Shown here one piece after another: positions 1 to 64,000 of a stretch of 64,000 nt of DNA. This DNA is from Owenia fusiformis (lineage: Eukaryota > Annelida > Polychaeta > Sabellida > Oweniidae): positions 20,717,936-20,781,935 of the forward strand of contig CAIIXF020000006.1 of assembly GCA_903813345.2 (NCBI GenBank). Direction: 5' to 3'. A program made the translations under genes and the position numbers. Every line of letters starts with the position of its first letter. Position 1 is the stretch's first letter. Under the pieces are notes generated by a model. The model was not told the origin of the DNA. It worked only from the letters and a program-made list of their open reading frames with translations, and searched no databases.

Positions 1-393
1 TGGAATAAAGTTTAATTTATTCAAACTCCACCTACCCTGTTGTCATGTTGCTATGGTAACCAGACACCTATGTTGCTGGTCAGATTTATTGTTTATATTT
101 ACACAAAATGAAACTACTTTATATGGGGTAGTTGTTGCAAAATATGAACAATATTCATAAAATATTAAGATTTTTAGAGCAAATGGTTCGTAACTTTTGG
201 GTCAACCCTCGTACAGCCAATCAATTTGTTATTTTTAGCTATTTTAGCCTATTTTTTCAATCACCCACCTCTTTGGTTATTGGTTATCTGACCCACTTAT
301 TTATTCATATAGAAAGAAACATTGTCATTCTATTGCGTTATTGATCATCTCACACTGACATGATTCTTGGTTTGGCCTTTATCTCACCTTCAG
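1..393. other. Intronic or upstream sequence, no gene seen
   Basis: AT-rich DNA upstream of the first recognisable exon of the receptor gene. Short open frames here have no domain or splice support. It is probably an intron of the receptor gene, whose 5' half lies outside the window. Confidence 0.5.
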
Positions 394-3300
394 GCAAAAA
401 TGTAGGGAGCCTGCATGTATGATTGAAACACATATTGAAAACTGTGAAGTGGATCTAATGTTAAATTTACTCTTTAGTGGAACACCTCATAAATGTGAAA
501 ACGTTTTAGAGGTACCAAATGTGTTCTACAGGTTTTACTGTACATGTATAGTTTTTATGGTTTCTTTATTTTACTTTACAACTGGATCATTTATATTTTA
601 AGTTTAATGCTTGTACATGTTTTATTGTTCACTTTTATTCCAATGCTTATACATATACCATGATAAATACAATCCAGCTGATCTTATTATGAATTGATTT
701 ATGATTTTCAGTTTCTACTTAATGACACCGAGCAGTTTACAGTGAATGCTGAAAATCGTGTTGGTTGGCAGTTTGAGACAGACCTTGGACCAATCAGCTA
801 TGAGCATTCCTTGGGCCATGATATATTTTTCCTTGGAATCAAAGATGGCGCTGCACCTATCATCGGAAACAGCTATCAGTTTTTACGAAAACCATCAACA
901 ATTTTCTCAATAGGTGTTGATGTAGAGGTTTCAGGTATATAGTGGATTGTTTGACTTTATGATATAAGACTTCATAGATAACTTTTTTTCGTATTTATTG
1001 ACAAAAGGTATAAAGTATAGATATACCAAAGACTATGTATTGTTAATGTTAAAAACAAAAAATTCATTTTGATATACAAGTTTTCGTTTTATAGCTACAA
1101 CTTCTTCATGTAAACTTGTATATCAAAATTTTTTTTTACTACCAATGACTTAATACTAGGTTTTAATACAACAAAAATACTTGACACTGGCTTTAATTTT
1201 CAGGCAACGAGTCAAGTATTATTACGTCAAACCCATCAATAGATTACAACACAACATATGTCATGGCAACAGAAAACACAAGTGTCGTCATTGACAACCT
1301 CCTGCCCTCTAGTCGCTACAGGTTCACAGTAGTTGCTGAGACTGCGGCAGGATTGGGGCCAGTAGCTGTGGAAACAACAGCAAAAACACGTAAGAGGATT
1401 CAAAATTTGTGTTTGTTGTCTTATCTAGGGAGTTGATTTACATATCATATACAGTAAAACTTGTCCAGTGACAATAGTGTCCAACTTTTTCCTGTCTAGT
1501 TTGGGTATTCAGCATCTGTAACAATATACATTCAGTGAATAAGGTGGTGACACTTATGTCATGTCATGTTAATGCTTTGAAATATTTGAGGCCTATTGAA
1601 ACTGGACTGAGAAAAGTTTTCACATTTAGAGGTGTTCATATAAGAGAGGTGTTTGGGTTAGGGCGGTGTTCTTATTTACAGGTTTCACTACATACATGTA
1701 CAAGTTGCTGCATAACATGAACCAATGTGCAATCAATACATGAAAATAGTCATTCAACAATTCGAAATTGATTATGGTTTTATCACATTCATAAAGGAAA
1801 CAGTTAATCTTGATTAATTGGCCTTGAAACATAATGATACATTATTTATGATTGTAGTTACCTTGACAACACAGGTTGTTACCACGGATGCCCCTACATC
1901 TGAAAGTGATGTCACAACAGATGCTTTGACAACAGCTCTTCAAACCTCACCACCGTTAGCACAAGGATTAAGTGAACGTGACGTCCCTATTGTGATTGGT
2001 GCAAGTGTCGTAGGAGGACTCGTATTGATTATTATTGTGGCTGTGATTGTTTACTTTTGTTGTCGCCATAGACGACAAAAACAAAGGAGAAACAAACCGA
2101 TTTATTGTAAGTAAATATTTAAATAATTTATTCAATTCTGGTGCTCTGTTCCGGACATTTGAACCCCATCCCATTTAACACATCTTTCATTTCATGCACA
2201 TGCTCATTGTATATGTGAAATTATTTTGCATGTTAATTTATTGTTCATGTATGAATATTTGTTTATTCCATATGTTAATTGTTTAACATGTTTCTCCTTT
2301 ATTTAATATAAGTCAGCAGCTATGTGTCTGTACGCATTGTACATGTCTCTTCTGTTGTACAGATACATTGTACATGTTTATTGTTTGCGTGACTTGTACA
2401 TGTTTCAGTTGTGCCTCCCCCTAGTGCAATACCAACAGAGCGCTCTGTAGCTGCTGGCACACAAGCTTCTACCAGGTAACAGATACAATAAAGCCCTTCA
2501 GTGTTTAGTGTGCTTTCTTTTGGCTTGTTATGGTGTCACTCCTGTAAATACCACTTCCGGGTAGGACAGTGTTTTTTAATACTTTAAAAACGAAGCCATG
2601 CCAACTTCAATGGTGTGTATAGTAGGTTTAAGTGTATGCAATGTGGCCATTTGAGGTAAAGCTGAGGCCAAGTACTTTCTAATTGTGCCATTTTAAGAAA
2701 AAAATCGCAAGAATATAGTCCCGTAAACTGGAACTACTTTATTCGTTAATTTTCATCGGTGAAGCAGGGATTTTACCTAAAAATGAGTCCCTATGTTGGC
2801 GTAGTGATATTTAAAAATCGAGACGCAAACCCTATGTTAAATATAGTGTCAAGATGAAGGTTATGTATAGGGGAACGCAGAAATATAGTCATTGTATGGG
2901 CTAGTTCGTTCGAAAATGGCGATATGTACCCCAGAACTTGAATTTTGTGATTTTTTTCAATCCTTTTCAATGATTTACCGTAGTGACACCTTAATATCCC
3001 CGCCTCAGATTGGCTGCCATTTGTGCAGAGACCATGGATGTTGTAGAATTTCAAAATAGAGTCGATATTTACATTCAGGCTAGGCCACACAATGCTTTTA
3101 ATTCACATTTTAACATCCTGTGCCTATCAGAATGGCCAAACGGGGGCCCAAAGGGATCATAAATGGGAGAAAATCAACTGGAATTCCATCAAAATTGCTG
3201 GTCATTTCTCCATAAATTACATGATTTTAAGGTTCCATAGCTCATTTAAATTGCTACAATGTTGCAAATTATCATTTTTACAGGCTAAATAAACACGCCA

Positions 3301-6300
3301 GGTGTATCACAGGAAGAGTAATCAAGATTAATTTGTAAATTGCTACATTGTAGCAATGGTATGAGTATGATGTCATAATACACTGGGGCCTTACTGACGT
3401 AATTAGGAGAAAAAGGGCAAATTTTGCACTTGGGGACCACATTTGACTCAAAATATTTGCATTTAGCAACATACATTTCAGTTCATTCTGTGTAATACTT
3501 GAAAGGCATTGCTATAGTGATTGACAAAATGAAATAATCTCGGAGATTTTGCGTCTAAATTTTTTGCATGAGATTTCTGAAGTTGATGACCCAATTTTAG
3601 GTCATTTTGGCCAGTTTTTAGAGACTCAGCCCTCACCTATTTCCCCAAATATGGCTAGATTTTGTAGAAAACGTCTTAAAAGTTTGGAAATGCAGCTGTT
3701 TCGAGCATGAAATAACTCAATTGTTTGAAAAAATGCTAAATGAGCAAAAATTATCATAGTCAAATTTTCCCGTTTTGGGATATTAAGGTGTCACTCCTGT
3801 AAATACCACTTCCGGGTAGGACAGTGTTTTTTAATACTTTAAAAACGAAGCCATGCCAACTTCAATGGTGTGTATAGTAGGTTTAAGTGTATGCAATGTG
3901 GCCATTTGAGGTATGTCTGTAAAGCTGAGGCCAAGTACTTTCTAATTGTGCCATTTTAAGAAAAAAATCGCAAGAATATAGTCCCGTAAACTGGAACTAC
4001 TTTATTCGTTAATTTTCATCGGTGAAGCAGGGATTTTACCTAAAAATGAGTCCCTATGTTGGCGTAGTGATATTTAAAAATCGAGACGCAAACCCTATGT
4101 TAAATATAGTGTCAAGATGAAGGTTATGTATAGGGGAACGCAGAAATATAGTCATTGTATGGGCTAGTTCGTTCGAAAATGGCGATATGTACCCCAGAAC
4201 TTGAATTTTGTGATTTTTTTCAATCCTTTTCAATGATTTACCGTAGTGACACCTTAATATCCCCGCCTCAGATTGGCTGCCATTTGTGCAGAGACCATGG
4301 ATGTTGTAGAATTTCAAAATAGAGTCGATATTTACATTCAGGCTAGGCCACACAATGCTTTTAATTCACATTTTAACATCCTGTGCCTATCAGAATGGCC
4401 AAACGGGGGCCCAAAGGGATCATAAATGGGAGAAAATCAACTGGAATTCCATCAAAATTGCTGGTCATTTCTCCATAAATTACATGATTTTAAGGTTCCA
4501 TAGCTCATTTAAATTGCTACAATGTTGCAAATTATCATTTTTACAGGCTAAATAAACACGCCAGGTGTATCACAGGAAGAGTAATCAAGATTAATTTGTA
4601 AATTGCTACATTGTAGCAATGGTATGAGTATGATGTCATAATACACTGGGGCCTTACTGACGTAATTAGGAGAAAAAGGGCAAATTTTGCACTTGGGGAC
4701 CACATTTGACTCAAAATATTTGCATTTAGCAACATACATTTCAGTTCATTCTGTGTAATACTTGAAAGGCATTGCTATAGTGATTGACAAAATGAAATAA
4801 TCTCGGAGATTTTGCGTCTAAATTTTTTGCATGAGATCTCTGAAGTTGATGACCCAATTTTAGGTCATTTTGGCCAGTTTTTAGAGACTCAGCCCTCACC
4901 TATTTCCCCAAATATGGCTAGATTTTGTAGAAAACGTCTTAAAAGTTTGGAAATGCAGCTGTTTCGAGCATGAAATAACTCAATTGTTTGAAAAAATGCT
5001 AAATGAGCAAAAATTATCATAGTCAAATTTTCCCGTTTTGGGATATTAAGGTGTCACTCCTGTAAATACCACTTCCGGGTAGGACAGTGTTTTTTAATAC
5101 TTTAAAAACGAAGCCATGCCAACTTCAATGGTGTGTATAGTAGGTTTAAGTGTATGCAATGTGGCCATTTGAGGTATGTCTGTAAAGCTGAGGCCAAGTA
5201 CTTTCTAATTGTGCCATTTTAAGAAAAAAATCGCAAGAATATAGTCCCGTAAACTGGAACTACTTTATTCGTTAATTTTCATCGGTGAAGCAGGGATTTT
5301 ACCTAAAAATGAGTCCCTATGTTGGCGTAGTGATATTTAAAAATCGAGACGCAAACCCTATGTTAAATATAGTGTCAAGATGAAGGTTATGTATAGGGGA
5401 ACGCAGAAATATAGTCATTGTATGGGCTAGTTCGTTCGAAAATGGCGATATGTACCCCAGAACTTGAATTTTGTGATTTTTTTCAATCCTTTTCAATGAT
5501 TTACCGTAGTGACACCTTATATAAACTTCCCTTAACTTCCTTTTCTCATGTATGTCCTGTCTTTTGAAAGCTAATGCCAGAATAATTTTAGATAAACATG
5601 TTACAAAAATTATAGAGAACCATTTTACTTTCTTATTGTTTAAACTCTACAGATTCGATTTCATATTTACCATGAATCCGTAAAACAAGAGGGGGGTATA
5701 AATTATATAAGGTACATTTATATATATTTCTAGGGATCCTGATGCCACCATAGACCAGCTCTCCACAGATCTAGATTATGACCCCACCCCTGAGATCGAG
5801 CAGAGACCTCTCCCCAGGGGCGAGGGAGGGGGCCACCACAGAGGTGAGGGTAGGGCCTATCCTAGAAGCTCACAATCTTCCCAAGAACCCTCCAGTAGGC
5901 AATATGTAAGTATATAAAGCATGTTGTGATTGATAAGCATTTGTTATGAAGAAAACTCAACCATACCTTAGATCATCCTCCGATCAAGGGGCTTCAAAAT
6001 CCAGAATATATTCTTTCTTTTTACCCCCTGCAATAAGCAGATGCTTTAGAACTCGCAATCTGATTGGCTGTCGCAACACTGCCACAGAAATCATGTGTAA
6101 GTCATTGCGCATAATTAGATCACATGATTCAGTTAAATCTGGCGCTTCCAAATTGGTTATAGCAGGGGGAAGAAGGAGGTACAGATTCTGGACACCTGCT
6201 TAGGAGAATGGCCTTAGATCTCCCTCAAAAAGTTCACATGAGTTCTGGGACACCATGTATGTAATACATTTAATGAATGAATAATTAATCATACTATTGA

Positions 6301-9083
6301 GTGAGACTTTTATAGCATGTAAATGATCCCTGGGCATTAAAAGTCTGCTTTATATGTGATTTAGTTTTTTCCACTCTGGTTTATGGGTAATTCAGGAGCA
6401 TTAATTTTGACAAAAGGGTTCTCTCACTTGTTTGTCTCATTTGAAATCTTCACCTTATAAAGAATATTGTGATATTTTGTCTAACATTTTACAGGAATCA
6501 TAGATATTCAAAAATTATTTCATATTTTCTGGGGTTAATAAGATCAACTGGTTATGGGTACTTGGTTAAATGTTAAGCTCATAGTGACATTTAGAGGTTC
6601 CAGAAGTTTCAGTGCAAATATCAGTTATTTCTCATAAAATGTGGCTCCTACTTCTTTGGTTTATAGCATTTTACACTCTTTGCTCTTTGTGTTGACATGT
6701 TATGTTAAGTACTTTAATCAGTTCCCCATTCTCTCTCATAATTTCTCTTATTTGTACTTCATCCCTTGATTAGGTCCGCTACTAGAATAAAAGATGACAG
6801 AATACGAGTCATTTTCATAAATAAATAAAGGTATCTCTATCAAAAGAAACCGTGATAACGGAAATCTCCTAATTACAACCCCAGAGAAAAATAAACTCAG
6901 ATCATATCTTTGCATGTGAAACACACAAAAAGTAACAAAGAGAAAAACAAATTATGTATCTACATTTGTGAAGGCAATACACCAGTTTAAGTGGGAATCT
7001 ACATTATTTAATTTCATTGGAGAGAAAGGAAGAATTTGATGTTGAAAAGAATGACCATTTAGATTTTTTACGAGGGATGCAAACTATTGTTGAAAGAGAT
7101 ACAGTACCATAGATAACCATATTTAGCAGTAATAAGATCTCATATTGTGTTTTTAATGTCTTTATCAGCCATTAAAGAATATTGACAATCAAACTGATGC
7201 ATTATATCATTGAATTAGATTGTTAACATTCAAGAAAGTATCTCAGTGCTTTGGATTGTCCTACACCTAAATTCAACAGTCCTTATCCTATCCACAAAGC
7301 ATATGTTTGAATGGTTTAAGAGTTGATATTCATTTTGAACTTACTTTATATCATACAAATGAATCATCCTTGTATAATGCTTTCCTTTTTGTAAAGTGAT
7401 GAAATTGCCACTAATTTTACAATATGCAATTCACTGAATATACATCAATAGTATTGAATCGTGGGTCAGTGTCACTTAATCGGTACAAGCACATACAGTG
7501 AACATTTTATTTACTCATTTCGCTAAAAATCAAAGTAGAGTATAGATGGTTCAACATCTGTTATTCTCTTTGGCTTATAAATTAATTATCAAATTAATGA
7601 ACCCAAATATTTTCTTTATTTGTATTGCATGAACAAAAGCTTCCATAGATTGCTGTCATGATGTCATAAAATGAAATTGATTCATGTTTTTTTGCAGAGA
7701 TCTGATAGGGGGGACACCTATAATGAAGATTATGAAACCATACAGGAGCTTGAGGTGACCAGTACAGGTATAACAGGTAAGAAGGTATAACAGATTAAGG
7801 AGGGATAAGGTATCACATGTAAGAAGGTATAACAGATGAAGGAGTTCTAAGGTATAATAGGTAAGAAGGTATATGTCTCATTTTCAAGATGAATTTCAGA
7901 ATGCTTGTGCCTCAATGTAGGGTACTACTGTTACTTCCTCTTATGCCATAACAAAATACATGTACTGTCAAATAAAGCTTTAATTACATACCAGTATTAT
8001 GGTCCAGCTTTTCATGAGTGGGATGGACTGAGATTTGACATCTAAATGTCATTCTAGTTTTGTCATTAGACAATTTGATATCAATTTGATACATGTAATA
8101 GTAGACATATGCGTACACACATTTTAAAAAGACAATATGTAGATTGTTCTTGTTTTAGACTAGTAATAATCTTGATTTTCATCTTTGGATATTTTAGTCA
8201 AAGTGATGTCATATTAAAAAAATAATAATAATAAAATAAATGGTATATAATCAGGCAAAGTAAAACGATATGTTCTCTCATTCATCAAACAAATTTTAAA
8301 TGATAAAAAGATTAGATGGAAATTAATCCACTTAATCTATTTACTATGTTTTAGAGGAACTGTGTGTTATCTCTTCCATTTTATCTCAGTATGATTAAGC
8401 AGTCCAGGGTTGAAACTTGTAACTACCTCCTAGCACCTAGGTGATTGAGTAACATTGATTTCAGGCATCTCAAATCCTGGGTTCCGGGCCAGTGATCTCC
8501 CTATAGAGCGTCCACCAGGTGGCTCTGATGTTGTTCCAACAGTTCCAACAGATCCAGTCTATGCACAGGTAGGCAGGCCGTATCAGACTGGCCTCTCTCT
8601 CTCAAAATTTAGAGATTATATTGACCAAAAAATAATAATTTAAGTAGTTTTGAAGTGATCTAAAAGAACAAATATATAACAAATATATATAACTAAAATG
8701 TTTATTTTTATGTCATCACCAGAAGTGGTGACATGTTGTTATTGTCTCTAACATTTTTTTGAATGGTGTTTGGCAGTTGGTGTTCAGTGGCCAACTTTTG
8801 GCAATTGATGTTTGGTGTTTGCCATCTGTAACAAATGGCAGGTGGTGACATTTTGTATGTTTATGTCTTGTATGTTTTTATTTAACCACTGTTTCTGTTA
8901 CCATACATGTACTAAGCAATTTATTTTACATAGGTTGATCGGGCCAAGAAAAACCGCATGCGTAGTCGAAGTGCAGCAGCTATTGCAGCGCAAAGAAATA
9001 GAGCTAGTGCTTTATACCAAGACACTGATTCCCTTGTGAATAATGAATCCGTGGTAGTTTATGACGAACGGACTGCTTTATGA
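394..9083 (+). CDS. Single-pass adhesion-type receptor with fibronectin III domain, 3' half (partial gene)
   Basis: Exons by GT-AG borders and phase: 394-511 (tentative, Cys-rich), 712-934, 1204-1389, 1858-2106, 2409-2475, 5734-5905, 7698-7776, 8465-8568 and 8934-9083 (stop TGA). The exons from 712 onward join in one frame to 409 residues. Exons 712-934 and 1204-1389 encode extracellular sequence whose end (LPSSRYRFTVVAETAAGLGP) is a typical fibronectin III F-G strand region. A Thr-rich stalk (VTTDAPTSESDVTTDALTT) leads to one membrane helix of about 25 residues (VVGGLVLIIIVAVIVYFCC), then a basic stop-transfer stretch. The tail has a Pro-rich patch, an Asp/Glu-rich part, tyrosines in DYETI, VYAQV and VVVYDE contexts, a basic Arg-Ser segment and the C-terminus RTAL, a class I PDZ ligand. 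It resembles Ig/FN3 adhesion receptors, but I cannot name the family. Upstream exons lie outside the window. Confidence 0.8.
2532..5516. mobile_element. Composite transposon array A-B-A-B-A with inverted-repeat-ended A units
   Basis: Three A units (2532-2990, 3787-4253, 5050-5516; 459-467 bp) alternate with two B units (2991-3786, 4254-5049; 796 bp each), giving a 1263-bp period. Every A unit begins GGTGTCACT and ends AGTGACACC. B units begin TTAATATCCC and end GGGATATTAA. The whole array is flanked by TTAT on both sides (2528-2531, 5517-5520). The inner A unit is flanked by TTAA. Copies are almost identical: A1 lacks 8 bp near 2656, and B1 and B2 differ by a single T/C near 3571/4834. There is no convincing transposase. 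It sits in an intron of the receptor gene. Confidence 0.85.
5975..6211. mobile_element. Fold-back element (237 bp) with 9-bp target-site duplication
   Basis: CCTTAGATC occurs immediately on both sides (5966-5974 and 6212-6220). Inside, the ends are imperfect inverted repeats sharing TCCAGAAT and CCCCCTGC blocks. A 9-bp duplication with inverted ends is the pattern of Mutator-like non-autonomous elements, so that assignment is inference. It lies in a receptor-gene intron. Confidence 0.55.
8705..8860 (+). repeat. Dispersed repeat, copy 1 (TTTTTATGTCACCAC family)
   Basis: The block starts with tttttatgtcatcacc, which runs into a small palindrome (accagaagtggt). It continues through 'gtttggcagttggtg' to 'aaatggcaggtggtgac'. 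The same order of motifs recurs reversed at about 46290-46425 and 56885-57055. Confidence 0.5.
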
Positions 9084-10770
9084 GATCTGCATTTGTAAAG
9101 AATTGAACTAGTTGGAATATAAACTAGTTAAGCTTACAGGTCATACTATTATTCTATTCCTTTGATCCAACCAAAGGATTGTATCAAAAGATATTTACAA
9201 GAAGTAAAATGGACAAGGATAGTCAGAGTAATTCCTTCAGATGAGGCTGTGACGTAGTTGAAAGGATTTAAATGAAGATGGAGGAAAAAGTATGATATTA
9301 ATATGACCTGGAGAATGACAGTGTGTTGTACAAAGTTCAGCAATCTCCAGGCAGAGAATTGACACTGAATATTTAATGCAATAGAAATGCAAATTGATAT
9401 ATTTGGGCTGGCCCGTATATTAGTACATTGCAGGTGCTGTTTAGTTTTGATATAGGTGCTGTGCATATATTGAAGAAATAATTAATGAGCTTTATGATTC
9501 AATATATCTGTATGGTTAAATGCATCTTTCTTCAAAGCATGCCAATTTCTAAAGCCAGTTCATAGAAACTATGTCATCATAAATTGTAAGCAGTACAAGA
9601 TCAATGATATATATATATTTAATAATTGCGTAATTAAGTGGTACATGTACTTAATGAAATTGGGAAACATTTTTTTAAATCAAAAAATAATTATTTGATT
9701 ATTTTAAGAGTACAATTTAGTGCCCAGCCTCAACAAAACATAACTACTTAAAGGTAATAGATCATCAGAGCAGCATTTCCTGGAGCTGTACACAATACTG
9801 TATAAAACTTGAATTTATAATTGTTTGACTTGCAAGATGGTAACACAACTGAAACCTTGTGAATCACCACTGAACTCACAATAAGTACTTAAGAAATTTA
9901 AATCTTTTATCACAATTCAGGCTTAGCTGTATTGCTTTTTATTAAATTATTTTATTGTACAGTGTGATATATGTAAGAGATGATGTTGATTGAATCATTG
10001 TTGAAGACATTTTAAAACATGCAATATTTCATGCAGTATTAAGGCTAAGGTAAGTTAATTATCTGGCTCTGATTCTTTTTTGTTTTAGCTTGAACTTGAC
10101 AGCGATGTCTTGCTATCTTTCAGATGAAATCATAAAATAGAACATAGAAGTAGGTACCTAGTTAAATTAATTTGTCTGGTTGATAACAATTTTACTTGAT
10201 GTTTTAGTGACTGTAAAACTCAATGATCAATGCGGATGGGGAATTGGGGATGCAAGGCCTGGGATGCAATGTAGTTTTAGGGACACATATGAAAAATAGT
10301 GGGTGTCTCACAGGTATTATAACTAGAGAATGATCTTACCGTAGCCTTATATTTATTAACTTGTCACAGGTTAGATGTTGTGTATTTATTACATAAATTT
10401 TACATGAATATTTTTCACATTTGTTGTCATTACATGTACTTGTATTTATAACTTGTATGTTGTTGTGGTTCATCTGGAAAAGTTTTTTACAATTTTGTGT
10501 TGATCAACGTGGCACAATTTACATAAGAATATACTTCAATATCATAAACCAATGTGCACTCAAAATTAAAATAGCATTTGGGGAAGGGTTAGAGTCAAAT
10601 ATTTTTGTGTTTAAAAACCAGTTTGTTTTGTTGATATACATTGCATTAAATAAACACACTATTAATCAGCAGCTAGGGCTCTATAAAAGGGATATAGGGA
10701 GGGAGGGCTCATCCTTAAATGTAAGAAATTACATTTTCAGACAACATCAATATATTTGACCTACTGCATT
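9084..10770 (+). other. Probable 3' UTR of the receptor gene
   Basis: AT-rich non-coding sequence directly after the receptor stop codon. A canonical AATAAA lies at 10649-10654, and other less convincing A-rich signals lie before it. The true cleavage site cannot be told from sequence alone. A short doubled motif (gatataggtgctgt) occurs near 9430-9465. Confidence 0.4.
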
Positions 10771-12600
10771 GAGCTCATTAAGAGAATTTAAGTGATGTGC
10801 CATAGCGATTCAAGTGCTATTAAAAATATTTTTTAGTGTAGTACAAAATTATAAGAAAATATTTGTTGTAAATGTGGAGCTCAATTATTATATGTAAACA
10901 CATGCTGCTAAACCATGTATTTTATCACAAGTGAAATATGCTTGATATGTTTTATATTCAAAGAAATATATACAATTTTAAAGCTTTATATTGTGTTCCT
11001 TCATTCAAAGATATTTGGGAAATAATATCTCTTTTATATAGGATACCGCCTTCAATATTATTTGCATTAAAATCAAGTTTCCAAGAAAATTAGTCATATT
11101 CAATAAACATCAATTGCATCACCTTCAATTATTTGCCATTAAAATCAAGTTTCCGAGAAAACTAGTCATATTCAATAAACAATCAATTTAACCAATCTTG
11201 GCTCAAGATGAATCAACGTAATAATCTTGATATGACATCCAATTAGTCCTGTGATTGTCTTATTTCAATGTAGCTGTCTTTCCCCTCATGTTCTAACATG
11301 TGGTACCCTCATGGTTTTAAGTTTGAATGTCATTTGTAATACATATATGTGTATAATAGGTAGAATATGTGATCTTGGGCCCTTACCTTTTGATCTGAAG
11401 TAGGGGATGGTAGGGGATGGAAATTAAGATGGAAAAAGGGAATGAAGGGAGGATGTCGAAGCCATACCTAGTTACTAAGGAAATGGGGAGAGGTTAATGG
11501 CAAATGGATGACATCGGCCTGAGAGGCTTCTTCTGGAGACAATAGGATAAATTTGAGTTGATTACTAGGCCTACATCGCATCACCTAAACAAAACAACCA
11601 ATAGACACCGATTATTTTTTTATGTATTTCTTTATTGCACCAATCAATCTTATGATCCTGGTTATATTCAAGTTGGCGGCCTTGCATAGGATTACATCAA
11701 ATACGTCCATTCCATTCTCATTATCATCATTGTCTCATGATCACTAATTATTTGTTACACAAATACTCGAGGGACACTTTCCCCATTAACTTGATATTTA
11801 TTATGGGTATTTATTAACCTGTTGATGGTGCTGGATTCATTTTACTGATATAACAGGCATTGTAAGTCGGGTCTTGCTATGTAGGATCTGACTTACTGTA
11901 AAAAGAGAGAGACTATATAAAGAGAGAGACTCTGAGATATAACCAGTGACAAAACAAAACGTACAATAAGATAGTTTCTAAATAGCTGAAAAAATGAATG
12001 AAATCCAGTGCTATCATCTTTTATTCATTTTTATTTTCTTGGGTTAAACTTCCATTGACTTCCATATTAAGATCTTCGAAAAGTGACTTTATTTTATGAT
12101 ATATCAAAAAGTGTTGGTTGAATCTGTTTAAAACTTGATTGATATATCATGTGATGATCCTTTTAACATACTTATTGTGATTTATCATCAAAATTTGGGT
12201 TGTTAAACTAATAAACCAATGTTTTTAGAGAATTTAAACATTGCATCAATGGAGATTTGGCCTAAGTTTTTTAAAAAGTCACGGAAAATGATTTAAATAA
12301 CATAAATGTATAAATCAAAGTTATTCTAGTAGAAAACAGTTCACTGATTTCAAATATGCCATGAAGTCAAATATCATAATTTTTGCATTTTACTCATTGA
12401 CGATTTTTCTATCCAAGATCTATAAACTTTCAAAGGTCAATCCAAAAGCATTTTAAACTTTGCACGGGGCCTTAAACAATTCAGTGGTCTTCGGTATGAT
12501 AGGACGTTTGGGACTGAATTTTGAAATTCCATTTGAAAACAAATTTGTGGCATGACAACATATCCGTTACGTCATAATTTAGTTTAATCGCAATAGCATA
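10771..12600. repeat. Intergenic stretch with a 67-bp tandem duplication
   Basis: No gene is visible. Two diverged copies of a 67-bp unit lie at 11049-11114 and 11122-11189. Both contain attaaaatcaagtttcc and agtcatattcaataaaca. The rest is AT-rich, with purine-rich patches near 11400-11470 and 11905-11935. Confidence 0.5.
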
Positions 12601-12629
12601 ACTTTGAACTTGAATCAATTATTTCTCTG

Positions 12630-12735
12630 TGACGTCACATAAACATTTAATGACATCATGGACGTTACCCGTAACGACATACGTCTCAGAGCAACCAAAC
12701 AAACAAAGAAATCTGAAAAATCTACTTTATGAATA
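12630..12735 (+). promoter_or_regulatory. Promoter of paralogue A with CRE sites
   Basis: A full palindromic CRE (TGACGTCA) lies at 12630-12637 and a CRE-like TGACATCA at 12651-12658. They are followed by gacgttacccgtaacgacat and a TTTATGAA box near 12726. The same order and spacing occur before paralogue B: TGACATCA is 149 bp before the start codon here and 148 bp before it there. CREB/ATF control is inferred from conservation between the two genes. Confidence 0.55.
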
Positions 12736-12799
12736 CGTGTTTATTGCATCTTTGATCACGAAAAGCAAAGATGTTGTACGTTGAAAGTAGTATTTAGAA

Positions 12800-14178
12800 A
12801 TGCTTGAAGACTTAATGTCGCTTGTCCAGACTCTATCATCAAATGCAACTGATATCCTCGTCGTGAGGTAAGTTTAAAGTATTATAGCTCAAAACAATTC
12901 TATAAAGACCACCCCCCCCTAAAAAAAATGAAATAAGGAATCCACCGAATGCAGTCTTGCAAAGTCAATACTGGCGATTGGGAACGTTAACATGCGAAAT
13001 GAAGCTGGCATGCACGAATTCAACTGGCGGCTGTTGGCTGACGGTTTGACCACTATTTCATGTCTCATTTAAATATGATAAATAAGTACAATTTATTTTT
13101 AGATGAGTAGGCCATAAAACAGCAATCAATCAGCAGTTGCATCCACGAATGCTACCTGAATTTAAGAAAAATATAGAAAATCTATCTAAGTATTTAAACA
13201 ATGTTCTTATTTATAAAAGTCATCTCTTGAAATCGGGTGTTGCAAGTTTCGTTCGTCGGATATCAGCATATTTGGAATCACTTTTGACTCTTACTCTGGG
13301 TGTCCTAACAGATGCTGCACACTTTGAAGAGTATCTAAAAGGTATTTCTATACTTTTTTTCCAGGTATTTCGAATAAGCTGTTTTCAAGAAATTAAAAGT
13401 AACGCCTAGTCTTTCAGTTGATTTTAATTTTTTATGCATATGTAAGATTGCTGACAAAATGTGCCGTTCACCTGCTTACAAATTTCTAGAGGTAATTGCA
13501 TGTTCTAAAGGTTTTGCGAAATAGTGACTATGTCATACTTTGGTTAACAAATCAATATATACTTGGTTTTAATTGATTTACTCCAGGCGTTGTTGGTCGT
13601 CTTCATGCAGCTCCATCACCACAAGTGCAAGATGAACAGATAAAATGTGATCATGTGAAGGAACCAACATACCCTGACATTATACGGACGGAGGAGGAAT
13701 ACTCGCATAGATCGACTGGTAACGACGTCAGTGTTGCGACAAGTAGCACTATATACTAGCCATCTCATAACTACTCGCCCAATTTGAAACAGACACATCC
13801 GATCGTATCAAACCAAGAGGTCTCTGTAAATCACCCAAGCTAAGAATGGGCACCCGTCCTTTGAGACAGTCATCAGCAGATGTTGACTTCTTTGATATTG
13901 ATTCTAAGATTTACAATGCCATGATGTGCCAACGTTTGTCCACGAGACCAAAAATAAAGCTCGGGATCGGTGAAGTGAGGCCTGGAGCACATGAGCCCCC
14001 ATGCATAAAAGAAACGCCTCTCATTACAACAGCCCAATCCAAGCACGTAGACGAAGGACTTAATAGTAATACTCAGAAACAGTTCAAAAAGAGGTCGCTT
14101 GAGAAACGGATAACAAAGTCATTGACGCCCAAAAAGTTCATTGCTTTTAGACGAACCCGTATATCACCTAACAAATAG
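12800..14178 (+). CDS. Unknown protein, paralogue A of the pair (frame-broken or with a 50-bp intron)
   Basis: Exon 1 is 12800-12867, exon 2 is 13220-13341 and exon 3 starts at 13587. Phases 2 and 1 match those of paralogue B. Encoded blocks align with B: MLEDLMSLVQT, LESLLTLTLGVLTDAAHFEEYL, APSPQVQ, then MGTRPLRQS, DVDFFDIDSKIYNAMMCQRL and a basic C-terminus. Exon 3 meets TAG at 13757-13759 and the rest continues in another frame to the stop at 14176-14178. Removing 13743-13792 (GT to CAG, 50 bp) restores the frame and gives 243 residues. Otherwise this copy is a truncated or decayed gene. AATAAA lies at 14290-14295. I recognise no domain. An amphipathic leucine-rich N-terminal half precedes a polar, basic C-terminal half, with no signal peptide. 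Confidence 0.6.
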
Positions 14179-14289
14179 ATATTCACTGTTTTCTTGAGAT
14201 AATTTTGATATACCTCTTGTTGTTTAAATGATTATTTATTGATGCTGTACCTTGGTTTGAATGTATGTTATATTAAATTATTAAAAATG

Positions 14290-14295
14290 AATAAA
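14290..14295 (+). terminator. Polyadenylation signal of paralogue A
   Basis: AATAAA lies about 110 bp after the downstream stop codon, matching the position of the corresponding signal after paralogue B. Confidence 0.6.
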
Positions 14296-14573
14296 TTGTG
14301 ATAACATGCTGCAAATGCATGTCTTTTATTTATATACATGTATTGTAATTATGTACGTCAATCCACACATGTTAAGAGAATTTATTCAAGAACGCGTTAT
14401 ATTCAGATATTAAGACCCTCGAGGACGAGGATTTTGAAATTCAAGTATTGTCTTTGAACCTCTACACTCAATCGGACAAATCGATCGATACTACAGAATG
14501 AGAAAAAAATCCTAGAGGACAACAATTCTAATTGTTCACGTACAAGTTATTTTAAAAACACATAGCTTCACAG

Positions 14574-14629
14574 CCAATCCAGATCCACGTGGAACCCACA
14601 CCACGTTGATTCCGCGTGGATCGGATTGG
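14574..14629. repeat. Imperfect palindrome containing CACGTG
   Basis: The left arm (ccaatccagatccacgtgga) pairs with the right arm (tccgcgtggatcggattgg) with few mismatches, around a 15-base centre. It is a hairpin or small fold-back relic in otherwise gene-free DNA. Confidence 0.5.
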
Positions 14630-14639
14630 GGGTGTAATC

Positions 14640-16300
14640 CTTCTTGGATGAAGCGCTAACGTAAAAATCTGTCAAAACGTGACATGGATTAACACAGTTG
14701 AAGAGTATACTATTCGCAACCTAATCGTACCACCTTATGCTTTTCTAACAAGAATTAGACTATACATTTGGAAGTCCAAGACCTGTCAGTTCTGATGTGT
14801 TTGATTTTTGGAAAACGTTTTCAAAAACAGTTTATAGTAATTGTTATCTATAGTAATCAATTAATTTTATTTGCATGACCCAAGTAAGATGGGAAAATTA
14901 TAAATCGTTGCAAGAACTCCTTGAATTGGATACTATATTAAATATCTTACGGGGTATCGAAAATGTGTTCCTTCCAATTAGTTTTTCATCAATTATTATT
15001 CCAAGAAGTTCAAATATCCCGGATCCACTCTTAAGAATAACAATTTGCGTCTATATTTTTATTGTTTGGAGTTAAAATGACTTCTGTACGGCCAAAATAA
15101 TTTGAACAAAATTTGTAAAGAACGCTTTTGTCGTGGGAAATACAAGACCCTAGGTGGGTGTTGCCTCGTGGTTCAGCGTGTGTGCATTTATTTACGTTAA
15201 CATCATCTATCTCGCCCTAATACAAACTGACTTTTGTACCAAAATGTTCTGAACAATATATAACGGCAATAAAAACGGCGTTACAAAATAGGAAAAAGAT
15301 GCTAAATATATTTATGAGAATCAGTCTGAATGGAAACACTATAATTTTTTCTGCCCATGAGCGTCATTTTGAAAGCTTATTCAATAAAACAATAAAAGGT
15401 CCTGTACTGTTGTTGGAGTTTTTTTGTAATTTGGTTACCGCCATATTTTGGCGAGCAATACCTCATACGGTATATTACGTATTTTTTACACTCATGGACA
15501 GTAGAACACCCCTCCTTAAATCGAGGACCTCTGTGTTCTATTATTTGCACGATACACAGCTTATTGTATGAGATGTGAACCACTGAGTCAAACACCCTGA
15601 ATTACATCACGCACAAACACATTCGTCTGAACCGGGAATTGAACCCAGGACCAAGCGATAGTGGTAATCCTGGTTCTGCTAATGAGCCAGGGCGGGCGGA
15701 CTTTCAATAAGGAATTCAATGTGATTTATTTCGAAAAAATCCTTTTTAATTGCAGCATTAAGACATGTTAGACATATTTGTATTATGGTTTTGATTGACA
15801 TACCATTGGAAAGAGGAGACATTTGGCTTCCTGGTAAACTAAATCAAATTGATGTAATCATCACTGATTTTGTGATTTTACAATGTCTTTGTTTGTTGCG
15901 TTTTTCGGGACGCACTGTATACCATCCCCCAAATTATTCATAATATTTTGACAACAATTGTTTTCAAACATGAATTATAAAAATCATTTATTTTCCGTGT
16001 CAGTTATATAAATTATTCATAAAAAGATCGAAGATTATAAATCTTTTAAGCATACATAATTTCAACAGAAACTGGTCGTTGAAATATCACTTTTTGTAGA
16101 AAATATCACTGGGTTATTTTCGGAACTTTAACTTTTTCCATAATATAAAAATCTAAAGTACTATTTAATTCATTTTTCGAATCTAGAACTTCATGGGACC
16201 TAAATATGAGAGATATTTTGGTAATCATGATCAGTAGTATTGTTCAGTTATTGATTCTATAATTTATTTTTTCTCGACCATATCAGGTCTCGGAAAAAAC
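14640..16300. other. Intergenic stretch with relics only
   Basis: AT-rich sequence with no supported gene. The only structure I see is the tRNA-like relic near 15630-15690. Short open frames at 14875-15075 and 15299-15571 lack splice, domain or composition support. Confidence 0.4.
15628..15692 (-). repeat. tRNA-derived SINE or tRNA relic
   Basis: On the minus strand an A-box-like TGGCTCATTAG is followed about 40 bases later by a B-box GGTTCAATTCC within a pairable T-arm (ctggg-ttcaatt-cccgg). No matching acceptor stem is present, so a functional tRNA is unlikely. Polymerase III ancestry is inference from the two boxes. Confidence 0.45.
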
Positions 16301-16312
16301 ATTATATGGCAG

Positions 16313-16318
16313 TTTATT
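16313..16318 (-). terminator. Polyadenylation signal of the peptide gene
   Basis: Minus-strand AATAAA about 250 bp past the stop at 16571. A second one lies at 16263-16268. Confidence 0.4.
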
Positions 16319-16570
16319 TTTTATGAGGTTTCTAGAAAGCCAAGAATAATTTATTAAGCTTGCATTTTTGAATTACAATGGAAAAATTGGCATTTTTAAG
16401 CCATAAACTTAAAGACTTGTTTTACCAGCCAAGACCTGAGTCCAAACTTATTTTATGAATAACCAACAGTCCAAATGAACATTATTAGAATCGTTTTGTA
16501 TCTCAAGCGCCATCTTTATCATGGATCAACCGACGGAAGTAGATAGCGTCATCTTTCTATCCGAGTATTT

Positions 16571-19500
16571 CTACTCTAGATCAAGGCGGTCCGGAGTCTG
16601 ATTGCGTTTGCCTGGCAGGGTCACGTGTCTCACCCAGGGTGCTCTGTGGTGGATCCAAGGGCCAACTATCACGCTGTTACAATCGATTAGAGAGACTCCT
16701 GGTGGACAACGCCGTCGTATTCTTTCAAATGTGGCATCATCCCCTGAAAAGTTAAACACATACAATTGAATACACGAGGTCTTATTGTAATATTTATTTC
16801 ATATTTAAAATATCAGATATGGCCTGGATATGGGCCAGAGTCAGAGTGATGTCATAGAATCGTGCTTCTTGCGACAATCGTCAATAGTGATTTTAATTAA
16901 AACTGAGTAGCTTTTGTAGGTTTATGTTTTGACAAACCGATTTTCCATATTTATATTCAAGCGGTATTTTGAGAGTTTTTCAAATTTTCATGCCCATCTT
17001 TTGATCAAATACCCATTCATCAACACTTTGCTTCTGGACAATATCAAGTCGGCAATTCTTCCTGTATTACAATTATGTTACTTTAATCATTTCTCATTTA
17101 CATATTTATTTTCCCAAATGACATGAAATGATAGGTAAAGCGATATTTGATGATGATGATGACCGAGATGATTTCATTGCTTATATTATACCCGTTCAAG
17201 ATATGCCATGCATCGGTGTACATATGTACATCATTTCACCTGTAGGTAAAACCTCTGAACCATATTAATGCACTTAGTAAGTTTGTGTCCATGACTACAT
17301 CCCCTCTATCCCCCGTGAATGTAACAACGAAATCTGTTCCGTCAATGGATTGCTTTGTCATTCAAAACCATGGCCAGAATGAATAATAACGATATGCGTA
17401 ATGGACAATGAAACAGTTGACGACAGGTTTATTGCAATCATGGACCTGTTTTGAAGGATGATTGCTTTGTACGCACTGTAGGACAATGACTCAAATAGAA
17501 GGATGCTAGTTGTGTCACAACGAGACAAGGGAACTAACATTAATTTGTTGATAAGAAGCATTAAGGGAATTTTTCAAAATCGTATTCATTTACACACACC
17601 TTTCATTTTATGTCTGCATAAAAATGCAACCAATCGGGGGCGAAGAAAAATCATGCTTTGCTTTGCGCCAACAATTCTTCGAGGAATTGGATAAATTGAA
17701 TCAGGAATAATGAAATTTGAAGTACTGTATAAAGATTCAAATCGAATTAATCGCGCATAATCGTACAGGTACATATATTCGCTTAGGAATAGCGGAATAA
17801 TTGTCTGTGAACATCTTTATCCCTCGGAATGAACTCTAACACGTTCAAAAACAGCATATAAAGATGTCTGCCAAATGCAATGTGTAATTAAATTCACGGC
17901 CGGGTAGTAAATTAAATGAGATCTGGAACACTACAGGTATTCTGAAGTACTTGTATATCCGTAGGATAAACCTATACCTATCCGGGATTACCGACGTAAA
18001 TTTGCATTAAGAATAATGCTATGATCCTGGGGCTATGATGACTTTTACTGCGTACTATTCGTATTTAATAACACGTACTACTAGTCATCGCATGTAGTAC
18101 GATCACAATGAACTGATGGTGTATGATGTCACTCTGATCCAAAGTGATGGTGCGACTATTGATACTCTAGTAGTATTTGTGTATATAATGTCTTAAAAGT
18201 CGAATAGTTTATCACGTCTTAATCAACCCACATTAGCTAATAATATTATAAGGATGAGTACTCAATAGCTCTACTGCATTTTTTCTATGAAAATAATGTA
18301 CTTATCTATACTTGACTTAACTTCGCCATAGATCAACAAAGGTGTAACATGATTGATTTATTTAATTCCCTCTGCTTACTGTTTCTGTTTACAGTTTGGA
18401 AGACTAATCAAACTTGAAAACCCATAAAAAGACACATTAACCGACCGAACCGACCTATTAGTATAGGTACGCAATAGTATCTCAATTCTTTTAATTTGTT
18501 ACCGAACGAATATGCTCATTTTGAAACCTATATCAGAAAATAAGGCACTTTATTGATAAATGGTTATGCTTTAAATATGCTGGATAGTTTGGTGATACTG
18601 CAGAATGAGCAAAGTATCTATTTTACGTTTTTGATAATTGGATTGCGCCAACTTATGATCGGGCTTATGACATGACAAAGCAGCTATGGACTCGGGGCTA
18701 TGAAACGCATTTGTCACATTATTAAAAAGAACGGTTCCCCCTTTACTCTAGAACATGATGACTGATAACAAGATCATGAATTCAAAGTTCTCTCTATTCT
18801 TAATCATGAAATTCCAAAACAGGAAGTGACATAAACATGGTGGATTTTTTAACGTTATCAACTAAGATAAAGAGTTCTGTTTGACCTCAGGTCAGTGGTC
18901 AGAATGACACTAAACATAGTCCTCTGAAACTGTGACTGAAAAATAATTAACAGTTTTACTTTCGGAAAGACTACTGAATAGAATAGTTTGATTTTTTCAG
19001 AAATTGTGCCCAATATACTTGTACTGCTTTCAATGATAGTCGAACTTTGAAAATTTGAAAATTGTCTGAAACAAAAATGGTGGTCACAAAAAGGAACATA
19101 GATCACTTATCAAATCATTTTTTTCATTTTTTCTGTTTCTAGGAATTAATTCAAATATTCATAGCTCATATCAACAAAAGCTATTTCATCATGTTAAGTG
19201 TCAGTCTGACGATGCCCATTGTGATCCTGGTCATTACAAATGATATGTGGAACTACTAAAACTGATCAAATCAAATTAGAACTCTGTCATCTCAGTTCAT
19301 AAAATTTCAAAAATCAAGCATGTTCTGTCACTTCCTGTTAACCAACATGAGACCTTAATGTAAGCTCTTCCTCTAAACATATTTCGTGACTCCTCGTATT
19401 AGTTACCTAAGAATTGAAACTCAGTTATTAACTTCTTGACAAGGTATGTTTCAAACATATTTGCCATGGCTTGTTATTAGACAAACCATAATTCTCCACA

Positions 19501-22500
19501 ATTTTGAGTTCTAGATTAAAATTGAAACTTTAACTTTAAGCCTACTTTCCCCATGGCAAGCTACCCCTCATTGTTGGTTCCAGACAACCATCATCCTCCG
19601 AACACAGGCCTTCAGAACTCGCACCTTCTTACAGGAGAAGGAAGGATCTTTCAGTGGATGACGTCTGGAACCCTGCGTTCGGAGGATGGACAATCACTGG
19701 AGCTACAGCTATAGTTTGACGTAGACAATGCAACTAACGAGGTCACAATCGTGGGTCAAGGGGGGGGGGGGGTGGCAGCCAAGTAGTGATGTCACTTTAC
19801 CCATTACCTCAGAATTAAATTACATGACCTGAAATCAACTCAGATTCAATTCTTACTTAAATACTTCATTTTGGCCAGGACTTGATAAGGGGGTTAACTT
19901 TTTAAAAATTTCAGGGGGTTCATCTTTGACAACTTCAACTCAAAAACGACCAAAATCAATTGTTAAGTGAAGCGGATTCCCTCTGAACCCCCCCCCCCCC
20001 CCGGAGAACGTGGTTGGCAAGCTCCCGGGGCAAGATGCACTGTCCGCTCATGATGTAGTGCTATTAGCCATATTCCACTTCTCTGAGATTGCTACTTGAT
20101 GGCTATACAAAATAATGATGTTATTCTGTCACAATACCTTTTATCAAATGAATATATTATTGATGGGGCTTCGATTTGTCTAAATAAGCTGATTGAGTAG
20201 AATATATTGATTAGTAAGTGCACTTGCTAAACATTGAATGCTACAAAAGCTAACATTATTCAGTCGAGGCTCTTCAATTTGTAGTCGCAATGTAATCCTG
20301 ACGCTCGGAAACAATTGCTACCATTTGAATAATCATAAACACCCATTGAACAACTACAATTCCTAAAACCGTTGAAATGATTATTTGCATAGGTCGACCG
20401 TTGAGAAAGCAATTAATAGCGCAGTTCAAAGACTATTGAAGTATTTAATGCTTAGATTAAGAATATTATTTGCATAGCGATCATTGAAGTAATTTTAAAA
20501 TGCATAGATCAAGAAATTAAGATTCATTTACATACATGGATCAGAGACCATTGACGTATTTAATGCATAGATTAAGATTATTATTTGCATAAATAGATCA
20601 GAGATCATAGAAGTCATTTTTTAAATGCGTAGATCAAGAAATTAAGAATTATTACATACATGTACATGGATCAGAGACCATTGAAGTAATTAATTCCATA
20701 GATTAAGAATTGTTTGCATAAATAGACCAGGCACTATTGAATTAATTTTGAAGCGCACAGAATTATTTTTTACATGAATCAGAGACCATTGAAGTAATGA
20801 ATTGCATCAATCAATTATTTGCATAAATATATTATAGATAAAAGGCCAAGTAGTAATTCATTGCATAGATCATCGCCCATTAAAACGATTGATAGCATAC
20901 ATATCAGAAACCATTGGATGCATTGAAGCAATTAATTGCATTGTGAGTGTGTATATCAGAGACCATGGACATAATACATTGTATTGGTCAGAGAACATTG
21001 AAATAGTTGATTGCATATATCGGCCACTCTTGACGTAATACATTGTTCAGATCAGAGAACATTGAAATATTTGATTGCATATATGAGACACTCTTGACGT
21101 AATACATTGTTCAGATCAGAGAACATAGAAATAATTTATTTATATATCAGCCACTCTTGACGTAATACATTGTTCAGATCAGAAAACATTGACATATTTG
21201 ATTGCATATATGAGCCACTCTTGACGTAATACATTGTTCAGATCAGAAAACATTGACATATTTGATTGCATATATGAGCCACTCTTGACGTAATACATTG
21301 TTCAGATCAGAAAACATTGACATATTTGATTGTATATATGAGCCACTCTTGACGTAATACATTGTTCAGATCAGAGAACATTGAAATATTTGATTGTACA
21401 TATCAGCCACTCTTGACGTAATATATTGTTCATATCAGAAAACATTGAAATAATTGATTGTATATATGCGCCACTCTTGACGTAATACATTGTTCAGATC
21501 AGAGAACATTGAAATAATTGATTGTATATATGAGACACTCTTGACGTAATACATTGTTCAGATCAGAGAACATAGAAATAATTGATTGTATATATGCGCC
21601 ACTCTTGACGTAATACATTGTTCATATCAGAAAACATTGAAATATTTGATTGTACATATCAGCCACTCTTGACGTAATATATTGTTCATATCAGAAAACA
21701 TTGAAATAATTGATTGTATATATGCGCCACTCTTGACGTAATACATTGTTCATATCAGAAAACATTGAAATAATTGATTGTATATATGAGCCACTCTTGA
21801 CGTAATACATTGTTCAGATCAGAAAACATTGAAATAATTGATTGTATATATGAGCCACTCTTGACGTAATACATTGTTCAGATCAGAGACCATTGAAATA
21901 TTTGATTGTATATATGAGCCACTCTTGACGTAATACATTGTTCAGAACAGATAACATTAAAATAGTTTATTGCACATGTATATACTAGAGAGTAGAGACC
22001 ATTGAAGTAATGAATTTGGTCTTATTTCTAGAGAAAAATTCCAAAAATCACAAGAAATGATAGAGATATCGGTTCGAATCTTTCGAACTGTTTATTTTGA
22101 ATTTATAGTCGGTTATAATTTCAGAAAATAACGACATATCGACGTTTTCATTGTTGGAAAATTTCGAGTTTCGATCATGGGAGCCAATCCTCTTTGGCAA
22201 TACCGCGAAAAAGTATACGCCCTTATATGTATATTATCCTCGTCCATTTAGTTTCAACTGAGGAATCGTGTACCACAACCGACAAGACAATATTAATTAC
22301 ATGATTGGATAAAATAATTTCGTCCTCGCTTGAAGTGGCCGTTAATTACACTAAGATAACAAATTTAGTAGAACGTATCGTAATATCTTGTGAAATAGCG
22401 TTTCACTATAATTTATCATAACACTCGTTTAATGAATTGGATCAAAATGCTGTTGAGATTATCACGATTGGTTTCAGATAAACTTTGCGATTAGGAAAAT

Positions 22501-24513
22501 TGAAATGTGTCGCTCTTATGATTAACACAATAATAAATGACAGTTGTATGCTCTCTCTTTCTCAGAAATATCCTTTTAAAAATGGTAGTGATCTGGAAGC
22601 CAAATTTTTGTTTTTACGCTTTTGTGCAATTTAGAGCATTGTTCTGACACAGCTGGGTACTAGTTCGCGTTCTTCATTTCAAATCGGTCAAAGTATTTGC
22701 TGATAGCAAGGTAACATTAGTTTCAATGTTTCTCATCGTCTTTATCTGTATTTTTGACGATATTATTGCGACATTATATTGTTAAAGAGTATATTTCCTC
22801 GAAAAAGGGGATAATCAAATTATAATCATACTAAATTAATGTAAATCGAATTTCCCTAACTAAGTCAGACATATTTGAGGTTATATTTTCACATGATAAT
22901 CATTGTCACTGGACTGGACTATATTGAGTTATTACTTAGTCTTTACATATTATGTTTTTATAAACCAAGGAGCTTATACTTGTAACACGTTTAATTTTGG
23001 AATAAAAACGAAGAAATTCTGAAAAATGACGTGCTGCTCTTCACATTTCAAATGCTGTGAAGGAAATATGGATTATCGGGATAACTATTCTGGCATAAGA
23101 CAAGCACTCAGGGGATCAAGCAGAACAGAAGACGATCAAGTTTTCAATATTTCAAAGAAAGAGAGAAGTAAGACAAATGTGTCCGTTCTTGTATTTATAC
23201 ATTTTTGAGTGGCATATCATGCGCATTGACAATTTTCCGATTATTCTTTCAGTTACACTCGAATTAATTTCACTGATGTGAAAAGAATGACCACTAGATA
23301 TCATTTCGCATCAATTCATCTCCACTGATATGATAGTCGTTAGTAGTAGCGCAAAATGGTGTACCGGAGCACATTGAGTTCTGAGCTGAGAGGACCTCTG
23401 ACCTAATATGACAGGTATTGATTTTACCTGAATTTCATCATGTGGTTTATTGTCATCGGATTAACGCGTATTGTTTATTCAACGCGCTAAAATGAATAAA
23501 TGATGGACTATAAAACTGCCTATCAAGTAACTATATGGATAGAAACAATTTATATGATATTGAAAACAATCTTGCAAAAATTCCAGTGGGTGTACGTTTT
23601 TTTTAGCAAACACGTTTTTATATAGCCAGGTAAATGTATTTTATAGAATCTTAACAATGGCAAATTTCGAAATATAATGCGTAGCATCAAAACTACGATC
23701 GGGGAAATATGAACGTAGATTATCATCATAGAATTTATGGATTGTCAGCTAAGAACCTCATGGGGAATAAAAGAAATGTAAACTATCTCCTGATCTGCAT
23801 ACGTCTCGTCAAATGATGAAATAAGTCATGCAATCTAAGCATACAACAATCAACGTTCGGTTAAAACGTGCAATACGCCACTGGTGCAATGACCCCCCGG
23901 CCTCCCTCCTGTTGTTACGTTGACCCCTGTTATTACATCTACATCGCAGTTCGTTATTATGCGGATATTTCTGAATCAGACGTGTGTGTTTTAACGGATT
24001 GCGTGGTGCAATTCATTATTGTTTAATCCTTGTCTTTCTGTTATACTCACGACGTGAAAGTTTTCATGATACCAGGAATTACTCTTTTAATTTACTAATA
24101 GAATAATCTTACAAATGTGCTTAGTCAAAGTTGTCAAAATGTCACCACATATGGATTGTGCTTTGAAAAATTACTTTAAGTGGGGAATAAAAATCCCCTA
24201 AAAGCTTTTTTGGAATTTTGGTCACTACTTTGATTTAATGAACGTATTTTTTTTTACTTTCGATTTATTATTTTATTTTCGAGGCATTGAAATACTTACC
24301 ATTTAAAGGATTACTATCTTGTCCATTGTAGAAGCGTTTGTTTTCTTGGCGTGTTTGGTAGTCTACACTTGCTAATCGCGATTGAGAGTCCCTAAGAAGA
24401 TCTAATTTATTTTTAAGTCTAAGATAGTCTGATAACGAAGCTCCCTGTGTAAGTCCTGTAAAAAGTATCATCAGGGAAATGATATTGGCAAGTGCGACCC
24501 ATTTCCAATGCAT
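16571..24513 (-). CDS. Candidate secreted peptide-hormone precursor with amidated cyclic peptide (calcitonin-like architecture)
   Basis: The coding parts are 24300-24513 and 16571-16743, joined by a 7.5-kb GT-AG intron. Both borders are phase 1 and the junction codon is Gly. The product is 128 residues. Residues 1-25 are a clear signal peptide (MHWKWVALANIISLMILFTG then LTQGA). Residues 26-83 form a helical acidic/basic propeptide that ends in RIRRR. Residues 84-115 run from Cys84 to Pro115: 32 residues, with a second Cys at 93, and GKR (116-118) follows. Gly is the amide donor and Lys-Arg the convertase site. A 10-residue tail follows. Vertebrate calcitonin also has 32 residues, an N-terminal disulfide and Pro-amide, but its Cys are closer together than the eight-residue gap here. 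The family is therefore unproven. A donor-like GG|GTGAGA within the last exon could allow alternative splicing. AATAAA lies at 16313-16318. Confidence 0.6.
17000..19570. other. Intron sequence of the peptide gene, no other gene seen
   Basis: AT-rich DNA inside the 7.5-kb intron between 16744 and 24299. Several short open frames occur on both strands but none has plausible splice borders or recognisable composition. Confidence 0.4.
19576..19688. repeat. Interlocked inverted repeats (pseudoknot topology)
   Basis: ggttccagac (19576-19585) pairs with gtctggaacc (19663-19672). catcctccgaac (19592-19603) pairs with gttcggaggatg (19677-19688). The arms occur in the order a-b-a'-b', which interlocks rather than nests. 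Runs of G (about 19759-19773) and of C (about 19988-20003) lie nearby. Confidence 0.6.
20390..20985. repeat. Degenerate satellite border, about 60-70 bp period
   Basis: Loose repeats of the motifs 'agatcagagaccattgaagt', 'aattgcatagat' and 'attatttgcata'. They become more regular rightward and grade into the 64-bp array, so they look like the older edge of the same satellite. Confidence 0.6.
20986..21960. repeat. 64-bp satellite, about 15 copies, each with a CRE-like TTGACGTAAT
   Basis: The landmark TGACGTAATA (or close variant) starts at about 21031, 21095, 21158, 21222, 21286 and 21350, and continues at 63-64-bp steps to about 21926. The unit combines 'gccactcttgacgtaataca', 'ttgttcagatcag', 'aacattgaaata' and 'ttgattgtatata'. 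Copies differ by single bases and occasional 1-bp indels. It lies in the intron of the peptide gene. Confidence 0.9.
22959..22964 (+). promoter_or_regulatory. TATA box ahead of the short plus-strand exon
   Basis: TATAAA lies 62-67 bp before an ATG at 23026, leaving room for a short 5' UTR of about 35 bases. Confidence 0.35.
23026..23167 (+). CDS. Candidate first coding exon of an unknown small gene
   Basis: An ATG at 23026 opens 47 codons ending at a good donor (AGAGAA|gtaagac), phase 1. The encoded start is Cys-rich (MTCCSSHFKCC) and continues polar, with acidic and basic patches (RTEDDQVF, SKKER). There is no signal peptide or known domain. A TATA box lies upstream. No convincing following exon was found, so this may be the start of a gene nested in, and antisense to, the peptide gene intron, or a chance signal. 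Confidence 0.3.
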
Positions 24514-24659
24514 CGTAACGTAAATTTTATTCTTTGAATTTGAGTCAATTTCTGTGTCGTTACACCACGCCCCTTTTGTGAATTGTGTTCGTTCTCGCAC
24601 TAATTATCTGAGATGGAAATAGGTCCCCTGATCTGTGACTTCACGTCAAATGGTCTCCA
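24300..24659 (-). other. Exon 2 of the peptide gene: 5' UTR plus signal-peptide coding
   Basis: A strong acceptor (ctttattttccag) ends at 24660 and a strong donor (gtaagt) begins at 24299. The start codon at 24511-24513 opens a hydrophobic signal sequence. About 146 bases of 5' UTR in this exon include CRE-like ttgacgtgaagtca near 24640. Confidence 0.5.
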
Positions 24660-26109
24660 CTGGAAAATAAAGAAATGCGGCACTGGGTATTTTATGCCAT
24701 AATATGACGTTTCTCTCTATCGGTTAATGTCTAAATCAAATCACAACGTATGACACCTACGCTAACGTAATCCATCAGCAAAACATCAACAAAATATAGA
24801 GCATTACAATAAGAAAGAACAAAAGCGTGTACGATTGAATAACATCTGAGTTCAAGTTGATAAGACTGGAACTTGGTTCAACTTTAAAAGAGGGAGATAG
24901 GTTGTATGCTGAAAAGATCAAAGTGGAGATCCATCCGGATCAAGAATCGAAGAAAAACATATCTTCTAATAAAGTAAATATTGATATTGACTGGAAGCAT
25001 TACTTCTTCTAATATTATTTCCGTTATGATGACCTGTATTTACATGTAGCGACTGTCACATGTATACTCCACCGTCCGAGTTTTGTTGTTTACGGAAACC
25101 AAATTATTCATTTGCATCTTTTATCACATCCTTTATAGTCTATCGTGCGAATGAATTCTAATTTATAGTGTGCGAAAAACTGTTTTCTCGAAGTAGCAGT
25201 TCAAATCGTAACATAGGAATAATCTAGTGGAGAACTCACTGTGGAGCTATAGTCCAAATTTTAAGCTGTGCTTTCTCTTCATAAAAACGTATTTTGAGTC
25301 ATCTAAATTGGTAAAAAGATTCACGTTCATGTAATACTCGTGTATAGTGACCCTTATGTCTCGAGAATACGACCAGGACCTCAGTTTAACATGTCAATAT
25401 GATCACTTTACTAATTTGTTTGTTAATTTGTTTTATATTTATTTACTTCTTTGATATTCGGCATGTGTTAGTTGTTTGCAAGCCTAATAATGTCATTTTC
25501 AATCAATATGTGCTCAACAGCAAGTTGCTTTTCATGAACAAATTGCTGCCTAGGTAAATTGCTGCCTAGGTGACGCTCGAGACCTCACTAGTCACACCAT
25601 ATGTATGATTAACAAGATTTGAATAATTCACGGGACGGTGTGCCGACTTAACAATAAGCAAATTAACGAGACGGGGTGATATGAGTCAGTGGATAGGAGA
25701 CTGGGAAATAAAACTTGTCCGTCAAACTCTTCTCCATGGTAATCATTGTCTTTCCAAACGATTTCTCAGTAAAAAATACCTCAAAATCGTCAAGGCGACT
25801 CTTGTATTCTATTGAGATTTAAAAGAGAGTGCATATCATCGCTCGTTTATCATTGCTGGACAAACGATATGAAAACATGCCCACTGCTAATAAATGCAAT
25901 CATTTATATATGGAAATGATTAAGTTATAAAAGCAAGCTATAAAACATATCCAATATTAACCCATGATGTTTATCCTATCCTCTGCACAGTACTTATGAA
26001 TTAAAACACGGTATTTATTATTATATATAGGCCCAGCTCTCCGAAACAAACAAAAATACAAATCAACTATTTTCTAGTAAAATAAATGTAATTACCTTCG
26101 AAAACTTAC

Positions 26110-26442
26110 CGTGGGATCCTTAATTTCTTAATTTAAAATAAGTTCTTTGATTCGTGTCGTGTACTCATCAAAGGCGACATAATAAAGTAGAGTATCTGAG
26201 ATTTTAATGTAACTTTTATATTGCGCTAATCCTAAATAGATGCGCTGTTGAGTCGAGATAGCGGAATATGAACAATCTAACCGTCGATAATCGCTGGTAA
26301 TCTAAAGGTATTGCTGCGTAACTTTAATAAAATAACGCGCGAAATCGACTCTTGATGCTTTGTCAACCGCTAGCTCTGCCTGTCGTAAACCGAATTGTCT
26401 TTTGGTTCTGGAACTTCGTATTTTATTCAGCAAATGACGTCA
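26110..26442 (-). promoter_or_regulatory. TATA promoter, CRE and 5' UTR exon of the peptide gene
   Basis: On the minus strand a TATAAAA box (26214-26220) is followed by about 80-100 bases without an ATG that end at a strong donor (CACG|gtaagt) at 26110. This fits a non-coding first exon spliced to the acceptor at 24660. A palindromic CRE, TGACGTCA, lies at 26435-26442, about 215 bp upstream of the TATA box. TATA plus CRE is common in neuropeptide promoters. The link to the peptide exons is inferred from strand and order. Confidence 0.5.
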
Positions 26443-26449
26443 TTAAAAA

Positions 26450-29400
26450 TTAATAGCTGTCACATGTTCGCACCCTACGTAGAGAACTCGGCGACCAGCC
26501 TGTGATATTATATCCGATGCATGAAACTTTGCATTGGTCTTGTTAATTTAGCCGTTGTCTATCTAAACGTGTGGAAAATGACTGATTTTCTCGTTGTTGC
26601 ATATAAATTAGAGGTCTATCTTCACACTCTCTTGATTCATTTCGCAATATTCGAATCGTTTTCCAACAAAGGCTGTGGAAACTTGGGTTTCTTGGAATTT
26701 GGTTCCGGGTATGAAGGTTAGACAATGACAGTGAATTATAATGCCACTAGAAAGATTATATAATTTGTAGCTAATAAGAAGTTATCAATTTACCAAGACC
26801 ATTTAATCATGGTGTAAGCGTTTCAAAGTTGATAAACAATTTTCGAAACCATATTATTTCTAGATTTACTTTTACTTTATTTCAAATATGACATGACTGA
26901 ATTCTGAATACTTAATGACGTAAATCAAATTACATACTCGCATCTAGTTGATGAATGATTGGACTTTCACTTTTCAATTTCATATATGTTTAAATAAGAG
27001 GTCTCAAATTTTGGGAATAAAGAACTAATTACCATCATGAAATATCGATTCGTGTAAATTTGATTCAATAGTACTTTTATAAAAGGGAACAATTTAGATG
27101 ACTTTTTTAATTTTGAATATAATTCAAATACATACATGGGATGTAGCCAGAACATCCCAGAGGAGTATAAGAGTTACATAACTATGTAACATAATTATGT
27201 AACACTTGTAATATCAGTGCTTGTGCCATATAAAATCTGTATAGAATACTAACGGAATAACGTTAAAGAAGGGTCAAAATTGAAAAGTACTTGTCAAAAA
27301 GATCAATGAGGTTAAAAGAGGTCATGCCATTTTTACTTCATTCATTTCAGCTCAACCATTTGTCAAATGTTTCCTTTTTTGCCATCAAAACCATTGATAA
27401 CAAACCTTGCCCACTGATAGTATTATGACATCTATTAAACATTATTATCCTTAGTATCAAATATATGTGTATCAAGCGCCAAAGAAAGAAAAGGAAGAAA
27501 TGAAAATCACTAACGTGTTTAAAGAAAATTTGTTCAGAAAATTGCAAAATAAAAATAAATGCCAACAATGTTCAAAGAAAATAAAAGGAACCTGGGTAAA
27601 AATTAGCAAGAAATTTAATAGAGGCAGAAAAACGCCAAATATTAGCTAATTAGAAGGGTTACAAAGTAATCTTAATACTCGCAAGCAAAGCTGAAGCCGA
27701 ATTTAAATATTACACTGGCGTTCCACGTGGTACTATCTTTGATCCCATTTTATTTATCATTTCTATAAATAATATAATTTGTTTGAATTCAGTAATGCTA
27801 TACCATGTAATTTCCACTGAGATATTTTACAGCATTCATGAACAGCCGTAAGTGTAGAACTTTCTCAAATCCACGACAGGATCCACTGAATATCCAAAAC
27901 CATATCTGCTCTTTACGACCAAAGTAAACCAGCGAAAACTTTAAAATTAAGATACGATCATTTTATCGAAAGAGTATATCATACCTTTTATGAATAATTC
28001 TTTCCGAAAACCTTTAAGTTGAAACTTTGATTTCAATTTTTTATTCTCTTTTTATTCTGATTCAATATTGTCTTTTGTGTATTGCGTAGTGTAGCAAAAC
28101 ATATTTTATTTCACAAGTTTCACAATTGAAAATCATCATCACTAACGCCAGTGAGAACAATAAAGTTCCCATCGGAGATTTTCAAAATTATATAAGTTTG
28201 ATGATTTTCTCATAATTGAACTTTCATGGTGTAAAACAAGTAGGGGTGATATTGGAAGAATGGATAGTCTCAAACAACAAAGCCGATTCGAATTCATGAT
28301 CTAACGCTATTTATCCGGAACATCTAAATCAACTGAGACAACTCTCGTTCCCCTACAGGTGATAAACGTCCTTAGGCAACGCCTGTAAAACGGTTATGAA
28401 ATATGCAACTTACTTTTTCTTAAGGCTTAAGATTTCTTCCTTTCTTCTTATTTACATTTATTGAATTAAATGTTGTTTTTTATTAATTTACATTCGATCA
28501 AGGTCGCATTGTCCAATGGGACTACAACCGTCAACGATCCATTCAATCGATTCGATTGTTTCAACCAATCATTTCAATCGTATTTTTCCTACCCGTTTAA
28601 AAATGATCTTAGTGATTAACAGATAAAATGGGCGGAAGAAAAACGAGCGTGGTCGTTTCTAGATATTGGATCAACCATTTCGCCCAGATTATTCTACCGT
28701 TTATTTCATTTTGATTCGTCAATTCAAATATTTCACATTTATTAAAACAAACCGATATTTTTTCAGGGAAGGGACTTTCGCAAAAGCTCAGTTTGCAATT
28801 GGATCTCATCTTGATCAATTTCGAGACCCATCCCTACTGTATCCAGCGCGCACAGTCTAGTTATAAACTGAAAACGAAGCTCTCTTTTAAGAAGTGAAGT
28901 CGAATGAATGCAGAGGGTATCCCCCGGGGGGTATCCTTACTGATGTACTATAATAGCTAATGTACTATAGTAAGACATACCTTGATGGAGAAACAAAAAT
29001 AATTGCATATAATAAACTATCGCTATACTAGATCATGGTTACAGGAATTACTTATCAGCTATTTAGGCTAATTGTTACTTCAAGTTGATATCTACCCGTA
29101 GATTATGAATGACTATAACGTTACGTGTCGCACGTTATCCAACATTCCCAGACGTTATCCAACATTCTCCATTTTGAACTCTTACAGGATAAATTAGACT
29201 AGTGAATTTAAGCTAAATGAGGTATGATTATTTTGGCTTTCATTTCATCAGTTTGAGTTTTTTAAAAATTGAAAAATATTTTTTTTTGTAGTTTGATTCT
29301 GCAGTTAAAGCACACCCATGTAACGCCATCCCATCCTCATACTTTTTGTTTTTTTAGATATGATTGCCATCTGGATAAACTGCGATTGCATAAACGTGCT

Positions 29401-31500
29401 TCGTTTAAATGGGTAGTTGAATAACAAGGGATAACAAGATTGCAATCTAATCAGATTTTAGATTGATCGTGTAATTCTTCCGTGCGTTTACCTACGTTTC
29501 TACAATGTACAATGATGGGGTTGCTGATGTGATTAATCGAAGAAAATATTACTTAGATGTCTAAACCTCTCCATTTAATTTCGTAATTTACCAATCAACC
29601 ATATCTGGCGACGGACAGAATCCATTTTGGCGTTTTATATGCGTGGAGTGTCCCTTGAGAAACGATGCTCCAACACAAAGAGATCGTGACATTGATCAGT
29701 GACATAAAGATAGGTCTAAGTTGAACGACTTTTAATTAAACAATGTATGTGCATGACATTAAATTCCACCTACATGTAAACAATTGAACTTAATAACGGA
29801 GAATTATGCTTTATACACGGAAGGGCCCATAAAGAACCTATGTCACGTTTGAGTGGGTGTCCTCGAGCCTGGGTTTTCATTTTTCGAGGAAATTGATATC
29901 ATGTGATTCTGATTAGAGTACCTTGAATTTCAACGTAATAGAGATTATGATCTCGACTGAGTTCATAATAAGTACATGGTGTTTTATCAACCATTACAGT
30001 TTCAATATATTGTACAATATGACAAACTTTTGAAGATATGTTGTGTGTAAATATTGTAAGTGATGAAATTTTAGATTAAAATTTAAAAAAGTTACCAATG
30101 ATTAAAAACTTAAAACCAGTGTCTCACAGACAGTGTATCATTGACTTTGATTCAAGGTTGAGTCACTCAATATAGGTGATGGTACTAAAACAAAGGTTTT
30201 TCTAAAACTGAATAAAGTTCTTGAGACTTCAAGAGTTATTCTATGTTGACATGAGTATGGGTTTTGGGACACCTTGTATGTTATAAATTAAATTGAAAAC
30301 TAAATTAACCTCCGACCTGGCTATGAAATAGTTTATATCCTGACACTCCCAGCTTGTCAATCTTTGTCCCCCTCTCGAACCCATTCTGATACTCATAGCA
30401 TCTTTCTGTTTCACCTGAAACATGCTCTGATATTATGAGGCATATTCTGTGATCTGAGCACATCAGATGGGAAGAGTTGTAACTGTCAATAAGTGTGATA
30501 GTTATCATGTAATCATTTACCAAATGTCAATTTATTACATAATAGGCATTGTATTTAACAGCAGATATTAGCACAGGCATGTGTACACAAGTTTAATGAC
30601 CCCAAATAATGAAATATGAGCTGGGATGAAAGAGCTCAAAAATCCTCAATTTTGGGCTCTCCTGGATCGCCAAATCAAGCTCATTATATCATGGCATCTC
30701 AGGGCTGAGAAGAAATGAGATGTCATGGTGTATCATGATGTCTCGAACCATATAAAATGGTCCATACGTGTGATGTGTAAAGCGTCAATAATGTTTAAGT
30801 AAATATAAATACAAAAAGTAATTCTAAATTTTATAATATAGTATTATATCTGAGCGTTTTCACTGTCAAGAATTGAAGATACTGTAGGACTGCTAATCCC
30901 AGAATACTCCCACTAGCAACTGCATGCTACCGCCCGAATTGCTGCCTTGAACCTTATTGGTATTCTATTTATCAATTATAAAATCTTGCATGATGTTTTA
31001 AAGACGTGTAGGAGATATGTGACACAGTAGCAAGACGCACGCAATTATTGCATAACGAGCTGACCGCCTCCTTTCGGGTGTGATTGTTCTGATTACGAAC
31101 GTCAGATTATACTTCTGATATTTATAAAATGATACAAATTAGAAAAGCATTTCAGTGTTTCTGTTACAATCTTTAAGCATTACGAAAATATTCCCGATCA
31201 ATAGGGTTCTTGACGATATGAGGTGCAATTTAATGTTCAAATTCATAAGAATTGAAAAAGCGACGTCAAACAACATTTAAATCAAAACATCATAAATTTT
31301 GATTTTTAGAAACTTATGGAGACACTATCAAATAGTCCCTCGTTCACTACCCCTTAAAGTTGTAGCCCTTCAATGGCCAACACGGTCAAGCACAATTTCT
31401 CAATCAATCAATTACCTAACTGTCATGCTATGGTAAATCAATTTGCCTTTTTATTCCGGTTGTATTCAGGTGAATATATTTTCTTTTTGATCCCATTATA
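26450..31500. other. Gene-poor stretch
   Basis: AT-rich sequence upstream of the peptide-gene promoter. Small palindromes occur near 28915-28940 (gggtatcccccggggggta) and 30690-30725. Tc1/mariner-like end fragments (ttttgggacaccttgtat) lie near 30258. I found no supported exon. A Lys-rich frame at 27467-27649 looks like an A-rich composition artefact. Confidence 0.4.
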
Positions 31501-31521
31501 TAGACGACCAAGTGGACTTAC

Positions 31522-31583
31522 CTGCGATTGGTGTATCCAACGTTTTCTTGTGATCTCGTTCCTCTACTGAGTTGTCTTTTATA
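31522..31583 (-). promoter_or_regulatory. Second TATA box and short non-coding first exon
   Basis: On the minus strand TATAAAAG (31576-31583) precedes about 55 bases without ATG that end in CAATCGCAG|gtaagt at 31522. It could be an alternative distal first exon of the peptide gene or belong to an unseen minus-strand transcript. Confidence 0.35.
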
Positions 31584-31589
31584 CCACCC

Positions 31590-32970
31590 GATATCCTCTT
31601 GATTTGAGAATTTCAGGAAGCGTATCAGTTGTTTTTTACCCTCCACTTCAAACTAGCCCCTAATTTAATTAATACCTCGTCGTACAGTGTGGTAAATAGC
31701 TTAATGAACGGCTACATATTAATTACCACGTTGTTGATAACATTACTTTAATCTAGGATAATCATAAAACGTCCTCTGAAACGCCTAAGAAATTAATAGC
31801 TTTTTCTTGGAGGGATGTCGTATTCAAACTCTCGTACCGTAAGCCTACAAATAATGCCATGTTGTTATGGTCACCGTGGTAACTCGGATGGACAGAGAGA
31901 AAGAATATAAGAAATTAAGTGGAAATCTTTATATCTCTGGAATCCGTATTCCAAGTCACAAAAATCAAAATGTTTATATGTCAGTTCATGTGAGGGTGCT
32001 CGTAACTTTTGGAATAGTGGTCATTAAGTACGTTCTAAACCTTGCTCCTAAATACGGTTTAGTGTTACTAGTATCATACAGCTTACATCATTAATAAAAC
32101 ATGGTTATGGTAATAAATGGTCATCTTGGATTAAATGACTATATTTTATATCATCACATGTTCAATGTGAAGTTCAAGCATAATCATGCTGGCTAAAGAT
32201 CATATTTAAATGCTCCCGCTAAGCAAGTCGTCTTAAAGCTTCGCCTCTTTAGTCTTTACATTTGAAACAGGATTTGAAATGAACATTTTTGAAAAAATTA
32301 AATTTTGTAAAAATTAGAATTTTAGAAAATTGAAAATATTTGAAAAAACTTAAACTTTTAATAATTTGATATCCATATCATCCCTGATATCATATTTCTG
32401 ATCCCAATATCATCCCTGATATCATCCCTCTCCCAAATATGTGATTTATCACTTGCTGTTATATACCTGATATTGCTCTGGCCATGGGATGAATCCTGAT
32501 AGCAACATAATCTGAAATAAATGGATTTAACGTTTACACATACCCATTATACAGTTGATGGAAAGTTTACACGCCGAGAAATTAGATCTTAGAAATCAGG
32601 ATTACGTGCGATCTGAATTCTAAATAGAGAAATTCTTGCACGGTAAAAACTGTGCATATTGAACATTTTTTGCCGAGGAAAAAACGTTCATTGTTGGTAG
32701 GTGTTCATTACAGAGAGGGTAATTTATACAGAAGTCAGTAGAGTGTGTGCGGAGGAAGGATGGCCACTATAGATGTTCACAAGAGAGAGGTGTTCACTAA
32801 GACAAGTTTAACTGTATTATTGCCGTTTATGGAACTCCCATTGCGCGTAGTATAGTGTCTTCAAGAATATATAACCAAATACCTTTTGATTTTGGATGAC
32901 GAAGGAATTCACAAGCATTGTATTTGCAGTTACAATCATCAGGGCTTACACGGGAAACTTATCAGAAGCT
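31590..32970. repeat. Gene-poor stretch with a short tandem repeat
   Basis: Around 32370-32430 the motif 'atcatccctgatatcat' is repeated twice with flanking partial copies. An open frame at 31867-32094 ends next to AATAAA (about 32092), but it lacks other support. Confidence 0.35.
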
Positions 32971-32976
32971 TTTATA

Positions 32977-33957
32977 CAGGGTGTCCAAAAAAAAACAGGA
33001 CCGTAAGAAAGTTGAATAACTCGGTCAATTTTGCATATTTTGCCTTGAAATTTCAGAATTATTTAGTTCATTCAATGTGAATTTTGTTGTGAAAGTTTGG
33101 TAATAATCTACCTATTGAGTCAAAAACTACAGCTCCTTACAAAACATGCCCCAAATGTGCAAATCTCATCTCTATGCACGATTCAATCCGGCGAACAAAG
33201 CTGTTGATGATCCTCCTACACACATGTCTATCTGAATGAACAAGTTTGTTCCAAGAACAATTGCTACTGGGGCTTACATCCTCCTGATGAAGTGTTACAG
33301 CACCCATTGCACTCCCTGGGTGGCAATGAGGAAACATGGAATCATCAGTCCCTTTTGGTTCGAAGGTGACTGGGGACTTGCTATCACCATGAACAAGGAC
33401 CAGTAAGTTCTCACCAAGTTTTGGAGGTCAGTAAGCACCAGAAGGGACATCTAAGGAGATAATTAAGCAGTGGTTTCAACAAGCCAATACCACCCCAACA
33501 CTGCAAATGATATGCTGAAATGGTTTAGGCAATGCTTTGGTAGTCAGCTCATCAGTTGCAGAACGCAAACCATATGGGCAGCTCATTCGCCTGATCTAAA
33601 TCCCCCAAATTTTTATCTTTGAGGATTTCTCAAAGCCAGTGTGTATACTGACAGGCCCCTAACAATCTTAAGAGGGCAATAACTACCCCAATATTTACCA
33701 TCCACATTAATGTGTATAGGTAAGGGTCATTAACAACTTTGTTCGCAGGATTCGTTTGTGCATAGAGAGAAGTGCCCACTTTGAGCATGTTTTGTAAAGG
33801 ACTGTAGTTTTTGACACAATTAACAGATTATCATCAAACTTTCAGAACAAAATTCACATTGAATGAACTAAATAATTCTTAAATTTCAAGGCAAAATATG
33901 CAAAATTGACCGAGTTATTCAACTTTCTTACGGTCCTGTTTTTTTTTGGACACCCTG
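32977..33957 (+). mobile_element. Dead mariner-like element, 981 bp, with ~230-bp inverted repeats
   Basis: It begins CAGGGTGTCC and ends GGACACCCTG with TA on both sides, as in Tc1/mariner insertions. The inverted ends run about 230 bp (32977-33220 and 33728-33957). Both ends encode the transposase C-terminus (INSFVRRI / INNFVRRI), left on the minus strand and right on the plus. The middle, on the plus strand near 33480-33660, keeps TQTIWAAHSPDLNPP but has lost coding capacity through an in-frame TGA, a TAA and a 1-base slip. The expected catalytic Asp before Phe-Tyr-Leu is Asn. Confidence 0.8.
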
Positions 33958-34251
33958 TATTATAGGTAGTGCTTACTCCATTTTAAAAAATAGGCTTCGA
34001 TCTCAAAGATTATTCGTCAACTCCAAAAAGGTGGATGTCCTCTTTCTCAATTCTGAATTTATACATTTCTCCATCTTGAATTTTAATAACGGTCATGATC
34101 CGATGTACATTTACCATGTGCTTTGAAAACAGCATTTTGACATAATCGCTATTCTATACTAAGTTAAGACAACGTTCTAACAAGACTTGATCGACTGAAC
34201 ACTAATATTCCACCTGTAAACAATTGTTGTACAGCCATGGTGGCGCAAACG

Positions 34252-34420
34252 TGACGTCATGATATATCCAGGTCACATTGACATAACCTTGAGCTGGAAT
34301 AAATCATTTAACTGTGACGTTATATCCACACGTTATGACATCATGAAGGTTGTCTATAACGACATGCTTCCCAGAGCAACATAACAAAACAAAGAAGTCT
34401 ATGCAATCTATTTATGAAGA
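34252..34420 (+). promoter_or_regulatory. Promoter of paralogue B with CRE sites
   Basis: A palindromic CRE TGACGTCA lies at 34252-34259, a half CRE TGACGT at 34315-34320 and TGACATCA at 34336-34343. A TTTATGAA box near 34411 follows. The last two CRE-like sites, the ataacgacat block and the TTTATGAA box are shared in order and spacing with the promoter of paralogue A, though the flanks differ. Confidence 0.55.
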
Positions 34421-34456
34421 CGTGTTTATCGCAACTTTGATAATAGAAAAGCAAGG

Positions 34457-35749
34457 ATGTTATTCGTTGAGAGCTGTTTTGTAATGCTGGAAGATATAAT
34501 GTCGTTCATACAGACTGTCGCATGGGATGCAATTGATACCATCGCGAGGTAAGTTTAAATTATAGCATAGCTCAAAACCCTTCGTTATGCAGAATTTGTG
34601 TACTCCACGCAAGACAGTTTGATTATTTTGTTTCTTTCTTACTCCCTCTCTTCTGTTGTTTTCTTTGATCGTTCCCAAATGTTTTTATAACCCAGGGTTT
34701 GTTATTCTACCCAATGAATTGTTTGCTCATCGATGTGGACAGTCACAATTTAGAATGTTATTGAAACGACCAGTAACATTAAACATATACGCTGATCTTA
34801 TGTTTGATTTATTATAGTTTGATGAAGAGTCAACTCTATACGGATCTTGTCAGTCTGTTTGGTCGTTTGTCAGCTTGTTTGGCGTCGCTTCTGAAACTCA
34901 TACTATGTGTCCAACGAAATGCTGCATACTTGAAAGACTATCTTAACGAAGGTGATTGTTTCTAGCTTTTTCGAATATGCACCTACTTTAATTTATAATC
35001 TTTTTAACTATATGTAGAATTATTTATTTCAAAGTAAATTCTGGCGTTTTTAATTCATATTTATTTTTATTTTATTGATTGCAGGAGTTATTGACTGTTC
35101 CCACGCGGCACCATCAACGCAAGTGCAAACCGAAGAAACTGGCAAAGATGACCGTGTGAAGGAACCGACTGTCTTTTGCAATACGAATGAGGAATACTCA
35201 GAACGATCGACAGAAGACATCGTCGGTGCTGCAATAGTAAGCCCCTCACTAAAAAAGAGTCGCTCTTTTGAAACGGAGGCAAGAAGCGCCTATAAATCAC
35301 CTGAAATAAAAATGGGCACTCGTTCTTTGAGACAATCACCGACAGATGTTGATTTCTTTGACATCGATTCTAATATCTATAATACCATGCGGCGCCAACG
35401 TTTGACCTCTACGCCAAAAATAAAGCACGGAATCACTGCGTTGAGGTGTGTAGCATACGAGGCACCCATAATCGACATCCACGATTCAAACACATGGTCA
35501 GAGTCTACTCCAAGAGAAATTGTTGACATTAACAATACCGCTAGTATAACAGAAACAACTCCACGGGGGATAGAGGAGTCAAACCACGAAATAAATAGAC
35601 TAAATACAGAACAACGATCGCCAAAGAAGAAGTCACTTGCGAAACGGATAAGGAAGCTCTTGACGCCTAAAATGTTGATTGCATTTGGAAGAAACTTTAA
35701 AAATCCGTATATCACTCTAGGGAATAGATACTGTGCAATATTTTCTTGA
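34457..35749 (+). CDS. Unknown protein, paralogue B of the pair (intact)
   Basis: Exons are 34457-34548, 34818-34951 and 35085-35749, with phases 2 and 1, giving 296 residues. A second in-frame ATG at 34484 matches the start of paralogue A and would give 287. The N-terminal third is amphipathic and leucine-rich (MLEDIMSFIQTVAWDAIDTI, SLFGRLSACLASLLKLILCV). The middle is acidic and Ser/Thr-rich. A conserved block reads MGTRSLRQSPTDVDFFDIDS, and the end is basic (KKKSLAKRIRKLLTPK). There is no signal peptide or catalytic motif and I recognise no family. The hydrophobic helix in exon 2 could be a membrane or packing helix. AATAAA lies at 35818-35823. Shared introns, promoter and block order show it is a duplicate of the gene at 12.8 kb. 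Confidence 0.75.
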
Positions 35750-35817
35750 CACATTTTGTTTTCATTATTTAATGTTGTTATTTTGATTTGAATGTATACG
35801 AGTGTTCACTAAACTGT

Positions 35818-35823
35818 AATAAA
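35818..35823 (+). terminator. Polyadenylation signal of paralogue B
   Basis: AATAAA about 70 bp after the stop codon, followed by a T-rich stretch. Confidence 0.6.
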
Positions 35824-35849
35824 CTGTTTGCATAAGAATCAGTCTTTTA

Positions 35850-38800
35850 TTATTTAAAGTATTCAATCATGGACGATACAAATTAATTTAGACTGTTCTA
35901 ACACGATCGCTTTTCTATTTAACACTACTCTTCGCTTCTTTCTCATCGTTCAACATTAAAACGTCTCCATCAACAGAGCATGCACTTGAAGCCTATAGGT
36001 TCTCCACCTCTTTCGCCAGAGCACATCGTTCTTCTTTCCTCTGGGTCTCCTTATCATGAACGAAATCCCCTGGGATTGACTCAAATTAGGTCGCATCCAA
36101 CGCACCCCCCCCCCCACCGACGCCCGTGCCCGTGGTAGCTAGCATTTTGCGGCCATTTTGAAAAGGGATAAAACACGAAAAAGATACATCAGCTGCAATC
36201 TTAACTTTTCTGACTATAGGTGCACACCTTGCCAAAAGTCACTTTGGACAATATTATTCCCCCAGCCTATTGTATTTTAGGATTAAAACACTAGTGATGT
36301 TATAAGCCATACCAGTATAATATTAACGTGTGATGACTTTCTTGCTTGCAAGTTATAAAAAGTTTGTGAAACCGTCACGAATTTTGTAATTGATAGAGTA
36401 ATCTAGTTTCCCTCCCAGTATTCCTTCCTGGATGTAAAGTCAAAATATACACCCTCTCAAACATAAGTTTTGCAACACTGATTGAAATAGGATTAATTAG
36501 CCAGTGAGGCCTGTTTATGTTTAAATTTACGTTTTCCTCTTTTTAATTTGGTCAGAAACACTTTCATTAATTCATTAAAATTGCAAAACAAAAAAACAGT
36601 GTTAGCGTATGATGTGTGTCAACCTTGTGGGTGTGAGTGTATAATGCCATTATCTCCTTGTATGGTTGTTTACAAGAATCACATGAGGTGACATTGAGAA
36701 ACTTGGCAGACAAGACTCTATTTAGTCATCACTGCACATTGCATTGCGTAACATGGTATTTGGTCTGGTAATTGAAACGGTTCATATAACACCACCTACA
36801 GTAGGCAGGCTTCTCGGAATGCCTACTGTGCGAGAATTGATGCGGTGATTTGTTATATTACTTTTTTCAATTATCAAGTATGGTCATCGTAATAAATCGT
36901 ATGTAATAAACGAATTCAATGAACACTAATGTATCATGAGTTATTGATATAACAAATGGAAATGTGTCAAATGTCACTGTTAGAAAATAATAAGAACACG
37001 ATATGTGGTTGGCACGAGTAAAATAATCATAGCCCATTGTCAGTAAACATATCCTGCCCGCTGATGAAAATACAACACTTTACAAACCTGCTTTTATGTG
37101 CCTCAAACACGTCCAAGTATGGGATATAATGTTTATCCATGTTTCGAGTTTCAGGTACATAACAGCGGGGTATATAAATAATATCTTGGGGAAGCAGGAC
37201 ACATATACTGTAGAGGGTATTTCCCGGAGGGACTAAAGATGGATTTTATTCCGAGAGACAATATGATGTTTATATGAAATGTCAGATACGACCATTGGTC
37301 TTTTTTCATATAACTTTGAAATTTCGTTGAGGTCTCGTTTTAATGAGATTTTAGGAGATCTGCATTTTTAACCACTAAAGACTAACATGTTCTTCTATTT
37401 GATGGCATATTTGAATTCTGTGTGTAATTTTCTATCAAAACAACTTTGATTTGCACCGTTATTTACCTTTATTCAAATTCTAATGGTTTTATGGTTTTGA
37501 TCTAAAAAAGGTCGGGCTAAATCCCCATTGACACAATGCTGAAAAACCTTTAAAAGTTCATTTCCTCTTACAAGGATCAAAACTTTAATATGAAATCACA
37601 ATCCAAATGTCAATAAGATCATAAAGTTACATTCAAATAATGTTTTAAGTTGATTCAAATGGAATTACTTCTCAAATCAAGAAATTGAATGACTCTGACA
37701 ATACATTTACATGTATTCTAGCCCTACCCTAGTCCTACCAATAGGATATCCATGATGCCATCTATTTTCCATTTACATGGAAAAAGGTCACATATAAATG
37801 GAAAATAGATGGAATGAACGTGGAATAAACCCATGTTTAATCCTGATCAGGATATAAGCTTTTTATCCCATGGTTTCGTAACTCTTTTCATGAAACCATT
37901 AGTTCAAAATCCATATCTGATTTTTGTATGAAACAAAACCAGACTATATTTTAGTCTTCTATAAAATATAACTTAACTTTATGACATATTGAAAAGCAAA
38001 TTTTTTATTTTATAACATAAACACTTAACATCAAAAAATCAGCAATACGTATACATATTTATTACAGGGCATTCGCTAATTGCTCAGATAGCTATGACGT
38101 TGACTGGATGAAATTACAACCAACCTGCGTTTGGTTGACATAGCTTCATTCTTCTTAGTTTCAAAACTCTATTTTTAAGTTTGTTGGAAAATATAGTTTT
38201 TGACTTAAGAACATCATTATGTCATCTATCGACCCAAATGAGCGAAATAGGAAATAGGAAGCCAAGTGTTCCCGGGAGGTGAATACGATTTTCGTGAGCG
38301 GGATTGGGCGGGACGAATACTATTTTTTTGGAATATCATCTTGTGAAAGTGTCACAGGTATTCACCTAATATATTATCCAAGTGAATAACACCTGGGAAT
38401 ATTTTTGATATTTAAAAATCGTAAAAAAGTACATTAGCTCGAAAAAATTTCTAATTGATGAATCTATGAGTATACAGCACTTCGTTAATACTGAATGCAA
38501 TTCGTCTTAGATTGCATATACCTGCATTGACTGGGAAGTGTCAAACATGAACCTAACCTATCTAACCAAGTTCGAGTCATTTCAAAATCTACAACATCAG
38601 GTCACATCAATTTTGATTTGCCTTTAGTTTGTAGACTCTGCATTAGAGGACACTTCCAGGGCAATGTGTATCAAAGAAATCCAAAAATAAAGGTGGCATT
38701 TTTGCGTCACCCTGTACTGTGGCACATATACGTGGGATGATTCAAAAGTAATATACAAAATTGTTTAGGCAAAGTTGAATTTTGTATATATATCAAGATG

Positions 38801-39120
38801 AGCTAATATTCAGTAATTATAATAGTTGTGTAAAAATCATAGCACAATTTCTTTTTTTATTATTTAGATTTAAAACAGTTCTTTTAAATTTGATTTGGTT
38901 TTAAAGTTATGACTTGGGGCAAGCCATAATAGATCCCAAAACATAACTGCATAGCGACTGTGAATCCCATGCTATTACCCTGGCTAAGAAAAGTTGAAAC
39001 ACCATTCAGTCACATGGAATAAAAATGTGACAATAAATAGGTTAAGTAAATGATCTACTGGGTTGTTTAGTTATTTTATTTCATATTAATCACATTATAT
39101 GTATGATGAGATAAGCCTCA
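35850..39120. other. Gene-poor stretch with small hairpins
   Basis: AT-rich intergenic DNA. It contains a homopolymer C run near 36105 and the hairpin at 37758-37812. A possible mariner-type end (gcgtcaccctgta) lies near 38705. No exon with credible splice sites was found. Confidence 0.4.
37758..37812. repeat. Perfect 18-bp hairpin
   Basis: ccatctattttccattta (37758-37775) and its exact complement taaatggaaaatagatgg (37795-37812) are separated by 19 bases. It could be a precursor-like RNA hairpin or a tiny fold-back relic. Confidence 0.7.
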
Positions 39121-39123
39121 GGC

Positions 39124-39509
39124 TAAATTACATTTTTAAGCTCGGATGGTGCACCTAATAGCAATATCCAATTGCTCCAAATTACGGTGGAAGATCAGTA
39201 ATGGGAATGAGAAGAATTGATGTATAATGAATATATCTGCAACATTCAGAAGTAGGCGAAATTTCTTCATGATTTTTTTTTTATCACAGGGGCTTTTTGA
39301 CTGAAGGCCAGGCAAGCCCTCCGATAAGATAGCTGTTCTAAAAAGTATAAGTAACTTCTTAGACCAGTACATCCGAGGGCTTGCCCAACACTCAAGCCAA
39401 GCCCCTGTGGATTTTATCAATAAACATTGCAGATGATTTCATAATAATTATAACATTTTGATCACTTATCAGATTTGAGAATCACCAAGTAAGATCATGT
39501 TTTATGTCA
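39124..39509. repeat. 386-bp direct repeat, left copy, flanking LINE fragment
   Basis: Nearly identical to 40858-41244, with one substitution in caagccctcc/caagtcctcc and one T of length difference. It contains an internal inverted repeat (39283-39325 with 39371-39412; shared core cacaggggc and gcaagccct) around a 45-base loop. On the minus strand it lies just past the LINE reading frame, as a 3' UTR would. Confidence 0.85.
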
Positions 39510-39729
39510 TTCATTAAACATCCACGATGCTTTGCTACATGACTTATAATGGACTGGGAATGGGAATGGCATGCCAAAGGGGGAAACTGGAACACGCTTG
39601 AATATTGGTGTGAGGTCGGGTTCGGCCGAGTAAGCACCTCCTGCTGTATACTCCCCGCCCATATGCAAGCATATGGAACACCTGTGGTCTGGTGGTTGGC
39701 CACATATACAAGCAGGGTTCCAGTGGGAT

Positions 39730-40857
39730 TTAGGTGGAATGGGTCGCCTTTGGGTTCCATGTTTCTCTTCTCTTGATCCATAGCCATCAGGAGCTGTCTT
39801 CTGCTGATAAGCTTATAGACTTAAGGGCCTTCTTGAGCTCTTTGGGTTGCAGCCCTAGTTTAGACAAAAGGGTTCTAACTGTTGTTGCTGGAAATCCTCT
39901 GCAGCCAACTTCAATAGGGAAGACAGATGTGTGCCAACCTCTGGACTCAGCTTCCTCCGCAAGGCCTTGGTATTTTGTTGCTTTTAACTCGTGTGAGACT
40001 TCCAGTCTATCCTCCCAAGGGACTGTCAGTTCGATAATGAGAATAGTCTTGGTCAAGTTTGAAGTCATAACCATATCTGGGCGTAGGGTCGTTACTGCCA
40101 CATTCTGAGGAAAGACAAGTTTCTGGTGAAGGTCCACTTGGAGTTGCCAGTCTGTTGCGCTCGCTAAGATGCTAGACCTGGGCTGTGATTTGCTGGAGGA
40201 GTTTGCAGCTTTGGGTTTTCCTTCCCTGATGAAGCCAATGCTCTGGTGTTGCTGGGGGATCAAACCACTGTTGGCAACGCCTCTCTGCTGGTCCACATAT
40301 TTAGCAATTTCCTGGAGCACTCTGTTGTGTCTCCATGTGAACCTTCCTTCACTCAAGGACTGGGGACAGGAACTTAGGATGTGACGTAGATTGCAACAGT
40401 CACCTTTGCACAGAGTGCACTTGTCAGACTCTTCTTTGCCCCATACCCTCAGATTGGTTGGAGTTGGCAAAAGATCTGCAAAAGCGCGAAGAAGAAAACT
40501 TAGGCGGCCCTGGTCCTGGGTCCAAAGCTCTTTCCAAGTGAGAGGCCTCCCAAGGGCTGCCTCCCAGTTAGTCCAGCTCCCTTGCTTGGCCTGCCCTACT
40601 GCTCTGACGTGTCTTTCTTCTTCAATAGACCGCCTCACCTCCTGTACAATTTGGCTCCTTTACTCCTTCGGGGTGACTGCTTGGGGACCATAGTGTCCCA
40701 GGCCTAAACGACCTTTGCATACAACCCCGACTATGTCTTTGTGTCGCAGTCTCTCCTCTGCTTCCCTGATAGCTTGTTGAGGTCTCCACTTTCTGCCGCA
40801 TGACATGCCTTCGCCTACAGTGTTGACCTTCTTGTCTTTTGACATTCGGAGTGTAGT
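39730..40857 (-). pseudogene. 5'-truncated R2-like LINE, C-terminal part of the polyprotein
   Basis: One minus-strand frame from about 40857 to a TAA at 39730-39732, broken by an in-frame TAA (40660-40662) and TGA (39787-39789). Recognisable C-terminal reverse-transcriptase features: GRKWRPQQAIREAEERLRHK, ARLSFLLRAFADLLPTPTNL with slight variation, a zinc knuckle CTLCKGDCCNLRHILSSC (CCHC-type), RWRH-like FTWRHNRVL, an endonuclease-like stretch and a terminal WLWIKRRETW box after the TGA. These match the C-terminal region of type-1 retrotransposons of the R2-like group. The catalytic RT domain is missing because the fragment starts exactly where the right-hand 386-bp repeat ends. Confidence 0.8.
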
Positions 40858-41244
40858 TAAATTACATTTTTAAGCTCGGATGGTGCACCTAATAGCAATA
40901 TCCAATTGCTCCAAATTACGGTGGAAGATCAGTAATGGGAATGAGAAGAATTGATGTATAATGAATATATCTGCAACATTCAGAAGTAGGCGAAATTTCT
41001 TCATGATTTTTTTTTTTATCACAGGGGCTTTTTGACTGAAGGCCAGGCAAGTCCTCCGATAAGATAGCTGTTCTAAAAAGTATAAGTAACTTCTTAGACC
41101 AGTACATCCGAGGGCTTGCCCAACACTCAAGCCAAGCCCCTGTGGATTTTATCAATAAACATTGCAGATGATTTCATAATAATTATAACATTTTGATCAC
41201 TTATCAGATTTGAGAATCACCAAGTAAGATCATGTTTTATGTCA
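40858..41244. repeat. 386-bp direct repeat, right copy, flanking LINE fragment
   Basis: Second copy of the sequence at 39124-39509, in the same orientation. The junction with the LINE fragment is abrupt at 40857/40858. Sequence beyond 41244 is unrelated to that beyond 39509, so each copy ends independently on that side. Confidence 0.85.
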
Positions 41245-41276
41245 AGACTACTTCTAATTAAGATTTCTACAATAAC

Positions 41277-41358
41277 GTCATTTCGAAAGGCAATATAGTG
41301 AAATTTTGGATCGAGGGCCGGAGGCCCAATACTTCACTATATTGCCCAAAGAAATGAC
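41277..41358. repeat. Imperfect palindrome with 26-bp arms
   Basis: gtcatttcgaaaggcaatat continuing agtgaa pairs with ttcactatattgcccaaaga continuing aatgac. A second hairpin follows at 41449-41483 (attgccggtca / tgaccggcaat). These are likely fold-back element remains next to the LINE cluster. Confidence 0.55.
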
Positions 41359-41489
41359 GCAAATTAGTATTATTACCACCGTTAATAACCAGGACTGAAA
41401 CAGCAAGAAAATCTTACGTACTGAACGATATCTAATTTCCCGGGGAAAATTGCCGGTCATTAATTGCATTCTTGACCGGCAATATGGAC

Positions 41490-44400
41490 CACCACTATGA
41501 CGTCACATATTGCTCAGGTCGATATAGTTAAATGAATGCCTTCTAAACTAGCACTAAAACCCCTAGAACTGGCCTGGCAGGGTGGTAATAATGAGTTTTC
41601 GTCGGCCATTTTCGAAAACCTAATGTATGCTGTTCAAACTTTAGTTTTGCATATGTGCAACTCTGATTGATTAATAAACACGTTCAATTGGGTCATTATT
41701 GATAGAATTGGTGATTAGGCCTAGTTTATTGTCTGTGATCTTAACTTTTTAAAAATGACCTTTGATTTGCTAGCCCTCAATTTCATTTTCAGTACTCGTG
41801 ATCATGCAAGTCTTATTTTATCATTTTATAATGAGAAGATTGTAAGCAGCATGCATTAGATGCCCGTCATGGAACACCGAGTGTAAAATTTGGTGTAAAG
41901 TTGTTTGTCCACTATTTTTGGATCAACCCTCGTTTGTGATTCTTTGTACATAAACAGCCAAAGGAAGGGTTGCGATGAGACACAAAGTCCCCTATGGCCG
42001 ATACAACTTAATTTACTCACAGAATAACAGCTATAAGCTTTTTCAATGTTTGTGAAATACTGAATTGTTTAGACCTATCAGTTATTGAGTGCACTGTTTC
42101 AGGGATACGATAACATTAGAAAATGTCACTTCTTCATGATTGAAAAATAAACTCCAGATCAACTAAGACAAATTATATAAATGGATCCCAAATTAAACTT
42201 ATGGTTCATCCCAATAGCCAGCAAGGTCGTGGGCGTAGTCAGGGATGAGACTGGCGAGGCAACCGCAATGCCTCCTTCAACCTAACTTTGCTTTGCCTAT
42301 TGACTTTGCAACTATAGATCCCGGCTACACCTCCGACAGTTCTTAAACTTTTGTTGTTTCTCTATTTTCATAGGGAGGCGGGGTGGTTAGGTTTGATGGA
42401 TAAATACCGGAAAAGCAGGATCTCGTCCCCGTTTCATAACAATCAGCATAGAACGTAATTGCTTTGCTATAAAACAATATCTATGAAAAGAAACTATTAG
42501 GATACTAAATATTTTTATAACCATGCCCAGATGTTGACTGTAACTTCATAACATTCATGCCTCTCACCCATTTCCTTTTTTCCACGTGGAAATTTGTACT
42601 TATGTGATATTTTTCTCAAAGCGTTTATTTTTATATTTCAACTGAACGCAATCCTACAATCGAGTGGAGCCGGATAATAACGTCTGTACAATTTTTCTAA
42701 TTTTTGAACAATTGAGATGGATCCTGAAATGATGAGATGATATTATACCTTAATACATTGTTATCTGGTAATCGATGCAATGTGGGATCGTGGATTAATT
42801 AATTATTCCAATAGATTAAACTACTCACGCCCATTCAATAAAACTAGGCTTTAGGCACATATACACTGTGCTGATGTAGACAAACCTTGTAAGAAATCTA
42901 AATGCTATCACTATCGACTAAGACCCATCATTGCCCCAAGAAGAAATATTTGACAATAAGGTAAACAGGAAATTGTTTCTAAACATCAGACAAAACGTTT
43001 GCTCAAAGGTGTTTAACAAAACCATGGATGCCTTTACCGATTTTCTTGTCCTACATAACACTTTTTATTTCTAAAGTTCAGAGGACTTGCCAAACAGATG
43101 AATAAATAGATGGCAAAAAATCTGAAGACGAGATTTCACATCTATACCAAAGTATGTTTTGACGTGAAATTCAGCAATAAAGATAAAGCATGAAACAAAT
43201 ACAATAAAATATGTTTAATAATTTTATATTAACATTTCATAGCAAGCATGTGCACGAAACACACATCTTAATAGAGCCAATGTATACAATATATAAAAGC
43301 ATAAATACATATTTTTTATAAATTTTACAATATATAATAATAAGCATTTGTATATACAGATAATACAACATTTCTCACACAAACAGCAAAATACAATCAC
43401 GTGACATTTTCTTCATGGTTTTCATTCAGCACAAAACAGTAGAGATGAGATGAGTTAGGAACGAAAATGGAAGATACTAACTTTTTGATTCATACACAAT
43501 TGACCCAGAAAGCACAAAAGGTAACATTAAAAACACAAAATTGAGCAAAAGTATATTCCTGAAAACAAGAAGAGTAAGCGCTCAAATTGTTATCCCTGTC
43601 ATACTTCAATTTTTCTTGCATCATTCCTTCTCAGTCCACTGTATCTGTACACTAAAACCATGGAGATATTTCATTAACAGATTTGGTACATAATACATTC
43701 TGTGGTTAATTAATACAACAATACATATTTTGCATCCTCTTATTTTTAAGAATAAATAACTTTTTCTGGGAAAATAAAATGTGGACAAGTTCTGGAACCT
43801 TGGAGGACTAAAGCTGTTTCAGCACCTCATTTTAGATAACAAAGTGATAATATGTACACACAGTGCAGGAATAATGTATGTGTTAAAAGTCTTCTTTTTG
43901 TAATCAACATTAGTATATTTTATGAGTATCTTTATAGTAAGAGGGATGATCAAAAAGTTTTGAACCAACCCTTGTATATAAAGTAGTGTATGTAAATACA
44001 TGTAGAATATATATCAGTGATGCTATAAGCCACTGAAGTGTACAGTTAGTCGTCCATGTATCATTAAGTAATTGTTGAACAAAACAATGCACTGGTTCAC
44101 CAGATAATATTTACATGGAAGACACTGTCTCCCTGTAAAGGATATAATAATAAAAATATTCAGCTTGTTTCCAAGAAAAGGTGCTTACTGATGTCCTCAG
44201 TGTCCTGTATTAGTTTTACTGCCCATTGTACTAAATGACCCTTAAATCACATAAATAATTGAAAACCAAAAATGTTGAACAAATATTACATATCCATTAC
44301 TAAAATGATCACGGTTACTAAATTAGCAAAAATGCATTAATTTTCATTTATTTATGATATACAAAAGACTGTATCTTTAATTATTTGTTATCACAAGTAA

Positions 44401-45180
44401 TAAAGTATTCCTTTTACATTAAATAATTGATATAAATATAGCTTGGCCTTTTAAGTTGTTATCACAAAGTAATATCAGTTGAATACCTTTTTTAAGTTGA
44501 ACAAATAATGCTGTTTCTGAAGATATATTTGATCGTAAGGAATCAAACGAGCCATTAGCAGGCAATGAAATGGATTTATTAATTAAAGAATTCTGTACAG
44601 ATTTCTTAGAAACTCAGGCATTTATGATGTAAAAAGAGTTAGACATGTCATTTTACATGTAAATCCATTTTAAACATTTCATTACCTCATTGTTGTATAT
44701 TGGATTTGACTTATTGTACATTTGACTGGATTGTTGTATTATGCATTGCAGTACATGTACTTTGGGGCGTTGGGCTATGATTTTAAGGGGCAGTGCCTAT
44801 AGTTCTGCTTCTAAGTAACCCAATTTTTTATTTATATGATCTGTAACTTGAAACTATGAAAGATTGTTCACCTAACATTTTACTATTAAGCTGCAGCCTG
44901 ACATGTTAAAAATTTAATTTAAATACATGTACAGTAAACATCTCTCTCTCTCCATATGTGTTCACTATATACAGGTTTTACTATACTCTCACTGTTTTTA
45001 ATTTTTAAAATTCAGTTCATTCAATTTCTACCTCTGAATGAATTGGTTTCAAACTTTCATAATCACAGATAAGAAGTCTATTGATGGTGGAAGTGAATCA
45101 AAAATTGTTTTTTGTGATTAAGAATCAGAATTATAGATGTTAAATCTTTAAAGATCTTTTCATATATTAATTTTCAGACT
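41490..45180. other. Gene-poor stretch, possibly including the long 3' UTR of DNMBP
   Basis: AT-rich DNA downstream of the DNMBP stop (45877). Several minus-strand AATAAA motifs occur, but none can be chosen as the cleavage signal. A collapsed mariner-like end pair lies at 43941-43974. Nothing else is supported. Confidence 0.35.
43941..43974. mobile_element. Collapsed mariner-like end pair
   Basis: gagggatgatcaaaa is followed almost directly by its approximate inverse ttttgaaccaacccttg. This resembles two mariner inverted ends with no interior left. Confidence 0.4.
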
Positions 45181-45189
45181 TGCACATAA

Positions 45190-45265
45190 AAGCCTATAGA
45201 AATAATACCTTATATATATAAATAAAGAAATATATATATATATAAGGTATTATTTCTATAGGCTT
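45190..45265. repeat. Long AT-rich hairpin downstream of the DNMBP stop
   Basis: aagcctatagaaataatacc followed by ttatatatata pairs perfectly with its inverse ending ggtattatttctataggctt. The stem is about 30 bp and the loop about 10 bases. If transcribed in the DNMBP 3' UTR it would form a stable stem. Confidence 0.8.
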
Positions 45266-45876
45266 CATGTTGTATAGTTACATAGGAATATGATGATAGA
45301 TGATGATAGGATGGCAAGCATGTACCATTAGGATTTCAATGAAAGCATATAATACTTTTACTGAAGTGAGTGAGTTCACAAAATCAATACAGTAACTATA
45401 GTCTAGCTACAATCCCTTGTGACCCCCCCCCCCCTACTACTCATCCCTGTGTAAGTGTGTATAGTCCAGTAGGGGGGTTGGGTCCACATGGTTATGCAGC
45501 AAGTATGAATCGTTATTGTAGGTCCTGTTTATATAAACTTGAAATAATAATCACATTGCATTGCAATGCATATGGGCTAATTCAAAGTAATACACCTTGA
45601 GATATGATTCATATGAACATTATCTCAAGCACTTTGTTCAATACACACTCTCCCCTCCCCTTGAACCTCCCTTATCTCCACTCCATTCTCCAAGCAGTCT
45701 CATTCAGTATGCTCCTTCTTCCTCTCTGCAGATGCTTGACTCAGTTTCAAGAATCTTTCAATTCATTAGCTAATCACTTTGAAGTGTATAAATAGAATTC
45801 CCTGGAAAATTCAAGATCTGTAGAAAGAAAGAATGAGGCACAATCACACAGAATGAAATGCTCAGAGGTGTCTTCT

Positions 45877-48800
45877 CTAGCCAGCAGTTTTGTATAGATA
45901 GTTTGCGGGAACATATCCTTGCTTATTACTCGATGTTAGAACTAGCCACCACTCATCATTGCCTTCTTGATCTGTAAATGCCAGCACACGTACTGTCTCC
46001 CCCTCCACTAAAGGACACTCAAGGTCATTACGTGCGTCAAAAGAATAGACGGCTTGATAAATCTGAAAATAGACAAGATTTGCTACATGTAGTCATTTAA
46101 GTGCCGTGGATGTACATCAAACACATCTGATTCACAAGAGGTGCTTACAGGAAATATGTGTTTGCTGTGGGTGAAGAGGTCCACTATGTATTCACAAAAA
46201 GGAGGTGACTTCCATTTTTTTAAAATATATATTTCACTAAAAGTTGCACAATGGAAAGTGAGATTCAAAAGTATTGTCATTTTGATCATGACAAAAAATA
46301 ACATGCAAAATGTAACCACCCGCCATTTTTACAAATGCCAAATGCCATCCACCTAACAGAAAAAAAGTTGGAGACTATACAATATGTCACCACTTGTGGT
46401 GGTGACATAAAAATGATGACAGTACTAATACAGGTACATTACTACAGAACAATTAATGTACAGTGACACCAGTGTTCATGGAACACCTTTGGGACCTCTA
46501 AAAAGTATTCCACTCATAGATGTTTACTTATTTGAATTCAACAGATGTATCCTGCCACAGGCCTTTGAAGTGTTCCACTTACAGAGGTATCAATTTGACA
46601 GTTTCTACTGCACAACATTTTTCTCACTCCTCCGGTCTGGTTATTTCAACACTGTCAGTAGGAGTAATAAAAATTTCACCATCACGTTTTAGGCCGGATA
46701 GTTGAATAATGAGTGAATTAAGATGTAGCATAAGTTCTACCCGCTGAATGTCTTTGCTATAATATGGACAGTTCAATTTGCTTTGAAGGTTTAATGAAGC
46801 AGTAACTTGAGATATTAGATGTTCTAAATGAAAATGTCAATGAGTAGGAAATATATTGGATCGTCAATCTATTGTTCTTATCTTACAATGTCTGTCTGGT
46901 GACAACAATACATAGGAATAAAAATACTTTTGAAAGTTGATGTGGAAAAAAGATATTATTACAGAATATTGAGTTTCGGCCAATTTTCTTTATATATCAC
47001 ATGAAAATGAGTAGATATATTATACTGTTATTATATGTCTCTGAAACGAATATAGAAAAGTTTCATTTATTTTTTCTAATTAAATACAGAAATTCCTTAA
47101 ATCAAATAAAAATTTCTGTGTATATTTTGTAAAGTAGTTTGATCAGTAGACATATATTCTTGTATGTCAGGGAACTCTTTTGTATTCTGACCCTGAACTT
47201 TTTCTTGCAATAGTGTATTATGGTTATTTAGTTGTTTTGTAATATTTTGATTATTCTGTATGGATGTTTCAATACTATTATATCTTCTCCCTGCAGATTA
47301 TATTTGACTTATACTAGTAGCCTTGATGTCATGATTTTTTAATGACCAACACATCAACAGAGCAAGGTAACAGGACACTCAATCCCTAGTAGCCTATGGA
47401 CAGTTCAACCCAGGACAACTCAAACTCTAGACAACATATCCCTAGAAAACTCAAACCCTGGACAAATCAACCTCTGAACCACACACACCCAATATCCTTT
47501 AGTCTGCATGATCCTCAATCTATGGTGTTCCTTGAAATAAAACGTTGAACTGAATCTTATGTTAAAAAACATTTAGCATTGCTTTTTGAAACATAAACCT
47601 TCACTTTAATGACACAAAATAGAAGTGACAATCTGAGATGTCTAATCAGCTGGCATTAACAAACTTGAGTATCTTAATTAGACGAGAGTCAAAGTACGTA
47701 TATGTATGAAGGCTTACATGTAGGACAATATAGGAAATAAACTACATGTGTCCAGTATAATTTCCTGAACGAAATTCTTGTAGAAACTTACATCTTCATT
47801 GGATGAGACATCTGGCACATCATCATCAAAATATGCGTCCATTGAATCTTGCGTGGCTAATTGTGTTGTCATCCCCTGGGGGGTGTGAGTCTCACGGTGG
47901 GGAACATTTACCTCTGGGTGGGGCACATATACCTCTGGTTCCAAGAACTCGATGGGTGGTTTCTCACTTGAGTAAGTTTGCACATTTTCTGGAAAATGAA
48001 TAAAAAAATATATGAATGAAAATAAAAGAACATGTACTTTAGAAGTTGAATTTCTATTTGTATCTATCTATAACGCTATTGTTTGGTGACTGTTTATGCA
48101 CTTGTAGAAAAGATGTAAACAAATGAAAAAGAACATAGATGTATAGTTCCTTATACTCTTAATGTAAAGGCAATTAAGGAAACAACAAAATACCTCCATG
48201 TACAGATATCAAATATTACCTGTGCCATTTGGTTTAGCTGCTGTGCTATTGGTGGTCTGAGGTTCATAAGCAGATACATCTTTTGTTTGTGCCCCAATAT
48301 TAGAGTCACCCTGTACCTGTGAGAGTGCCACTAGAATACTGCTTGGCACAAAACCTTTCTTTACTGAAACACAATGGGAAATGTGTCTTTACAGGTAAAC
48401 AGTTTATAGAATATAAAAATAAACCCTATTTGATTTACCACAATGGTACCATTCACTTACCCTTTACCCTTACCCTTATATTCTGAAAGACTATCCATTG
48501 TATACATGTTCAACATGAATGAGAAATAAGGTACAAGAAAACATCATATAAAATATCAGTGCTTCCTGATTCCATTTAGCTTATCATTAACTGACATAAA
48601 ATTGATTAAAAATTTACTTTCATCAGACATGTCCATTTATTTGACATTTACTTTTATTAACATGTAAGATAGTTTATAAGAGTCACATGTATTCAGACTC
48701 ACATATATTTCAAATCATACATTATTATCCATTTGCTTTCATTTTTTAGATTTTGATGATAACTATTATGATTTGACCCTGCAAAATTCAAAAGCATGTT

Positions 48801-51800
48801 CAAAAACTGTAGAATTCAAATCTAATGACATTGATGTCTCATTGAAAATGCAATAAAAACTTGCATTCAATAATCTAATTTATTTTTGGCCCACTTTTCC
48901 AAAATCTGATATGATTTGAACCACAAGGACTCTTCAACACAGCACTGTTCAACATGTTTAATAGATGGCATCCATATATCTGTTGAAAGACCATTATGTT
49001 TCCCCTTTTATGAAAATCATGGAAACAGAGCTGATGAGGTAACCAAAATCTCACCTCCGTTATCAATAAACCACCTATCTTTGCCACCCATTGGATCTTT
49101 ATCTTTAATAAGGCCAACAAGATCTCCCGCGACAGCATCCATGTCCATGACGTGTGACGCAGTGTAGTGTTGCAATACCTTATATAGTTTGTCTGGGGGG
49201 TAGAGCTGTCTAATGTACATCTGTTGACTCTCGCTCTGTTGACTAACCCCAGATTGAGCAGTTGGTTCACTTGGCTAAAAACATGAATTTAAGTACTTTG
49301 TGAGCCAGAAATCATCAAAGTCCATAACAATTTGTTTTAAATATTGACCTCAGAGTGATTTTTTAATGTTTAAAGGCAGTTGATAGGAATATGAAATACA
49401 TTTGTTGCCTCTGGCCGCTACAGGTATATTAACATATCCATATTTCAAACTCTTATCTATGATCAAAAGTACAGTGTATCATGAAATGTATAAAATGTGG
49501 AAATGAACTACCATCATACCATTTCTATATCTGGATCATATCTTTGATTTGTTGGAGTGACCCTAGGGATGACATATATGAATATCAATCAAGTGGCATA
49601 TCTTTCTCTTGCAAATAATATTTTGTATAATATTTCAAATTCAATGGTACCTGTGCTTTTCCATCGGGAGATTTATTATCATGGACTGGCCAATCTGTCA
49701 CTTTATCATCATGTTCCTCTCTCAGGGACTTAGGGCACAGTAATATATTGGCAAGATTCTCTAGGAGTCGTGTGTGTGCTATATTAAAAGCATCCATCAT
49801 GTTTGCCTGGTCTTGCGTCAATGTAGTAATATATGGAAGCTAAAATAGATGGCAAAATAATCAATCTAAGTTTTAGAGAACAAAAGATGGAGTAAAATAA
49901 CAATTTCATTGAAGCATAATATTTCTCTTAGTGTGACCACTTTCAAGCCACAAATGTCCATTCCATTATTCTATTATTAATTCCATTATGCTTTTTTTCT
50001 GGAATGGAAATCATGTCAAAATTGATTTATGTGGGATTGAGAAATAAAAATAACTATACCCACGGGATGTCATCGCCTGATTTGGTCAATAAATAAAAAA
50101 TAACTCTTGTCAATGTTAGGGAGCAGTCAATGTTAGGGAGCAAAATGATTTTATCAGAATATTAAAAATGTAGCAAATGGCCATTTAAAATATGTATGGC
50201 ATTTATAAACTGAACAATTTTGTTTGTATGATTATTTGATACCCTTTGGGGAGGAAAGCGTAAAGAGTTATTTTTTATTATTTTTTAAAAAATTGAATAA
50301 AAGACGGCGTATCTGTTTGAAGTAAGAAATATTTTAATCGGTATTTAGACTATCTTGGATAATAATTAGAAGCCTTCGTTAAATTACGTTAAAAAGTTAT
50401 AATGGAAAAACGATCATTTTGAGTGTAGGGCGTTCGCGCCTTTTTTAGTAACTTCGTATTAGATTATAAAAGACTTCCGCCGAATTTCGTACAGAAGCGT
50501 GATTGACATTGATGTGCTAGTACATTTTCTCTGCGAATGAGCAGTTTTTCAGTAAAAAAAATATTTTGTGTGAAAATATTGAAATTTATTGTAAAAACGA
50601 CCTGCTCCCTAACATTGACCAAATCAGGCGATGACATCCCGTGATACCATTAATTTAATAATTAATATTAATTTAATAATTTAATATGCATTAATTTGTT
50701 TATAAATAAATGATTGAAATAATGAACAAAATATAAATATTCATAAATTAAGCTGTTCTGGCGGTCCTTTGTGAAGGCTTGCATAATGATATCACAATAA
50801 AGTTCAAAATAAATGCCAATAAGCCCACCATAACTCACATTTTGTTGAAAATAAATTCATTAAGTACCTGAATCAAGGGTTGGAAGTCACTGACAATTTT
50901 CTGCAAGAGTTCACGCCGCAAGGAAATGAATGATTTGGCACAATTTTCAATGACAAGCAGTGACATTTCACACAACTGGGGAAGTTCATCTTTCAACTGC
51001 GCATTGAGGGCTTCATACATTTTGTGGGCAATATCCAAGTCATCAGATGTCTACAAATATAAACAGGATTAGGAATATTTGACTATGATCAGCAAGTCCA
51101 GTAACTCAGTTGTAGAGCACTCTTCCAAATAGTGAAGAGTTGGTGGTCAATCCCCACTTGGGTGGACTGACTTTCCAAATCCACCCTCAGCACAAGATTT
51201 CATTCTGTTTGTTTAATTATCTAAATATTCAATTATTTACTGGCTATATCAGACATTTCTGCTACTATGTTCCTTAATGTATGGGTAATAAATAATCCTA
51301 TAAATATTACTTCATAATGACCCCAGTACTGTAAACTACAGGTACTAGAAATACACAATTCATCTTCAGAAATATAACGCTTACTTTCTTATACAGAGGA
51401 TCCCCCGCTCTCAGACTTTCCAGCTGTTTGGTTATTCTATCAAAGTCTAACAGTTTATCATAGCGTTTCTTCACAACCTGATTGGGTCCATTGAACATAA
51501 CAATGAGTCTGTTAAGTGAGAGAATCACTCTGTCATCCACCCGTGCTTTCTGAAAACAGAACACAATGAGCAATACTGGGAAGAATTCATAAAGTCTTAT
51601 CATTTGGACATTATGGGTGCTATTAGCATGACTAAATAGGGTTTAAAGTGATGACACTTGATAGTTTTTTGGTTATCATACTGTATTACAAGTAATTCGA
51701 AAATTGAATTTCAGAAAGGATTAATATCGACTCTTTCTGGCCAGCAATAATCAAAATTCATGTACAGGGTGGTCAAAAATATAAAGAGGTATCCGTTTTT

Positions 51801-54800
51801 TGACCAACCTGTACCACTTTTAACCAGGGAAATTACTTACAAATAATTTGTAATGCTTATCAGAGAAGGCTTGTTGCGCCACCTGGTACTGGAGGATGAC
51901 ATCCTTCCCAGAACCCTCAGTGTAGAAGTCTGCAATATCCGCGGCCAAGGCTTCTTGGCACCATGTCACCTCCTATGAAAATAAATTAATTGCCTTTTAG
52001 TTTTGCAGTTTAGATTAGGGATGAACATTTCAAGTTTCTTGAAATATGGAAGTCAAATTGGAGATAACAAATCTGGGACTGATAAAAAGTGTGTTCAGAT
52101 TGAAAGGTTTTTGGATAAGAGAGGTATTTGGATATACAGGTTTTACTTCATGAATTTTTGAAATTCAGCAGTAAAGTCAGCAGTAAGTTAGTCCTATTTT
52201 TACACTGAAATGGTAAGAACGGCATCAAACGAAATGGGTAGGATGATATAATGAATTGATCTATTACATCAATCAATTTCTAGTAACACAATCTCTACCT
52301 GTAAATGCTCCATAAATAGTGAAATGTTACTCTTGACAGTTCTCAAACATCTCTCCACATTTCTGAACCTCAGCTCTTCCTCATTGAACTGGACATCCAC
52401 CGTCTAAAATAAAACATTTTAAACATTTCAATTGGCTATGCAATGTTTCAAAAGCATGGAGTCTTTTTAGCAAGAAATTCTACTACATTTATCTGTATTC
52501 AAAATGTACATTGATAATTTGACATGTACATTGATCTGTATTTGAAGTGTCCATTGACTGTATATGTAAAATGACTTGTATTTAATATGGAGAATGATCT
52601 ACATTGATGTCTATTACACTTGTACATTGATCTGAATTTAACATGTACATGAAATAGACCATTGTATCATTCTCATGAAGACGGTAAAATGTGAAAAAGA
52701 AATTACGAATCAATTGATCATTGTGCCTAACCTGATTGGATATCCCAAGGTTTGTGCTGAGCCTCATTCCGATTCTAGCTGTCTTTTTCTTGAGAGAATG
52801 GAAACTTATCTTTGCCATTTTGTCCCCAATTGAATGGTCAGACTCCTGTCGATACTTAAATACTGGAATTTAAAACAAAGAATTATAAGTAAGATCTAAC
52901 TCTTCTAATTTGTAAATATAGAAATTCTTTAACACTATAATCACTAAGCGTGAACAAAATGTTAATTTTTAAAATGGCCAGGTTTAGATTAGCAAACCAT
53001 AATTTAAGAATTGAAACAGGGAGACACGAGAAAAAGAAAAAAGATGGCACTAAACAGCATCGACTTGAAATAAATGAAAGAATTTGTCAGATTTGCAATA
53101 AGGGGGAAGTAGAGGATGAAAAACATTTTTTTCTTGTGTGTGATGGCTATAAAAAATGTAGATTTGAATTTTTTAATAAACTAAGTTTTATTGACACATT
53201 TGATAATATGTCGGATGAAGAAAAATATAACTTTTTGATGACTTCTGATGATTTTGAAATTGTTAACGAATTGATACATTTTATAAATAAACTTTTTAAT
53301 CAGCGTCGGGAGCTATTTGAAAAAGGAAAAATTGTATGATGGTATTTGTGAAACAATGCATGTTGTTGTTGTTTTTTTAACTGTATAATTATATGTAAAT
53401 GTCTTGTAATTGATTTTGTGAGGAAACCAAGTGTTTGGTTTGAAACACAATAAAATCTTGAATCTTGAATCTCTCTACTCAACACCTTTTTCTCAAAACA
53501 TTCCCCATTAACTTCTGTATTGTATTCATTTATTAAACAAAAATTCTCTATGTAGTGAACACCCAAACACAGTGAATACTTTTTCATCTCCATAGGTGTT
53601 ATCTATACACATGTTTTACTGCTGTTGTGTATCTATTTATATGAGAAAGGTACCTAAATCCTTCCTTCTCTTGTATTCATTGATGTACTGAGCGACATTC
53701 GTCATTCCAGTCATAGCTTTAATGAGGCCTTCTTTATCAGGGTGACTGTCTTCCGTACTCTGAAAATATTCATGATTATATTTATAAAGATAATAAAGTG
53801 AGTATGAATGGCAAAATGTATAGTATTGGAATAATATTTGTTACCTCCTACCGCCTAGAAATTGAGAGTAAGTTTTGGACATTTTTTAAATCAACAATAT
53901 TTCATGTTATGACTTTTTTCTAAAAACCCAAACGGTTATGACTTTAATTTAGGTTAATCCTTCAATTTTTAATTCTATCTGGCAGCAAAATTATAATGAA
54001 TATTACGGCATGTTAAATCTTCAAAAACTGCAAAATATGATTAGAAATTTCGTTTAGTTCTGAAAATAATATTGATATTGAAAACAAAACATTGGCCTGA
54101 TTTTGAAAAGACTGCATCCAATATTTAAAATTTACATTCCCTATCCCTTCAAATTCCTTCAATAAATCATTTGTCTCAATCCAGTTACTTTAAATGTTCT
54201 AACACTGTACCAACCTTCAGTAGTTCATTGAGCAGTAAGGGGTATTTGAGGACCCTTTGGACAGGCTTGATGAGGAGAGACCCAATGTCAAACACTACAA
54301 TTTTCTCACGAATAACGTCCAAGCCTTGCCTAAAATATTCCTGGACAGCTTCATTCCCTTCATACTGAAAATTCAAGAAAGCAAAATATTTATTAAACTT
54401 TTTTAAACTTGTAATAGAAAAACATATGTTTCAGAGGCAAATAATATAACATTGAAAGTGTTCTAAAAATACTTTTTCAACTTCTGCAGTCTGGATAATT
54501 TCCCTGGATCTGCACTACTATGTGAGCTGCCATATTTCAAAAACATGCTTTGGATGAATTATCTCAGGAGTTAATCTATTCATAGAAACAATGAGACAAT
54601 CGGTATCTATAATCAATATCATTATGAAGATCTTACTTTTTCAAGAAGTGCAAGCACATCGTCATGGTTACGGCAATATGGAGCATATACACTCTTCATG
54701 TCCTCTATTAGCCAACTGAAGCAACAGCCTGGAAAATGGATAAAGATCTAATGGATATAAGAAGGATGAGAGGGTAAGGCTAAGAATGTATGATGTAAAA

Positions 54801-57800
54801 GGATGAAAAATATTACAAAAGAAGATATAATGGGATAGAACATGTAGGATTTCATTGAGGCATTATTGCTTTTATGTGGCATTGGATTTTTAGCATTATG
54901 TTTGAAAGTGGTCATACTTTGATAAAGTCTGCTTTCATAATATAAATGAGTATGTATTCAAGATTAATGTCTCACAATCAACATAGTTAGTGTTGTGTGT
55001 ATTACTATACCAGTAACATATACTTCAGTTTACTAGAAGCATCTCAGGAGAGCACATCTAGCTTCCTGGCTTGCTGTTAGGATATTCAAATGCTATTTAG
55101 TTTAGACAGAACAGAGTTTATTAAAGCAATTATTTGTTAATTTAATTACAATTCCCCTGAACAGAAGAAGATTAAAATCAGAGAAAACGGCAGATGTAAC
55201 ATTGGGACGTAACATTATACAATACAGAGCATTCAAATGTTTGGGGAGGAAATAGTGTGAATATTTGCTTCCAAATCTATTTAGCATTGCTAATTTGGAT
55301 TCTTGCAAAAATATGATGATTGCTGAATAGTGACTTCAACAATTGGAGATATATGTCATTTACTTTCCTTTTTATATCATTAAAATTCAATTTCAGTTTA
55401 TAACACCAAACAGTTTAGAATACATAATCACAAAAAAGCCTTGATGTAAGAAAGTAAGGAAGTAAAGTCATTCACTCTCCACGCTATTCCATCCCCTTTC
55501 TCACCTGTAAGTTGCTTCTCAAATGGTTTATCTTTTGTATATTCCTCCATACTGTTGAGTAACTTTTCGGCCAATTCTACCAACTCCACCATGTTTCCAA
55601 ATAGTGTGTCAGTGTCTATATTGGGGTTCTGAAAAAATAACAGTGTGTCATTTGGGTGTCTGAAATGAATACTGCATTGACTAATTCTTAAAAGCAACCT
55701 TGTAATGAACACATCATGCCGAAAAGCTAATTTGGATTTGTATCGGGTAAAATGATGAGTTTCCGATGAAAAGGATTACCTTGAGATTCATCCACAAACC
55801 TACAATTATGGAATAATAAAAAGTACAAATCAACAAGAGGAAAACTGCATATTATTTCCTAGAAATGAGGTGATAAGGCAATAAGCAATTATGGAAACTT
55901 GCGCATACCCCTTTTTAAAAAAACAAAATGTATAAGAGTATAGTTTCTACAAACCTGTTTCACACCAGGCCCTATGAAAGTTTCAATACATAGATGCATG
56001 TCCCGAACAAAACTTCGCTCAGTTTCAACCAATTCATTGAGAACTTGTTGACGTTTTTGTTTCATTTGTTCCCGCATATCCTCACTTCGACGTTTATCCT
56101 CCTCTTTGCGACGTGCAATTTCCTCTTCAAGTCGACGTCTCTGCTCCTCTTGATGTCTCGCTTCTTCATCTGCTGAACTTTTCTGCATCAACTGAGAGAG
56201 GTTCCCTGAAACGTAAAATGTTGGTACTTATAAAGGCACTTATAGATCCATGTCTCTTCTATACCCATAATAACTGTAATAAGTATTTAATTGAGCAAAC
56301 AAAAAATAATTATTTGGTGAAAGTCAAAACGTTAAGAAAATTGGATAGACATAATCAAATCAGAATGCAGGATTCCTATGAAGTGTATAATAATGTTTAT
56401 TATTGTACAGTACTTACTTTTCAGGTTATTCAGTTCAGTTGTTAGGCCAGAGATATTTGCATTGTAAAATTCTAAGTTGTCAGTTGTCTCAGGGTCCAGG
56501 GTATCACCAGCCTCTGAGACTTGCTGTTCTAGGTCATCCTTACATTTCCTACAATTCTGAAAAAATGAAAAAACTTATATGTAATTATCCAACTCAAAAA
56601 GGTGTGATGCAAATTGATCCTCAAAATCAATTTGTTCTCTAAGTTTGGGGAGAACTCTGGTCATAGATGAAGAGACTCAGTCAAATGAGCCATCTGATAA
56701 TGAATCTGGTGGCAACTAGGTAAAGCGAGAGTGGTCTGACGTATCAGTAGTTCGGTACTGAGTACTGGTACATGTCATATTCAAAACAAAGATGTTCCAT
56801 TTCAAGTTTCTTGCCTAAGATACTCAAAACTGAAGTCAAGAAGTATACTTATTACAACTTGTAAGTATTATTTTCAAAATATTAACAAGCCTTCAACATG
56901 AAAAATGTTACCATCTACCATTTGCTACAGACTCTGACTGCCAAATGACATAACAACAACCCCTAATTGCAAGACACCAACCGCCAGACACCACCCAAAA
57001 AAAGGTTGGAGACTATAACTGTCACCACTTGTGGCCATGAAATAAAAACTGTTGAAAAAATTAAGATTTACCATCCATATAAATAAATTGCATTTACCTG
57101 TAAATCATCTTCTATCTCTGTTATTCTACGCTGTATGTCTGCTATAATCTCCTCATTGTCCTCAACATCAATGTCTGAAATTAGTTTGAAACATGTAATG
57201 AGCAAAATTATAAAGAACCTCTTCTAGTCCCTAGTTCATGTAGTTAAAGCCATGATTGATTTAAAATTTCAGAGTCATAATTTACATTTTCCTATTAAAC
57301 ATTTGCAAGTTGAATTCACTAAACCCAAATTATGAAAAATGAGGCATAAACACAAGAAAATGTCACTCCCTGCAAATGGTTACTGAAATACATGTAAGTG
57401 TGGCAATTGTTTCAGATGCGGACACTGTCACAAGAAGGTCAGGCTCCCTTAAAGACCTATCAGTCTAATATACAGTACAGTAAAGAAGTAATAAGTTCTA
57501 TTTACAACAAAATAGGAAAAAATATAATCTGAACCATTAAGCATGACGTACCAGTCTAATTATAATCTGAACCACTCTGAAAAAAATTTAGCATGACGTA
57601 CCAGTCTAATCCAAGTCACTTATTTTTCTGAGGTCTGTGCATTAATCTTATAAACTAACTACTTCAATATTACAGAAAACCGGAAAATAAATACCTTGGT
57701 ACCAGATAGTAGTGCCCATTTCAATATCAATTCAAAGCTTTCTTGTTATCAAATCTGATAAAATATCTCTAATATTATTATGAGCTGATTTATTACATAT

Positions 57801-60800
57801 CTAATAAATCATGAGGTCAGACTCCAAGTCCCACTGAGTCAAATAATGAGCTAATCTATCATATCATATGGAAATGCGTCACATATGTACTTTCTATTTA
57901 TTGTTTACAATTCCAATCCTGTTATCAGTCAAGTCCTCTTTATACCTGTTCACTAATCCTTATTCATTCTGCTCTATTAAATAATAACTAAATAATTACA
58001 ATAATTCCAAAATGAAATGCAGGGACCACCATCTGACATGTTTATGCCCATATATACTTTGTTGTTTGATTAGAAATCCAATTGCCTGATAGTACTGCAA
58101 TATGTGTCCTCGTAGAGTGATAAATAAAAACAGAAACTGCCTAAAATGATAGAAAAATATGACCTGGACTTGGCAGTAAGTCAAAATGTATTAGACAAAT
58201 ATTTACTCATCCTATAATCTATCATTTCTGGCATTTTATTTCAATTTATTTATTAAACATTCACCATGTACTAATATGTAGGTGGAATATTAACCAGTTC
58301 TTTACTTTTACTGTATATCTTCTCTCACAATGCCATCCATTAGATCAAAAACATAGTTAAGCAAGTTTGATCTTTGAGTATACGAGTAGTCCTGAATCTC
58401 TGATGAAACAAAACGAGCAAAATTTTCTCTAAAGCTCGAGGTCAATCCAGAAATAACTCCATATCATCGTAAATTAAAACTTTTCAATTATCTAACTGTT
58501 ATCAACAGCTGAGGGGTATTGTATTTGAAACTGTTGAGAGAGAGGGTGTCTTTGAGTTCAAATGAATTTTTGTGTGTTTGGTTTTACTTCCAAAAAACTG
58601 GAAAAATCAAGCATTTGATCAGAAAATTCCAAATAATGGAACATCCTAAAACTAAGTGCCAACGGAAAAATAAAGACTTTTCTTCTAGAAAACCTGGGAT
58701 ATGTATAAAAGATAAATTGACTGATATGCAGCTGAAAGCATAGTTCACCATTTGAGATAAAGTGAACTGCATATAGCAGAATCATTTAGCAATGTTGTAG
58801 TTTGGCAATCTGGGAAAAATGAAATCTGGGGGGGTTTGGGCTGGGGTGCCATAGCCTATGCCATAGGGCATGCCATGACACCGTGCCATGTTTTGTACTA
58901 ACCCAGCAATTTCTTTCGGCTTTATGGTACACAAGGATCATATGCAATTCTCCATAAGTAGAGTTTGACCCTTTGAATTAGTTTTGAATCAGTTTCTGAA
59001 AAGTTGTTTTATAGGATTATGAATTTAAGTAAAGAACTGAATATAATTTCCTCTTTCTTTGATGTAAAAAAACAATCACCTCTGGAGTTGAGAGATTTTG
59101 CACTCCAGAAATACTGAATGATAGAGGATTTTCTGAACGTTATCATAAATGTAATACGTCTCTTGTTATTATTCATGATCAATACACTGTAGAACAAGGC
59201 AGTGGATATATCAAAAATGTTCTGCAGATATGGATATTTACAAATTGGATAATACTGGCTTTAATCTTGTATTGTACAGAGTCAAGGTTGATTATTACAA
59301 ACTGTACATTGGTTTGGTGATAACTGAGTTTGTATTTGATCTGCAGTAATCCTTCAATGTTGCCATTGTGTAAGATGATTAGTTCTGTTAACTTATAGTA
59401 CATGGCTTGTTATAAATCATAAATAACTTACCTGTGGAAAATGCTAAATCCCGACTGTCAATCACAAAAAACATGTTGGGTATATCAATATGGTGGTGAC
59501 ATTTTCAAATCTGTAGTTAGTGGAGTGTTACCTGTGTAAGAAGAGCCTTGATTATTGTAGCTGGGGGACACCGGAACTGGTGGTTTAGGTGCAGGTCTGG
59601 TGGGCCTCAATGGCTGAACTGGCTCTGGCCTCAATGGTTGAACTGGCTCTGGCCTCAATGGTTGTACTGGCTCTGGCCTTAAAGGTTCAACACCAGCTGC
59701 ATTCAATGGTTGAACAACCTCAGGCTGCACTGCATTTCCAGATTGCACTGATGATGTCACTGGTTTATCTGGTGAGGGGAGATTTACAGGCCTGGGGGGA
59801 GGCCTCTGGGGCTGAGTTTTCGTTGGTGATTTTGGTGGACTAGGGGGAGGTGACGAAGGGGGAGGAGGCACCACTGGTTTGTATTTTTCAAAGATTGATG
59901 GGCTAGTGACTGGATCTTTTAAAGCTGAGTAATCACTGCCTTGGGATTTTGATAAATTTAATGAGTCCTTTCTGACTGGGGCTGGTCTTGGAGGCTTTTG
60001 AAGTTGTAGAGATTTTCGTTTATTTTCATCAGAATCGCTTCGAGCTTTCCTCATTTGTACAGTAATAAGGTCATCTAGACTAGCACTAGTTTGAATTGCA
60101 GGACTTCTCGGTTTTGATGGTTTGCTTATTGGAGGAGGCTGTTGAGTATTTTTGCTCACCATAGGAAACTGCTGTGGTGCTGGGGATACTGGCTGATAAG
60201 GGTCTTTATAAGGATCTACATGGATGGATTGACTACTTGAGCCTCTAGACCCTATGATTTGGATAAAATCAGCAGGACAAAGTCCTGTATTGTTTTTGTC
60301 ATCACGGCAAAAGTACCAATTTTCATTGGGTTCATTCAGCACCGTAACAATGTCTCCTATTAACACAGTCAAATCTTCATCAGTCTCTGCAACAAATGTA
60401 TGGATACCTTTCCCTTGTTTTTCCTCCCCGCCTGTCCCATAACCATATGACAACATATTGTTGTTAGTAGCGACATCACCACTGGAGTCCTTTAGATAAT
60501 CACAATCAACAATAATCTCGATAAAGGAAGTTGGAAAAATCCCACGTTTTCCATCAATTTCTCCTTCAGTCCACTGATCATCAATATGACATATCAAGGT
60601 GATGATTTCATTCTCCATGAATGTTAACTCATTTGTGTTCTCAGCCATGAATGCATGGAGTGTTCTCCCATAAGGAGTTATGGCTGAGTCATGTGACTTT
60701 GTATTGTCTGAAGTAAAGACTGTGGGAGTAATATCGCCTTGGAAACTGCTTACAGGAGGACCATTATTTTCAGTCACATTGATGTTTGTTGGAGTAAAAC

Positions 60801-62377
60801 TAAAATTATCAACACTTTGGAAATTGTCGATAGAAGTTGCATCTTGACGGATCATTTTAGCAGGTTTATTTTCGGAAACAGATGCACTCCAACTAACTTT
60901 TTTGGATTCATTTGAGCAAGCTTGCGTGAGCCCGGCAAATGAGTTTCTATTTTGCTGTGAGTTTGCATAAGCATTACTATTTTGCTCTGGAGCTGTATAT
61001 GAACTTCTATTTTGTTGTGGATCAACATAAGAATTTCTATTTTGATGAGGCATTGTCACATTAGGGCTACTGACTGCAACTGAATCACTTTTAAACCAAT
61101 CAAAGTTCTTTCGCGATGGCAATGTTGGCTCTTGAACCTTTGGGGAAGGAGCTTTACCTTCAATAATTTCAACACAGTGCATTGGGAAAATTCCAACTTT
61201 TCCATTACATTCTCCCCGATAGAACACTTGATCTACCTCTTCTGATATTGTGATGACATCACCAGAGTTGAAACTGAGTTCTTCATCTATCTGGGCAACT
61301 GAGTCCATGATGGCACGACCTTTGCATTTAGCAGTTGTCTGCGTAAGATTAGGCTGAGCTGGTAGCATAGGACTCATATGGCTCGTTGCATTTGCTTGAG
61401 GAGTAGGACTGGCAGGAATATCAATGATACGAGTATGAGTTAGAGGGAAAATACCAGATTTTCCATGACATTTTCCCTGCCACCAATTTGCATCAACCAT
61501 TTTGGTCCCAATGACAATGTCACCTGAAACAATCACACATACTGTACATAATGATGCAACAGCAAATTAATACATAACATACAATTATATGGAATATATT
61601 CTAGGTTTTTTAAGTCATAAATGCAACTGACAGATTTGTCTGCATTAAGGTTCAGCTGGAAAGTAACATTTTGGTAAAAAATTGCTATACCTGCACATGT
61701 TATTTTCTGGTACAAAATTAAGTATGAAGGCATGTGTATATTTCCTTGCTTTTTTCAGGAAAGTATCATTACATTGTCTACTTTTAGTAAATCTGGAAAT
61801 AGGTCAATGGTAGCTCCTGTGTTGTCTGGAAACTTTGAAAGAAAATTTGGAAAAATAGAAAGTGTAATATCAGAAATTCCTGGAGTTCCCATTGAACTCC
61901 TACCATATACTAAAAGAAGACAATGTAATGATACTTTCCTGAAAAAAGCAGGGAAATTGACACATGCCTTCATACTTTATTTTGTACCAGAAAATAGCAT
62001 GTGCAGGATAGCATTTTTACCAAAATATTATTTTCCAGCTGTACCTTAAGAACTGTACAGCAAGATTTCCTTCTGCCTGACATGAACAGACTCATGTCCA
62101 CCCTTCTCGACGTACCTGTCTGAAACCCCAAATCCCCATGGGCTTGTGCATGAAAGGTTTCAGTAGCTACAAACATCTTTTGTCCAAACTGCAATTGTGG
62201 TACATCAATTCTTTGCACAAACCCAGCAGGGAAAATTCCACTTTGATTCCCTAGGGATCCTTGCAGCCAACTTGCATCGATTTGTTGTGTAACAAGTACA
62301 ATATCCCCAGCTTTGAGTGGTAATTCTCCATGTTCATTTGTGTTGAAGTCATAGTTTGCTTTCACAACATAGGCCAT
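45877..62377 (-). CDS. DNMBP: Dynamin-binding protein (Tuba), Cdc42 guanine-nucleotide exchange factor and BAR scaffold
   Basis: Nineteen coding exons, all phase-consistent: 62116-62377, 59532-61523, 57098-57174, 56418-56556, 55955-56205, 55505-55628, 54637-54728, 54215-54364, 53654-53759, 52732-52862, 52299-52403, 51841-51972, 51385-51549, 50868-51050, 49651-49839, 49055-49274, 48220-48363, 47792-47988, 45877-46062. Total 4845 bases, 1614 residues (human DNMBP about 1577). SH3 domains at about 1-60, 68-123, 156-209, 372-426 and 459-513 carry the usual ALYDF-like starts and G-x-F-P ends. A proline-rich linker (about 535-750) follows, then a coiled coil (834-875) and a DH domain (872-1060; LLIKPVQRVLKYPLLLNELL). 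The BAR domain (about 1100-1330) and SH3 domains at about 1390-1455 and 1554-1614 complete it. The protein scaffolds dynamin and actin regulators and activates Cdc42 at junctions and membranes. The domain order is diagnostic. The extra N-terminal SH3 is unusual against the human protein. Confidence 0.95.
46290..46425 (-). repeat. Dispersed repeat, copy 2
   Basis: Reverse-orientation relative of 8705-8860. It shares aatgccaaatgcca, gttggagactata and the palindrome tcaccacttgtggtgg before acataaaaatga. It lies in the last DNMBP intron. Confidence 0.5.
47380..47500. repeat. Degenerate minisatellite
   Basis: Repeated variants of 'actcaaactctagacaac' and 'actcaaaccctggacaaa' at roughly 20-40-bp steps in a DNMBP intron. 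Confidence 0.4.
50061..50643. mobile_element. 583-bp non-autonomous DNA transposon with long inverted ends
   Basis: Ends CACGGGATGTCATCGCCTGA and its exact inverse, extending through ttggtcaa. The right arm continues colinear with ttagggagca, while the left arm is interrupted by a short AT-rich insertion and a doubled 'tcaatgttagggagca'. ATACC flanks both sides (50056-50060, 50644-50648) as a 5-bp target duplication. No coding sequence. It sits in a DNMBP intron. Confidence 0.8.
51094..51172 (+). repeat. tRNA-derived relic in a DNMBP intron
   Basis: A-box-like AACTCAGTTGTAGAGCA, a pairable anticodon arm (ctctt/aagag with an oversized 10-base loop), B-box-like GGTCAATCCCC and outer complementary ends (agtcca/tggact). 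The cloverleaf is nearly complete but the anticodon loop is wrong, so it is a degraded tRNA or SINE head. It is antisense to DNMBP. Confidence 0.5.
51765..51811. mobile_element. 47-bp collapsed mariner-like end pair
   Basis: CAGGGTGGTCAAAAA and TTTTTTGACCAACCTG face each other across 16 bases, with TA on both sides. This is a Tc1/mariner insertion reduced to its two ends. Confidence 0.6.
52945..53472 (+). pseudogene. 5'-truncated LINE, C-terminal zinc-finger end and 3' tail
   Basis: An open frame (52950-53339) carries FRLANHNLRIETGRH and a CxxC-H-C finger (ICQICNKGEVEDEKHFFLVC), the usual C-terminal end of many non-LTR retrotransposon reverse transcriptases. The frame stops cleanly. About 130 bases later the copy ends in a short (tcttgaa) repeat at 53458-53472, a typical LINE 3' tail. 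It lies antisense in a DNMBP intron. Confidence 0.75.
56885..57055 (-). repeat. Dispersed repeat, copy 3
   Basis: Shares accatctaccatttgctaca, ggttggagactata and tgtcaccacttgtgg then cataaaaactg with copies 1 and 2, in the same reversed orientation as copy 2. Confidence 0.5.
57518..57612. repeat. Short tandem duplication
   Basis: Two copies of 'ataatctgaacca' to 'agcatgacgtaccagtctaa' in a DNMBP intron, the second with a small insertion. Confidence 0.5.
61645..62049. mobile_element. About 400-bp fold-back element filling DNMBP coding intron 1
   Basis: TTAAGG at 61645-61650 and CCTTAA at 62044-62049 bound arms of about 150 bp that are near-perfect inverse copies. Shared blocks include attttctggtacaaaat, tatgaaggcatgtgt and tttttcaggaaagtatca. 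The unique centre is about 100 bp. TTAA at both ends suggests a piggyBac-like insertion. It occupies most of the 592-bp intron between the first two SH3-coding exons. Confidence 0.8.
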
Positions 62378-62900
62378 TCTGCCTTACTACAAAGGTGGAA
62401 ATCATGAGTTCAACACTAGTTTAACAGAAATTCCGACGAGCAAAATAATAGTAGGAACTAAAAATACATGTAGGTCTGAAAACATTTTCATCTCTCCAAG
62501 ACTAGAGATCTCTCAAAATATCAACATCATCCATTGACTTTCAACACACTGAATGATAAAAGCTCTTTATTGACAATTGCAAATTTAAACTGACCATACA
62601 TTATATCGCAGAAGATTGTATTATTTGGGTCACAAACTTTCTAGAATTCTTTGTTTATTTTTACAAAAAAAATTGGGCGATAATACAGTGAATAAGGAGG
62701 AGGAAAAAAATGATCACGTAACTTCTACCTTAATTTGCATCCGTTTTCCTTGATTATTAATTTCAACGAATAATTTTAGTATATGTATTTAGAAAAACAT
62801 TAACTTACCTCATAAATATGGGATGATATCATAGAAAACTCATAATAATCCAGTGATGTAGAAAAATAAAATCTGGGTCAAAGTCATTACACCGCACGAA
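62378..62900 (-). promoter_or_regulatory. DNMBP 5' UTR: splice acceptor and likely non-coding first exon
   Basis: Just upstream of the start codon the minus strand reads tttgtag|taaggcagaATGG, so the start exon begins about 10 bases before ATG. A strong donor (ATTTATGAG|gtaagtt) at 62819 ends a candidate non-coding exon of about 80 bases. Further donor-like sites near 63330-63345 (GCTGCAG|gtatgt, ATCGA|gtaagt) could mark another upstream exon. No TATA box was evident. Confidence 0.45.
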
Positions 62901-63110
62901 ATGTTATTACCAACATACAATTGCAAGGAATACCCGGGGATTTGACAGGCATTTAGAAGTATCATTTTATGCTCATGATATTGATCTTGTATTGTTCAAG
63001 GCAGGTATTTAACATTTTGTCAACATTTTTGCATATTTTGGCTAGAAAATATCAACACTATACAGCATTGAAGGGGAGGGGGGGGGGCAATGTACAAGCT
63101 GGTCAACATT

Positions 63111-63207
63111 TATCCCGTTCCCGGACTATAGTCCATAGTCCGGGAACGGGATAAGTCAACATCATTGATACGGATCGTGGACTTCTTCTTCATTTGAAGT
63201 CCACGAT
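63111..63207. repeat. Two adjacent perfect hairpins
   Basis: Hairpin 1: tatcccgttcccggacta / tagtccgggaacgggata (63111-63153; 18-bp stem, 7-base loop). Hairpin 2: atcgtggacttc / gaagtccacgat (63174-63207). Both lie upstream of the DNMBP start, after a G-run at about 63073-63087. Confidence 0.75.
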
Positions 63208-63644
63208 ACGATGTAAACAAATCTGTAATCAGTAATGCTTTTTGTTTTACTACACAAATAATAACCAACAAAAAATTTATATCTTCAATCATGAACCATA
63301 TAAAAAGCTAATGATGTCAAGGTCACATACCTGCAGCACTTACTCGATTCCGCAGGCTTGATTCTCTAGCCAATAACATAGTGGAGGCCTTAAGAAGGTA
63401 AATCAGCACAGTCAGCTTCAATTTATCTTTGTCATTGAAAAGCAGGTTCATGTAACATTCACAATCACAAGGACACATTTGGGTCAAAGTTAAGGTACTA
63501 TTTAGAGACAAGGTCAATATTTCAACTTTCTTCTTGACTAATTGATAATATATTTCAGAATGACACCATACATCACAGGAAACCTATATGAACTGTTTTA
63601 TTGTAAAATTTCTTTCAAAAGTTGATGACTCCACTAATAGAGTA

Positions 63645-64000
63645 CAGGGTGGTCCAAAAAAAAGTGAACCCCTGCAACTGGCCATATTTCCCTTATTACT
63701 TGCAGGAATTCTTTTTTATTTTCACATGTTGTAGAGGAAGGTCTAAAATTTATGTTGGTACCATACATTTTTCTTAGTCTTGAAATTTGCAGAAATTATA
63801 AGATCTAACCAAACATTACTGAAAATGGACAAATTGTGATTTTCAATATCCGCGATTCTTCAACCCTTTAACACCTTTCCCCTGAGAAATTTCTAAGCTG
63901 CAGTCTTAAAGAACTAATATTTTCTGACTTCGTTCAATTTCAAATCCTGCACATTATGGCTTAAAACTAGCATTCTACATTTGTTAGTTGCAAAGTTATT
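63645..64000. mobile_element. Tc1/mariner-like element, left end only (runs off the window)
   Basis: CAGGGTGGTCCAAAAAAAAG preceded by TA, in the same style as the ends at 32977 and 51765. No transposase frame is visible in the part present. Confidence 0.5.

Follow-up and report, generated by a model that had tools for sequence, protein, structure and literature searches.

A probable gene for a cyclic, Pro-amidated peptide hormone of calcitonin-like layout in Owenia fusiformis

Introduction

Does a pair of minus-strand exons on contig CAIIXF020000006.1 of Owenia fusiformis encode a peptide hormone, and if so, is this hormone a relative of calcitonin or a new one? We analysed a stretch of 64,000 nt (20,717,936-20,781,935 of the contig; hereafter the window, to which the coordinates are relative). 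The original prediction was a divergent calcitonin-type peptide or a new cyclic neuropeptide. In this study, the plan of a processed, cyclic, Pro-amidated precursor and the calcitonin layout stood, whereas residue similarity, an SP-amide end, a 21-residue tail and the intron phase of calcitonin were not recovered. We propose that the locus is likely a gene, present once in the genome, that encodes the precursor of a secreted peptide hormone with a calcitonin-like layout.

Results

A signal-peptide exon and a distant exon on the same strand, with phase 1 borders, had been predicted, and both were found as described: spliced together they read directly as a predicted precursor of 128 aa with no internal stops (Table 1). 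Exon 1 starts with ATG, encodes MHWKWVALANIISLMILFTGLTQG and a further 47 residues, and stops one base into a codon (phase 1), followed by the GTAAGT donor at 24299. Exon 2 is preceded by TTTTCAG (AG at 16745-16744), finishes the split codon and ends in TAG ten residues past GKR. The predicted cleavage site after MHWKWVALANIISLMILFTGLTQG was placed by the -3/-1 rule. Since TATAAA occurs five times in 26500-24500, the evidence for the TATA box is weak.

Table 1. Predicted and observed features of the candidate gene (window coordinates).
Feature	Position	Strand	Basis or remark
Possible TATA box, TATAAAAG	26213-26220	minus	TATAAA at 26220, read from sequence
Possible 5' UTR intron	24660-26109	minus	GTAAGT donor at 26109, TTTTCCAG acceptor to 24660; suggested by sequence
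Putative 5' UTR adjoining start codon	24514-24659	minus	checked, contains no ATG
Coding exon 1, signal peptide and spacer, phase 1 end	24300-24513	minus	sequence and signal/donor filter
Predicted signal peptide MHWKWVALANIISLMILFTGLTQG, 24 aa	24442-24513	minus	hydropathy filter
Intron, 7.56 kb, GTAAGT ... TTTTCAG	16744-24299	minus	direct reading
Terminal coding exon 2, TAG stop	16571-16743	minus	direct reading
Predicted tribasic cleavage site RRR	16709-16717	minus	motif search
Predicted mature peptide CPPGVSLIDCNSVIVGPWIHHRAPWVRHVTLP-NH2, 32 aa, C-X8-C	16613-16708	minus	motif search
Predicted amidation and cleavage signal GKR	16604-16612	minus	motif search
Polyadenylation signal AATAAA	16350-16355	minus	further AATAAA at 16318 and 16268

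A scan of the coding intron for internal phase 1-1 exons (at least 22 codons, GTRAG donor) returned none, and a tRNA search and an Rfam search at the gathering cut-off gave no match. A GC-rich patch in this intron (~19650-20100), in which no convincing reading frame was seen, carries a repeat end with many genome copies, namely at least 40 places including itself (out of 324 first-look candidates), those listed being on contigs C1-C12. Exon 2 is rich in GC (53.8%), at the 99.5th percentile, and is also spanned by an open frame on the reverse strand.

The predicted peptide lies in an RRR / C-X8-C / ...P / GKR arrangement at 16604-16717, with exactly 32 residues from RRR to GKR, as had been claimed. 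The residues directly past the second Cys are N-S-V-I-V-G-P, and from this Cys to the Pro there is a tail of 22 residues, which contains two internal prolines, carries Trp-Val at -7/-6 and ends in Leu-Pro, followed by the predicted amidation signal (P-GKR at 16604-16615). A spacer of 59 residues separates the predicted signal peptide from the first Cys. With disulfide and amide, the 32-mer has a calculated monoisotopic mass of 3551.855 Da, which corresponds to 888.971 for [M+4H]4+ and 711.378 for [M+5H]5+. With regard to the amphipathic helix in the core of calcitonin-type peptides, AlphaFold2 run on the single sequence gave, at low confidence (pLDDT 66.9), a short helix and a hairpin but no long helix. 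Together, the signal peptide predicted by the hydropathy filter, the flanking basic cleavage sites, the N-terminal Cys pair and the Pro with its amidation signal form a predicted anatomy that supports well a processed, cyclic, Pro-amidated peptide precursor.

How often such an arrangement arises by chance was estimated with filters that were picked with the candidate already known. The strict motif, [KR][KR]-x0-2-C-X7-9-C-X14-26-PG[KR][KR], has a single site in the window; it matched once in 300 first-order Markov windows and, with independent bases, in 0/300 windows at 34.7% GC and 1/300 at 54% GC, so that a high GC content barely increased the rate. A looser C-X7-9-C...PG[KR] motif gave 14 matches and any two-Cys amidated motif 28 matches in 300 Markov windows (both derived from printed means). 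Scaled to the genome of 498 Mb, the strict motif would yield up to ~26 chance matches and thus by itself proves little. Only one signal-type exon with a GTRAGT donor was found when both strands of the window were searched, exon 1 itself, compared with 5/200 simulated 64-kb strands, 3/200 with phase 1. In DNA searches of the genome, which score the best candidates only and read gaps as N, exon 1 and exon 2 each matched solely at their own locus, making a repeat origin unlikely. When codon usage was scored with a training set of 1179 codons, the 128-aa frame gained no support: 46% of 139 background segments scored as high as exon 1 and 7.9% as high as exon 2, and two further forward frames of exon 2 outscored the coding frame. 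This test is weak, because the ordinary calcitonin exon of the same genome has a similar per-codon score (0.017 bits vs 0.008 in the candidate).

This ordinary calcitonin-type exon, the one such exon on the chromosome of the candidate, is located at C6:4353013-4353135, ~16 Mb away, which rules out a tandem copy. Its intron has phase 2, compared with the phase 1 acceptor of the candidate; its signal exon is a prediction, one among several phase-2 candidates. For this peptide, AlphaFold2 (single sequence) gave a helix at 9-31, again at low confidence (pLDDT 67.7). The Pfam calcitonin family PF00214 had no match in the genome, a silence that is uninformative since 14 control genomes were silent too and a calcitonin-type exon does exist here. 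Queries with Drosophila DH31 and with elevenin each gave 0 matches in the genome and are likewise uninformative. An FMRFamide precursor with 23 copies is encoded on the same chromosome, where a control search with the pattern reversed had 0 matches; the animal thus does encode amidated peptide precursors. The FMRFamide precursor also includes a YMRFamide copy, which looks annelid in character.

The candidate was compared with seven lophotrochozoan peptides, mussel CALCIa and CALCIIa, four scallop calcitonin/DH31 peptides and the C6 exon. The original prediction doubted that a Cys gap of eight fits known members well, and for protostomes this proved mistaken: in their calcitonin-type peptides the two cysteines are separated by 7-9 residues (PMC6002491), mussel CALCIa has eight (PMC7200681, Table 2) and the ordinary calcitonin of this genome has nine. 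In residue similarity to the seven comparators the candidate was not above shuffled sequences (z 1.55, 74/1000 as high), whereas the same test on each of the seven members gave 0-3/1000. An hhalign comparison with the calcitonins (probability 5.4%, E 0.0072) aligned the last 12 columns only, including P-G-K-R, the G-K-R end of the comparators having been appended by hand. The Trp-Val pair is in register with a Trp-Leu that mussel CALCIa, scallop peptide 1 and the ordinary calcitonin of the genome have in common; an aromatic-then-aliphatic pair at this place, a feature chosen post hoc, occurs in 3.3% of shuffled tails. Gly fifth from the end, described in the cited section of PMC6002491 as a feature of many calcitonin-type members, is His in the candidate, but this is not discriminating because Gly is found there in 1/7 comparators. 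A Pfam search with the candidate gave no match up to E 10, and the best hit of a PDB search was at chance level (ribosomal L35, E 0.14). When 5.39 million open papers were searched for twelve stretches taken from the peptide with its GKR end, one stretch turned up, once, in a software paper on an unrelated subject. The calcitonin-type label is supported in layout only: the spacing of the cysteines, the length, the signal for a Pro-amide and the Trp-Val pair.

Discussion

The gene for a cyclic amidated peptide hormone is probably real, and calcitonin-like in plan. It seems improbable that the two exons belong to no single gene, being chance frames or a signal exon that splices elsewhere. Such a reading would fit the codon score, the GC-rich exon 2 with its open reverse frame, the 7.56 kb intron with a repeat inside and the numbers of strict and looser two-Cys amidated matches expected by chance; against it, the co-occurrence of both exons on one strand, within 8 kb and with matching phase, is rare under the null models, and donor, acceptor, stop and polyadenylation signal are all present. 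Hardly any probability can be given to a divergent member of other two-cysteine families, elevenin or excitatory peptide/CCHamide. Elevenin cysteines are conserved at positions 5 and 14 (gap 8) in oysters and other animals, but the oyster peptide, as presented in the cited part of PMC4200219, stops five residues past the second Cys without Pro-amide, and the candidate has its 22-residue tail with Pro-Gly-Lys-Arg. Excitatory peptides usually lie directly behind the signal peptide and have Gly-Gly or Gly-Ala past the second Cys (PMC6617912, section cited), whereas here a 59-residue spacer precedes the ring and N-S-V-I-V-G-P follows it.

Descent of the candidate from calcitonin is possible; as clear sequence kinship to calcitonin is lacking, the candidate may either have diverged very far from it or be a hormone that is new. 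That it is a fast-evolved true calcitonin paralogue deserves serious consideration, although we place it somewhat below an even chance; it would then be the second calcitonin gene of a lophotrochozoan and would have calcitonin/DH31-type receptors as its targets. The C-X8-C ring, the 32 aa, P-GKR and the Trp-Val in register with Trp-Leu (a pair picked afterwards) would all be expected of such a paralogue, the chromosome is common to both genes, and in the cited part of PMC7200681 mussels, oysters and the limpet have two calcitonin precursors each and Capitella a single precursor with three peptides. The shuffle test, which separates the candidate from each of the seven members, argues against a paralogue, as do the tail of 22 vs 21 residues, Leu vs Ser before Pro, the two internal prolines, the acceptor phase and the distance between the genes, which leaves no tandem copy. 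The lack of residue similarity past the framework is in line with a peptide family, lineage-specific or undescribed, that came to its calcitonin layout independently, a reading with a substantial though minority chance. Neither Pfam nor PDB gave a meaningful match, a weak test for the absence of homologues, and the open papers searched, bar the software paper, do not contain the peptide fragments; yet the candidate matches calcitonin in the spacing of the cysteines, in length, in the signal for a Pro-amide and in the pair at -7/-6. With a slightly lower probability, the cyclic Pro-amidated 32-mer may represent an undescribed hormone family that coexists with an ordinary calcitonin gene, having either taken on the calcitonin layout independently or split off too early to leave a trace in sequence.

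If the locus is a calcitonin-like hormone gene, as we prefer, its signal peptide would direct the precursor into secretory granules, where convertases might cleave it at RRR and GKR, the cysteine pair would close an N-terminal ring and the exposed Gly would give rise to the Pro-amide. The 32-mer could then be released from neurons or endocrine cells. Most likely it would bind a class B GPCR that belongs to the calcitonin/DH31 receptor clusters, a proposal by analogy, based on the match of ring, tail, Pro-amide and 32 residues to the lophotrochozoan calcitonin-type layout. If real, the gene would mean two ring-bearing Pro-amide hormones in one animal, the ordinary calcitonin and the candidate. 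Lophotrochozoans have two groups of calcitonin/DH31 receptors, and how calcitonin and DH31 are matched to them is still to be determined (Thiel et al., PMC8557429); a further candidate ligand would open this to a direct test. The idea that calcitonin-type peptides do not have a Cys gap of eight is corrected as well.

Among known systems, the candidate shares most of its framework with lophotrochozoan calcitonins: a Cys gap of eight (6-10 in the seven comparators), a length of 32 (31-33 in 6/7), Pro at the amidated end and an aromatic/aliphatic pair at -7/-6 (7/7). It differs from them in the tail, which has 21 residues and Ser before Pro in 7/7 comparators, and in its internal prolines; the ordinary calcitonin gene of the same animal, in its predicted form, differs further by its phase 2 intron and a shorter spacer. 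With vertebrate calcitonin it shares 32 residues, N-terminal ring and Pro-amide (ring and amide being predicted), but human and salmon calcitonin have a Cys gap of five and a 25-residue tail without the Trp-Val pair. DH31 has a similar length (~31 residues) and a Pro-amide, predicted in the candidate, but is described in the cited part of PMC6002491 as free of cysteines, and the candidate, carrying two, was rejected as a DH31. Elevenin (L11) shares the Cys gap of eight, but its tail, in the cited part of PMC4200219, is short and lacks the Pro-amide that is predicted to end the peptide of O. fusiformis.

Results

Structure of the candidate gene

The signal-peptide exon and the distant phase-1 exon on the same strand, which the original prediction had paired, were joined in frame and encode a predicted precursor of 128 residues. 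The signal peptide is followed by a spacer of 59 residues, with one KR site and RRR at its end, then by CPPGVSLIDCNSVIVGPWIHHRAPWVRHVTLP, GKR and a ten-residue tail. The gene had been proposed to extend up to 26442. This limit fits the TATA box and the splice pair upstream of exon 1, which could be promoter and 5' UTR intron of the candidate, but both are weak signals. The intron between the coding exons contains a repeat end of ~90 bases, with dispersed copies at no fewer than 40 places including itself.

Features of the candidate gene, the window and the same contig (C6)
Feature	Position	Strand	Remarks
Coding exon 1	24513-24300	minus	ATG, 24-residue hydrophobic leader, phase-1 GTAAGT donor
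Coding exon 2	16743-16571	minus	after TTTTCAG; frame restored; TAG at end
Polyadenylation signal AATAAA	16355	minus	3' of exon 2
Possible promoter TATA box	26220	minus	weak signal
Possible 5' UTR intron, GTAAGT/TTTTCCAG pair	26109, 24660	minus	weak signal
Repeat end in intron	about 19600-19690		
Related open frames	13771-14178, 35054-35749	plus	
Three identical 300-base copies	2656-5481		
SH3-rich exon	59485-61566	minus	further ORFs down to 45877
zf-RVT remnant	39787-40659	minus	
Ordinary calcitonin-type exon (loci L007, L008)	C6:4353013-4353135	minus	
Plausible signal exon of the latter	C6:4359063-4358972		phase 2
FMRFamide precursor exon (locus L006)	L006 379-1848 (C6 about 23.757 Mb)		

Chance, transposon origin and coding potential

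The strict motif (basic pair, C-X7-9-C, tail, P-G-basic-basic) occurs at one place in the window, compared with a single hit among 300 first-order Markov windows; the same 300 contained 14 and 28 matches to looser forms. The rate of the strict motif is hardly increased by GC-rich random sequence (0/300 at 34.7% GC, 1/300 at 54% GC). On the window's two strands, just one exon of signal type has a good donor, versus five in 200 simulated strands, three of the five being phase 1. The product of the simulated rates gives an estimated joint chance of ~1 in 100,000 windows, with filters set when the candidate was already known and a simple null model. In a genome search (498 Mb) no further copies of either exon were detected. 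Each exon matched only its own place, and a transposon origin is therefore unlikely.

Codon usage was at background level in exon 1, and in exon 2 it was above most background segments and below two of the exon's own other frames. Exon 2 is a GC-rich patch in which one reverse frame is also open. Codon usage thus gives the candidate frame no preference, but this result carries little weight against it, since the ordinary calcitonin exon of the same genome has about equal per-codon score.

Searches for relatives and an ordinary calcitonin gene

The candidate had no match in Pfam and only chance-level matches in PDB. A text search of 5.39 million open papers with twelve fragments of the peptide and its GKR end matched only one fragment, in a single unrelated software paper. 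Invertebrate genomes often contain amidated precursors of orphan status. Supplementary peptide lists, beyond the literature text searched, may well include homologues.

A genome search with mussel CALCIa yielded one ordinary calcitonin-type exon (E 5.3e-4), which reads TCAIGGGLSHHCALQGLNDKMQVYDWLKSGLSP-GRRRR and encodes a peptide of 33 residues with C-X9-C and the end SP-GRRRR. Searched with its own sequence, it matched only itself in the genome, with no second copy. The plausible signal exon about 6 kb upstream is one of several phase-2 candidates listed by the script. The standard calcitonin gene of the animal is thus a different one from the candidate.

Other features of the window and chromosome

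On the same chromosome, an FMRFamide precursor exon carries 23 FMRFamide copies as well as MMRF, YIRF and YMRF forms; such a precursor would point to a lophotrochozoan animal. Two open frames in the window share 43% identity (E 1e-29) and had no match in Pfam; they appear to represent a gene or pseudogene that was duplicated locally. A 300-base stretch is present in three identical copies spaced exactly 1263 bases apart, the identity being that of the 300-base stretches. Either tandem triplication in the recent past or an artefact of assembly may lie behind this pattern. The SH3-rich exon has four SH3 stretches (Pfam) and resembles part of a putative dynamin-binding protein (Tuba) gene; judged by eye, the further ORFs may belong to the same gene. 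The zf-RVT (reverse-transcriptase zinc-binding) remnant scored below the Pfam cut-off and is probably a LINE fragment.

Discussion

Neuropeptide precursors are directed by their signal peptide into dense-core vesicles; convertases cleave at basic sites and Gly is converted to an amide. Going beyond the gene sequence, we infer each step for the candidate: its signal peptide would direct the precursor into dense-core vesicles, convertases would cleave after RRR and at GKR, a ring would form between the two cysteines and the Gly of GKR would become the amide. Since a ring, a tail and a Pro-amide within 32 residues is the form of calcitonin-type receptor ligands, our best guess by analogy is that the peptide would act via a calcitonin-type class B receptor.

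The original prediction of a divergent calcitonin-type or new cyclic neuropeptide is borne out in layout, as Cys gap, length and Pro-amide signal are shared with calcitonin-type peptides. The gap of eight, previously regarded as a poor fit, lies within the 7-9 residues that Cai et al. (PMC6002491) give for protostome calcitonin-type peptides, and Table 2 of PMC7200681 lists mussel CALCIa with a gap of 8 and 32 residues. The candidate also has Trp-Val at the place of Trp-Leu in CALCIa, one scallop peptide and the ordinary calcitonin, a feature chosen after inspection that 3.3% of shuffled tails would match as well.

Residue similarity does not establish kinship with calcitonin. With cysteines and final Pro kept fixed, the alignment score against seven lophotrochozoan peptides (mussel CALCIa and CALCIIa, four from scallop and the ordinary one) was reached by 74/1000 shuffles (z 1.55), compared with 0 to 3/1000 for each of the seven against the other six. 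In a profile comparison the alignment was confined to the final 12 columns (probability 5.4%, E 0.0072), including the P-G-K-R end, of which G-K-R had been appended to the comparators by hand. Unaided AlphaFold2 gave one long helix for the ordinary calcitonin and a short helix plus hairpin for the candidate, both at low confidence. The tail comprises 22 residues and ends in Leu-Pro, against 21 residues and Ser-Pro in all seven comparators; it contains two internal prolines. Gly is absent from the fifth position before the C terminus, but only one of the seven has it there. The intron is phase 1, whereas that of the ordinary gene, with its predicted signal exon, is phase 2. We therefore do not file the candidate as a calcitonin, although its predicted peptide has the calcitonin layout.
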